NCBI GenBank assembly: GCA_950295325.1
Contig: OX485809.1
Coordinates: 27,418,144 to 27,482,143 of the forward strand
Length of the DNA: 64,000 bases
Reading direction: 5' to 3'
Source of the DNA: Polytrichum commune
Taxonomy: Eukaryota; Streptophyta; Polytrichopsida; Polytrichales; Polytrichaceae
Positions 1 through 64,000 of the stretch are shown in pieces; the first letter of the stretch is position 1, and the number at the start of each line of letters is the position of its first letter. Under the pieces are notes generated by a model that had not been told where the DNA came from, searched no databases, and saw only the letters and a list, made by a program, of their open reading frames with translations. The position numbers were made by a program, and so were the translations under genes.

Positions 1-436
1 AACCACTCCATCTCCATCTACGCTTCACGTAGATGCCGATGGACTCCTCACTTGCCCCATTCAGGCAAGTCTTGAGGAAGTTATGCCTGTTTGAAGCTTG
101 GCAGTCCCGGGAATCACTCCCAGGCACTGCTGTAGCAGGGCGCTGTCCCGGGACAGCGCCCCACTCAAATGGCCATAACTCCTAGCTCACACCTCTGATT
201 GAGGTGTTCTTGAGCATTCTAGAATCACCACGCCATGAGCTACGCATAGCTCATGGCCTTACCCTTGTGCCTCCTAGTCTCCGTGGGTGGGAGGCGTTCC
301 CAACGCCCGGGGCCCTCGCCCACACTAGGATCACTTGGGCCCTCTCACCAACGGCGCCACAAGTCCCGGGTGTCACTCCGGGGTCCCCCTTGTGCCCATG
401 GTGTTTCGGCCACTCCTCATGGAGAGGTGCGCGACA
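1..436 (-). mobile_element. LTR of family A, truncated by window edge
   Basis: This is the 5'-end half of the roughly 972-bp LTR family that recurs ten times in the window. On the minus strand it starts with TGTCGCGCACC at 436 and runs off the left edge. It contains the family's 24-bp palindrome around CCCGGG (near 137-160) and the inverted block around GCCATGAGC. The bases to its right (437 on) do not look like a polypurine tract, so it is either a solo LTR or the 5' LTR of a minus-strand element. The far end is outside the window, so no target duplication can be tested. Confidence 0.85.
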
Positions 437-635
437 CAAGATGTCCGGGGTTTTCCTAAACGGACCACCTAGGATCGACACCTTTGAGACTTTGCCAAAT
501 TTGAAGATGCATTGTGGGGGTATCGCCCTAAAGAAAACACAATGCCACACCAAGAGAGGATGGCAACTTGAGAATTGATGTGCCCGACTATAAGTATAGT
601 CAATGAGGGCATCGACTCCATTTGGTGGGGGTGAG
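437..635 (+). mobile_element. Remnant of family A internal region with polypurine tract
   Basis: From about 459 this segment matches the last 170 bp before the 3' LTR of the full element (10976-11153). It ends in the purine-rich TTTGGTGGGGGTGAG (621-635), directly abutting the LTR at 636. It is therefore the 3' end of a plus-strand element whose 5' part is lost or displaced by the opposite-facing LTR at 1-436. The first 22 bp (437-458) are only weakly related. I see no real gene here. Confidence 0.75.
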
Positions 636-1548
636 TGTCGCGCACCTCTCCATGAGGAGTGCCCGCAACACCATGGGCACAAGGGGGACCCCGGAGTGAC
701 ACCCGGGACTTGTGACGCCATTGGTGAGAGGGACCAAGTGATCCTAATGTGGGTGAGGGCCCCGGGCGTTTAGAACGCCTCCCACCCACAAAGACTAGGA
801 GTCATGAGGGTAAAGCCATAAGCTATGAGTAGCTTATGGCGTCCCGATTCTAGAATGCTAAAGAACACCTCAATCTGAGGTGTGAGCTAGGAGATATGGC
901 ACTTTGAGTGGGATGCTGTCCCGGGACAGCGCCCTGGAACAGCAGGGGCCTGGGAGTGGCTCCCGGGACTGCAAAGGTTTAAACAGGCATAACTTCCTCA
1001 ATACTTGCACGAATAGGGCAAGTGAGGTGTCCATAGGGATCTACGTGAAATGTAGATGACGATAGAGTGGTTGGTTGTTAGATTCAGAGACCGCACGTGG
1101 AAGTTATGAAGGTCTGAAGCTGCAGGGAGGCTTCTAGACCCAGCGGCTAAGGGAAAATGTCTACTTGGCCCCAACTCTTGGTAGAGAGACAAAAGGGATG
1201 TTGACGGTGGGGGAGGGGCCCCGCCAAAAGTCCTAGAGGCTTATATGGGTGAGGCGGCTTTGCCGATCGACCCCCCCGGAGCATACTTGGCAATGTGCTC
1301 CGGGTGGTTGTAGTGTTGTCCTAGCAACACTATGACCAAGTCCACCTTAGCGATGGGTTACCTACTAAGGGGAAAGAGTCCCGAATGCATGTGTAGGAGG
1401 GTTTCGTGACCAAATATGGGATTGAAGGTCCGCGGTTTTGGGAGCTAACCATGCATGTGCGTGGGATGTGCAGGTTAGCGCTCGGGACACTTGCTAGAGT
1501 TGGAAAGCGATTGAGCTAAGTGGAGAAAAACTAGCAAGGGTCGCGACA
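636..1548 (+). mobile_element. 3' LTR of family A (diverged copy)
   Basis: The LTR runs from TGTCGCGCACC (636) to GTCGCGACA (1548), 913 bp, on the plus strand and directly after a polypurine tract. It is more diverged than the copies at 4846 and 11154: it has several indels and GGGTCGCGACA in place of GGGTTGCGACA. A TATA-like GCTTATATGGG lies near 1231-1241, as in all family copies. The LTR ends 19 bp before the ATG of the transposase-like gene at 1568 and shares its strand, so it could supply that gene's promoter (inference). Confidence 0.85.
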
Positions 1549-1567
1549 GTCATTGACTGTGAATTAG

Positions 1568-2317
1568 ATGGCAAACCAACGGAATAGAAGAACACTAGGT
1601 CAAGGTACACGAGAGCGTCTTGCTAGAGAAGCTGAAGAGACTAATAGAGGACTAGCTCAGAATGAACGCCAAAGACGGTGTAGAGCGAGAAGGTCAGAAG
1701 TTTTGAGAGCTTTATGCGAGGAAGTTGAGTCCCAAGGTTCTGAGGATAGCAACATTAATGTGGAGAGGTCTACGTCTAGGATGGCAGAGAATTTTTCCAT
1801 TCAATGGTACCAAGAAACAACAGGAAGGGGTCTACAATATCAAAGATCCTTGATTCCCAAAATATTGAAACATGTTATTTGGCAAAGTGTCCTCCCCAAC
1901 TACTCTGAAATGGAACATGCTTGGGAAACTGTAGGAAATATTGCTAGGGGGTGGCAACAAATCAAAGGTTGTCACTCCAAGGATGATCAAAGGGCTAGGA
2001 ATGTTATCATTCCTATGGTTGCCAGTGTGAATACAAGTATGAGGCAGACAAGCCTTCTCACTGGGATCCATAGGAGGAATTTACAAGTTGGGATAGTTAG
2101 ACGGTTGAATTTAAACGCCCGTGTAGATCGCTCTTTGTGGGCTCTTTGTGGAAAATCAAAGCGTATAGATGCCACACCTTCGAATGTTTGTGAACTCATT
2201 GTTGAGTTCTGGTGCCTTAATTCAAGGGTAAGTCCTAACAGGAAGGATGTTGTGAGGAAACGAATCGACAGTGGAATGTGGGAGACGCATGCAACCCACC
2301 ACCTCATGGAATCTCAG
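1568..2317 (+). CDS. Transposase-like gene, exon 1 (N-terminal 250 codons)
   Basis: The ATG at 1568 opens 250 codons ending at CAG|GTACAT (2317|2318), phase 0. Past that donor the frame soon stops. The matching acceptor is TATTGCAG|C at 51393|51394, also phase 0, which opens the 617-codon exon 2. The N-terminus is very basic and Arg/Glu-rich (residues 1-60), followed by a region with Trp-rich helices. I do not recognise this part alone. It is assigned to the gene from splice phase, strand, and its place on the other side of the stacked insertions. An LTR ends 19 bp upstream, so any native promoter or earlier exon has been displaced. An alternative is an unrelated short ORF. Confidence 0.6.
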
Positions 2318-2414
2318 GTACATCTTACCATTTCCCATTTCTATATATGTTGAAATGCTAGTGTACTGAAACATGCACAATGTTGTCGGCAATTTGAATT
2401 TTCAAAGCGTGTTG
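2318..2414 (+). other. 5' remnant of the giant intron
   Basis: These 97 bp lie between the exon 1 donor GTACAT and the insertion point of the 2415-50309 element. The last five bases (2410-2414, TGTTG) are the left copy of that element's target duplication. Confidence 0.5.
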
Positions 2415-2433
2415 TGTGGGAGTCCAAATTCGA

Positions 2434-2468
2434 CGGAAATACGGAAATACGGAAATACGGAAATACGG
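2434..2468 (+). repeat. 8-bp tandem repeat (CGGAAATA)x4
   Basis: Four perfect CGGAAATA units plus CGG are followed by TTCCCTTTCCGTATTTT, which can pair back to them as a hairpin. It lies 20 bp inside the left end of the composite element, a typical spot for subterminal repeats. Confidence 0.9.
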
Positions 2469-2807
2469 ATTCCCTTTCCGTATTTTACCTTGCTTTTCTG
2501 AAGGTAATAGGGTCTCTTAGGATAAAATTACTTGTACTAGGAAATAGGGTATTCTAACTCCGCCTTGTGCGATAAAACGACTTAAAATAAGTACTATGAC
2601 CGGTCCGTCAATTTGGATTAGTAGACCATGTAATCATGGCCCGAACTGTTGGTCCGGACCAAGTAACGGACGCGCCAAGATTACCCAACGGACCGGAAGT
2701 AGCGGTTACAACGGGTTTATGACGGTTGAGGGAAAAACCGTCGGAAAACGGTTATAACCGTTTTCCGTTAAACCAAACGGTAACAGGGGAAGGAAGAGGG
2801 AGGAGGG

Positions 2808-2815
2808 ATATTTAA
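2808..2815 (+). promoter_or_regulatory. TATA-like box upstream of the gag-like ORF
   Basis: ATATTTAA sits in a run of purine-rich then CT-rich DNA (GGAGGGATATTTAAGGGTCCC). It lies about 270 bp before the likely ATG at 3087. Spacing and composition fit a core promoter, but transcription is not shown. Confidence 0.35.
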
Positions 2816-3547
2816 GGGTCCCTTCCTTCTCCTTCCCATTTTTTTTTTATTCACAAACGACGAAATTGCTGAGAGAACGAGTGGTGAGGTTGTTGTCATT
2901 TCGAGCCGCCAGCAGTTGGATTGTTGGGACTCAACACTTTTCAGTCACCGGCAGTTGGCTTGCCGGGACCCTGTAGCAGTTAGACAGAAGAGAGGAAATC
3001 CGGAAGAGAGAGAGAGTCTGCAAGCCGGAAGGTTAGAGAGGAGAGAATTTCCGTACTTGAGACGGAAGTTGAGAAAAGAGAGGAAGATGCCGGAAACACG
3101 GGAAGAAGATCAAAGGGAGCTCATCCCGATCCCGCTCAAAGCTCTCATACCCGCAATTCCAAGGGAGGACCGGGAATTGCAGGAGCTAGCGGAGGATCTC
3201 CGGGTTATGGGCTGTGCGGGATTGCTTGCCAAACCCTGGAACCTCCGAGCGGAAAACACTCTCCGGGAATTTAAATTTGAGAGAGGTAATCAGTGGTTAG
3301 GGACCAAGAGGAGGGATCCGGATAATTGGACTCCGGATGTGTGGAATAGGGTTTACGGGTTCCCGAGGGGAATTGCAGAGGGATGGGCCGGCCGCCGCGA
3401 TGGCCTATTCGCTGGGAAGTTTAGAGGGGACGCGGACCCAAAGGACGGATTCCACCCCGGGAATTGCCGGAATCTGAGGGAGCGGAGAGTGTTAGAGTTT
3501 CTCCTACCCATCCTTAATCCGGACAAGCCAAAGCGGATTAGCCTCAC

Positions 3548-4521
3548 TGTCGCAACCCTTGCTAGGTCCCTTAATAATCTTGCCAATTTTCAATTCTAGC
3601 AAAGGTTACGAGTCGCTAACCCTTCGCATTCCGCCATGCTAATGGATAGCTCCTCTTACCCCGGACCAATAGTTCATAGGAGGGAACCAACCCTCCTACT
3701 TTGCTTTTGGGATTCACCCCTTAATCGGTAACCCATTTCCCCAATGTGGACTTCCATCCATGGAAGTCCAATCCTATGTTGATCATCGCGTTGCCGGAGC
3801 AACACTACAACAACCCGAACCATACTAGGCAACTATGGCCTCACAATGGGCCAATGCCCATGGAGGCCGTGCCGTTCGGCCTCGGGTGGGTGAGGCCACA
3901 CCACCTCACCCATATAAGCCTCTAGGACTCTACACGGAGCCCCTACCCCACCGCCAACCAACCTCTTGTCTCTCTACCAAGAGTTGGGGCCAAGTGGACA
4001 TTTTCCCTTAGCAGCTGGGCCTAGAACCCCCCCAGCAGCTTCAGACCATCATAACTTCCTTGTATGATGTCTGATCATAACAACCAACAACTCCATCCTC
4101 ATCTACGCTTCACGTAGATCCCGATGGACTCCTCGCTTGCCCCATTCGGGCAAGTCTTGAGGAAGTTATGCCTGTTTGAACCTTGGCAGTCCCGGGAATC
4201 ACTCCCAGGCACTGCTGTACCAGGGCGCTGTCCCGGGACAGCGCCCCACTCAAATGGCCATAATTCCTAGCTCACACCTCCGATTGAGGTGATCTTGAGC
4301 ATTCTAGAATCACCACGCCATGAGCTACGCATAGCTCATGGCCTCACCCTCATGCCTCCTAGTCTTTGTGGGTGGGAGGCGTTCCCAACGCCCGGGGCCC
4401 TCACCCACACTAGGATCACTTGGGCCCTCTCACCAACGGCGCCACAAGTCCCGGGTGTCACTCCGGGGTCCCCCTTGTGCCCATGGTGTTTCGGCCACTC
4501 CTCATGGAGAGGTGCGCGACA
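3548..4521 (-). mobile_element. Solo LTR, family A, duplication CTCAC
   Basis: A 974-bp LTR in minus orientation runs from TGTCGCAACC (3548) to GTGCGCGACA (4521). Perfect 5-bp duplications CTCAC flank it at 3543-3547 and 4522-4526. There is no internal sequence, so it arose by LTR-LTR recombination. Removing the LTR and one duplication rejoins the codons CTC ACC ATG of the gag-like ORF in frame. Confidence 0.95.
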
Positions 4522-4845
4522 CTCACCATGGCTAACACCCTGTTTGGTGCCATGTCCGGAGTCCGGCCAGTGAACTGGGGGCTGATTATTCAGGAGATCG
4601 TAGGACGGGCCCTCCCCCATATAGGCCGGAAACCCTCCTTCTTCTCCCCCTTCATTCTGCACCTCTATCAGCACTTCGACTGTTTCACGGCCGAGGAGGA
4701 GGACCTGCTGACGATAGCGGCGGACGAGGTCACCTACAAGCTCCATCCGGAAGTTGGGGACTTCGAGACGGAGACTTCCAGCGACCCCGTCATTCCGGAA
4801 GCACCTCCCTCGTCACCCGGAAGCCCGCTGCCAGCCGTCTCAAGG

Positions 4846-5817
4846 TGTCGCGCACCTCTCCATGAGGAGTGCCCGAAACACCATGGGCACAAGGGGGACC
4901 CCGGAGTGACACCCGGGACTTGTGGCGCCGTTGGTGAGAGGGCCCAAGTGATCCTAGTGTGGGTGAGGGCCCCGGGCGTTGGGAACGCCTCCCACCCACG
5001 GAGACTAGGAGGCACAAGGGTAAGGCCATGAGTTATGCGTAGCTCATGGCGTGGTGATTCTAGAAAGCTCAAGAACACCTCAATCGGAGGTGTGAGCTAG
5101 GAGTTATGGCCATTTGAGTGGGGCGCTGTCCCGGGACAGCGCCCTGTTACAGCAGTGCCTGGGAGTGATTCCCGGGACTGCCAAGGTTCAAACAGGCATA
5201 ACTTCCTCAATACTTGCCCGAATGGGGCAAGTGAGGACTCCATCGGCATCTACGTGAAACGTAGATGAAGATGGAGTGGTTGGTTGTTATGATCAGACAT
5301 CATACAAGGAAGTTATGATGGTCTGAAGCTGCTGGGCGGTTCTAGGCCCAGCAGCTAAAGGAAAATGTCCACTTGGCCCCAACTCTTGGTAGAGAGACAA
5401 GAGGTTGGTTGACGGTGGGGTAGGGGCCCCGCGTGAAGTCCTAGAGGCTTATATGGGTGAGGTGGTGTGGCCTCACCCACCCGAGGCCGAACGGCACGGC
5501 CTCCATGGGCATTGGCCCATTGTGAGGCCATAGTTGCCTAGTATGGTTCGGGTTGTTGTAGTGTTGCTCCGGCAACGCGATGATCAACATAGGATTGGAC
5601 TTCCATGGATGGAAGTCCACATTGGGGAAATGGGTTACCGATTAAGGGGTGAGCCCCGAAAGCAAAGTAGGAGGGTTGGTTCCCTCCTATGAACTATTGG
5701 TCCGGGGTAAGAGGAGCTATCCATTAGCATGGCGGAATGCGAAGGGTTAGCGCTCGTAACCTTTGCTAGAAACGAGAATTGGCAAGATTATTAAGGGACC
5801 TAGCAAGGGTTGCGACA
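4846..5817 (+). repeat. 5' LTR of the full family A element
   Basis: This 972-bp LTR runs TGTCGCGCACC...GGTTGCGACA. It holds several strong inverted repeats: a perfect 24-bp palindrome centred on CCCGGG (5121-5144), GACTTCCATGGATGGAAGTC, and the CATCTACGTGAAACGTAGATG stem. TTATATGG near 5451 is the likely TATA box. It is the reference copy for the family. Confidence 0.95.
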
Positions 5818-5835
5818 CTTGGTATCAGAGCAGGG
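5818..5835 (+). promoter_or_regulatory. Primer binding site for initiator tRNA-Met
   Basis: Two bases after the 5' LTR comes TGGTATCAGAGCA (5820-5832), the standard plant primer site complementary to the 3' end of initiator tRNA-Met. It fixes the direction of the element as plus. Confidence 0.9.
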
Positions 5836-6479
5836 TTCCCATATTTGAGCTAGCACTTTGAGGGAGACATGGCTATCAAACCTGAGGGTTATTATGGTGA
5901 GCCCGGGTTTTCCAAAAGGTTGTGAGGCTCAAATTGGAACAAAGATCATGTGTAAATGGAATTTGACCATACCATTAGTTCTACTGACAATGGTGGGCAT
6001 GATGGTGGATTTAGTAAGGAAAATGGTGGAGTCCTTTGAAAGGGCTCCCGCACACCTCAAAAAAACATTTGGGGCCTAGAATACCGAATGCACCCAAAAC
6101 CTTGGAGGGCATTAATGTTGGATTGAAATTCCAATTCGAAATGCTTGGAAGGTATTGATGTTGGAATGAATTTGGTGCTAATGAGGCACCCAGGGCCTCT
6201 TAAGGCCTATGTGCGCTATTCAAACGCACAAATGAAGGATACACCTAAAACGGACGAGCTTTCTAAGAAATGCATCCTTTTAGGTGGGGTTTTAAAAGCG
6301 GGTGGTGGATGCCTTGTTTAAGTCCCTAAGGCTTCTTGAGGACATGGTGGGGACCATCAAGTTTGCAAGAGCATTGAAGCCGATGGCCACAAAGAGAAGT
6401 TTGGCGGCGCATCACCACAAGTGGCTTTAGCCAAAGTAGGTCCCAAAGAAATGAGTGCAAATTGTTTGGTCCATTTTAC

Positions 6480-6790
6480 TTAGGCAAAACATGTTGGTGC
6501 CGCGGACGGAATGTTGAAAGGTGGCTTTATGCTTCCAAAGCAAATCATACTTGTGCCGCGGACGGAATGTTGGGAGGTGGGTTTGTCCTACCAAGGCAAT
6601 TCATGTTCGTGTCGCGGACGGAGTGTGGGAAGGTGGCTTTGTGCTACCAAGGCAAAACATGTTTGTTTTGCGGACAAACTATTAGAAATTGGTTTTGTGG
6701 CACCAAACCAATTTGTCCTGCGGACGAAATGTTTAAAGTTGGCTTTGCGGACCAAGCCAAGCCAAGTTGCCGAGGACCGAATGTAAGACG
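6480..6790 (+). repeat. About 57-bp tandem repeats in the family A 5' internal region
   Basis: About five degenerate units of roughly 57 bp are present, each with a CGCGGACGGAATGT-type core and a CAAGGCAAAnCATG-type end. The same array appears reversed at about 13370-13690 in the truncated sister copy, so it is a family trait. The frames through it give Cys-rich peptides but no CCHC knuckle I can defend. Confidence 0.7.
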
Positions 6791-6935
6791 ATGGCATTGT
6801 GGCCAAGGCTAGTAGCCTTAAGCCAAGGCCAAAGCTTTTGTACCTTGAGGCTCAATGAATGGCAGAAATGTCTCATGTGTTGACAAAGAGGCTACCACTC
6901 CTTCTTGAGCCCAAAACTCATAATGGAGTTGGGGC

Positions 6936-9900
6936 TTGCCGATTGGTAGAGCGGGCAAGCCCACCAAGGTGCGGTTCGGAAAGGGCGATCCGCATGAGAC
7001 AAAGGAGGCCGCGATGCATGTAACCTTTCAACATGGGACATTGGATTTTTGTCAAAATTTCACACCAAGTGAAATAGATAAAATGCATGTCATTGTGAAG
7101 GCCGCCTTCTTTGAAACTCACATGATAGATGTGAGGTGCAAGCCGGTGTGCTTGCGGTGCATTATGATGTGTCATAATGGCAAAGAATTGAAGTTCAAAT
7201 TAACAATGACTCCTATGGTAGGAGGACCTAAGTTGAATTTGGTCTTAATGGACCGAATGAAAAAAAAAGAAAACATAATGGTCGTGGTTCAATTGGAGCA
7301 ACTCCAAGGAACGTATGGGGAGGCTAGGAAAGATGGGCCTCCCCCAAACAACATTGGTGTGATGTTGGTGAGATACAAGGATGTATTCACCAATGTGTTG
7401 CCCAGAAAAATTGCCGCCAAGGAGTGAAAAATAACTTTGCTCAACGAGAGATTGAATTCTTGAGGTATGTGGTGACAAAGGAAGTTGGTGGACGAACATG
7501 AAGAATGTCAAGGCAATCCAAAAGGAGAATTGGCCCTTCATTCAAAAGGGCTTAGGTCATTTGTTGGCCTAGCCAATTAGTACCACAACTTCATTCGAGA
7601 GTTTTCTAAGGTTGCTAGGACCTTATTCAACTTATTGAGGAAAATGGCTATCCCAAGAATGGGATGGGCCTTGTCACCAAGCCTTTGGGGAGCTCAAAAA
7701 CAAGTTCTCTTCGCCGCCCGTGCTTAAGTTCGCGGACTTTGACAAACCTTTTGAGGTGCATACGGGGGCGAGTGACTTTAGCATTGGCGGATGTTGAGGC
7801 AAAATGGATGGCCATTGCATATAAGAGCATGAATCTCGATGGTTGTCCGACCTTGTCCAACTTATGCAAGAAATGGCTATCCCAAAAGTGGGATGAGCTT
7901 TGCCACCAAGTCTTTAAGGAGCTTAAGACCAAGTTTTCTTCGCCGCCCGTGCTCAAGTTTGCGAAATTTGACAAACCTTTTGAGGTGCATACGGGGGCGA
8001 GTAACTTTACCATTGGCGGATGTTGATCCAAGATGGATGCCCATTGCATATGGGAGCATTAAGCTTAAAGGTTGTCAAACCTTGTGCGACTTGTGAAAGA
8101 AATGGCTATCCCAAGAGTGGGATGAGCCTTGCCACCAAGTCTTTGAGAAGCTTAAGAGCAAGTTCTCTTCGCCGCCCGTGCTCAAGTTCGCGGAGTTTGA
8201 CAAACCTTTTGAGGTGCATACGGGGGCGAATGACTTAACCATTGGCGGATGTTGAGGCAAGATGGATGGCCATGGCATATGAGAGCATGAAGCTCGATGG
8301 TTGTCCCACCTTGTGCGACTTGTGGAAGAAATGGCTATCCCAAGAGTGGGATGATGTTTGTCACGAGTCTTTGGGGAGCTTAACACCAAGTGTTCTTAGA
8401 CGCCCGTGCTTAAGTTCGCGGAGCTTGACAAACCTTTCGAGGTGCATACGGGGGTGAGTGCCTTTGCCAATGGTGGATTATGTGTAAGATGGATGGCCAT
8501 TGTATATGGGAGCATGAAGCTCGATGGTTGTCAAAGAAGACAACCAACTCATGACAAAGAATTTCTTTGCCGTAGTGCATTGCTTGAAGATGTGGCGACA
8601 TTATATGGGGTCGCACAAAGCAAAGGTCTACATGGACAATGTGTCCTAAAAGTATTTTGACATACAAGCGTAAGTGAACGCCAAGTCATTGCGGAGGCAT
8701 GATAGTTTGGCGCTTATGAAGGTGGATTTGATCCACAAACCGGACCGTGGAAATGTGGTGCCGGATGCGCGAAGTAGACCGGAAGAGTTCCAAGCAATGA
8801 GAACCATCCAAACCTTGTGGCTAATGTGTGCCGGCAAAGGAAACTTGTGATGCAAGATACGGGAGGGGTAAATTAACTACCCCAAAGCACAAAAGCTTTT
8901 AGGTGAGCTTCGCAAGAGCAAGGTGCTCAAAGAGGTTAAGTTGGTGGACGGATTGTTCAAGTGCAAACAAAGTCGGGTATATGTGCCACAAGGCAAGTTG
9001 AGGCTATCGGTTTTGAAGGAGGAATATTATAGTCCTATTGCCGGCCATAGAGGAGAAAGAAAAAGCCGCCATAGAATGGTGTCAAAGAGGTACCATTGGC
9101 GGTGCATAAAGGAAGATATAGCCCACTTTGTGAAGGCTTGAATCAAAGTGCCAAGTGAACCGAGCCTCTTACCAAAAGCAAGGCGGCTTCTTGCAACCGT
9201 TGCCTATCCCGTGGGCGCCATGGCATGGTATGTGCATGGACTTGATCACAAGTTTGCCGGAGTCACATGGGTATGATGCCATCTTGTTGATGGTAGAGCG
9301 GTTTGCCAAGTGGGCACACATGGTGCCGATTGTGGGAACCGCCACCGCGTTGGAGACCGCATAGCCTTTTCTCAAAGGATGGTTGAGGCACCACGGGTTG
9401 CCAAGAGTGATTGTGTGGGATCAAGATCCAAAGTTCACAAGTGCATTTTCAATGCATTTCTCTAAGGAGGTCGGAATGAAACTAAGGTTTAGCACGACCT
9501 TGCATTCCCAAATGAATGGGAAATCGGAGCGTGTGAATGGAGTCTTGAAGCAATACTTGAGGAACTTGGTGGGGGCGGACCAAGGAGATTGGGCGGACTA
9601 TGTGGGTCGAGCGGAGTGTAATTGCAATGTAGCCACGCACTTGGCTACCAAGGGGTGGTCTTTGGTGGTGGCTTATGGAGTGGATGCGCTCCAACCTATT
9701 AACCTAGCTCTCGAGGGGGCACATTCAACACTAGAGTTCAACCAAGATGGTGAGGACTTGGCCAAGAAGCGTGAACAAGTCTTGGAGATGACCAAGTTGT
9801 TGGTGGAGAAAGCCCGAAGGTGCTACGGAGTGCAAGTCAATGCCGGAAGACGCGAAGTGGAGAATGAGGTGGGCCAAAAGGCGTTGTTGAATGTGAACAA

Positions 9901-10336
9901 CTTCACTTAGCCGGAAGGCCTCACTCCAAAGTTCATGTCCAAAATTGGAGCTCCGTTTCCCATTGTGGAACAAGTGATCAAGGACATATATAAGTTGGAA
10001 TTACCGCCGGAGATCAAAGTGCATCCGACATTCCATGTCTCATTACGAAAGTCATTTTAGGATGACACCTTGTGGCCCGATCACAAGCAAGTGATTAGGC
10101 CACCTCCCGACCTTGTGGACGTCATTTGGAACATGAGGTAAGAGGGCATCCTCAAGTGTAGGAAGCCCAAGTGAAAAGGAAAGAAAAAGTAGAAAGGAAT
10201 ACTTGGTGAAATGGTGAGGATACCATGAGAAAGACACCGCTTGGGTGGCGGCAAGGGACATGGTCAACACCAATGAATTGGTGAAGCACTTTGAAGAAAC
10301 TAAGGCTAGACATTCCAATAAAAAGAAGTGTAGGCA
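6936..10336 (+). pseudogene. Decayed pol: protease/RT linker, RNase H, integrase, chromodomain
   Basis: Fragments in order are as follows. 6936-7427 is a protease-to-RT linker region ending LVRYKDVFTNVLPRKIA, as before gypsy RT. 7450-7660 has FLRYVVTKE and SFVGLA...FIREFSKVA, the RT thumb/connection. 7640-8560 holds RNase H N-terminal segments of the SSPPVLKFA.FDKPFEVHTGAS type, multiplied in tandem. 8880-9910 is integrase: an H2C2-like GHRGERKSRHRM region, then WHGMCMDLITSLPES, VIVWDQDPKFTS and NGKSERVNGVLKQYL. 9940-10330 is IHPTFHVSL-type linker and YLVKW*GYHEKDTAW, a chromodomain with a stop. The RT palm with its YxDD box is missing. Many stops and frameshifts make this a clear pseudogene. 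In the integrase the catalytic-type D, D and E positions (MDLI, DQDPK, SERVN) are still visible. Confidence 0.85.
7642..8550 (+). repeat. 229-bp tandem repeat inside the RNase H region, about 4 copies
   Basis: The landmark AAATGGCTATCCCA starts at 7642, 7871, 8100 and 8329, exactly 229 bp apart. Each unit encodes the start of RNase H. Because 229 is not a multiple of three, every copy shifts the frame, which alone destroys the polyprotein. Confidence 0.9.
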
Positions 10337-11138
10337 TTGATGAGGACATCAATCTCCTTTAGTGGGGGAGAGACTCTAGTAGCAAACATAGCTTCGAGGT
10401 TAATTGCTCCACAACATGCACTTGTTCTTTGGCTTGAGGGAATAAAGTCCAAACTTTAGTGGTGCAAAGAGAAAAGTACGAGATGAGGTCCTAGTCTTGT
10501 ACTTGTGCTTGGTTAATGGAAGAGGGGGAATAGATATGCCAAACTAGGTTGGGTAAGCCGAGTAATTGGGGCCATGGCTAGGAGGGGCCTTGGATAAAAC
10601 CAAAAAACTTCTTAGCCGTGGGCTTGTCCGGGCGGGGACAAGGTGATGGCGCGTGCTCATAAAAGTGCTACCCGCGAGCTAACGAGAGTTGGCACATGGG
10701 AGTCATGAACCCATGTCTCGAAAGAGCAAAGTGGGAACCGAGTCGGGCGGGACTTGGCATCACCCCCGTGCGATCGAGGCGTGGCTTCACAATGGAAAGC
10801 CATCTCGGAGTTGCAACCGAGACAACTTAGTGGAAGCGTTGAGGTCTCGCCTAGATGTGTCATGTTAGGCTAGTGGAGCCTAACGGGGGAGGCCCCAAAG
10901 GAGGGGCAACCCAAGTGAGTCCCAAAGTAGGTGGGTCTAGTATAGGTTAGGTCCTTGGAGGAGAGATCCAAGCTCGCTAACGGACCACCTAGGAACGACA
11001 CCTTTGGGACTATGCCAAATTTGAAGATGCATTGTGGGGGTCGCGCCCTAAGGTAAACACAATGCCGCACCATAGAGGATGGCAACTTGAGAATTGGTGT
11101 GCCGACTACGAGTATAGTTGATGAGGGCATCGACTCCG
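10337..11138 (+). other. Non-coding 3' region of the family A element
   Basis: About 800 bp lie between the decayed chromodomain and the polypurine tract. An earlier purine run TTTAGTGGGGGAGAGAC (near 10358-10374) resembles a second polypurine tract. The stretch near 10976-11110 is shared with 459-620. I see no supported gene. Confidence 0.6.
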
Positions 11139-11153
11139 TTTGGTGGGGGTGAG
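11139..11153 (+). promoter_or_regulatory. Polypurine tract
   Basis: TTTGGTGGGGGTGAG directly abuts the 3' LTR. It is the usual plus-strand primer site of LTR retroelements, and the identical sequence stands before the LTR at 636. Confidence 0.85.
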
Positions 11154-12125
11154 TGTCGCGCACCTCTCCATGAGGAGTGCCCGAAACACCATGGGCACAA
11201 GGGGGACCCCGGAGTGACACCCGGGACTTGTGGCGCCGTTGGTGAGAGGGCCCAAGTGATCCTAGTGTGGGTGAGGGCCCCGGGCGTTGGGAACGCCTCC
11301 CACCCACGGAGACTAGGAGGCACAAGGGTAAGGCCATGAGTTATGCGTAGCTCATGGCGTGGTGATTCTAGAAAGCTCAAGAACACCTCAATCGGAGGTG
11401 TGAGCTAGGAGTTATGGCCATTTGAGTGGGGCGCTGTCCCGGGACAGCGCCCTGTTACAGCAGTGCCTGGGAGTGATTCCCGGGACTGCCAAGGTTCAAA
11501 CAGGCATAACTTCCTCAATACTTGCCCGAATGGGGCAAGTGAGGACTCCATCGGCATCTACGTGAAACGTAGATGAAGATGGAGTGGTTGGTTGTTATGA
11601 TCAGACATCATACAAGGAAGTTATGATGGTCTGAAGCTGCTGGGCGGTTCTAGGCCCAGCAGCTAAAGGAAAATGTCCACTTGGCCCCAACTCTTGGTAG
11701 AGAGACAAGAGGTTGGTTGACGGTGGGGTAGGGGCCCCGCGTGAAGTCCTAGAGGCTTATATGGGTGAGGTGGTGTGGCCTCACCCACCCGAGGCCGAAC
11801 GGCACGGCCTCCATGGGCATTGGCCCATTGTGAGGCCATAGTTGCCTAGTATGGTTCGGGTTGTTGTAGTGTTGCTCCGGCAACGCGATGATCAACATAG
11901 GATTGGACTTCCATGGATGGAAGTCCACATTGGGGAAATGGGTTACCGATTAAGGGGTGAGCCCCGAAAGCAAAGTAGGAGGGTTGGTTCCCTCCTATGA
12001 ACTATTGGTCCGGGGTAAGAGGAGCTATCCATTAGCATGGCGGAATGCGAAGGGTTAGCGCTCGTAACCTTTGCTAGAAACGAGAATTGGCAAGATTATT
12101 AAGGGACCTAGCAAGGGTTGCGACA
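11154..12125 (+). repeat. 3' LTR of the full family A element
   Basis: At 972 bp it has the same length as the 5' LTR and reads the same throughout by eye, including the private variants GTGAAACGTAG and GAGTTATGCGTAG. This near or full identity dates the insertion as the youngest or among the youngest in the window. Confidence 0.95.
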
Positions 12126-13056
12126 CAAGGCCACTCTCTCCTCCTCCTTCTCACCACCATCCGGAAGCCGGGCCCAGCCGAGAGACCCCATGGCGAAATG
12201 TGGATTTATCCGCTTGGGACTTTCCGGAAAATCCATTCAAACGGTTCCAGGAGGGGATGGAGGACCTGCAGACCCAGTATTACCGGCTGGAACACATCGT
12301 CCGAGGGGCGAACCATGCTCTGGACGACTGCGGACCCGGAAATATTCTCTGGGAGTTGGCAAAGAGGGCGGACCAGAAGGAGCTTGAGCAGGCCAAGACG
12401 GAGAACGCCCATCTCACCGCACAGGTAGCGGCCATGACTCAGGAGCTGAGTCAGAAGAGCGAGGAGATCCGGAAGTACCACGCGGAGCAGGCAATGCTCT
12501 TCAGCCGGATCTGGGAGCTGGTGGGTCATCCGGCGGAGATCGTCAACAAGGCGCATCTCTATGACCGGATGATGGAGTCCGGAGAACCCGCTTCCGCCAG
12601 GCAGACCCTTCCCATCCTCGTGAAGTACTCACGGACGATGAAGGATCTCCTGGCGGAAATCCAGAAGGTGGTTCCGCCAAGCGGAACACCCCGGAGGGTA
12701 CTCTATCCGGGACCGCCAGGATCACCAACCGGAACCCTCTACGAGGTGGTTGGTGAAGTGGCCCTGGTTCAGAATCCGCCGTCGTCTGCAGGACCCAGCC
12801 AGCAGGGAGGCGGCTCCCGGCCTGGTAGTACCGGAGGGGCTCCGGAAAGGGTCCGTTCTCCCCAGGTGAGGAGGAAGAGCACCGGGTCGGTCAGATCCAG
12901 AAGAGGCCAGTCCCCTGTTCCGCAGAACTCAGATCGGTCCCGGACTCCGGACAGGGCTAGGACGCCGATCCGGCATCAAACTTCGGATCGGGAAGCAACT
13001 CCGAGTAGGGGCAAGGCCCCTATGACCCACGCCTCGCCATCGTCTCCTCCGGATTG

Positions 13057-15334
13057 CCAAATGGTCAGTCCCTTTCCAATGACATGCACCTCATTTATTT
13101 CACATAGAGTGAAATGTTGACAAAAATCTAATGTCCCACATCAAAAGGTTACATGCATCGCCGCCTCCTTTGCTTCATGCGGTTCGCCCTTTGCAAACCG
13201 TACTTTGGTGGGCTTGCCGGCTCTACCCGTCCGCGAGCCCCAACCCCCTTGTGAGCTTTCGGCTCATGAAAGAGTCCGTTGCCTCTTTGACAACTCATGA
13301 GACATATCTCCCATTCATTTGAGCCTCAAGGTATACATGACTTGGCCTTGGCTTAAGGCTACTAGCCTTGGCCACAAAGCCACCATCTAATTCTCCGTCC
13401 ACCGCAACAATATGTTTTGGCTCGGTCCGCAAAGCCAACTTTTAACATTTCGTCCGTGGGACGAATTGGTTTAGTGCCACAAAAGCAATTTCCAATAATT
13501 TGTCCACAAAACAAACATGTTTTCCCTTGATAGCACAAAGCCACCTTCCCACACTCCGTATGCGGCACGAACATGAATTGCCTTGGTAGGACAAACCCAC
13601 CTTCCAACATTCCGTCTGCGGCATGAGTATGATTTGCCTTGGAAGAATAAAGCCACCTTTCAACATTCCGTTAGCGGCACCAACATATTTTGCCTAAGTA
13701 AAATGAACCAAACAATTTGCACTCATTTCTTTGGGACCAACTTTGGCTAAAGCCACTTGTGGTGATGCGCCGCCAAACTTTTCTTCGGGACCATCGGATT
13801 CAATGATCTTGCAAACTTGATGATCCCCACCATGTCCTCAAGAAGCCTTGGGGACTTAAACAAGGCATCCACCACCCGCTTTTAAAACCCCACCTAAAAC
13901 GATGCATTTCTTAGAAAGCTCGTCCGTTTTAGGTGTATCCTTCATTTGTGCGTTTGAATAGCGCACATAGGCCTTAAGGGGCCCCGGGTGCCTCATTAGC
14001 ACCAAGTTCATTTCAACATCCGAACCTTCGAAGCATCTCGAATTGAAATTTCAATCCAACATTAATACCCTCCAAGGTTTTGGGTGCATTCGGTATTCTA
14101 GGCCCCAAATACTATTTGAGGTTTGCGGGAGCCCTTTCAAAGGACAACTCCATTTTCCTCACCGAATCCACCCTCATGCCCACCATTACCATTAAAATCA
14201 ATGGTATGGTCAAACTCCATTTGCACATGATCCTTGTTCCAATTTGAGCCTCACAACCTTTTGGAAACCCCGGGCTCACCATCATAACCCGCATTTTTGA
14301 TACCCATGTTTCCCTCAAAGTGCGAGCTCAAAACTTGGAACCCTGCTCTGATACCAAGTGTCGCAACCCTTGCTAGCCCCCCCTTGACCATCTTGCCAAT
14401 TTTCAATTCTAGCAAAGGTTACGAGTCGCTAACCCTTCGCATACCGCCATGCTAATGGTTAGCTCCTCCTACCCCGGACCTTATAGTTCATAGGAGGGAA
14501 CCAACCCTCCTACTTTGCTTTCGGGACTCACCCCTTAATCGGTAACCCATTCCTAGATGTGGACTTCCATCCATGGAAGTCCAATCCCATGTTGATCATC
14601 GCGTTGCCGGAGCAACACTACAACAACCCGAACCATACTAGGCAACTATGGCCTCACAATGGGCCAATGCCCATGGAGGCCTTGCCATTCGGCCTCGGGT
14701 GGGTGAGGCCACACCACCTCACCCATATAAGCCTCTAGGACTTCACGCGGGGCCCCTACCCCACCGTCAACCAACCTCTTGTCTCTCTACCAAGAGTTGG
14801 GGCCAAGTGGACATTTTTCCTTTAGCTGCTGGGCCTAGAACCCCCTAGCAGCTTCAGACCATCATAACTTCCTTGTATGATGTCTGATCATAACAACCAA
14901 CCACTCCATCTTCATCTACGCTTCACGTAGATGCCGATGGACTCCTCACTTGCCCCATTCGGACAAGTATTGAGGACGTTATGCCTGTTTGAACCTTGGC
15001 AGTCCCGGGAATCACTCCCAGGCACTGCTGTACCAGGGCGCTGTCCCGGGACAGCGCCCCACTCAAATGGCCATAACTCCTAGCTCACACCTCCGATTGA
15101 GGTGTTCTTGAGCTTTCTAGAATCACCACGCCATGAGCTACGCATAGCTCATGGCCTTACCCTTGTGCCTCCTAGTCTTCGTGGGTGGGAGGCGTTCCCA
15201 ACGCCCGGGGCCCTCGCCCACACTAGGATCACTTGGGACCTCTCACCAACGGCGCCACAAGTCCCAGGTGTCACTCCGGGGTCCCCCTTGTGCCCATGGT
15301 GTTTCGGGCACTCCTTATGGAGAGGTGCGCGACA
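13057..15334 (-). mobile_element. Truncated family A retrotransposon (5' LTR plus 1.3 kb interior)
   Basis: On the minus strand it has a 5' LTR (15334-14359, 976 bp), a primer site GGTATCAGAGCAGGG (RC of 14341-14356), and interior matching 5818 to about 7107 of the full copy in reverse. It ends near 13057-13078 with no 3' LTR, so about 4 kb of interior plus the other LTR were deleted. The right flank is GATCG (15335-15339). The left junction shows GATTG (13052-13056), which may be the duplication with one change or chance. The gag-like frame resumes at 15335 and stops at 15370. Confidence 0.85.
14359..15334 (-). repeat. 5' LTR of the truncated family A element
   Basis: A 976-bp LTR in minus orientation, TGTCGCAACC (14359) to GTGCGCGACA (15334). 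It differs from the 4846 copy by scattered substitutions (CCCCCCCTTGACCATC at its 3' end), so it is an older or different subfamily member. Confidence 0.9.
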
Positions 15335-15370
15335 GATCGGCTCCGAAGAAGCACCGCTCTTCCTAGTTAG

Positions 15371-16091
15371 GAGAGTAGCTAGATTATTTAGGCAGAATAG
15401 AGGTAGGCAGGTAGGACTTAGGATTTTTTGAAGATGAGTAATAACATTCTCCCTTGGGTGTGTCAGCGGAAAATCCAGATCTTGATCCGGGAAAACCGGG
15501 AGACCGGGTGTAGTTAGGGTTTTTCTTAGGGGCGGCCGCCTGGGCCGCCGCCCTCAGTTAGGGATTTTGAGCCTCTACTTAAGGCTGAATAAGGAGCTTG
15601 AGAAGGGTTCCTTCTCCATTGTTGTATTGTGATTACTCCTACTCTGAATAAATGCCTTAGTTTCTCACCCCTTGACTTCTCTTAAATGATGTTTGTGTGA
15701 ATGATCCGGAGATTGTTAGCGGAGGAGGAAGAGGGCATGAGGGATAGGAGTTCCGGATAGGACATGAGAGAGGAGACCCGGATCAGATCCGGTTATTGCC
15801 TTGTAGATCCTCTCTGAGTGTAGTGGGAGGGAAACCTCACTAATCCGGTGGGTTGAGTAATGTCTAGGTGGGATAGCCGCTGGGAAGATTGGGTGAGATC
15901 CGGAAGGGATCCGGACTTACGCCAATCCGATCTTCTGAAGAGGTCCCACCGCCCTTAGACGGACCCATCTGGATGGTGGTACGGATCGCCCAGTTAGCTC
16001 AGATTGAGTAGAATCCAAGGTAGAGGTAGCCGGATAGATCCGTCGGAAGAAGAAGGGAAGGCCCGGATCAATCAGGGTTCCGGATTGGAGG
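15371..16091 (+). other. 3' untranslated and terminal region of the composite element, left part
   Basis: No gene is seen. An AATAAA at 15647-15652 follows a TTAAGGCTGAATAAGG stretch and could be a polyadenylation signal. From 15700 the DNA is full of TCCGGA/GATCCGG words. A block at 15834-15960 (GTAGTGGGAGGGAAACCTC...GAAGGGATCCGGACTTA) has a diverged direct repeat at 49673-49790, on the far side of the CACTA insertion. The last three bases, AGG (16089-16091), are the CACTA target duplication. Confidence 0.5.
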
Positions 16092-16110
16092 CACTAGAGG
16101 AAAACAGTGT
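16092..16110 (+). repeat. Left terminal inverted repeat of the CACTA element
   Basis: CACTAGAGGAAAACAGTGT matches the right end at 18 of 19 positions. Confidence 0.93.
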
Positions 16111-17150
16111 CCAACGAGACATTGAGAAACGCGGTTTTTAACGTGGTTTAACGCAGTTTAACGCGGACATTTTTTTTGACGCACAAAATCCAAAAATGTC
16201 ACGGACGTCTTTTTGTTTTAACGTGCCCTGTTAAAACATGTTAAATGAGTTAACATGTTTTTACGTGCTGCGTTAAAACACGTTATTCAAGTAACCTTAA
16301 CTTACTTGGCACGTGACGGACTTGCCGCGTAACTTACTTGCCACGTGAGCATTTCCCGCTTTTGTGCATTCCACGTTGGATCTGACATGGACATTTTCCA
16401 ATTTTTTTAATTCCACGTCAGGTATGACGTGGGCAAGTCTCCGTCCTTGTGATGGATGCAAAAATTGCTGATGTGGCATGGAAATCTGACGTGGCGTTTA
16501 GGTTTTCAATGGCTGGGATTGTGACACATGGCGTGAACCTAGATTTCGCGTATATTTTCGCATCGACTATGTTATTTTGTGTTTACGTAAACGCAATGTG
16601 ACGTGTTTTGGAAGTGCGTCCCGGACGTCAATTTTGACGTTTTTTGACGCTGATAAACAGATGTGTCACCTATTTTAACGCATTTCGGGAAAGTCTTTAG
16701 ACGTAGGATGACGTTCGCCACGTCAACTATTTGACGCATCCAATTTGAATTTTGTGTCAAAAGAAACACAATGCAGTGTTCATGTTGACGCTGATAAACA
16801 AATGTCTCACATAATTTAACGCGTTTTGGGAAACGTCCTTAGACGTAGGATGACGTTCGCCACGTCAACAATTTGACGCATCCAATTTGAATTTTGTGTC
16901 AAGGGAAACACAATGTAGTGTTCATGTTGAGGCATAGCCAGTGTCCATTATGACACATACAAACACTCATAAACATGAACGATGACGTCAACTGATACGC
17001 GACAAAACATATTTTATAAGGCCTTTGAAACGTCATGTATAACACATTGTAACACAAAAATGAACGCGTCATAACGTGTATTAACAACGTCAATCACACT
17101 TTAACACAATGCACATAAACATCGGTAAACACTACATGTCCGTCACATGA
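16110..17150 (+). repeat. Left subterminal repeat region of the CACTA element
   Basis: This stretch carries many short repeats: TTTAACGC, GACGCATCCAATTTGAATTTTGTGTC (twice, near 16731 and 16875), and TAGACGTAGGATGACGTTCGCCACGTCAAC (twice, near 16698 and 16841). In En/Spm elements such subterminal arrays are TNPA binding sites. That role here is inferred. No gene is supported. Confidence 0.7.
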
Positions 17151-17386
17151 AGCTCATCAGTGTGCGTGCTACAACATGGAAAATTAGCCAATTGCATTGA
17201 ATATAATGCTCATACAATGTCCTGTCATTCAATAGCATAATGCATAAAGGTTGCCTGTTAATTGTGATAGCGAACACCTTTCTACTAAAATGGCGCGAGA
17301 CTACTTCTTGGAGATGCAGATGATCTTGGGTTTGGGATGCGCGCAAACGCTGCATAGCGTAAGGAGCTGCTCATGCTCGATTCTTC

Positions 17387-17968
17387 TTAATCTACACAGC
17401 CCACATCATCGCGCTAACGGTGAGTTCATAGCAACACATCATCCAGTCAAATTAGGGTGAAGAACGCTTTAGTAAGTGAGCTCTAGATCTTACGTACCTT
17501 TTTAACGCACTTAACTGGCCCTGTCGCTCGCTTGGACTGAGCCTTCTTTTCCTTCAATGGGGACTGAGCATTCTTTTCCTTCAATGGGGATTTCAGCTTC
17601 TTTGTCCCCGCTCGTGTTGTTGCCCTCCCCTGCTCTGGAATTCCCGGAGGTGTTTCATCACCGGCCCCCACTGCCGCTGCTGCCCCTTCGACTTCGGCAC
17701 GCCTTAAGTTGCTCGCGGGCCACCGAATGAAATGACCCATGGCCTGCTTCATTGTGAGGACGTCTTGATCCTCTATTGGGCACTGAAGGTCGTGGTTGTC
17801 TTTCAGGCTTGTTATCACCTGCACGGAGAATTCGTCCTCTTCAATGGTTTTGCAGTGGACCGACTCTCCAGACATTCCGTGCAACACTCCTAACCCAACA
17901 ACTTCGGTGCAGGGGTCGTCATGAGCGGCACTGAGCAACTGCACCGCCACTCCTTTTGCAAATCCACC
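17387..17968 (-). CDS. CACTA TNPA-like gene, 3' exons with DUF8039-like domain
   Basis: On the minus strand, an exon from 17968 (acceptor TCACAG|GGTGGA) to 17498 (donor AAG|GTACGT) encodes GGFAKGVAVQLLSAAH, then a V-rich strand region, then QAMGHFIRWPASNL. This pattern (VA.G, HGM, ..A.G..I.WP) matches the DUF8039-type domain found near the C-terminus of plant Ptta/En/Spm second-gene proteins. The tail is Lys-rich with a duplicated SPLKEK segment. A short last exon, 17413-17387 (acceptor GTTAG|CGC), would add eight residues and a TAA in phase. Together these look like the 3' end of the gene starting at 38514. The join to the next exon upstream is not fully resolved. Confidence 0.6.
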
Positions 17969-18059
17969 CTGTGATACCAACAATGTATCGCAGTTATGTT
18001 CTGTAACGTCACTTGAAACGTGTGCTATGTCATTCGAGTTGGAAATTCGTGTCATTCGA

Positions 18060-18330
18060 GACGCAATTTTACGTCACTGGAAACACAATTTTATGTCATT
18101 CGAGACGCAATAGTACGTCACTAGAAATGCAGTTTTATGTCATTCGGGACGCGTATTTATGTGACACGTGATGCAATGTTATGTCATTCAAGACGCGGTT
18201 TCATGTCATTCGAAACAAATACGTTATTTGGAACGCGATCTCACATTCCTTGAAACACAAAGTCTTGTCATCTAAAACACAATGTAACATACTGGAAAAT
18301 GTGATCTACACAATGAACGCCCTTTAATAG
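18060..18330 (+). repeat. AACGTCA/GAAACGC repeat cluster in a TNPA gene intron
   Basis: About ten copies of a degenerate motif (ATGTCATTCGAGACGC, ACGTCACTAGAAATGC) occur within 270 bp. They lie between two exons of the minus-strand TNPA-like gene. They are of the same class as the terminal arrays but sit within the gene. Confidence 0.7.
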
Positions 18331-19018
18331 GCATGATCTGAAACTTTCTTCTCGATGGAAAGCGTTGCGATCGTTTTGACAACCTGTTGCTCGTCCGCTG
18401 TTTCGGAGGACGCCTTTTCCTCCGAAGGTGCTTTGGGTCCGTCACTGCCGTCATGCAAACCTTGAGGAGGTGAACCTACGTCATTGGGAGTGGCGGCCTC
18501 CTCCGTCTCCACATCTTCTTGCGGGGCGCCCTCCTCCGTCCTGGCGTCTTCCTCGGGCCCCTCCCCCTCATCCGGCTCTGTCAGAGTGTCCACCGCCTCC
18601 TCCGGGGACTCTTCCGTCTCCGTGGCAGCCTTTCTTGCCGGGTCGGGGAGCGTGGCTACATCCTCTGCGTCGTCCATGTCAGGCTCCAGAGTGACAACGA
18701 CTTCTTTTGCTGTCCTACTGCTGCCTCGTTTGGGCTGCGCTCTCCCTCCTGAGTCCTTGGTGCCCTTCTGTTTGGGCGCCGCTGGCTCGACGAATGGTGG
18801 AGGTGCAGCCCTAGCCATGGTGGCGTGTAACTCCGTCAGCAAGTCCTCCACCTTCTTCAACTTCTTCTCTTGGGCCGCAAACAATGCTTCAATCTTATCC
18901 ATCCTCGCATCATCATCACCTTCTGGCTTCCGCTTCCTTGTTGTGAGGCGGTCTTCCAAGTCCTTTCGCCTCATTGCCTTCACCTCGATCGCAACTTCCG
19001 CTTCTGTTGGCCTTCGTC
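18324..19018 (-). CDS. CACTA TNPA-like gene, middle exon (coiled coil and acidic region)
   Basis: The exon begins at 19018 after acceptor AAATTAG and reads RRPTEAEVAIEVKAMRRKDL. It continues through a Lys/Glu coiled coil (MDKIEALFAAQEKKLKKVEDLL) and a long acidic low-complexity stretch of about 110 residues, stopping at 18324 or spliced earlier at CAG|GTTGTC. The start recalls the segment after the Transposase_24 region in plant Ptta/En/Spm proteins, where a P(T/S)xAE motif and a basic helix precede a coiled coil. The incoming phase (2 bases) does not fit the phase-0 donor at 35827 directly, so a small exon may be missing or lost. The MULE insertion lies in this intron. Confidence 0.55.
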
Positions 19019-19079
19019 CTAATTTTATACTCTGCGCATGAGTCCCACCTTGTCATTTCCTGGCCAAACAACCACAACT

Positions 19080-19299
19080 GTGCTCGTCTATCCTAGTGCG
19101 TCACTTGTAACATTACACCGTCCACATATGTTTAAAGTGACACAAGCATGTTACTTTAAATGTGCTGAAACGCAATTTTACGTCACTTGAATCGCAAAGT
19201 TACGTCATGTGAAACACAGAGTCACGTCACTTGAAACACAAGGTGACGTCATAAGAAACGCAATTTAACGTCATAAGAAACGCAACGGTCACGTCGTGA
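19080..19299 (+). repeat. AACGTCA/GAAACGC repeat cluster beside the MULE insertion
   Basis: A tandem-like run of TTACGTCACTTGAATCGC and ACGTCATAAGAAACGC units is interrupted at 19300 by the MULE and resumes at 35648 with the same unit type. The nine bases ACGTCGTGA (19291-19299) are the MULE target duplication and recur at 35639-35647. Confidence 0.8.
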
Positions 19300-19386
19300 G
19301 GGACGAGACTTGTATGTGAGCGGTGAGCAGAGAGCGAAGAGCAGAGAGTGGCGATTTGGAGAGCGGAGAGCAGAAATGGTGTAAAA
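19300..19386 (+). repeat. Left terminal inverted repeat of the MULE
   Basis: It reads GGGACGAGACTTGTATGTGAGCGG and then purine-rich GAGAGC units. It pairs imperfectly with 35540-35638. Terminal GGG is common in MULE ends. Confidence 0.75.
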
Positions 19387-19869
19387 ATAGGAAATATTCT
19401 ATATTAAATTTAGAATTTCCTTAAAATAGTACAAGAATATACTTAGAATATTCCAGATTATGCCAGAAATAGAAAAAATTTGGGACCTATTTCCGTGGAA
19501 TGTGTAGGCACTAAATAAAATAAATGCCTTGAATTTGAAATGGTCTGATTTAGTTTGGGAACCGTGAAGTGCAAAAATGATAGTAAAATTGTGATATAAT
19601 AAATAAGTAGATGATGAAAACCAAGGATGATCCCAAGATGTATAGAGACACATGATACAGTTGAGTATTGTAATCCAACATTTTGAGTTGAATAAAAATA
19701 ATCCATGCGATTGTATTTATTATATTATTGAGCTGACAATCTTAAATTATTCAATGAAAATCTTATATCACTTAGTCTATGTCGTACTCGATTAGAAACA
19801 TGGATGAATAGGCACTACTTCATCGATCTATCATGTTGATGGGAGAAAGGGACACTCCTAGAGTAAATC
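19387..19869 (+). other. AT-rich MULE subterminal region
   Basis: AT-rich DNA with no credible gene. It serves as the 3' flank of the minus-strand transposase and contains the inner part of the inverted repeat near 19489. Confidence 0.5.
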
Positions 19870-22800
19870 CTAGGTCCGATCTAAAGGGTGAGTTAAAATT
19901 CCACTCTCGAGAATTACTTTGACCTCGTTGAAACTGAAGGTTGGCGCGTGGATGAAAAGGTCTACATCAGGATTGCGATGGCAGACCTTTAAAAGAATAT
20001 AGTAAACATGCTTGCAATACGAGAATTGATTCCGCCCTCGAAAGTTGGTCATTGTCTTCTTGAACGCAGGGCATGTGCAACCCGGGAGGGAACTGATGGT
20101 GATATGGTATTGTGTCACATCGGGTGGCATCATCGAGTCTAGCGCAATGATGCAGCCATGGCCAGGGTGAGGAATCATTGTGACCGAGCGGAGTTGAGCT
20201 TTGAGGGAGTCCGAAGAGCCCATGGATAGCCGCTGCTGAGGGTTTGGACGGGTTGCGGTGCGCTTAACGAGCTTCCCTTCTCTCTTCCCAGGATACCTGT
20301 CCGCATCTGCTGGCACCGGCACGGAGTCTAGATTTGCCGGAGACGGTGCAGTGGAAAAGAGCCTTCTGGGTGAGACTGGCACTTTCTGCGGCAGTTGGAA
20401 TCCGGCCGCCTCGAGGGCCAGGATCTCACATTGCTTGAGGTTAGTGCCAAGTTTCACTGGCCAAACATCCGGAATGCTTGGTCTCTCCTGTTCCGCAGAG
20501 TATTGAACAACCCATTTGCGCCTGCTACCCTTAACGCACCTATGGATATCATCTGAGCAGAAGAAAAACTCTGTGGTCTCTTTCACATTCCTCCTAGTGC
20601 TGTGCCATAGACCGGTGTACGTAGGGGCAGGGGTTGATTTTGCACCCCTTACGATTCTCTCAGTACACTTCTTTTTGGTGACAGCTCTCTGTGCCCAACA
20701 ACATTTGGCAGAAGTCTTTGGCAACCGAGCGATGTGCCACTCCTTCACGTTCACCCTAGTCTCCTCGACGGCAGTGACGTGGCTGATCCGTCCCTCGGGG
20801 ATGTGGGACGGGACGACATTGTCGGCATATGGCGCCATGGGTGCAACTTCCGGGACATTGGAATCATCCTCTTCAATAATTATGGGCATGTTAGTGGAAC
20901 GAGTCCGGACAGCCCTACCAGAGCCACGGGGATGTGAGAAGTTGACCTTATCAGGTCTGTGCGACTCCTCTTCTGCTCCAAGAGGTAGATCTGCTTTCCG
21001 TTTCGTGGACCCGAATACCTCTTCCCCAGCCATGCAAGGCACCCGGGTACAGAACTCTTCTGCTCCAGGCATGTCCATCATGGGGTCTTCGAGGACTAAA
21101 GGATTACCCGTTTGCTTCGCCCTGCGCTCTGCCAACCTTAGCTTGAGCTCTTTCTTTGTAGGGCCTGTACCGCCGACATCACCTTTCAGGAACTGGTAGT
21201 AATTGACAACCTGTAGGAAGCCTCGAACGAAGTCGTCCACGGTAGCAACATAGAGGTCGCCGCCGCTATTTCCAGACACTTGAAGCCACTTGTTGTGTAT
21301 TGATTCGGCGAGATTACATGAAGGCATTTCTGCTAGTTCTCCTTCTGTAAATTTCTGCGTGCACATAGTGGAAGCAATTATAAATTGGAGAAGAGTTGTG
21401 AAAATTACAGTGAAAGAAAAAAAAAACAACAAGTTTTGGGACAACATACCCCGGTCATGAAGCCTCCCCATTGGCGATAACGGAAATGCCAGAATGCAAG
21501 CCAGAGCTCCAGTTTGTCAAGTGCCTTCTCTGTCACTGCCCCGGCGGATACCCACCATGCACGTAGCCCGTGGTACAGGTTTTCCGCTTCGTCCATGGTC
21601 CTCGCGGTCCTATATTGGTGGCACATCTTCTTGTGCTGCTCCCAGAGTTCTTCGGGAATGTATTTCTCGGTATACTTAACCATAGATTGGGTCCAATGAA
21701 ACTGACAGGTTCTCTCCCGGTCATCCATGCGGTCCTCCTTCTTCCCGTTGCCATATATGACCCGAACTGCATTCCAATTGGCCTGGGCGCTGTCGGCCAT
21801 GAAACCCTTGAAGTTGGTATCGACAACACCATTCCTCTCCATCACAGCATTGAGATTCTTCCAAAAAACGATCTGGGCATCACAGTCCTCCGATTGCATG
21901 TCACAACTTGCAATGGTCATGACACGACAATACGTGGAGTCATACACGTGGCATGCCATTGTGGTCCATTGTCTAACCCGTTTCACATGGTCGAACATCA
22001 TCCAAGCATTCTCCAGATCTTCGCCGGGCTGCATACGCTTCACCAAGTCTACCCCACTACCAGGCCCGACTTCCGACATCTTGAAGACAAAAACCTTGTC
22101 AAGATCAGCCCCTTGACCAGGGAATTTGTTCTCCTGAACAAAGGCCCATAAACTGATTCCACGGAGTTTGGTGATAGAGTCCATGACACCATACCTTTTG
22201 AGGTATCGGAAGCTCATGACCTTGTTGCGGATGTTCGGGGAAGCCATGTCCTTGCACCGGTCGAATACAGGAACAAGTTCCTCCAGAGTGAGCTTCTTTG
22301 GTGGCGCGTCATCGGATTGAAGAAGATAGTTGCCAATTAGAACTTTGCTAGCCTCCAACACAAGTGCACTCTTGGTAGCCTGAGGAGTCTTCTCGATCTG
22401 TTCTTCAATTAGGCCACTGATCTCAGCCTTAGTGTCTCTGTAGTCGCCCACCTTGACAGGGTGATCGTGAGTTCCAATGTGGATGCACGCTCTTGTGTGG
22501 TTGTTTTTGCCAGCAACATAATAAATTTTCGCTCCACATGTAGCAATACATGTTGGGGGTTCTTTACATACCTTGCAAACAAACGTAGAGTCAGGTGGGG
22601 GCGCTTGATCCACTACAAAGGCTTGGAGGGTACAACCTTCAAACTCTGTCTCGTTGACTTCGAAAATACGAGGTCGGCGGATCAAATATTCGCACTCCTT
22701 GTTGTTGCAACGCAGGTGTCCAACGCAAGCGGAAGAACGGAAGGACAAACCAAAGTCGTTTGTGATGTTGGTGGTGATGGTCTTCGTCCACACATGGCCG

Positions 22801-23609
22801 TCGTAACGCTTGTCCATTCCCTGCATTGACTTGGCCTGTGACCGTGCGGCCGTGTCACTAGCGGGTGGCAACTCAAATATGACGACACCATCGAACTCAG
22901 CAGGAAGGTACTCTACTCTCTCGTGTCTAATCACTGAGTAATCTAATTTTTTTAGAATATTTTTTTTTCCCGGCCTTCCTGCAAGTTGTTTTAGCAATGG
23001 AAATATGCTAACAGTCTCTTGGGACAAAGGATATACTTTAGGAGCATTCCCACTAACTATAACCTGAGGCGGGGGCTTGGTGGGACTGCCCTCTTCATCT
23101 GAAGAAAGTGTAATTACAGACTGAACTCTAACGTTTTCTACAATTGGCGTGTCGAGACCGGGCTCGAGCTTGACCTTCACATCACGTGGCAGAGGAGTTT
23201 GAATGGTGCACGTAGAGGAATTACGAGGAGTGAGGATCTCAGTAGACGCAGCCATCTGAGAATCAGTGAGGCCATACACTCGGTAACTACCTGGAGGAAG
23301 ACTCCAAAACAAGTTATTGTTCTCATCTCGCTGCGATACCCGACCAAGGGTGTATGTAAGTTCTGACGTGACAACATCAAAAATATCCTCGTCAACAATA
23401 ATAGTATCCTCTCTGAAGCCGAACCGAATACTCAGACGTTGGGACGTCACGTAAGCTAGACCGTCCTCTTGCATCCGAAAGGTAACTGGGACTCTCACAC
23501 CATCTGCATAGAGGACAGCCAACCCCAAGTCTCCAATAGCAGGAATATGAGCCATGATAAGGGGAATGAGCCCTTGCGGCAAGATGGAAATATGAAAGAG
23601 GATTCTAAA
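19870..23609 (-). CDS. MULE transposase with SWIM zinc finger (two exons)
   Basis: Exon 1 runs to 21450 (donor ACCGGG|GTATGT) and exon 2 from 21354 (acceptor CACGCAG|AAATTT) to the stop at 19870. Both boundaries are phase 0, giving about 1,210-1,230 residues. The frame opens at 23666 with a GTG; ATGs are at 23609 and 23555. Exon 1 has an N-terminal domain I do not recognise and a cysteine cluster (CVGHLRCNNKECEYL...CKVCKEPP), a likely zinc-binding region. The transposase core follows, with KGFMADSAQANWNAV and ERTCQFHWTQSM, typical of MULE/FAR1-like RNase H transposases. Exon 2 starts KFTEGELAEMPSCNLAESIH (the 'SNxxES.H' region) and ends with a SWIM finger (CTCPAF...YCKHVYYIL, CxC..CxH). I see no stops or frameshifts, so it may be active. 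It lies near the left end, transcribed outward. Confidence 0.85.
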
Positions 23610-23699
23610 CATTGTGGGCCATCTATATATTACAAATGGGCTGCCAACGACAACGACATGATCCACATGATGGATGAACTCTGAACGAAAGCTTCACTA

Positions 23700-25520
23700 A
23701 TATTTTCAATATGGAAACAGCCGCCCTTGGGTCTAAAAGTGATGGGTAACGCTGTCACGATATATATAAGTACAGCGTGCAAGTCATGGTAGACATTCTA
23801 CTCGACAAGCAATTAAATTTGATTATTTGGCGCCGACTTAAAGCATGTATCATAACTAGGTCTAGAGATAGACTTGACGTTTCAAGACAGGAATAGAACG
23901 AATGACAAAGACCCAATTGGGCATTAAATATAGGACTATCCCTCGTGCGAACACTTGTATAAGATCTCGTGATACTCAACTCCTTTGTTTTAGAATCATA
24001 AGTTATGGACTCTCGAGTGCCGTAAGATGTGTTCGGTTCAAGGGAGGATTTTGGGAATGTTGGAGTAGACATGCTCTGGAAGGGTGATACCTGACATGCA
24101 AAATCATATCAAGAGAAGGAAAAAGAGAGGGAAGTTGTATTTCAGTAGCACTAAGGCATTGAAGACAAGTAGAATGGGAAGGAAGAAGGCACAACACGAA
24201 AGATACGAGACAAATGGAATTAACAAAGTTTCCCTCCCAAACGTAGAACATCTTGCCAGAAAGGTGTGTAAGGTAAGGGTCAATTTGAATTAAAATTGAA
24301 AATGCAGTGGAGCAGTTACTTAAGTTAGTCATGATCATATGCCAATCCAAATTAGATATATTAATAACAAACATGAGGCTGGATGCCGAGTGACGTACTT
24401 ATAAATACACCAGAGACCACGTGAACCATTTAGTGGATATAAGGGACACCCTAAAGTAAAGTGTTTCTTTTGGAGTGGAAGATTGAAATGGGCAAGGGAA
24501 GAGCATTAACCTTTAAGGAGAAGCTAGAATAAGTTAGTTTAGTTGGAAGAGTATCGTCAAGGTATGGCTATACAGAATATTTCTTCTAATTAGTTTAGTT
24601 TGAATTATGTATTATCATTTGTACTATCATTTTTATTTTTATAAAACATGATATTCTTCATTTTTAGATTACTTCTGAATTATTTCTATAAATGTTATTA
24701 GACATCCGTGTCCATTCTTTTAATGTTCATTTTTATGATTCCTTATATGTTTATAGCAACTTGACTGTAATAAAAACATATCGACATTATGTGAAAAAGA
24801 TTATGGGATGGAATATTAGTGTGGATGTAATACAGGCGAGACACATACATTGATAGAGTGATGTTCACATAGGAGGGAAGTGTAGAATTTGTGAAGCCGG
24901 TTCAGTTACATGACAGGGTCCTCGCCGATAGAGTTAGTGAAACCAAAGGCGAAGAGGAGGAGGAAGGCATTTTTCTCAAGCAGGAAGCAATTAAGGGCAT
25001 CTAGGATGAGACAACCGAAACAACGATATGATAGCTTAAACAGCACAGTCAAGGCATTGGAATTCTCCCCAGACCGCACACGGTCAAGGTCTCGTATACG
25101 GAGAAGCCAGACTCACAGTGGTGAAGACATTGCTAGCAAGGAAGCTGGAGTGGGTACGACCAGACAAGTGGAGATATCACATGATCTATCGAGAATTTGC
25201 GAGACCCAGGTATGAACCTCAAGTCGATGTTAACATATATGCACTAGAAATTAGGGGTTGTATTCGTGAGCTAGAGAAGGCAACAAGTGTGGGCCCGTTG
25301 AAGCACTCGACATCACAATGAGACCGTCACAAGTGGAAGGGAACAAGACTGCCGCGGCAGTAGCCTACCATCGTTCCCCGCATTACAACGGACCTCTGAA
25401 CTAGGCTTGCAGGGTTGCAGCCACGATTTGGAGCGGGGGAGTGACTCGAGGGAAGGGCAGTGGTCGCCTCGTGGAGAGGTTTGAGGTGAGAGCCCTGGGG
25501 GATGAAATTTGAACCTCGCA
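23700..25520 (+). other. Unassigned MULE interior
   Basis: There is no well-supported gene here. Two weak open segments (24084-24293 and 24910-25215) share a Lys/Arg-rich KRRRKxFFSSxKxLxxSRM-like stretch. The region thus holds a diverged duplication of about 120 bp, possibly decayed exons of a small basic protein. It also forms the 5' region of the transposase gene. Confidence 0.4.
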
Positions 25521-25529
25521 AATGACTTT

Positions 25530-28316
25530 AGATGGCTGGTTTAGGGTTGGCAAAGGGCTCCTTAGTGAGGTATGAGGTGAGAGCTGGATGATCCTTAGTA
25601 AGGTTCAAGGTGAGAGCTGGGGCGGCAGAAATTTTGGTGGCTTTGTAGGGTGGCTGGATGCTCTTAGTGTGGTTCGATGTGATAGCTTAGGGGCCAGAGA
25701 TGAGAGGTGATCATATGAATTTCGGTGGCTGGATGGTCATAGTGAGGTTCGAAGTGGAAGTTGAAGCGGGCGGTGCGGTGCGGTTCGGTTCGGTTCGTTC
25801 GTTCGTTCGTTTCGTTTCGTTTCTTTCATTCTTCAGCTTTCTTTTTCAGCATCCTTAGTGAGGTTAGAGGTGAGAGCTGGGGCAGAAATGTAAGGTTATT
25901 ATCTGATTTTTGGTGGCTTCCTAGGGTGGTGGATGGTCCTTAGTGAGGTTAGAAGTTAGAGCTAAGGGCACTGTCGGATCCGACAGACCCCTAGGGGCAG
26001 ATATGCGCACCTCGCTTTTTATTTTCGGGAGGTTAGAGGTGAGAGCTAGGGGCAGAAATGCGAGGTTATTATCTGATTTTTGATGGCTTTCTAGGGTGGT
26101 TGGATGGTCCTTAGTGAGGTTAGAAGTTTGAGCTAGGGGCACTGTCGGATCCGACAGACCCCTAGGGGCAGATATGGACACCTCGCTTTTGATTTTCGGG
26201 AGGTTCAAGGTGAGAGCTGGGGGCAGAAATGTAAGGTTATTATCTGATTTTTGGTGGTTTCCTAGTGTGGCTGGATAGTCTTTAGTGAGGTTAGAAGTTA
26301 GAGCTAGGGCATTGTTGGATCTGACAGACCCCTAGGGGCAGATATGGGCACCTCGCTTTTGATTTTCAGGAGGTTAGAGGTGAGAGCTAGGGGCAGAAAT
26401 GCGAGGTTATTATCTGATTTTTGATGGCTTCGTAGGGTGGTTGGATAGTCCTTAGTGAGGTTAGAAGTTAGAACTAGGGGCACTGTCGGATCCGACAGAC
26501 CCCTAGGGGCAGATATGGGCACCTCGCTTTTGATTTTCAGGAGGTTAGAGGTGAGAGCTGGGGCAGAAATGCGAGGTTATTATCTAATTTTTGATGGCTT
26601 CCTAGGGTGGTGGACGGTCCTTAGTGAAGTTAGAAGTTAGAGCTAAGGGCACTGTCGGATCCGACAGACCCCTAGGGGCAGATATGGGCACCTCGCTTTT
26701 GATTTTCAGGAGGTTCAAGATGAGAGTTGGGGCAGAAATGTAAGGTTATTATCTGATTTTTGGTGCAGCCTAGTGTGGTTGGATGGTCCTTAGTGAGGTT
26801 AGAAGTTAGAGCTAGGGGCACTGTCGGATCCGACAGACCCCTAGGGGCAGATATGGACACCTCGCTTTTGATTTTCGGGAGGTTTAAGGTGAAAGCTGGG
26901 GGCAGAAATGTGAGGTTATTCTCTGATTTTTGGTGGCAACCTAGTGTGGTTGGATGGTCCTTAGTGAGGTTAGAAGTTAAAGCTAGGGGCACTGTCGGAT
27001 CCGACAGACCCCTAGGGGCAGATAAGGGCACATCGCTTTTGATTTTCGGGAGGTTCAAGGTGAGAGTTGGGGCAGAAATGTAAGGTTATTATCTGATTTT
27101 TGGTGCAGCCTAGTGTGGCTGGATGGTCCTTAGTGAGGTTAGAAGTTAGAGCTAGGGGCACTGTCGGATCCGACAGACCCCTAGGGGCAGATATGGACAC
27201 CTCGCTTTTGATTTTCGGGAGGTTCAAGGTGAAAGCTGGGGGCAGAAATGTGAGGTTATTATCTGATTTTTGGTGGCAGCCTAGTGTGGCTGGATGGTCC
27301 TTAGTGAGGTTAGAAGTTAGAACTAGGGGCACTGTCGGATCCGACAGACCTCTAGGGACTGATATGAGCACCTCGGTTTTGATTTTCGTGAGGGTCAAGG
27401 TGAAAGCTGGGGCATAAATGTAAGGTTATTATCTGATTTTTGGTGGCAGCCTAGTGTGGTTGGATGGTCCTTAGTGAGGTTAGAAGTTAGAGCTAGGGGT
27501 ACTGTCGGATCCGACAGACCCCTAGGGGCAGACATGAGCACCTCGGTTTTTATTTTCGGGAGGGTCAAGGTGAGAGTTGGGGCAGAAATGTAAGGTTATT
27601 ATCTGATTTTTGGTGGCAGCCTAGTGTGGCTGGATGGTCCTTAGTGAGGTTAGAAGTTAGAGCTAGGGGTACTGTAGGATCCGACAGACCCCTAGGGGCA
27701 GACATGAGCACCTCGGTTTTTATTTTCGGGAGGGTCAAGGTGAGAGTTGGGGCAGAAATGTAAGGTTATTATCTGATTTTTGGTGGCAGCCTAGTGTGGC
27801 TGGATGGTCCTTAGTGAGGTTAGAAGTTAGAGCTAGGGGTACTGTCGGATCCGACAGACCCCTAGGGGCAGACATGAGCACCTCGGTTTTTATTTTCGGG
27901 AGGGTCAAGGTGAGAGTTGGGGCAGAAATGTAAGGTTATTATCTGATTTTTGGTGGCAGCCTAGTGTGGCTGGATGGTCCTTAGTGAGGTTAGAAGTTAG
28001 AGTTAGGGGCACTGTCGGATCCGACAGACCTCTAGGGACTGATATGAGCACCTCGGTTTTGATTTTCGTGAGGGTCAAGGTGAGAGCTGGGGCATAAATG
28101 TAAGGTTATTATCTGATTTTTGGTGGCAGCCTAGTGTGGCTGGATGGTCCTTAGTGAGGTTAGAAGTTAGAGCTAAGGGCACTGTCGGATCCGATAGACC
28201 CCTAGGGGCAGATATGGGCACCTCGTTTTTTATTTTCGGGAGGTTAGAGGTGAGAGCTGGGGGCAGAAATGCAAGGTTATTATCTGATTTTTGGTGGCTT
28301 TCTAGGGTGGCTAGAT
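25530..28316 (+). repeat. 170-bp tandem array with a 16-bp palindrome in each unit
   Basis: Fourteen units of 169-171 bp are marked by GTCGGATCC at 25973, 26144, 26314, 26485, 26654, 26823, 26994, 27163, 27334, 27504, 27674, 27844, 28014 and 28184. Degenerate units extend left to about 25530. Each contains the perfect palindrome CTGTCGGATCCGACAG or a near copy, then CCCTAGGGGCAGATATG and TTATTATCTGATTTTTGG. The period is close to nucleosome spacing and typical of satellites. The open frames through it are by-products of repetition. Confidence 0.93.
25768..25830 (+). repeat. GGTTC/GTTC microsatellite
   Basis: A run of GGTGCGGTGC, GGTTCGGTTC, GTTCGTTC and GTTTCGTTTC steps lies inside a degenerate 170-bp unit. 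Confidence 0.8.
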
Positions 28317-29147
28317 TGTCGCAACCCTTGCTAGTCCCCTTAAAAATCTTGCCAATTCGCATTTCTAGCATAGGTTACGAGTACTAACCCTTCGCATACC
28401 GCCAAGCTAATGGTTAGCTCCTCCTACCCGGACCGGTTAGTTCATAGGAGGGGAACCAACCTTCCTACTTTGCTTTCGGGACTCACCCCTTAATCGGTAA
28501 CCCATTCCCAAATGTGGACTTCCATCGATGGAAGTCCAATCCCATGTTGATCATCGCGTTGCCGGAGCAACACTACAACAACCCGAACCATACTATGCAA
28601 CTATGGCCTCACAATGGGCCAAAGCCCAATGAGGCCGTGCCGTTCGGCCTCGGGTGGGTGAGGCCACACCACCTCAGCCATATAAGCCTCTAGGACTCTA
28701 CGAGGGGCCCCTACCCCACCGTCAACCAACCTCTTGTCTCTCTACCAAGAGTTGGGGCCAAGTAGACATTTTCCTTTAGCTGCTGGGCCTAGAAGCCCCC
28801 AACAGCTTCAAACCACCATAACTTTCTTGTATGATTTTTGATTCCAACAACCAACCACTCCATCTTCATCTACGCTTCACGTAGATGCCGATGGACCCCT
28901 CACTTGACCCATTCATGCAAGTATTGACGACGTTATGCCTGTTTGAACCTTGGCAGTCCCGGGAATGACTCCCAGGCAATGCTCGACCAGGGCGCTGTCC
29001 CGCGACAGCGCCCCACTCAAATGGCCATAACTCCTAGCTCACACCTCTGATTGAGGTGTTCTTCAGCTTTCTAGAATCACCACGCCATGAGCTACGCATA
29101 GCTCATGGCCTTAGTCTTGTGCCTCCTAGTCTCCGAGGGTGAGCGGC
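28317..29147 (-). mobile_element. Truncated family A LTR inside the MULE array
   Basis: It starts TGTCGCAACCCTTGCTAG (28317) and matches the family for about 830 bp up to CTCCTAGTCTCCGAGGGTGAGCGGCG. The last ~145 bp of the copy, which form the 5' end of the LTR, are missing. It splits the 170-bp array, whose units reappear from about 29420. Confidence 0.85.
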
Positions 29148-29241
29148 GTCTTTAGGCTGCGAAGTCTGTGTGAGCGGAGCGGCGAACCCATAACCCTTGC
29201 TTCAAACCCACTAGGCATCCTTAAAGAAAGAAAAAGACGAA

Positions 29242-29420
29242 GGGGAAGGAGAAGGAGAAGGAGAAGGAGAAGGAGAAGGAGAAGGAGAAGGAGAAGGAGA
29301 AGGAGAAGGAGAAGGAGAAGGAGAAGGAGAAGGAGAAGGAGAAGGAGAAGGAGAAGGTGAAGGTGAAGGTGAAGGTGAAGGTGAAGGTGAAGGTGAAGGT
29401 GAAGGTGAAGGTGAAGGTGA
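29242..29420 (+). repeat. Hexanucleotide microsatellite (GGAGAA)n then (GGTGAA)n
   Basis: Roughly nineteen GGAGAA units switch cleanly to about eleven GGTGAA units. The poly-Arg frame through it is not a gene. Confidence 0.95.
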
Positions 29421-30430
29421 GAGCTGGGGGGTGGAGGTTTAGGGTGGCTGGATGGTCCTTGTGAGGTTAGAGGTGAGAGCTAGGGGCACTGTCGGATCCG
29501 ACAGACCCCTACTGACAGATATGGGCACCTCGCTTTTGATTTTCGGGAGGTTTAGGGTGAGAGCTGGGGGTGGAGGTTTAGGGTGGCTGGATGGTCCTTG
29601 TGAGGTTAGAGGTGAGAGCTAGGGGCATTGTCGGATCCGACAGTCCCCTTGGGGCAGAAATGTGCACCCGAATTTTTTATTTTTATTGGACTTTTTGGTA
29701 GGCCAGATGCTCATTTGGACAGGTATTAGTTGGGGGTTAATGCACGTTAGTGAGGGTTTAGTCATGTTTAGATGCTCTTAGTGTGGTTCGAATTGATAGC
29801 TAGGGGGGGATTTAGAGGTGCTCTATAATCTGTTTGGCCTTTAAGGGTTTGGGATGCTCTTAATGTGGTTCGATTTGATAGCTAGGAGGGGCACAAACTA
29901 GAGGTCAGATTATAGTGGAGAGAAACAGGGCAGATTTGCTAGCATATTATGTGAATTATGGTAGATTATGTGGGTGGCCGAAAGCTCCCAATGAGGCTAA
30001 GGTTAGAGGTAGGGGTCTGAAATGTGTTTGTTAGCACCTGAATATTTGTGGCTGGCTTTAGCTTGTGAGGTATGATATGGAAGCCCAGGGGCACTGTCGG
30101 ATCCGACAGTCCCCTAGGGGCAGAAATGTGCATCCAAAATTTGATTTTTGTTGGACTTTTTGGTAGGCCAGATGCTCATTCGGGCAGGTATTAGTTGGGG
30201 GATTGTGCACGTTAGTGAGGGTTTAGTCATGTTTAGATGCTCTTAGTGTGGTTCGAATTGATAGCTAGGGGGGGATTTAGAGGTCAGATTATATTTGAAA
30301 GAAACATGGCATATTTGCTAGCATATAATCTGATTTCGGGTGGATTTTGGGGGTAGCTGAAAGCTCACAAGAAGGCTAAGGTTAGAGGTAGGTGGATTTT
30401 GTGGATGGCCGAAAGCTCCCAATGAGGCTG
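29421..30430 (+). repeat. Degenerate continuation of the palindrome-bearing array
   Basis: Diverged units continue past the LTR fragment and microsatellite. The palindrome recurs at 29489-29504, about 29628-29643 (TTGTCGGATCCGACAG) and 30094-30109, the last extended to 18 bp as ACTGTCGGATCCGACAGT. A longer duplicated block (TTTTTGGTAGGCCAGATGCTCATT...TTAGATGCTCTTAGTGTGG) occurs near 29690 and 30157. The array ends about 100-400 bp before the ParB/methyltransferase-like gene, so it may hold that gene's promoter. Confidence 0.8.
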
Positions 30431-30529
30431 AGGTGAGTTTGGTTGTATTATCATGTAAATATTGGGTGGCATTGTTCATTCTATTGGTTCTTATGTTGGT
30501 AAGTAATTGATTCTCAGGAGATTGTTGAG

Positions 30530-33500
30530 ATGGTTGCGGATGGAGAGTCATTGGATGTTGGGGTTCGCATTGGTGCTGGGTCATCCCTTAGTGTAGAGGA
30601 GCATATGGAGCAAGGGTCTCCGTTGTCATGTGCTGAACCTACTGGGCTTACACCTGGTAGTGGCGAACCGCAGACACCCGGGATGACACTCACCGGCTCA
30701 CCACCAGAATCGGATGTGGGTGTTCGTGTAATGGAGTATCGGATTCGCCACAATTTAAAAAAAGATAGTTTTTCAGTTGTTGAGGGCATGAGGATACAAC
30801 CGGTCGAAAAGTCCTCTATGAGAATCCCTCTCTGCAGGTTGATTCACATGCCATTGGTTCGGCCAACTCTCCGCAGCGACGTTACAAAGCTCATGGCAGC
30901 ATTTCAATTTGGATACCGAGCTGGGTCTGCCACTTTTTATGTGTCTACTGCAAATGAGAGTGGAGAGAATCGATTCATTTCTGCCAAAGACAAGCGTGAA
31001 TGGGGAGAGCTATGGAATGCAGAAAATAATAAGTTTGAGTTTTTTTTGCGCTCGGATAAGGACTTGATGAGCCTTAGTGGATGCATGTTCTTTGTGTATG
31101 ATGGTAACCACCGCTTGCTAGCGTGGAAGGAGTGTATTGAAACAGATCACAAGGACGATGCACTTTGGTATGAGAAACATGGTTGCCCAGAATGTGTCAT
31201 CCTCGACACAACGGGTGGGCGTGGAGACGTCCTTAATGCAATGCACGACATAAACAAGTAAGTTTGTTATTTTTTTGAACATTTTTTCCTTCATTTTTTT
31301 ATTTTCATCTAATGCCATTTATCTCAACCGCAACAGGGCTAACCAGACTGCGCACGTTAAGACTAGCCTTGTTCACACTCTACACCGCATCCAAAAATAC
31401 GGTTCGTATGATCTTAGCTACTACCAGCCATTGTTGACCGAGGAGCAATTCCAAGCGTGCAAGAGCAGAGGCCCCAAGAGCCCTTGGTACCCGCTGACCC
31501 AGGATCTTATGGTGTCCTTCATTTTCAATGTAAGTCACTCCAAATTCATCAAGCTCCTACTTCGCATTCATTACTTTTAGTCATGGTCTAACAATTTAGA
31601 ATACATGTCCAGCAAGAGATAGCCGATGCGGTAGATGAGGCGGCCCAAATCTTCAAGGAGGAAGTGCCTCTAGATGAGCAGTCAGGGAAGGGGTTGAGTG
31701 ATGTATTGGACGCTGTAATTAAGAAGACGTCTGAGGAACTTGGGCACAAGTTCAACAAACAACAGTCGATCGCAAACCCTGCCCTTGGAAAACAGTTCCT
31801 AGATGAGGTAATTTCCTTGTCATCCAATTTGGAATTATGTTTTTCGTATTGCTTGCATTCTTTGCAGCATTTTTTCAGTAAACATTCTAAAATTTACTTG
31901 GCCTTCTATTTTGATTGCATTTGTTTCAGATTACTAGGCATTATAGCGCCCACCATTCTCAAAAGATTGAGATGACATTGGAGAAATTGCAACTCATTGC
32001 CACTGCCGCTGTCGAGCCAGAGTATAAAGCCCGTTGGCTTAAGTGGTGGAACAGTGGAAGTTTCAATCGTGAAGCTATCCGGTTTCCCAAAAGTCCTGCA
32101 AGCGAGGACAACTTGAAATCTTGGCTCAATAAAGCAGCGTTCTGGGCAGGGGTACGTCTATCCTATTTTCTTTGCTTACCTTTCAATTCTTCATTTTGTG
32201 CCAATTCTCATGTTCGCCTTGAATTCCTTCACAGCTAGAGGATGCTGCGGTCAAGGAGTTACCGGATATACTAAGTGCATTGGGTGGGCTTGACGGAGAC
32301 GTGGAAGTTGATTCGTTGCCGGATTACTTGGAGAAGTGGCGAATTTGCCTTTGGGATAAGGCGTTCATTGGTCACTTCTCAGGGTCAGATATCTATGGAA
32401 AGGGGACGTGGTGGAAGGATGTCAAAGGCGCTGACAACATTGTCAAGCGCTTAATTTTCCGGTAAGTTAGTTGGGCCATCTTTTGTTCTCATTTATATCA
32501 AACTAGTTGTTTTCTAAGTTGCTTATTGGCCTCACTCCTTGGTTGTGAAGGTACATCAAGCACGAGCTTTTCAAGAAGAAGGCTTTGAAGAAGCTTCCTC
32601 CATTTCTGGATGCATGGTCGGATTCCTCTTCGCCCACCTTCATTTTTTCCCCGGCTCAAAAGCGCAACTTCTCCCTCCCGCATCTCCGCGAGTGTTGCTA
32701 GTACTTGGAGTGTAAGAGGACGTGGCAGCCGGATGAGGAGGCGGCCTTGAAGATTCGGCTCTCCGGTGGAGAGCCACCTTCTCAAAGCGATGAGGTTGTT
32801 CTTCTAGAGAGTCAGCTTCCGGAGGCGGATGAGGTTGTTGCGACTCTCGATGAGCCCAACACTCAGAAGTCCAAGAGGAGGAAGCGTGCGACTCAAGACG
32901 AGTCTTCACTAAAGAAGCGCGCGAGGAAGCTGAAGACTGTGGAGGATGATCCCCCTGCTTCACCTGAGGCGGCAGTTGCATCCACTGCAACTCTTAGTCA
33001 AGTTCCTACTCTTTCCAGGCCGCCTCCTCCGCCCGTTCTTTCATCTGCTAGGCGTCCTCCAGTTGTTTCAGAATGCATCTTGAATGCCTCTATTCTTCAT
33101 CAACGTCGTCATTTTCAGGATGTTTCCAACTTCATTCTTTCTCTTCCACCCTCCTATCCGCGGAGAGCTCTAGGCGTTGCGAGGTCAGATGTGGGCATGG
33201 CTGATCTTGTCATTGCCGACCTCCCGGAGAACCTGCCGGTACCCAATGTCTCCGATCCTTCCTATAGTGTGCCTTCCTGGAATGCATTGGATTCCGATTT
33301 TATTGGTGAACTCTTCGATTTCGCGGACGAGATCCTGCATGACGATGGAGCTCTCCTCCTCTTTCATCCAGATGACAATGGTGATTTCAGGGAGAGCATT
33401 GAAGACCACTTCGCTGCTTTTGGGTTCACGATCTTCAAGGAGTGGCTGGGAGTCAACCGTCTTCGCCTACATTCAGCTAAGCATAAGGACAAGACCACCA

Positions 33501-34461
33501 ACCTCTTCCAAGTTGTACTACTTGTTCGTGCCACCAAAACAATTGGATCTGACCTTGATAAGCGGCCCCGGCACTCGTCATTTCGCCTTCGCGATGCCAA
33601 TGAGCTCAAGGCTCTTGGCATTGAGCTCGACATGGATGATGCGATTATGAATTATACCGCAACTCCTCTCATGGACGGCTCCAAAGCTTGGCGTGGTCCC
33701 CGGGAGAAAGATATTTCTTTCATGTCCTCCTTGATCATGGCCACTACGGACATTGGACAGGTTGTGGTGGACATTAATGCAGGCGTTGGTATGTCCTAAT
33801 TCACTTGCCAACATATCCTAGTTTTCAATTTCTAAGTTTGTTTTTTTTTCCTTTGCTAACCTTTCCTCCGCAACAGGGACTTCTATCCATGCATGCAGGC
33901 AGCTTGGGCGCCATATCGTTGCTCTTGAGGAGGACGAGGACACCTTCAACCGTGTCCTTAAGCCACTTAAGAGTGTTCAGCCTACGGTGAAGGCTCCATC
34001 CATTGTTGTTGCTTCCACGCAGGCTTCACAAGGCACGCAGAAGAGGCCGCCGGCCTTGAAGCGATCGAGGCCAGAGCCCTCGCAGTAAGTGAGTATGATG
34101 ACCTTCTTCGCTTATTTTCTTTGTCCATTCAGCTTTTACACTTTCCATCCTCTTTCTTACATTTATCGTGTTTTTTTTCAGACTTGGCGTTGGAGCGGAT
34201 GTGTTGGGTACTCCCACCATGGGATTCACATTGCCTATCTATGCCCATGATATGGCGATGGTACTAGCGGCACAACCTTCTCCTACCGAAGCTAGTTCCC
34301 CGTCTCCACGTTATGACCCCCGTGCCTTAGACTTCTTCGAGCATTCTGCGGAGGTGGATAATGAGTGCCATAGCTTAGATTCCACTTCAGATGAGGGCGG
34401 CCATGAGGGTAGTATCTTTGGAAGTAGGGAATTTAGTAGTGACGACCTCATGGTTGATTGA
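30530..34461 (+). CDS. ParB-like domain plus DNA methyltransferase-like domain protein (8 exons, one in-frame TAG)
   Basis: Exons are 30530-31257, 31337-31529, 31613-31807, 31930-32151, 32235-32461, 32551-33788, 33877-34084 and 34182-34461. All have GT-AG borders with matching phases, and their sum, 3291 nt, is a whole number of codons (1096 residues). About residues 85-270 form a ParB/sulfiredoxin-like region: RIPLCRLIHMPLVRP, then FVYDGNHRLLAWKE (the DGxHR box). The methyltransferase-like part follows. A motif IV-type DLVIADLPENLP comes first, then DEILHDDGALLLFHP, and last a motif I-type VVDINAGVGTS..CRQLGRHIVALEED, the permuted (beta-class) order. In motif IV, DLPE stands where DPPY-type residues are expected, so catalysis is uncertain. 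A TAG at 32699-32701 (codon 572) falls between the halves: mutation, recoding or error. ParB-methylase fusions are known in bacteria and phages. Function here is inferred. Confidence 0.65.
32699..32701 (+). other. In-frame TAG between the ParB-like and methyltransferase-like halves
   Basis: The frame reads LRECC, TAG, YLECKRTWQ with good coding on both sides and no obvious flanking donor/acceptor pair. The DNA upstream is pyrimidine-rich and ends TGCTAG, so use as a weak splice acceptor cannot be excluded. Confidence 0.7.
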
Positions 34462-35400
34462 TTTTGGGTTTGATTGATTTGTTGGTTTGATTTATCGGTA
34501 TTTGGATTTATAAAGTGTTGTGTGGATTTCAATATTCCAATTATCTCATTGAATGCATCTTTTCGTTGTTCTCAAATCACGCTTCACTTGGTGGTCGTCA
34601 TACTCCAAAGAGAATTTAGTCCACCATCTTCTCACAATCTTAACCGCTAGTCACAAAACAATGTAGCATCCACCCACTCCAATAAAAAGTTGTTGCCTCA
34701 CACACCTCCTCCTTGTTTCCTTGAATCATAAGTATTCAATAATACTTGTTGCACACCACCCAACACACTCCAATTCATACTACCCGCATTGCATTCTTCA
34801 TTTTTGTTCACCATCTATAATGTTCACCCTCAAATGTTCACCCTCTATAAATGTTAACCCTCGGGAGTGGATCGAACTTTACATGTATAAAGGTGTTAAC
34901 AGTTAACAATTATAAAATTACTTCTTTGAACAATATGCAAATCTTAACATGTCCTAACTATAAGCAATTGTGAAGAGTAATTGTGAGAGAATATCATACA
35001 CAAAATTGCAAACCCAATCAAAACTTTATTCAATATCAAGTTTACAAATCATGGGTGAATTATGAATGTATTTCAGTCGTTAACATTTATAGAGTCAAAT
35101 TTACAAAGAAGGGAACACCGTTTTGTTAACAATTAACAGGTTTAACATTTATAGTGTGCAATATGTAGGGAGTAGAATAAAGTGAACGTTTGGAAATGGT
35201 TAACACTTATAGGTGTAACAGTAATAGAGGGTGGACTGTATGTGGAGAATTTTTTTCGCCAACCTCCTTCGTGTCACGTTCAAATAGTAAATATTATTTA
35301 ATTTACCGTAATATAAAATATAGTACACCATTTTGGTAATTATAATTGTGACGTCATAGTGATGTAAGCCCTAATTTTGTATTTTATTTTAATATTTCTA
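34462..35400 (+). other. AT-rich 3' region of the MULE with MITE-like inverted segment
   Basis: No gene. Between 34838 and 35236 the ends CACCCTCTATAAATGTTAACC and, in reverse, CAGTCCACCCTCTATTACTG form an imperfect inverted pair with repeated TTAACA words. A similar CCACCCTCTATAAATTAATG stretch lies at 40077-40096 in the CACTA element. This looks like a small MITE, perhaps mariner/pogo-like (CAGTnnnCCCTC ends, TA flanks), but only one clean end is seen at each place. Confidence 0.35.
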
Positions 35401-35539
35401 TGTTTCAAAAATCTATTAACTTTATGAATAGGGAAATGTTACTTTATTTCCACGGTAATAGAGTCCATAACTCTCCAAAGTTTCTAAAAATAGTTCAACA
35501 TTTTTCCCTCAATCCCGCGGTTATAGGTGCAATTTCTCT

Positions 35540-35638
35540 CTCATTTCATGTCTCAAATTGAGTTCTCCGCTCTTCGGTCTTCGCTCTCCGCTTTCCGCTC
35601 TCCGCTCTCCGCTCTCCGCTCGCATACTAACTTTCCCC
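35540..35638 (-). repeat. Right terminal inverted repeat of the MULE
   Basis: Pyrimidine-rich CTCTCCGCTCTCCGCTCTCCGC then GCATACTAACTTTCCCC ends at the target duplication. It is the inverted counterpart of 19300-19386. Confidence 0.75.
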
Positions 35639-35647
35639 ACGTCGTGA

Positions 35648-35826
35648 GGAATGCAGAGAAACGTTTCTTGACACACGCGTGTCACCAGAAACGCAATGTC
35701 ACGTCATAAGAAACGCAGATAAACGTCACTTGAAACATGAAATTATCGTCATTAGAAACACAATGTCGCGTCATTAGAAACAAAACTTTACGTCATCGCG
35801 GACAGGTATTGTAAGAATGAACTTAC
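35648..35826 (+). repeat. AACGTCA/GAAACGC repeat cluster, right of the MULE
   Basis: It resumes the array broken at 19299 with units such as AATGTCACGTCATAAGAAACGC, and runs up to the TNPA exon donor at 35821-35826. Confidence 0.8.
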
Positions 35827-36900
35827 CAGCGTTGATACTGCCGCTAAGGATTGGTTCCATGCGTTACCGGACTTCGACGGCCTCCCAAGTGAAATGCTCG
35901 ACATGAGTTGGGACTTCTCTTGCACTGCTGGGTCATCCTGCAATTCCACCAACCTCTCCCAATGGCGCTTGGCTATGTCGGCTGGCCTCGCGGTTCCCTC
36001 CTTGATGAGCTTATTGATTTGGTACTTCAGCCGCGTCACGCACCTCGACATCCTTTTGTTGAACCACCTCTCACTGAGTTCAGTGGTTTCACCATAGAAT
36101 TCGAACTCCGTCCGCACTCGTTCAATCAGCGCCTTCTTTGCCGCCTTTTGTTGTCCGTGCCAGCCGGGCCGCACTATTGGATCCAACTCCCGTGCAAACT
36201 TCTGCAGTTCCCTAAAAACCACTGGCTCGTGGGATCCGACCGGCACGCCATGACGATCCAGTTTGATGCGCAGCGGGTCCTTCGGAGAGAGATCATCTTC
36301 CTCCTCATATCCCTCCATGTCTTCTTCCTCCTCCATATCTTCATCATCGAATTCATCGTCATCGGCATCCTCAGCCTCCTCGGAAGATGACGACAAGCGT
36401 TGCGGTGTGTAGGAGGCAGATCCCGAGTTGCGAATGGCCGTCTTTCCCTTTGGAACTGGCGCCCGGGAGTTGGATGAGCGCCCTAGTGGTGAGGAGGTGT
36501 CCGTGTCTGCAGGGCCGCGCCATGGCAGATTAAACATGTCTTCGCTCAACTCCTGCGAGGGTCTCCTCGGTGGTGCAGGTATTTTCTTCAACACCCCTGC
36601 AGGTTTCTGGCGACTTGGCCCCGGAGACGCCCTCCCACTGGACTTGGCCGTGGGCGTAGGTTTCGGAGGGCTTCCTCCCGCCTCTCGATCCATCCACCTT
36701 GTCTCCACGCAGCGCTGGTGGTTGCCCATACTCCCGCGTGGTTTTCTGCCTTTCCGACCGTCCTCCTCCCAGTCCTCCATTTCGTGCAGCAGCGGACGCA
36801 GTGCAGCTCGGACCGCCGTCACCGACAAACAGTTCCTTCTAAGCGGCAACTTAGAAGCTCGCGGCCTCCACCCAGCGAAAAGCTCCTTGCTCTCCTTGCA
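35827..36900 (-). CDS. CACTA TNPA-like gene, Transposase_24-type exon
   Basis: The exon ends at 35827 with donor CTG|GTAAGT. It reads from a basic Pro/Ser-rich region with RASPGPSRQKPAG, through an acidic block (DADDDEFDDEDMEEEEDMEG) and HGVPVGSHEPVVFREL. It ends in a domain with RPGWHGQQKAAKKALIERVR, a helix containing SRCVTRLKYQINKLIKEG, then KRHWERLVELQDDP. The spacing of the W/L/F helices and the HWERLV region match Plant transposase Ptta/En/Spm (Transposase_24). In En/Spm the second gene product binds subterminal repeats and aids transposition. Its 5' splice site is not resolved: the phase-1 donor at 37115 does not meet an obvious partner. Confidence 0.65.
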
Positions 36901-37114
36901 TTTCTATCAGAGTGAAAAGAAAAGTACGAACCGAAAGCCGTCCACCTAACTGTCAGCGATGACAGCGTAGAACAACATTGGGGCCACGAATCCCTAAAAT
37001 TCATGCAGCCAGCCACTATGTTTAAATTTGAAATTATGAAGCAACCGGCGATTAGGTATTTGTAGTTGGTGAAGACGAAATGACGAAAAAGTTGGCTGCT
37101 TCAGGGTTTTTTAC

Positions 37115-38514
37115 CTGAACCTCTCACTCCGCTGTGCTTGCTCTCCTTGCGGCCCAACATTCGCTCATCAATGGCAATAGGTTTTAGGGCAGGGGGACTT
37201 ACGAAAGCTTTGCCGCCTTGACTAGGCGCCGCTTCCTCCGCTCCCTCCGAGTACGAGCAAGCTAGACGCTGGCGCGAGCTTCGACTCGGCTGGAAGTCCG
37301 ACTCCACATCATCCGATCGCCGCCTTCTCGCACTTGTCTTCACCGTTGGTGTCGCAACCCTTGCTAGCCCCCTTGACAATCTTGCCAATTTTCATTTTCT
37401 AGCAAAGGTTACGAGCGCTAACCCTTCGCATTCCGCCATGCTAATGGTTAGCTCCTCTTACCCCGGACCATATAGTTCATAGGAGGGAACCAACCCTCCT
37501 ACTTTGCTTTCGGGACTCACCCCTTAATCGGTAACCCATTTCCCCAATGTGGACTTCCATCCATGGAAGTCCAATCCCATGTTGATCATCGCATTGCCGG
37601 AGCAACACTACAACAACCCGAACCATACTAGGCAACTATGGCCTCACATTGGGCCAATGCCCATGGAGGCCGTGCCGTTCGGCCTCGGGTGGGTGAGGCC
37701 ACACCACCTCACCCATATAAGCCTCTAGGACTTCACGCGGGGCCCCTACCCCACCGTCAACCAACCTCTTGTCTCTCTACCAAGAGTTGGGGCCAAGTGG
37801 ACATTTTCCTTTAGCTGCTGGGCCTAGAACCGCCCAGCAGCTTCAGACCATCATAACTTCCTTGTATGATGTCTGATCATAACAACCAACCACTCCATCT
37901 TCATCTACGCTTCATGTAGATGCCGATGGACTCCTCACTTGCCCCATTCGGGCAAGTATTGAGGAAGTTATGCCTGATTGAACCTTTACAGTCCCGGGAA
38001 TCACTCCCAGGCACTGCTGTACCAGGGCGCTGTCCCGGGACAGCACCCCACTCAAATGGCCATAACTCCTAGCTCACACCTCCGATTGAGGTGTTCTTGA
38101 GCTTTCTAGAATCACCACGCCATGAGCTACGCATAACTCATGGCCTTACCCTTGTGCCTCCTAGTCTTCGTGGGTGGGAGGCGTTCCCAACGCCCGGGGC
38201 CCTCACCCACACTAGGATCACTTGGGCCCTCTCACCAACGGCGCCACAAGTCCCGGGTGTCACTCCGGGGTCCCCCTTGTGCCCATGGTGTTTCGGGCAG
38301 TCCTCATGGAGAGGTGCGCGACAGTTGGAGCAGCGGAGGATTTGATAGAAGAAACCGCGCGCGAAGGAAATAGGCCGCTCACGAAGTTTCCTTCAAATCC
38401 TGCCTCCTTCAATCGCAACGCCACCTCCCTCCTGTTTGCCGCGACCCTTGCATCACGCAGCAGCTCGTAGGGAGGAGTGACAGCATCCGCCTCCATATCT
38501 GCGTTGATCCACAT
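37115..38514 (-). pseudogene. CACTA TNPA-like gene, first exon, split by a solo LTR
   Basis: The ATG is at 38514 (MWINADMEAD). The pieces 38514-38324 and 37344-37115 join in frame after removing the LTR and one GTTGG copy, giving 140 codons plus one base before donor TCAG|GTAAAA. The segment YELLRDARVAANRREVALRLKEAG matches the conserved YExLRxxRIxxN helix near the start of many plant Ptta/En/Spm proteins. It is followed by basic (SARRRRSDD) and Ser-rich linkers. The gene faces away from the tnp2 gene, so the 38.5-40.4 kb gap should hold both promoters. Confidence 0.65.
37350..38323 (-). mobile_element. Solo LTR, family A, duplication GTTGG
   Basis: A 974-bp LTR in minus orientation with perfect GTTGG duplications at 37345-37349 and 38324-38328. 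It interrupts TNPA exon 1 between the P-T and V-K codons, and the frame is restored on excision. Confidence 0.95.
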
Positions 38515-40383
38515 GATGAAAGGGCAATAAGTGATCTCGAGTTGGGGACCCTATAAGCGTGCGCCAGTTAAATCACTCGGCGGTGATAAGGTACCTGTCC
38601 CCTACTTCCGCGGAAATTTAGAATAGTGTTTACCAACGTCATGCATAACAATACAACGTCAAAGACAAAAAGGTTTTGCTCCAAGCCACGTCAATAACAA
38701 ACAAACAACAAACCAAACCACGCCCCTCCCCGCCCCGCCCCGCCCCGCCCCGCCAAACAAAGAAACAAACAACAAACCAAACCACGCCCCTCCCCGCCCC
38801 GCCCCGCCAAACAAACAAACAAACAACAAACCAAACCCCGCCACGCCCCGCCCCGCCTCGCCTCCTGCTCCTTCTCCTTCTCCGTTTTTTTCCCCTTTAT
38901 TTCTGTTCATTGGGGTTTGGACAAGGGTTATGGGACCGTGTATGTGGCTAGAATTTCTCCCTTTGCTTTAAGAGACTTTGGAGGCTCCGTTGCTCCTTGC
39001 TTCATATTGAGAACTCAGCAGATAATTCTTTGAACTTTATTTCCAACCCAAGTGGTTTCGTTACTTTTCAAAAACATTGTAGTTGATAAGAGTAGTCTGG
39101 TTTTGACAACACATGCTTCAAAGGGTATTGAATCAGGGCTTGGGGAGTAAGAAATGACCGGTTGAAGTTGGAGACTTCAGGAGAATTACCGATTAACTTA
39201 GAGGAATCTATACAAGATTATACCTCAAATGAATGAAAGCAAAACCGGGAGATGTCAACATGTAACCAGCAGGATTTAGAATCACTAGGATCTTGATTCT
39301 TGAGCGGCTCTATATGCCCAAATAACTTTCCAGGCATTGTATTGGATGTGTTCTTAGATCCTTGTAAGACTATGCAGTTCCACTGTTAGGCTACCTGGTG
39401 ACGAGGCAAAATCTTACAACTAGAATGAATCTGATCACAACATAACATTCTTCAGCCCATGTCTAATGTTTGGTGAGGCCTGACCCATAGATTAACATTT
39501 TAGGATCAAGCTACACGAAATCCGCATCTTGCAGGGACTTTCAGTTTGAATTTAACGTTACATGGGGGGGCTTCGTCACAAGAATCTGAGGCGCAGCTAC
39601 GAGTAGCCTTGTCATTGTTTGTACTAGATTCCTGAAAGTCTCCTCAACCGATCAGATTCAACTAGAGATTAACATCAAGTTAAGTTGAGGTTCGGCTCAA
39701 TATCAACTTTGCATTCGCTGGGAGCTTGTCTAGGTGACATCTTCGTGACAAATGAGGTAGGTATGGACACTTCCAACTTCACAGACAAATGTTGACCATT
39801 GTATATATTGAATCATCAGGAATCGTGATCACATTCAGATAGCATTTGTGCGTAGATTGATTTGCGTGGGAAGGCTCTGATTCGGAGTTGAATTGCGAAT
39901 ATTGGTGTTTATATTTTGAGCATGTTCATGTGCTATAATGCTATGCTTTCAGGAAAACCTCTGTTGGGGTTCAAGTGCATGTATGCTTCACTTTTCATTT
40001 TTCAATGAGTCACGCTACCTTTCCCCATTCTTCTTCACTGATTTTTTGGTCAAAAGAAGGAACATTCTAGTACAATCCACCCTCTATAAATTAATGTTAC
40101 ACCTATAAGTGTTAATTAACCCTCTCTAAATGTACAGAAGAGATGCCGTCATACGTCAGTAGTGACGTTGTTTTGCGTCCTCGGAAACGCGATGTAATAT
40201 ACTGTAACGTCAATCGTGACGTTAGTTTGCGTCATCGGAAATTCAATATAACATACTGTAACGTCTTCTAAAACGCGTTCTGCCGTCATTTTAAACGGTG
40301 TTTAACGTAATCCATACACGCGTATGAACATCAGTAAACGTATGAAGCCAAATTCCTAACCTCTCTCTGGCTTCCGTGCAGAA
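38515..40383 (+). promoter_or_regulatory. Divergent intergenic region between the two CACTA genes
   Basis: It holds a simple-sequence block (38697-38870), then about 1.1 kb of ordinary AT-rich DNA with no gene (38880-40070), then a CCACCCTCTATAAATTAATG stretch and a cluster of AACGTC/AACGC repeats (40140-40350) just before the tnp2 ATG. A bidirectional promoter is expected here from gene layout. I cannot point to a sure TATA box. Confidence 0.45.
38697..38870 (+). repeat. (CCCCG)n and (AAAC)n compound simple repeat
   Basis: Three alternating blocks of AAACAAACAACAAACC and CCCCGCCCCGCC repeat, lying in the shared promoter region. The open frame across it is an artefact. Confidence 0.9.
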
Positions 40384-41180
40384 ATGGTGATTTCGAATAG
40401 AAAACGCAAATGGAGATCGACTGAGGAAATCATTCACCATCATGAACTTCAATTCGCTGCAAGTAGGGATGTCCCTATAACAAGGTGGTCATGCCCATGC
40501 ATGTACTGTCATGGAGGCCGACGTTTGTCTGTGCGCACAATAACAAGGCATCTCAAATCTTATGGACGCGACCAATTTCTATACCGCTCCATGATTGGTG
40601 GGGATCCTCCAGGGGGGTACCCGGAGCATGGAGCATGGTACTACAGCGACGAGGAATGGACGGTAGACAACCAATGCTGCGACAATCAATATTTTGAGAA
40701 AATCGTACCTGACGACGCAGACTGTGATCCGTGTGGCCACCACGACGTCCAAAAACAGTTTGAGGACGCTCTGCGAACCGTAGAAGAGTTACAAGAGATG
40801 ACGCAAGATTCCGAGAATATGCCGAATGAGGACATCGATGAGACAGAGTTTGCAGATAGCACAATCGAGGCTTTGGAGTTACTATATTCGCAGGCCTCAC
40901 ATCCAGTGTATCCAGGTAGTTCTGTGAGCCTAATATCAGCAGTGGTTGTATTGATGACATTGTGCACGACGCATGGGGTGAGCAACGCATTTGCAACTGA
41001 GCTACTCCACTATCTGTCGGGGGAGCTGCTACCACAAGGAAACGTCTTGCCTGCGAAGCATTACACAGCGAAGAGGATGCTGCAGGCACTTGGACTAGCA
41101 TACAATATTATACATGCGTGTCCGTCAGGATGTGTTTTATTTCGGGGTGAGCACAAGGACCTCGAATCATGTCCCCAGTG

Positions 41181-42152
41181 TGTCGCGCACCTCTCCATGA
41201 GGAGTGCCCGAAACACCATGGGCACAAGGGGGACCCCATAGTGACACCCGGGACTTGTGGCGCCGTTGGTGAGAGGGCCCAAGTGATCCTAGTGTGGGTG
41301 AGGTCCCCGGGCGTTGGGAACGCCTCCCATCCACGGAGACTAGGAGGCACAAGGGTAAGGCCATGAGCTATGCGTAGCTCATGGCGTGGTGATTCTAGAA
41401 TGCTCAAGAACACCTCAATCGGAGGTGTGAGCTAGGAGTTATGGCCATTTGAGTGGGGCGCTGTCCCGGGACAGCGCCCTGCTACAGCAGTGCCTGGGAG
41501 TGATTCCCGGGACTGCCAAGGTTCAAACAGGCATAACTTCCTCACCACTTGCCCGAATGGGGCAAGTGAGGAGTCCATCGGCATCTACGTGAAGCGTAGA
41601 TGAAGATGGAGTGGTTGGTTGCTGGAATCAGACATCATACAAGGAAGTTATGATGGTCTGAAGCTGCTGGGGGCTTCTAGGCCCAGCGGCTAAGGGAAAA
41701 TGTCCACTTGGCCCCAACTCTTGGTAGAGAGACAAGAGGTTGGTTGACGGTGGGGTAGGGGCCCCGCGTGAAGTCCTAGAGGCTTATATGGGTGAGGTGG
41801 TGTGGCCTCACCCACCCGAGGCCGAACGGCAAGGCCTCCATGGGCTTTGGCCTATTGTGAGGCCATAGTTGCCTAGTATGCTTCGGGTTGTTGTAGTGTT
41901 GCTCCAGCAACGCTATGATCAACATAGGATTGTACTTCCATGGATGGAAGTCCACATTGGGGAAATGGGTTACCGATTAAGGGGTGAGTCCCGAAAGCAA
42001 AGTAGGAGGGTTGGTTCCCTCCTATGAACTATTGGTCCGGGGTAAGAGGAGCTATCCATTAGCATGGCGGAATGCGAATGGTTAGTGCTCGTAACCTTTG
42101 CTAGAAATGAAAATTGGCAAGATTGTTAAGGGACCTAGCAAGGGTTGCGACA
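41181..42152 (+). mobile_element. Solo LTR, family A, duplication CAGTG
   Basis: A 972-bp plus-orientation LTR with perfect CAGTG duplications at 41176-41180 and 42153-42157. It splits the conserved Cys-x2-Cys region of tnp2 (SCPQ|CGKSRY), which is rejoined in frame on excision. Confidence 0.95.
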
Positions 42153-43073
42153 CAGTGCGGGAAAAGCAGATACCGAGAAGGTACGAAGACAACGCCGATG
42201 AAGGTTGTTCGGCACTTCCCTCTCACTCCGAGGTTGAGGCGCATGTACAGCTCTCCTACAATTGCGAGGCTTCTGAAATGGCATTCGGAGCGAGAGGTGG
42301 GCATGAAGGATGATGGGGAAATCAGGATGGAAACCGTCATCGACAGTCCCGCTTGGAAACACATCGGAGTCATAGACCCCACGTTCGAGGCGGAAAAACG
42401 CAACGTGCGAATGGCACTGTCGCTTGATGGCATGAACCCTTTTTCGGTTCGGAGCACCTCACATTCAACGTGGCCTGTCCTCTTGGTTATCTACAACCTC
42501 CCACCGTGGTTGCTCACAAAACGGTTTTTCATCGTGATGAGTATTTTAATTTCGGGCAAAGAGTCACCAACAGACAAGAATATAGATGTTTTCATATCGC
42601 CTTTGGTGGAAGAATTGCAGGAGCTATGGGAAGGCGTACCAGCCATAGACGCTTCAGTAGATGGTGCAGATAGGAGATTTACTCTTCGTGGCATCCTTTT
42701 ATGGACAATTTCGGATTTTCCCGCTTATGGCTTGATTTCTAGACAACAAACTAAGGGCTACAAAGCTTGCCCCATATGCGGTCCTAACATTGTTTCTAGA
42801 AGCGCCAGGGGCCCCAAGAAAGACAAAATAGTGTACGTAGGTGCACGCCAACGTCTTCCGGAGGACCATGTGTTCCGTTCAGATCTGCGCTTCAACGGGC
42901 TTGAAGAGAAAGGGGTTTCCAATTCGAGGATGAATGGCGAAGACGTTCTGCGGTTCGCACAAGAAAGAGACACATACCTTGCCTCAGGAGGAAGGGCGGA
43001 GGGCCCACACGATCCTGTGAGGACGCACGGAGTGAAGAGACTTTCAGTGTTTTTCTCTTTTCCGTATTGGAAG

Positions 43074-43457
43074 GTGTGTGCCCTCACTTACAACTAATTC
43101 ACATGCATTAACGTCCACAAAAGCGTTGAGCGCAAATTGTGTTACCCAGCGTCAAAGTGAACGCAGTGTGACATAGAATTCTGTTACCCGGCGTCAAAGT
43201 AAACGCAGTGTAACATCGAATCATGCTACACCGTGTCATTCGAAACGCAAAGTAACGTAAAACTGTGTTAACTACCCTTGTCACTACGAAATGTCGATAT
43301 GAATGCAGTGTAACGTAAAATTGAGGTAACCAGCGTCCCAGTAAACGTAAGCGAAAGAACGTTGAACGCAAAGTCATATTCAAGTGGCGTTAGTTTTGAC
43401 AATCCTTGGGATATATACAAATGAGGAGTTTCGACCATGGTGTTCAATGTGGTGCAG
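43074..43457 (+). other. tnp2 intron 1 with repeated AACGTAA/GTCAAAGT motifs
   Basis: A GTGTGT donor and GTGCAG acceptor bound a 384-bp intron. It contains several short direct repeats (GTTACCCAGCGTCAAAGTGAACGCAGTGTAACAT, twice). A CACTACGAAATGTCGATATGAATGCAG stretch duplicates the start of exon 3 (44095-44125), so part of the intron seems to derive from coding DNA. Confidence 0.7.
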
Positions 43458-45749
43458 GATTTGCTCATCAGACATACACTGGACGTCATGCATTGCGAGA
43501 AAAACCTTTGTGAAAATATAATAAAGACTTTGTTTGGGGAGACTGATTTTCCACGAGGACACCTGGACTTCAAAGATATGGGAGTCAGGTCTGACCTATG
43601 GTTGAGACAAACACAGGGTACAGACAGCCGGCAATTCATGCCACATGCACCTTATGTTCTCCTTCCGCGAGCGAAGACGGACATGCTTGGCGTAATAGGA
43701 TCAACGAAGGTGCCACAAAATTATGCTGGCGCAATTTACAAAAGGGTTTCTGAAGGAAGACTGAGATTTCTTAAATCCCATGACTTTCACGTCCTCATGC
43801 AACAGGTATTGTAAATTCACGTTTACTTTGCGCCACTTTGCTATCAGAATTATTGAATGTGTGTATGCTATAGACTTACCAGGCGGATGCTCCATTGCGT
43901 CAATGGAAACGTAAGGTTAACGTCAAAGCACGTTTCTTCATGTTAAGTGAAACGTGATGAAACGCATTGTAACGTTACTTGAAACGCAGAGTAACGTCAT
44001 GCGAAACGAGTATGGTACATGAACAAAATATGAATTCCATATTGCTGCAAAATAAGCATAAGGCGCTTGCATTTGCAGATACTACCCTTGTCACTGCGGA
44101 ATGTCGATATGAATGCAGATGTTCGGACCTGTATCATGAGGGTCAGCATGGTATTTAGACGCTTGTGCAATCGCACGGTCAACGCGTCTAAAGAACAAGA
44201 GTATGTCGAAGACGCATCGGTGACGCTTTGTATGATTGAGCGTGAGTTCCCTCTAGGATCAATGGTCATCATGACGCACCTTCTTGTGCATCTCATGGAG
44301 GAGCTCTTCCTATGCGGCCCAGTTCAAAACCGCTGGATGTACCCAATGGAGCGATATATGAAGACCCTTAAGGATTATGTACGTTCGTACGCTAGGCCAG
44401 AGGGTTGCATGGCCGAGGCATATTCTATGGAAGAAACACTTGGATTCTGTTCAGAGTATATGGAACGTTACGGCGCTACATCCCGAAGAGTGTGGGATGC
44501 AAACGAAGACCAGGCAATGCACGATGAAATGGTGGAGGGCAAGGGTATAAGGCGAGTGATGTCCCGCACTCTTCGTGACTGGATTCACAACTTCGTAGTC
44601 ACAAACGCTGCCACACTTCAGCACTACAGAAGGTGCCAAGTTATGCCCTCATATGCGCACTTGAATTTGTAACGTATAGGTTAACGTCCGTAAACATGTG
44701 TTAACATCATTGGAAACATGGGTTAACGTCATTGGAAACATGGGTTAACATGTACGTCACCGAATTCTACGTTAAAATGCGTTAAAATGCGTCACGTTGT
44801 ACACTGTCTCCCTCTAGTCTTACGTAGAAGCTCTTTGACTTCTGTTCATGATTGCACGCACCACTAATGCTAATTGCACACTCCAGGGCGTACGAGGTGG
44901 AGCAGAAGTCGAGGGTCACACTATGCCGCCAGAGAAATCGTGGAAGACCTGGGCGAAGGAGACTGAAGCCCTCTGACATGCCTTCACAGCTAAGGGCTTT
45001 GCAACCATTTCCGGATTGGTTGACAGTAGCGGTCGACACCCATCGTTCGGCTGGCTCAAGGAGCATCGACCAAACCACGTATGATTTGTCCAGGCCTCCC
45101 TCGCTGAATGCAACTGCTTATCGGTCAATGAAGGCTTATGGCATGCACTTCCGTTGCCGCTCAGTTGAAGCTTCAAGCACCACTATGGACAGTGGAGTGC
45201 ACGCAACCTTCACTGACGATGCAGGGGCAGTGACGGAGGAGTACGTGGGCCATGTTGAAGAAATACTCGAATTAGACTACAGGCGCATGTGCGTCGTAGT
45301 TCTTGTTTGTTCATGGGTTAAAGGAAGAATAGGAGGTGCTGCAGCAACAATGAAGCGGGATGAACACAGGTTTCTTTCCATGAATTTCGCAGATCACTAC
45401 AAAGTACCTTTGGGTCCCCAGTCGTTTGCGTTCCCCATTCACGTACAGCAAGTGTTTTTTTGTCGCCGACGAGGGGCCGTGGAAAGTGGTGTGCAAGGTT
45501 GAAGTTCGAGGCAGCCGTGGAGGTCGCGCATTTGCTGAAGAACATGACGATGCAGATGCACAAATCTCCGGCCCGGTTTCATCACGTGCCAATAACATAG
45601 ACAGGCGTAGAACAGAACCTTCACAAGTGGAGGACTTCGTTCGCCACGGGTCTTTCGTAGAAGGGCACGTGGAGGAGGCAGTAGCAGCGGATGCTCACGA
45701 TGAGGAATCGGACCACCTCCTCGGCGATTCCTCAGATAGTGAGCAATGA

Positions 45750-46399
45750 TATGAGGAGTAGCGTTTCAAATGACGTTACATGATGTTTCAAATAACGCAG
45801 TTTAACACGTCTTCCATTTCTGTGAAATGTTTTTTATGACATCCATAAACGCAATTTATGATTAAGCAACGTCAACAATGACGCGTTCACGTTAGCTATA
45901 TGATTACGTTTCTTGAAACACAGTTTAACGCAATTTATGTCACTTTAAACGCGGGCGTCACTATTGACACCCCCTAGGATGTTGACTAGGTCAAACCCTA
46001 GCTGCCACGTCAGCCATAGCCTCCACGCACATGTGACACGTCAGCTATATGATTACGTTTCTTGAAACACAGTTCAACGCAATTTTTGTCACTTTAAACG
46101 CGCACGTCAGTATTGACACCCCCTAGGATGTTGACCAGGTCAAACCCTAATCGCCACGTCAGCCATAGCCTCCACGCACATGTGACACGTCAGCTATATG
46201 ATTACGTTTCTTGAAACACAGTTCAACGCAATTTTTGTCACTTTAAACGCGCACGTCAGTATTGACACCCCCTAGGATGTTGACCAGGTCAAACCCTAGT
46301 CGCCACGTCAGCCATAGCCTCCATGCACATGTGACACGTCAGCTATGTGATTACGTTTCTTGAAACATCGGTTGACGCGTTTTTATGTCACTGGAAACG
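45750..46399 (+). repeat. 149-bp tandem repeat at the CACTA right side
   Basis: The landmark TGATTACGTTTCTTGAAACA starts near 45901, 46050, 46199 and 46348, exactly 149 bp apart. Each unit holds TTGACACCCCCTAGGATGTTGAC and GCCACGTCAGCCATAGCCTCCA. The array is cut at 46399 by a 2.7-kb insertion and continues at 49145. Confidence 0.9.
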
Positions 46400-49139
46400 T
46401 GTAGATAGCTTTTTAGATTGGGTTCCAATTAAGAAAACCACACAGGGAAGACCAAATGAGTGTCAGGTGTTACATCTAGGGATCACCATTGAGTTAGTTG
46501 ATAGATTACAAGAGAATTAGGATGTATTTAGGACAACAAACACAGGGAAGAAGACTTCTAGAGCGAGTTTTAGGATTGATTCAATTAAGGTTGAGGGTCA
46601 CTCACAGCAGTACATGCAATTGATCAGTCACTCCCTCACAACCCACTCTCATCAGTAACATCACTCTTATAATGTGTTTTGCAATTCAGGGAGTCACAGC
46701 TCAGCAATTGTCATTTGGTTACGCCATAGTCTTAGAAAACCCAAGGCATGAACTCCTTGGGTGAACCATAGTCTCTTCAGTAAAGTAACCAAGTACCAAA
46801 AGGCCACACCACAATTAGTAAGAATATCATGTTCACAATTGACTCCTCTTATGGTTAAGTGATTGATTAAATTAAATTAAATAAAGACCACAGAAATGTA
46901 TTATTTCCTTAGTCAGTTTTAGACTTAACACTATCACAGTGGAATTGAATGCATTAAAATAAATTATTAAAATTAACAAAAGTCTAACGTGTGACAGTAA
47001 CCTAGTGACCGAGTCTAAGCGAAGTGAACTAAAGCGGACCGGGACCGTAAGAGTCTAATCGGTAGGACCATAGTCTGCACGGCACGGCCATAGTCTAGTC
47101 ACCAGTAACAGTCACAAGTAACCAGTGTCAAGTCACGTCTCATAGAGAGGGCCATAGTCTTAGTAACCAGTAACCAGTAACAAGTAGCCAGTAACTAGTA
47201 ACCAGTAACCAAGTCAGCGTCTTGTTCTCGGACTTGGAGGTGGCACCTTCTCCTTATATGCTTGCCTTACCAGTCTCTCCCAAACCATATGGGTTAAAGG
47301 GGCTTACCTCTTCGCCGCAACTACACCACCTCTCTTCACGATCAGTTGCGTCGGCTTCACCAAGGTAATTTGCAGGGCGATCTCTATCGCCTTCTTTATA
47401 TTTCAAGATTAATCTTGTAATCCCGCAGACTCCATAGCTTAAAGTTCCTCCTTTCTTTAATCCTTGGGTTGTTGTGTTGATCAACCTCACTCCATAATTG
47501 GGGAGATTTTCGGACACAATCGATTGAGTCTCGAGAATCTGCAAGTCTCACCAGTTACAGAATGACCTCCTTCGATTTTTCCTTGATTGAATTGGAGAGT
47601 ATTCTGTGAATCCCTCTGGAGCGTCCGGTGATTCTTTTGTAGTCTTGAACTTCAACTTGTTATTTCCCAAACTCACTGAATCATCTGTAACTACCTACTG
47701 GTTCTCTCCGATCATTATTTCCATGATCTCAATCTCTTCTCGAGGATTAAAACGCACAGCGAACTGGTTAGGATTCTCCCCTCTTGAACTACTCAACTGG
47801 GCATTCCTGAAGGGACAATCTTCCTTTCACAGGTTTTAGATCACAACGTGCGCACTTATTGAAATTGTAAATTATGTGAGAAGTGGGTGCTGAAGCATTT
47901 ACTCAGACTTCACATCAGGTATCTCAAGTTTGCCACAACCAAGTCACATGGCCGAACACACCCGAAGAAAAGTAGTGTCACTCCTACAAGTTTCATTCAC
48001 TTCACTACCAAGGGAGACGACACACTACTCGACATTACTTCTCACCGTACTCATAAGATTAAGGGTAGTTACTTCACTCCTTTTACAAGAGAAATTCACC
48101 GCACCACCATACTCAGACTCAAACAGATATTAGAATTCTATATCCGAGGTTCTCTCAGACTTATTCTGCAAGACCACTTCAATGTGTGGACAATTATTCT
48201 CGATTAAAGTAGGAGATCACACTTCTGAAACCTACGAATATGTTGCAACATCAACTGCAGTAGCACGGTGACAGAAACTCCCTCTGACATTCTATGCACC
48301 AGATAGAGGGACACTTACAGACTATCCCAATCTCCTTTGATAGGATTCAAGACACAATCCGTGTATCTTCTCAAACAATCTCCTTTCACCGGATTACATT
48401 GTTAAAGCACCTCCTCGTACTTAGATACATTCACCACACGACTTATTACAACTAGAGGCTTTCAGGACAATTCATGGAATTCCATTCACTTCAATGAACC
48501 CGGAAGGATCTCTTCCTTCTCATAAGAGACTCAACATTCCCACAAGCAATTCCTCTCAATTCCCTTGAGAGAAACAACCACACATCAAGACTCACTCCCT
48601 TCACAGGAATAAGGTATCACAAATTCAATCTGGATTCTTCCCGAACCAGGAAAGTACAATTTTGATGTAAACGATTCATGACCAGCACCAACACAACATA
48701 TTTAATCCTCACACACACAAGTAATAATATAGCTTCACGCTTATGATATTATGTAGGGTAAAAATGTACATTCAAAAGGGCTTCACACCCAAGCTAGACT
48801 CGCTCAAAAACTGCAAGACAAGGGAGACTCTCTTCTCGAGAGGAACTACTTTCTCCTCTCTTTCTTCTCCTCTATATCCCCTGAACTAGCTTCCTTGCCT
48901 CTTGGGGCCAGATTTCATAAGTCTCTTCGACTTGGCCACATGTCTATTGCCCTGCCCAAAAGACTCTTCCTCTTGGAACTGTTTCATATGAACTAAATGT
49001 CTCACCCTTAGCTCATTTCGGATAATTGGTCACTAATAACTTACTTTAGTGTCCATTTCACATTTCAAGTGTCGATATGAATTCACATCCTATCAAAATC
49101 CTAAAATGACTATTCTGAGACCAAAAAGTTGTACCACAA
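46400..49139 (+). mobile_element. 2.7-kb LTR-like insertion, duplication AAACG
   Basis: The ends are TGTAGATAGC (46400) and GTACCACA (49139), with AAACG flanking on both sides (46395-46399 and 49140-49144). It sits exactly in the 149-bp array. The composition (AT-rich, ACCAGTAACCAGTAAC repeats near 47110-47215, a TTATATGC near 47255) differs from the surroundings. No domain-bearing ORF is present. A long solo LTR is the simplest reading; a non-autonomous element is the alternative. Confidence 0.6.
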
Positions 49140-49144
49140 AACGC

Positions 49145-49633
49145 GCGCGTCACTATTGACACCCCCCTAGGATTCAAACCCTACCTTCCACGTCAGACCT
49201 ATCCTCCACGAACCCGTTCCAAGTCAGCAAGGCATTCCACGCAGGATTTGCTAATACGTTTTCAGTAACACATTTAAACGTGGCACATGTCACGATAAAC
49301 GCCCTCTATGTTAAAAGAAACGTGCTGACGTGGGATCTTACTATATTTAGCCATTTAATAACTACTGTGAGGTAAAAAAACGAGGTGAAAAAATTACTTT
49401 CCACAAAGGACACTTATGTTTAAGTTGACGCGATGCTGTTATTTGTAACGCTACGCCGTTCTTCCAAAATTCAAATGTGTCATCTCTGACACAGGCTGTT
49501 AAAGAAACGTCAATAGTGACGCGTGCACGTTAAAACGTTTAACGTGCAGTATGTTTATTTGGATCACATCTAAACCCTAATTCCGGATAGTCTGGGTTTA
49601 CGTTTCGGATGACGTAGAGAAACACTGGACAAA
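49145..49633 (+). repeat. Right subterminal repeats of the CACTA element
   Basis: The last partial 149-bp unit (to about 49250) is followed by AACGTGC/GTCACGATAAACGC-type words up to the right end. No gene. Confidence 0.7.
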
Positions 49634-49652
49634 ACATTGTTTTCCTCTAGTG
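49634..49652 (-). repeat. Right terminal inverted repeat of the CACTA element
   Basis: It reads ACATTGTTTTCCTCTAGTG on the plus strand, the reverse complement of the left end with one mismatch. AGG (49653-49655) follows as the duplication. Confidence 0.93.
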
Positions 49653-50309
49653 AGGCCACCTCCGGAGTGTAGTAGGAAGAGATCCTCATTGTCCCAGATA
49701 TCTGAGTAACGTCCCGGTGAGACAGCCGAGGGGAAGATTAGGCAAAGGTCCGGAAGGGATCCGGACTTAACCGATCTTCCGAAAAGGTCTCATCACCGGT
49801 GGACGGGACAATCCGGAAAGTGGTACGGGTCACCCACTCATCCCGTCGAGTCAGATCTCCGGTCGGAATCCGGACTCCTCTGGTCACTATGGTCCCAAGA
49901 AACAATCCGGATCTCTCTGCGTGACCTGCCAAGACGGATCTGATCAATCCGGATTGGTTGTGAGGGAGTTTCCGGATTCCAATCTTATCAAGGACGTCTT
50001 CACCGGAAGAAACCACCTATTCTAGAGGGTAGACGTAAAGGGGTGGGTAAGTATTATAATGAGGACTTAGAGATACCATCCGGAAAGGCACACTCCGGAA
50101 AAAGGCTAAGAGTGTCCCCAAAGACCAAAAATCCGGAAATTAGGGTTTCCGGAAATTTGGCTAAGGAAGAGGAAATAAGCAGGTACGGAGGGTTCTAGAC
50201 CTCCTACACTTCACAGAATCCCTGGACGATACTAGGGTCATCCGGACAAACCCGGATTTGGCACTTAAAAATGCCAATCCGGATAAGTTGGTGTTCGCGT
50301 GTTCCCACA
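49653..50309 (+). other. Terminal region of the composite element, right part
   Basis: A TCCGGA-rich non-coding tail continues the sequence broken at 16091. It includes a diverged repeat of 15834-15960. It ends TTCGCGTGTTCCCACA at 50309, followed by TGTTG. Confidence 0.55.
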
Positions 50310-51393
50310 TGTTGTCATTTAGGATTTGTGTTTTGTAGGTTTACATGACAACACTCCCTATGATCATATTTTCCAGTGCTTGCATTTTTTTTTCATCTTG
50401 AACAAGGGTTGCTGAGTTTCTGTGTGTTTGCTAAGGTCCACTGCCATTGAATTTTCATCGTGTGCACCCCTGCACACAATTTTGTTTCTACCCTGCACAC
50501 TTTTGTATTTCGTATTGCCTAAACTAATTCACATAATTCGTAAATGATTTGTAGGACTTACCTCACTCCTTGGGTGATGTTAAGGGTCCATGATTTCATT
50601 GGGCCTAGGAGTTGGGTTTTTTGGATCATTGTGTGGTCTTACCTGCTTCAGGGAATTTAGAAGAATCATTGAATGTTTTCATGGGATCAGTAGTTTCCTT
50701 GCATTTTTGGTACATTGGATTGTGCTCTAGGGAGATGCCCAGGGTCCTTGCATGTTTAATGTGGTTCATGGGCTTGTAATCCATTCAGGGTTTAGTCCTT
50801 AGGGTTCATGAGGATTTATATGATTCCTAGCAAAATGTTATGGTTCCTGAGGGGCGCCCCTCAATCTCAGAACACTTCCTTTGGACCATTCTAGTGACTT
50901 GGGTCCTGGAATGTTTCCAAAGTTCTGATTAAAACCTGGTGGTTCCTGTGGATTACCTTTTTTTTTCCTTAAGCCTCTAATTATGCTTCCCAAGCGTTCA
51001 ATCCTTTCCTGTGCTAGAGTTCATATATCCTTCTCCTATGATATTGTTCAGGAATTGACTTCTTTGTTGTAAGGAGTCTCTTCTGATTCCTATCCTTCAT
51101 TCCTATATTCCTGGTGATTAACCTCATTCCTGATGGTTCCTACCCCTATTCCTCGATTTCCTGATGATTCTCACTTCCTGAATCTATGTTTCCTGATGAA
51201 TGACAATTGTCCGGACGATTTCCTTCTTTCCTTTTCTGTCATGTTCCTCAATGCTATATTTCCATATGATACACCCTAATCCTGATGATTCCTAGACCCT
51301 CATTTCTATGGTTCATGATGTACTTATTGAATTCATAAATATTTGTATAGTTTGAACGTGCATTAATATTTGGAAATGTCCTATGTATTGCAG
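50310..51393 (+). other. 3' part of the giant intron of the transposase-like gene
   Basis: Non-coding, T-rich DNA full of ATTCCTGATGATTCCT-type low-order repeats (50900-51320). It ends with the acceptor TATTGCAG (51393). I see no gene. Confidence 0.55.
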
Positions 51394-53543
51394 CTTTCTT
51401 TGTACACACGATTCAAAGAGGAAAATCCAAATGTGGATGTTGGCCTGCGTATATTTGAGACATTGAAGCCTTGGTATGTGAAGAGGTTGCAGGAATTCAA
51501 TTCTTGCTGCTGTCGCTATCATGTGCAGATTGCAGAATTGAAAGATGGCTTCAACATCATGCGACGACGAATTTTGCACCAATCCTGTAGCTGTGGTTGT
51601 GTGGTTTGTGGTGCACGTGGTCCTGGAATGCCGTGTTGGGCTCCTTCAGCTACAGTTGAAGGAGTGAGGGCCATGTGCGATCTGGTGCTTTGTCCAAAAC
51701 TAGAGTCCATGGACTTCCACAAGCTTGAGTGCATAAGAGGAAATTGTCCTCACTGTGGTGTGTGGAAATTGCCATTGTGTCCTCATGAGGTGGACCCCAA
51801 TTCCACAACACTGATTCCTTGGAGAAAGTTTGAGAATGTTTTTGTAGGCCAAAATTCTGAAGGTGGTGATCGCCATGCTCTAAGATTGGAGCACAAGACC
51901 ACTCCTCCTTCCGAATTTATATCCTTCCTTAAACCCAAGCTTGCAGAGTTCGTGGGACACAATTTTGAGGCAAAATGGCAAGATGGTCAATTTAAATCTT
52001 GCCTTGAAAACTTGTCAAGTGACCAAGTCCTATCTGTTATTGACTTTGCTGAGAACTATTCCTTTAAATGGCAAAACGAGGTGCAATCCCAACATTGGCA
52101 GTCATTCCAGGTGACAATACTCGTGCATATTACCTTCCGAATTGATCCTAGCTGGGATGAAGTGGATGTTAGGGCCAAAATACTTACTGAGTATCACTTC
52201 TACATGAGTGATGACAAAACCCACGATAATTTGTTTGTGCAATACTGTTTTGGTTTACATTGGCTTTTTTTGAGAGAGTCGGGCCATGCACTACTAGTGG
52301 AGCATATAGTTTTCTCAGATGGGTGTTCTTCTCAATTTAAGTGTGCTAGGTCCCTTTTTTTTGTGACACGCTATCCAACGCTAACCATAAGTCCACAGCT
52401 ACCTAATGGGTGTGCTATGCAATGGAATCACTTTGGCTCCGGGCACGGAAAGGGACGTTGGGATGGGGCAGGAGCTACAATTAAACAAGCTCTTCGAGCA
52501 GAGCAGGTGAAACCTTATGGTATTAGGTTACACAATGCTAGTGATGCAGTTGCTTACCTTAGGCAATATATGGGTCGGCAACATGCAGGGTATACCAATG
52601 TTCGTAGAGATGTGAAACGATATTTTTACGAGGTGACCAACACCGATGTTAAGCGTGCAGATCAATTTAATGCCCGCACAGTGGAGGGAACTAGATCATT
52701 TCACCAAGTTCGTAGTGTAGGATTGGATATGATTTCCTTGCAGGTGCGGACCCTTTCCTGTTTTTGTAGCTTCTGTCAAGATGGAGGTGATGGTCCCTGC
52801 GATAATGCAGACTATGTGGAGCCTTATAGACTCATTAGAATTGAACCTTGCAACTCAGATGACGTTCGTGTAGATGGGGAGCATGTTGATGTCATTGGGG
52901 AGGGTGATAGGGAGGCGATAGTTGCTTGCTTGGAAGTTGGGGATCACTTTGTTGTTGTTGCTGATGAGGGAAACTCCGAGGATGCAGATTTCTGGATTTT
53001 AATTACTGAACACACTCTACATGCAGTCGAGGAAGAATCCAAGGAAGATTGTTGGGGCCAAAAGGTGTACAGGGGAGAGCAGATAGTGATAGGTAGGTAT
53101 TATAAGCAAAAAGGAAGGAGTATGAGATCTTATATTCTGTGCGATGCTGGTCCTGCTTATATCTACTCCCACTTGGTAATTGCTGCAAAGTTTGCAATGT
53201 TGCCGGCTCGGCATCGACAGAAAGGTGGGAGGGAGGGGACACAGGTACATGCAATCTATACAAAACCCAAGTCTTTTGTATGGGCGTCTTCAAACTTATG
53301 TAAATAGCAATTAGTTTAAAGTTACTTCTGTTAGGCAAGTGAATTATAGCTGCAAGTGTGCCCATTCATTTATCAATGACATGCCATGTGATGATTTGTC
53401 CTCAACATTTTAGCATGGTGGGATAGGAGGAATAGGGGGCATCAGAGTTTATTTCCTAATTATTTCTTGTGGTTTTTGAATAGGTGTACACTCTCCCTGC
53501 AGCTGCTCATGAACTAATAGAAGCAAGGCTAAGTGCGACTTAA
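51394..53543 (+). CDS. Transposase-like gene, exons 2 and 3 (RNase H-like, C-terminal reader-like domain)
   Basis: Exon 2 (51394-53244, 617 codons, donor CAG|GTACAT) and exon 3 (53484-53543, 19 codons and TAA) join in phase 0. With exon 1 the product is 886 residues. The start has a Cys/His-rich region (CCCRYHVQ, SCSCGCVVCGARG, CPHCGVWKLPLC). The core has VIDFAENYSFKWQNEVQSQHW, YMSDDKTHDNLF, FSDGCSSQFKC and WNHFGSGHGKGRWDGAGA. Acidic residues in DFAEN, SDG and WDG fit a DDE-type RNase H fold. I recall similar SDG..SQ and HGK..DG proteins in plant and animal genomes, usually uncharacterised. A late VGDHFVVVADE..DADFWIL region suggests a small beta domain of chromatin-reader type. No stops. Family unnamed; function inferred. 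Confidence 0.65.
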
Positions 53544-54050
53544 GACAATCGGCTGACATCATAGAGATTCTAGCTAGGGTGATGTGTACTAGGGATTGAA
53601 AATTATGTACATTGATTTAGGGTCATGGATAGTAGTTTGGAGGTTGGACCAAGCTGGAGTCACTTTATATATGAATGCATAGGCATTCATTTTTTTGTTG
53701 GGTTCAGGGTACTGAAGAACTTACCTCTGACCCTCAAAGTGAAAACCAATCTACAAAGAATTATGCCCTCACTCGCGTTCTCTTTTCACAGTGTTCGTTT
53801 GGAAACAATCATATATGTGTTTGTTTGGAACTAATAACATATGTTGGGTGGTTAATTGTCAGGGTTTATGTGGAATCACATGTGTTCAACTGGTAGCATC
53901 TTAATTTCATACCATCATTCTCTATTGGTATCAAGGATTCCACATATTTTGATAAAAAATGGAATGTCTGTATTATGGATATGTTAATTTTTTTTTTGCA
54001 TACGGGCATTTCAGCATACGATCCTTTCAAGGACATTTTCAAAAAAGGTG
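53544..54050 (+). other. 3' flank of the transposase-like gene
   Basis: No gene seen. The stretch between the TAA at 53541 and the LTR-like block at 54051 may hold the gene's 3' UTR. Confidence 0.4.
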
Positions 54051-55841
54051 TGTGAGGCCAAACCCCCACCCTTAAGCGTCCGTAGTCCGAGTAGTGGGTT
54101 TGGGCTCACATTCCTCCGCGGTATTGGATTTGGACTTGGATGAGTCCATAGTGCAAGGTTCACCCTTCAAGTGGTCTTGGATTTAACTTTGGTCTTTGCT
54201 TCCTTTGTCTTGCCATCGCGAGAGTGCTCCACATTCTCCATTAAGTTGTGCACGTGGTTTATTTTTAAAGAGAGGATGCAAGTGTTAAAAAAACACTATT
54301 CTCTAGAGTCAATCTCAAATACATTTACTTGTGAAAGCCACACATAACACTAACTAGCATAATGTAACTAACTACTTGTCTATGAGCTAATTAGGTAGGC
54401 TATCTACTAAGCTCCTTCATGAACCCATCTCTTTACTTTCTAATTACATAAACCTAGCTCCTTCATAAACCCAGCTCCTTCATAAACCCAGCTTCTTAGC
54501 TTCTAACTAAACAAACCCAGCTCCTTCATGAACCCAGCTCCTTCATGAACCCAGCTCCTTCATGAACCCAGCTCCTTAGCTTCTAACTAAACAAACCCAG
54601 GTCCTTCATAAACCCAGCTCCTTCATGAACCCACAACTTTGTAGTTGTAATCCCCAACTACCTCACTAATTATTCAAGCCCTTAACTAATCTTCCTACCT
54701 AATTTCCCTAATTCTACTAACAACCCCTTTCTAATCACACAATTCTTCTTTAATCCTAAAATCCTAGAGAGGAGAGGGGGAGAGAGAATTTCCTAACTTC
54801 ACTAAGACTAACTAATCTACACAAGTATATTTTTGCACTCATCACAACATCAAGTGCTCAACTCTTAAACATGGAACTTGCAACCACGTGTATTCAAAAC
54901 ATGAACTTTAAGTACCACAAATTGGAATCATGAATTAACTTTAAAATCCTTCACGTCAACACTAATTCTACCAAGAGGTCAAGCCCTCTTCAAGGCTAAC
55001 AAGCCTTGGCTCTCAAACTAAAAACTAAGCACACACATGTGCTCCAATATGGCTTCCCACACCCACACTTATAACTCGTGGGGTGCCTTGGAGCACAAAG
55101 GAAAGAGAGGATGAGTGAGGGAAGAATGAGGGATTATATAGTAAGCTTGAGGGGGTGAGCACCCTCAAGGCTCACGATAAGCCCTTGAGATTTCCTCCTA
55201 CTTAGTAGGCGCCAATCCTATCTTCTAAGCCTTCCTCCCTCAAATGATCAACAAGGATCCTAATTCGAACATTTAACTAGCCTTGGCTTTCTACCTACCA
55301 CACTTTACCAAACTTGGGATGCTTCAACCCAAACTTAGCCTCCTTCGCTTTCCGCCGCCATAACTTTCTCCCCTTACTTTCCCAAATCGTCGCTCACCAC
55401 TTAATTCAAACCACGATGCTTAACTCGTGATTTGATTGGTGCTTTGAGAATTTGCTTATCCTCCACCTTGCATTCTTCCTTGGGCCTTCCCCATTAAGTG
55501 GCCATGATGAGGTGGTCCACTTGTGCGCTCCATGTGATCCTCCATTCATCCCAATTCGAATGCACTTGCCTCTTGAGTCACTTTGGTTGTCTCCATCCAT
55601 TTGTACTAGCCTACTCACTAACTACTCAATCCAAGTTCTCCTTACCTATCCTCATTCACTCAAATCCTTCCGAAGGTAAAAACACAATAACAACTCACAT
55701 CCTAGCCTCTTACAACATGGTACTTCTAAGACTAACATTTCACTCTTTTTATATTTTTGTGAAGTAACATGCTACTTCAAAGTGCATCAACTAACGTTTC
55801 AAGGGTCTAAGACTAAATGTGGGCACCCTTTTGGGCTCACA
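54051..55841. mobile_element. LTR-like block with TGTGAGGCC/GGGCTCACA ends
   Basis: It begins TGTGAGGCCAAACCC and ends TTTTGGGCTCACA, inverted ends of the kind seen in LTRs. Just after the right end stands TAATTGGCGACCATCGGGGGATG, resembling a tRNA primer site (TGG start, G-rich) for a plus-strand element. Next to it, however, comes a gag-pol on the minus strand, for which this should be the 3' LTR with a polypurine tract, and none is seen. A TTATATAG near 55133 could be a TATA box on either strand. A second copy is not in the window, so orientation is unresolved. Confidence 0.5.
54447..54632 (+). repeat. 17-18-bp tandem repeats (CCAGCTCCTTCATGAAC)
   Basis: About nine units with small changes, some separated by TTAGCTTCTAACTAAACAAA. 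They lie inside the LTR-like block. Confidence 0.9.
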
Positions 55842-55902
55842 TAATTGGCGACCATCGGGGGATGAATCCAAACATCTCTTGCTCCAAGGGTAAGTTGCCT
55901 AG

Positions 55903-58900
55903 TCAAGCTCGGTACTCCTTACATCTACTTCCCGATGTACGGGTAGGAAAGAGCTCACCATTCAACGTTTCCAATTGAATTGAATTATTAGGAAAGACCT
56001 CATAGACAAGGTAAGGTCCTAACCATACCGCATTGAATTTCGCCGGAAATTCAAGCTTTCGTGCGTCTTGAATCATGACCATCATTCCCGGTGTTAGGGC
56101 CCTTCTCTTATGTCGTTTGTCGAAAGTAATCTTTCTCCTTCTTTGGATTGCCTCAATATGTTGAGCCGCCATTCTCCTCCCTTCGTCAAGTGCTTCCAAA
56201 TCGGTTAGTCGATTTCGTAAGGATTGACTTTCGGTAAGTCTCGTACTCACGGCCACCCTAAGTGACTCGACTTCATATTCGATTGGTAGTGTCGCTTCAA
56301 GACCATAGACTAAGGAAAATGGTGTAGCACGCGTAGTTACCTTATAGGTTGTACGGTATGCCCAAAGTGCCGCCGTTAGTTTCGTATCCCAATCCCGCTT
56401 CGAGTCTATAACCGTCTTGCGTAGTATACTCACCAAAATTCCGTTAACCCTTTCCGTTTGTCCATTGGTTTGTGGGTGGTAGGGAGTAGTCTTCCGGTGA
56501 TCAATTTTAAATTTCTCTGTCATCTCTCGAATCAAGTCATTCAAAAAGTGAGTACCCCTATCGCTTACTAGGATCTTCGGCACCCCGAACCGCGAAATTA
56601 TGTTTTCGTACATAAATGTTGCCGCGTGTTCCGCCGTGTCGGTCTTCACCGCTTTGGCTTCCGCCCACTTGGTGAGGTACTCGGTTGCCACCACAATATA
56701 TTTCATTCCTTTTGAAGATTGGGGATGGACCTCACCCACATAGTCGATGCCCCATTTTTCGAAAGGAATTAAGGGTAATGATACATGTAAAGGCATCTCC
56801 ATTCTAAGGTCGTTTCGGGCATACCGTTGGCAAGCGTCGCATTTCCTTACATAGTCATGGGCGTCCTTAAATAGTGTAGGCCAAAAGTAGCCCGCTCTAA
56901 GTATTTTTTGCCCGGTGAGTTGACCCGAGAAGTGACCGCCGCAAGCGCTATCGTGGCAAGCGATTAAAATCGCTTCAACCTCCGTTTTTGACACGCATCG
57001 TCGTAAAATACCATCGGACCCCCTTCTAAACAACCTATGGCCCACTACAACAAATTGCCTACTATTTACCCTCACCTTCCTTCTCTCTTCTTTTGTCCAC
57101 TCTTTGGGCAACTTGTGGGTTGTTAGAAATTCCACTATGCCCGCATACCACTCCGGTGTAGAAGTGACCACAAAGAGGCTATCATCTACTAACATATCAT
57201 TTACCGGATTTTTTCCTATCTCCTCCGACAACCTAGACAAGTGGTCCGCTTGTAAATGCATACGACCCGGTTTATATTCCACCGTGTAGTCGAATTCTTC
57301 TAATAACAAAACCCACCTAGCTAACCTACCACTTAACTCCGCCTTGTTAATTAGATACTTGATAGCCATGTGGTCAACAAAAAATACAACCGGGTTGCAC
57401 ATGAGGTAATGCCTAAACTTTTTAACGGAAAACACCATGGCTAGGCACTCCCTCTCCGTTGTAGAGTAGTTTCTTTCGGCGGGGGTCAATTGCTTACTCG
57501 CATAAGCTATGGGTTGATCCTTCTCTTTTTCTCCCGTTGCTTGACAAAGCGCACTCCCTATTGCCACATTACTAGCATCACAATAGACGTGAAAAGGTTT
57601 ACCCCAATTGGGTGGTATCAACACCGGATAGGTGCTCAACCTATCCCGCAATTCCTCAAAGGCTTTTTGACAAGCATCCGTCCACTCGAATTTGACATCC
57701 TTTTTGAGCAAATGGGTAATGGGCACCGCTATCTTTGAAAAATTAGAAATAAGTTCCCGGTACCATCCCACATGTCCTAACAACTTAGAGATCCCCTTGG
57801 AATTGGTTGGAGTTGCCAAGTCGCTTATGGCCGCAATCTTATCCGGATCGGGTTCTCTACCTTTCTCACTAACAACATAACCCAACAACACTCCCTTATT
57901 CACTCCCAAAAATGTCTTATCCGGGTTCAATGCTAACCTCATCTTCCTACACCTAACCAATGCCTCCCTAACACAATGTAGGTGATCATCCACATTACTT
58001 TGTGTGCTAAAATCGTCCACAAAGACGGTCATGGATTTGAACAACAAGTCGGTGAAGATATACATTACTAATCGTTGGAAAGTAGCCGGGGCATTACATA
58101 ACCCAAATGGCATCACTACCCACACAAAAGTACCCCAAGGTGTAGTAAAAGCCGTTTTATGGATATCTTGGAGGGCTATGGAAATTTGATTATAACCCGC
58201 ATACCCATCCATAAAGGTATATCGCGAATGACCTCCAACCTCCTCAAGCAACAAGGTGATAAAAGGTAAGGGGAAGTGATCCTTTTGTGTGCACGAATTC
58301 AATTTCCTATAGTCGACACAAACCCTTAATTTCCCATTTTTTTTCTTTACTAAGACCATAGGAGAAACCCAATCCGTGATTTCCACCGGCTTGATAAACC
58401 CGGCCTTCAATAACCTTTCCAATTCCGCTTTCACCAACAATTGCAATTGAGGATTCATCCTCCTCTCCTTTTGTCTAATTGGCCTCGCCCCCGGAATTAA
58501 AGGAATCCGGTGCTCTACCATTTCCCTAGGAATTCCCTTAAGCTCATCGTAGGACCATGCAAAAGTATCACTAAACTCATCCACCAAATTGCTATACTCC
58601 CTAACCGCTTTCTCCCCCAATTTGGAGCCCATCTTCATTTGTCGGGTTTTTCCATTCTTTAATTTCACATCCACGTACCGCCAATCCGCTTCCGACACAT
58701 GTGCTTGTTCCTCTTTGTTCCGATACCAATCGGAAGGCACATTGGGGTAATCTTTCACATCTTGACCTACAACTATTGTCGCAACCCTTGCTAGCCCCCC
58801 CTTGACCATCTTGCCAATTTTCAATTCTAGCAAAGGTTACGAGTGGCTAACCCTTCGCATACCGCCATGCTAATGGTTAGCTCCTCTAACCCCGGACCAA

Positions 58901-61900
58901 TAGTTCATAGGAGGGAACCAACCCTCCTACTTTGCTTTTGGGACTCACCTCTTAATCGGTAACCCATTTCCCCAATGTGGACTTCCATCCATGGAAGTCC
59001 AATCCTATGTTGATCATCGCGTTGCCGGAGCAACACTACAACAACCCGAACCATACTAGGCAACTATGGCCTCACAATAGGCCAAATCCCATGGAGGCCT
59101 TGCCGTTCGGCCTCGGGTGGGTGAGGCCACACCACCTCACCCATATAAGCCTCTAGGACTCTACACGGAGCCCCTACCCCACCGCCAACCAACCTCTTGT
59201 CTCTCTACCAAGAGTTGGGGCCAAGTGGACATTTTCCCTTAGCTGCTGGGCCTAGAACCCCCCCAGCAGCTTCAGACCATCATAACTTCCTTGTATGATG
59301 TCTGATCATAACAACCAACCACTCCATCCTCATCTACGCTTCACGTAGATGCCGATGGACTCCTCACTTGCCCCATTCGGGCAAGTCTTGAGGAAGTTAT
59401 GCGTGTTTGAACCTTGGCAGTCCCGGGAATCACTCCCAGGCACTGCTGTACCAGGGCGCTGTCCCGGGACAGCGCCCCACTCAAATGGCCATAACTCCTA
59501 GCTCACACCTCCGATTGAGGTGTTCTTGAGCTTTCTAGAATCACCACGCCATGAGCTACGCATAGCTCATGGCCTTACCCTTGTGCCTCCTAGTCTTCGT
59601 GGGTGGGAGGCGTTCCCAACGCCCGGGGCCCTCACCCACACTAGGATCACTTGGGCCCTCTCACCAACGGCGCCACAAGTCCCGGGTGTCACTCCGGGGT
59701 CCCCCTTGTGCCCATGGTGTTTCGGGCACTCCTCATGGAGAGGTGCGCGACAACTATCCCCGTAGACGTGGTCTTGAAATGTAAAGGCTCCTCCAATTTC
59801 GATGACTCAATAATCACATCCTCCTCTTGAGTCCCATCTACATGAATTAAACTAACCTCACCCTCTTCCACGTCATCTACCCAAGGTGTTAACCCACCGC
59901 TAACCCACTCTTCCTCGGTGAGCACCTCACATGGCTCCAACAATGAGCCCTCTCCTAAACTAACACTAGGAAATTCACTCCCTAAGCCTACTTGGTGAAA
60001 TGTAACCATTACATCAACCTCGGACTCGGGGTACTCCCTTAGCCATTGGGCATAATCCCCATTATCCCCATAATTGTAAAAATTAGGACCTAGACTTCCC
60101 GAGCCCGAATCTATAACAACCCTTTGACCTTCGGGATGGACGACTCCCACCAATGCTTTGCCAATCTCATTCTCGTTTAAGTCATCAATTTCCTTCTCCA
60201 ATGGCAAATACATCTCCTTCTTCATCCATCCTTCTAATGAACCAATGGACACTATGACCCTATTACCCTCCGGACCATAAGTGATGGATGGTTTAGGTCC
60301 ACCCCAATTGACCATAGCATTCGCCATCCGCAACCAAGGCCTACCTAGCAAAATGGGGAAGGTGTCCTTGTTGGAGTGCATTTTAATGACATGGAAGGTG
60401 ACCAAGTACTCCTCACCTCCCGTAGTCATTCTACAATCCTTGATCATCCCCAAAGGCGTAGTCGAACTTTGATTTGCCATATTTATGACCAAAGGTGAAG
60501 GCCCCGTGAGTCCAAGTCCCAATTTTTTCATAGTATCCTCCAGTAGTATATTTAGACTACTCCCTCCGTCGACTAGCACATTAGGAACCACCTTATCTAC
60601 TATAACAACTTCTATTTCTATAGCTTTCACGTCTCTTCCACCTTGTGATTGGATCCTAGCGGCTATTTTAGCTTTCACCTTCCTCATCCTCTTGTGTACC
60701 GGCATTCCCTCCTTTAATGTTTTCCTTGCCGTGGGTGAAATTTCCAATAGTTGGCCGAAAGTAATATCCGCCTTGAGTGTACTAAGGTCCGCCCACAAGT
60801 CGTACCCGGTAGATCTTTCCACCTTAGAATTACCCACTACGTCGAATTCGTCTACGGGAACCCCCGGTCTTTCCCATTCACCCACATCGCTATTATCCAA
60901 GTCATGTACCGCATTAGTCCTCTCCCTATCTTGTAAAATTGTATTTTCCCTCTCCACATCCTTAGTAGCTCTTCTAGCTACCCTATCCAACTCGGAGAGA
61001 TTAATCTCTTCATCCGAAGAGTAATTTCCTTGCTCTCCTATTCCTACCTCCAACGGGGCATCCCCTCTCCTAGCCCTAGTAGTTACCGCTAGTGCAGGTG
61101 CTTCTTCAACCACACCCTTACCCTTCACTAACTCATATGTAATAGCATTGGTGTGAGGAGGCCATTGACTTTGCTCCTCTCCAATTCTCGTTGGGAGAGG
61201 AAGCATGTCATCACATGTGGCCTCCAACACTCCATCCATGAACCTAACATCTTGGGAGTTAGATGGTCCCGGATCCGTTGGAGGCGCTTGTCTCCCGTTA
61301 CTACCATTAGGTGGAACTCCTTGTCTATTTTGTATTGGAATGTAACCGGTTGTAGTTTGCAAGCCCGCCGGTGGATGAAAAGTTTGCCTAGCATTACTAT
61401 GGTCATAGTATAAGTTAGGTGGCCTAAGTTCATTGGCCGGTACTCCTTGTGGCCTAGCACCTCGCATATTATCCCTTGCTTGTTGTTGTGGATTAGCCAC
61501 CGGGTAAGGGACATTAATTATTTTGTCCGGTTGGCGACACGTATCCGAGGGATGACTTCCTCCACAATTGCTACAATTAAACTCTTGACCTTCGGACCAA
61601 CATTGTCCTTGAGCGTGCCACCTTCCACAAAAGGGATGAAATTCCTTCTTCTCTAAATTTTGGCCACCTTGCCCTCTAGGTTGTGGTCCTCTATTGCTTC
61701 CATTTCCATAGTGAGGTGGCGCTTGACCTCGTTGATTTTGTTGAGGTGGGTTACCGTTTCCTCTTTGGTCACGGTTTTGTCCACTTCTACAAAATTGACG
61801 CGTGTGGCCCGGTTGGCCACATTGGACACACCATAATCCGGAAGAATGCCTACCCGACTCAACCGGGGGTGGAGGCCCCGGTTGTTGACTCCGGATCATT

Positions 61901-63123
61901 AATGACATTTGATCCGTGAGGCTTTGCATTTGTTTTATCATAGCCTCTTGGAATCCTAGTTGGCTAGCACCTAGTCTTCTCTCAACCTCCTCCAAGTGTG
62001 GATCCGTTCTAGGGGCCGGTAGTGCCAAAAGAGGTGCCGGTTCCCTAACCGCTAAAGGTCGGGGACCGGTGTCCACAATGGCATATGGAATTTGGTTCTC
62101 ATACTTAGCGGGTTCTACCGCTACCACCCTAGGGCGTATGGGGATGAATTGTGGGATCAATTCATCCTCCCTTCTCCATAGCCTTTCGTGATCTTTATCC
62201 AAGTTTTCAATATCTCTAGCCGCACGCTTGGCATCCGCCAAGGTCAAGGGATTCCTTTCTAGAACACCCCTAATAGTTCCGGACTTAAAAAACCCTTGAA
62301 TGAAAAATTGCTTTAGCGTGTCGTCGTTGAGCATGGTACCCACAAATCTAGTGCACACTAAATCAAACCTCCTAATGTAAGCCGAAATTTCTTCCTCCCT
62401 TCCTTGCTTCAATGACGACAATGCCCTTAATGCGGTACTTTGACCCACTTCCGGCCTAAATTCGTTAAGAAACTCCCTTTGTAATTGTTCCCATCCCCTA
62501 AAATGTCCCTCGGCATGATCCCGATACCATTCATAGGCTTCCCCCTCTAGAGTGGTAGGAAACCACACTAACCAATAACCCGGGTCGGTTATGAGGAAGC
62601 TAGCCAACCGTTCGATATACCGTTCCATGTGCCGAGAGGGGTCCTCATCCTTGGTCCCATAAAATTTAGGGAGATGAGATGGCATATCCATCGCCGCTAA
62701 ATTTTGTGGAACCACAATTGGTAGGCCTCTTGGCCTAACCAATGGGTCTATTGGAGGTATAGGAGGTATGGGCGGAATTGGGGGTATGGGTGGTGGATCC
62801 ATCCCTCGTTCCTCGGCCATGGTGACCGGTGAACTATTCAACAATCCCCTATCAACTTCTACCGGGAATTCTTCTCTAAGTGTGTAATTTTTCGAAGAAG
62901 TTTCACCACTCAATTTGGAGGGAGTGATCTCCTCTTCAAGTTGAGCTCCAAGTTCTAAGGTGTTTAGAATTGACCTAGTCCTAGGTTCGACGTTCAAACA
63001 ACTCTCTATTCTAACATTATCTTGTTCTAATCTATCACTGATTTTAGAGGACCGCCTCTTTCGAGTAGATTTCTCTAGTCCTACTATCAAACTTGGTTTT
63101 TGTGAGCGAGTCCTACCTTGCAT
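55903..63123 (-). pseudogene. Ty3/gypsy gag-pol polyprotein, nearly intact, split by a solo LTR
   Basis: The ATG is at 63123. The pieces 63123-59753 and 58771-55903 join in frame after removing the LTR and one ACTAT copy, giving 2079 codons without stops. Gag has HLPKFYGTKDEDPSRHMERY, then FFIQGFFKSG. Two zinc knuckles follow: CVQCGQPGHTRQFC and a shorter CSNCGGSHPSDTC. The protease has VLVDGGSSLNIL and ILLGRPWL. The RT has a VCVDYRKLN region and FVDD in place of YxDD (FVDDFSTQ). RNase H has VYCDASNVAIGSA. Integrase has HSACGGH, CDACQRY and all three acids (WGIDYVG, VSDRGTHF, QTERVNG). No chromodomain is seen at the end (ELFPTRTSGSRCKEYRA). The protease DGGSS form and the absent chromodomain suggest the Tat/Athila side of Ty3/gypsy. 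It was coding-competent before the LTR hit. Confidence 0.92.
58777..59752 (-). mobile_element. Solo LTR, family A, duplication ACTAT
   Basis: A 976-bp minus-orientation LTR with perfect ACTAT duplications at 58772-58776 and 59753-59757. It lies between the protease and RT parts of the gag-pol, with codons I-V-V-G-Q rejoined in frame. Confidence 0.95.
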
Positions 63124-64000
63124 TCCATAAGAATCGATCGACCCTCACTTGACCACACATAATCCTAGCAATTCCCCTCTTAATATTTTCACTTGTCTTG
63201 GTGTGGTTATAATTTTTTTAGGAGGTGAGGAAAAGAACCTGCAAGCCCACTTAGGTGAAAGAATCCCAATAGGGGATAGGCATGTTCATGTTAATTTTTT
63301 GGTTAAGTCGGAGCATCACCTCCGCACCTTCCCGCAAATTAACACTCACCACAATACCGATTGTGAGGGGGTGACCTTCCGAGTAGATTATGTTAAAAGT
63401 CGAGGCTTCACCCTTCAACTTCTCACACCATCCACAATTCGGGAATTACCCTCTACAACGGATAACAACAATCACGAGTACAAAAGGCATTCCTTAATTA
63501 GTTAATGAGTTCACTTTGAAGAAATAAACATACCTTGAGCAATCGCATCCCCCTGTGAGTTAGCACTCCCCTCAATCGTGACTCAATGTAACAACACCAT
63601 AAACTTTGTGAAATATTAATTTAATCTAGAGCATGAAATGACAACTCCCAAAACTTTGAGACTCACCCCGAGGTGAGTGTCAAAGTTCAATGTCCTAAGG
63701 TGAATTTACCCTCTAATGTTTTAATGAGCTACTCGGTTATAGGTTCCTTTTAAGTTCTTAGCAAATCCCCAAAAAGGTTGAGGACGTACCTTCGCCGCGC
63801 TCCTTCCTCAAAAATGAATTTGCGTAATTGACAATGCAATTCATTCCAAGGAATAGTTGAAATACAATGAATTCAAATGTAACCCAAAGAGAGAATACTT
63901 ACCGAGTTTCGGGTGCTCCTTCCCTTCTCTCAAGTTTGTGTCTCCAATTTTTCCTAGTTGCCTCCAAGTCTCCTAGTCGCCTCCAAGTCTTGTAACTACC
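63124..64000 (-). other. 5' leader of the gag-pol element (presumed)
   Basis: Upstream (on the minus strand) of the gag ATG I see no LTR end, no primer site and no domain-bearing ORF up to the window edge. A plus-strand open frame at 63149-63505 has no recognisable features. The element's 5' LTR, if present, lies beyond 64000. Confidence 0.4.

Follow-up and report, generated by a model that had tools for sequence, protein, structure and literature searches.

Genes that join a ParB-like domain to a DNA methyltransferase are already known from transposons of algae (PMC12477816). In the description given there, the large DNA transposon Sola1-1_Ec32 of Ectocarpus carries, on the strand opposite to its transposase, an accessory gene for a 1104-aa protein with a ParB-like domain and an N4/N6 methyltransferase domain, and Iyer et al. 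2011 and Petroll et al. 2025 are cited for green and red algae (PMC12477816). Compared by description, the Polytrichum commune element analysed here shares this arrangement but belongs to another transposon superfamily and another host, and a site array goes unmentioned in the description of Sola1-1_Ec32. Among the matches listed from open-licence papers, none reports a transposon ParB-methyltransferase from a land plant. In Arabidopsis, VANDAL transposons encode the accessory protein VANC, whose targets form tandem repeats and evolve in step with it (PMC5735166, PMC10398659). Judged from these descriptions, the likeness to our element is that a short motif is amplified in noncoding tandem repeats and that motif and protein diverge together, whereas the VANC21 motif, YAGTATTAY, differs from the long inverted repeats found here. 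Prokaryotic ParB-methyltransferase fusions, of which Bce_0392 is a named example (PMC5512222), likewise place a ParB region before a permuted methyltransferase. A complete 443-aa fusion of this kind was also found at positions 1468-2799 of locus L001 on the 61-kb contig C12, which belongs to the same assembly (L and C numbers are our handles for loci and contigs); it has DPPY and PFAGSG motifs, unlike the family described below, and its protein is 75% identical to viral contig L074, so that contig C12 is probably a contaminant or phage-like. What is new in P. commune is a tandem palindrome array upstream of the gene and, at related genes, arrays with other dyads, which for the most part change with the protein clade.

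The DNA analysed, hereafter the window, is a stretch of 64,000 nucleotides of P. commune contig OX485809.1. It contains a recently amplified, MULE-like DNA transposon that carries a transposase and an accessory gene:

19291-19299: left target-site duplication ACGTCGTGA, 9 bp, matching 35639-35647
19300-35638: complete transposon, 16,339 bp, its ends placed by comparing it with the contig C3 copy and with three further right ends
19300-19354: left terminal inverted repeat, imperfect, outer part by eye
19870-21516, minus strand: transposase, second long reading frame, 548 aa
21405-23693, minus strand: transposase, first long reading frame, 762 aa, no Pfam match
25860-28320: tandem array, 14.5 units of 170 bp, holding 14 CTGTCGGATCCGACAG sites
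28321-29140: dispersed repeat inserted in the element, end approximate
29489-29504, 29628-29643 (1 mismatch) and 30094-30109: three more palindromes, between array and start codon
30530-34461, plus strand: accessory gene
35564-35638: right terminal inverted repeat, outer part by eye
35639-35647: right target-site duplication ACGTCGTGA

In the terminal inverted repeats, 19318-19354 pairs with 35564-35600 at 78%. Contig C3 carries a second full copy, with 99.6-99.9% identity to the window over 19300-26458 and 29416-35314, 95% over 25860-29420 and 98% in the final 396 bp. An earlier note on this DNA, made from the sequence alone, had placed the gene in a Mutator-like element and suggested looking for other copies within 9-bp duplications; the C3 copy is flanked by one, TGGTACAGT, and both copies with both flanks read (window and C3) thus have 9-bp target-site duplications, as a Mutator-like element should. 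When 29 transposase sequences were scanned at E values up to 1, PF10551 (MULE transposase) did not appear among their matches, and none of 51 transposase relatives had an informative name or Pfam domain. 'MULE-like' is therefore our own wording. The first transposase frame has invariant Cys/His residues and, by eye, DDE-type motifs, while a SWIM zinc finger in the second is weak (E 0.14, below cut-off). The element lies between two stretches (19166-19295 and 35687-35796) of a tandem repeat with a unit of about 22 bp (GAAACGCAATTTAACGTCA type), and thus seems to have jumped into such a repeat. The element also holds a GAAGGA microsatellite of about 30 units (29239-29417), and the C3 equivalent of its insert (L035 3048-3880) is 92% identical to window positions 14359-15195 and 37350-38184. 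Elsewhere in the window, 40360-43097 matches Transposase_21 (tnp2, E 6e-64) and, weakly, Transpos_assoc, genes that we take to be those of a CACTA-type transposon; 51367-53307 holds a 646-aa open frame without a Pfam match, by eye a transposon protein; and the minus strand of 55903-63144 has frames of 977 and 1151 aa that resemble a retrotransposon polyprotein by eye.

The accessory gene lies on the strand opposite to the transposase, the two genes being divergent, and its product has the ParB-like motif in an N-terminal region, followed by a conserved middle and, at the C-terminus, a methyltransferase fold. The eight exons proposed earlier, with GT-AG borders and consistent phases, were borne out over 30530-34461, as was the order of the motifs DGNHRLLAW, DLPEN and DINAGVG:

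30530-31257, plus strand: exon 1, with DGNHRLLAW from 31100
31337-31529, plus strand: exon 2
31613-31807, plus strand: exon 3
31930-32151, plus strand: exon 4
32235-32461, plus strand: exon 5
32551-33788, plus strand: exon 6, with the end of the helical middle part, a linker, motif IV and the start of motif I
32699-32701, plus strand: in-frame TAG, codon 572, in exon 6
33218-33232, plus strand: methyltransferase motif IV, DLPEN, in exon 6
33770 onward, plus strand: motif I, DINAGVG, beginning in exon 6
33877-34084, plus strand: exon 7, with the remainder of motif I and an acidic loop (ALEEDE)
34182-34461, plus strand: exon 8, acidic tail

The model has 1096 codons plus a stop, in agreement with the 1096-residue product claimed before, but the frame is interrupted at codon 572, so that the window copy encodes no such product and the description 'intact gene' was rejected for it. 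The TAG is private to the window copy, being present in none of 29 other copies read (L004-L033 minus L010, which is the window itself); a single one of these, L021, has a different stop in exon 6. The window copy is thus a pseudogene of a gene that is itself real.

The 408-Mb genome contains multiple copies of this gene. Searched with the part from exon 6 onward, it gave at least 113 matching stretches (82 scored of 2071 candidates, hence a lower bound), 46 of which, the window included, cover at least 361 of the first 372 query residues at 87-98% identity; L040 reaches the same length at 42% identity. Identity to the window is 98.1-99.9% in nineteen other copies, measured over about 4.1 kb (over just 2.9 kb in L015), and 90.9-91.9% over 2.2-2.9 kb in ten more, L024-L033. 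A search with the related protein P0001 gave at least 94 stretches (40 scored of 2959 candidates) and revealed many more genes of the type; 5 loci were taken at length together with 20 short gene pieces and 10 upstream stretches, two of the latter belonging to subfamilies of the window element and one to L040. The family falls into four clades that are 33-44% identical to one another and dispersed across the genome. In the protein database, the window protein found at least one relative and an alignment used as query found two, all from Ceratodon.

Five comparisons between subfamilies were made over 31860-34461 (exons 4-8 and introns). Introns differed by 12.5-13.1% and third codon positions by 10.4-13.3%, versus 4.3-6.2% at first and 1.9-2.9% at second positions, and this gradient, which was present in all five comparisons and supports both the exon model and a coding function, was not seen between the close copies L008-L020 and L008-L022. 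In exon 6, dN/dS was 0.14-0.21 in 7 of 9 computed pairs (11 pairs attempted), the exceptions being L024-L025 (0.99) and the close pair L008-L022 (0.47). These patterns indicate that the subfamilies diverged under purifying selection. As MULEs capture genes, and the window copy is broken, the gene might be a functionless fragment carried as a passenger in Pack-MULE style; a full-length gene under purifying selection, in four such divergent clades spread through the genome, makes this very improbable.

The methyltransferase-like domain with permuted motifs reported in the earlier note was confirmed. The window domain alone scores 28.7 bits against PF01555 (N6_N4_Mtase; curated cut-off 26.7), a longer window piece scores 26.6 bits, slightly below that cut-off, all three members tried match, and P0001 scores 30.4 bits; no methyltransferase match was found in 6 kb of L042, and a viral scan by a narrow method confirmed no relatives of this part. 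Together with motif IV preceding motif I, the profiles and a structure model of a Ceratodon homolog establish a C-terminal permuted N4/N6 DNA-methyltransferase fold. The consensus of the catalytic motif IV is (D/N/S)PP(Y/F/W). The window departs from it, having DLPEN, i.e. D-x-P-E rather than DPPY, and we therefore make no claim of an active methylase. D-[LI]-P-E-N is present in 27 of the 29 other copies, one has DLLEN and one lacks a recognizable motif; the acidic residue recurs in L040 (DLPEG), L041 (DLPEG) and L044 (EYPDG), and L045 has FPDG after a stop. As motif IV has lost its aromatic residue, the main role of the fold in these families is probably to bind SAM or DNA, although low or altered methyltransferase activity may persist.

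If the protein were an active DNA methyltransferase, marking the element that encodes it with N6-methyladenine or N4-methylcytosine, this would fit the permuted fold, its motif I DINAGVG and the Ceratodon relatives, which retain D-T-P-F and D-Q-P-Y at motif IV. Changes of this kind in motifs IV and I would be expected to abolish methyltransferase activity, however, and the acidic motif IV across the P. commune copies, together with the loss of the first glycine of motif I in Ceratodon (DLSASTG, DLAASTG), leaves the proposal doubtful; it is because of motif IV that we rate an active 6mA writer lower. The authors of the Ectocarpus study suggest that its relative binds and modifies its element (PMC12477816), a view that favours such a writer.

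The assignment of the N-terminal part is more tentative. The ParB/Srx motif is a DGxHR..A type box, and the ParB-like label comes from one conserved motif, DGNHR, which occurs in 22 of the 26 loci read from this genome as well as in the window and P0001, with the variants DGNYR (L062, L066) and DRNHR (L068) and a broken form (L069), and is invariant in 11 aligned members picked for few stops. The ParB-like domain claimed earlier has its box. PF02195 (ParB/Srx) was listed by none of 11 members at E values up to 10, although the fold may be there without a match, and hhalign gave 0.1% for the family against 6 ParBs, leaving the ParB halves of the family and of the prokaryotic fusions without a profile match. 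The same type of profile comparison gave 94.5% for the methyltransferase halves of the prokaryotic fusions, so that the ParB half has at the least diverged further. Structure models were of low confidence (block pLDDT 38-68 over P0001 241-400; mean 37 for window exon 1), and neither the Pfam, PDB-profile and profile-profile searches nor the two structure models decided for or against ParB. All VIA-align and Foldseek rows listed are of the methyltransferase domain, which fills them, and the absence of ParB there is therefore uninformative; viral and prokaryotic scans by a narrow method confirmed no relatives of the ParB part.

The array upstream of the accessory gene is built around the 16-bp palindrome CTGTCGGATCCGACAG. 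In the window this has 17 sites at up to 3 mismatches, 13 of them perfect, all within 25971-30109, where 0.24 would be expected; of the 14 in the array, 11 are perfect, two have 1 mismatch and one has 3. The palindrome varies by 2.2% among units versus 7.4% for the rest of the unit, a degree of conservation equalled by 26 of 138 other 16-column stretches, and unit shuffling was not significant for the window array dyad (P 0.095). It is also kept in the C3 copy and in the subfamilies L088 and L089 (91-92% identical in the gene), where the array units of L088 lack it but six window-type palindromes lie in the stretch read. A different, 24-bp perfect palindrome, GGGCGCTGTCCCGGGACAGCGCCC, occurs seven times outside the element (138, 4223, 5121, 11429, 15036, 41456 and 59454), where no ParB-type gene was seen, and in imperfect form in the insert of the element (about 28990); that a dispersed repeat of the window lacking such a gene carries a palindrome of this kind weighs against a special tie of dyads to the accessory gene.

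At related genes most arrays carry other dyads of a common design, two arms around 2 nt: GGTGGTGGTCGG-AC-CCGACCACCACC in L040/L087, AAATGTGTGTCTCGG-CA-CCGAGACACACATTT in L041/L080, GGTGTCTCGG-AA-CCGAGACACC in L083 (with related dyads in L081 and L082), AGTTTGGGTCG-NN-CGACCCAAACT in L042, L043 and L045, GGTGCCGT-TA-ACGGCACC in L044 and L086, and CCTCAGCCGG-CA-CCGGCTGGGG in L084 (an array of 2.3 units). The dyad of L085 is weak, with a 3-nt centre, and unit shuffling was not significant there (P 0.185), in the larger L089 array (0.110) or in L081 (0.055). A dyad of at least 7 pairs was present in the largest array of 14 of 15 loci with these genes, and in 16 of 25 test arrays listed versus 1 of 14 control arrays (up to 3 per test locus and up to 6 per control, controls from L046-L053); the loci with dyad arrays are not independent and represent about ten families. 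In L042, L043 and L045 the region upstream of the gene contains, besides a 32-bp array, a second palindrome, CAGACCCTGTGCGTTAACGCACAGGGTCTG, which is perfect over 30 bp.

In the protein tree the accessory-protein clades have full support. The window joins L040, with which its half-site shares GTCGG; L041 groups with L054, L056 and L057, the half-site there being CTCGG except that the left half in L054 reads GTCGG; and L042 groups with L043 and L045. L063 is placed together with L044, L064 and L065, yet has a different dyad, sharing no innermost base with L044/L065 despite 55% protein identity. The window half-site has 6 bases in common with L054 (44% identical) and 5 with L040 (58%), and the bases adjoining the centre are CGG in the window, L040, L041 and L063 types and TCG in the L042 type. 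Dyads thus appear largely to follow protein clades in a match that is strong but, because of L063, not complete.

Internal repeats bound by transposases exist in other transposons, and the dyad arrays could be such enhancer-like binding sites, the ParB-methyltransferase protein doing something else. The transposase could be the dyad reader because it sits in the same element and would co-diverge, a point that weighs against the accessory protein as reader; the window array lies between both genes, and in L041 and L044 dyad arrays also occur within the span of the accessory gene. However, at L040/L087, L041/L080, L042, L043, L045 and L065/L086, loci examined for the accessory gene, arrays immediately precede that gene, and this, with the dyad classes tracking accessory-protein clades, makes transposase sites an unlikely explanation.

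The whole is best explained, with a probability that we put at about one half, by a self-recognising accessory protein that acts on the control region of its own transposon, a reading in which the binding, and whether the protein methylates at all, are inferred. As a dimer, the protein would bind the dyads of its own element and load on the palindrome array; its action on the control region would then let the element evade silencing by the host or govern its own expression. Each protein would behave as if marking its own transposon, and the window pseudogene copy would depend on intact copies. Such a private, arrayed address resembles VANC in VANDAL anti-silencing, and the protein may work in a VANC-like manner with a prokaryotic-type protein. 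The likeness to ParB-parS is looser, binding of the palindromes being predicted from co-occurrence and partial co-divergence. parS is 16 bp long, and both systems have a ParB-type motif and several palindromes near the gene, but here the palindromes stand in tandem arrays, with as many as about 15 units in a single stretch, and the setting is a eukaryotic transposon. That a true ParB-parS-like module operates in a eukaryotic transposon lineage, in which a clamp of ParB fold, with an attached methyltransferase fold that now senses SAM or reads DNA, would load on the palindromes, spread and block silencing, with sites and clades co-diverged and each family holding a private address within one genome, is improbable.

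These results caution against taking every methyltransferase-like gene of a transposon for one that methylates. If the self-recognition reading is true, it would represent a second, independently built form of sequence-specific self-recognition in plant transposons, one that uses prokaryotic-type domains, and about ten protein-site pairs with different dyads in one genome would provide testable predictions.
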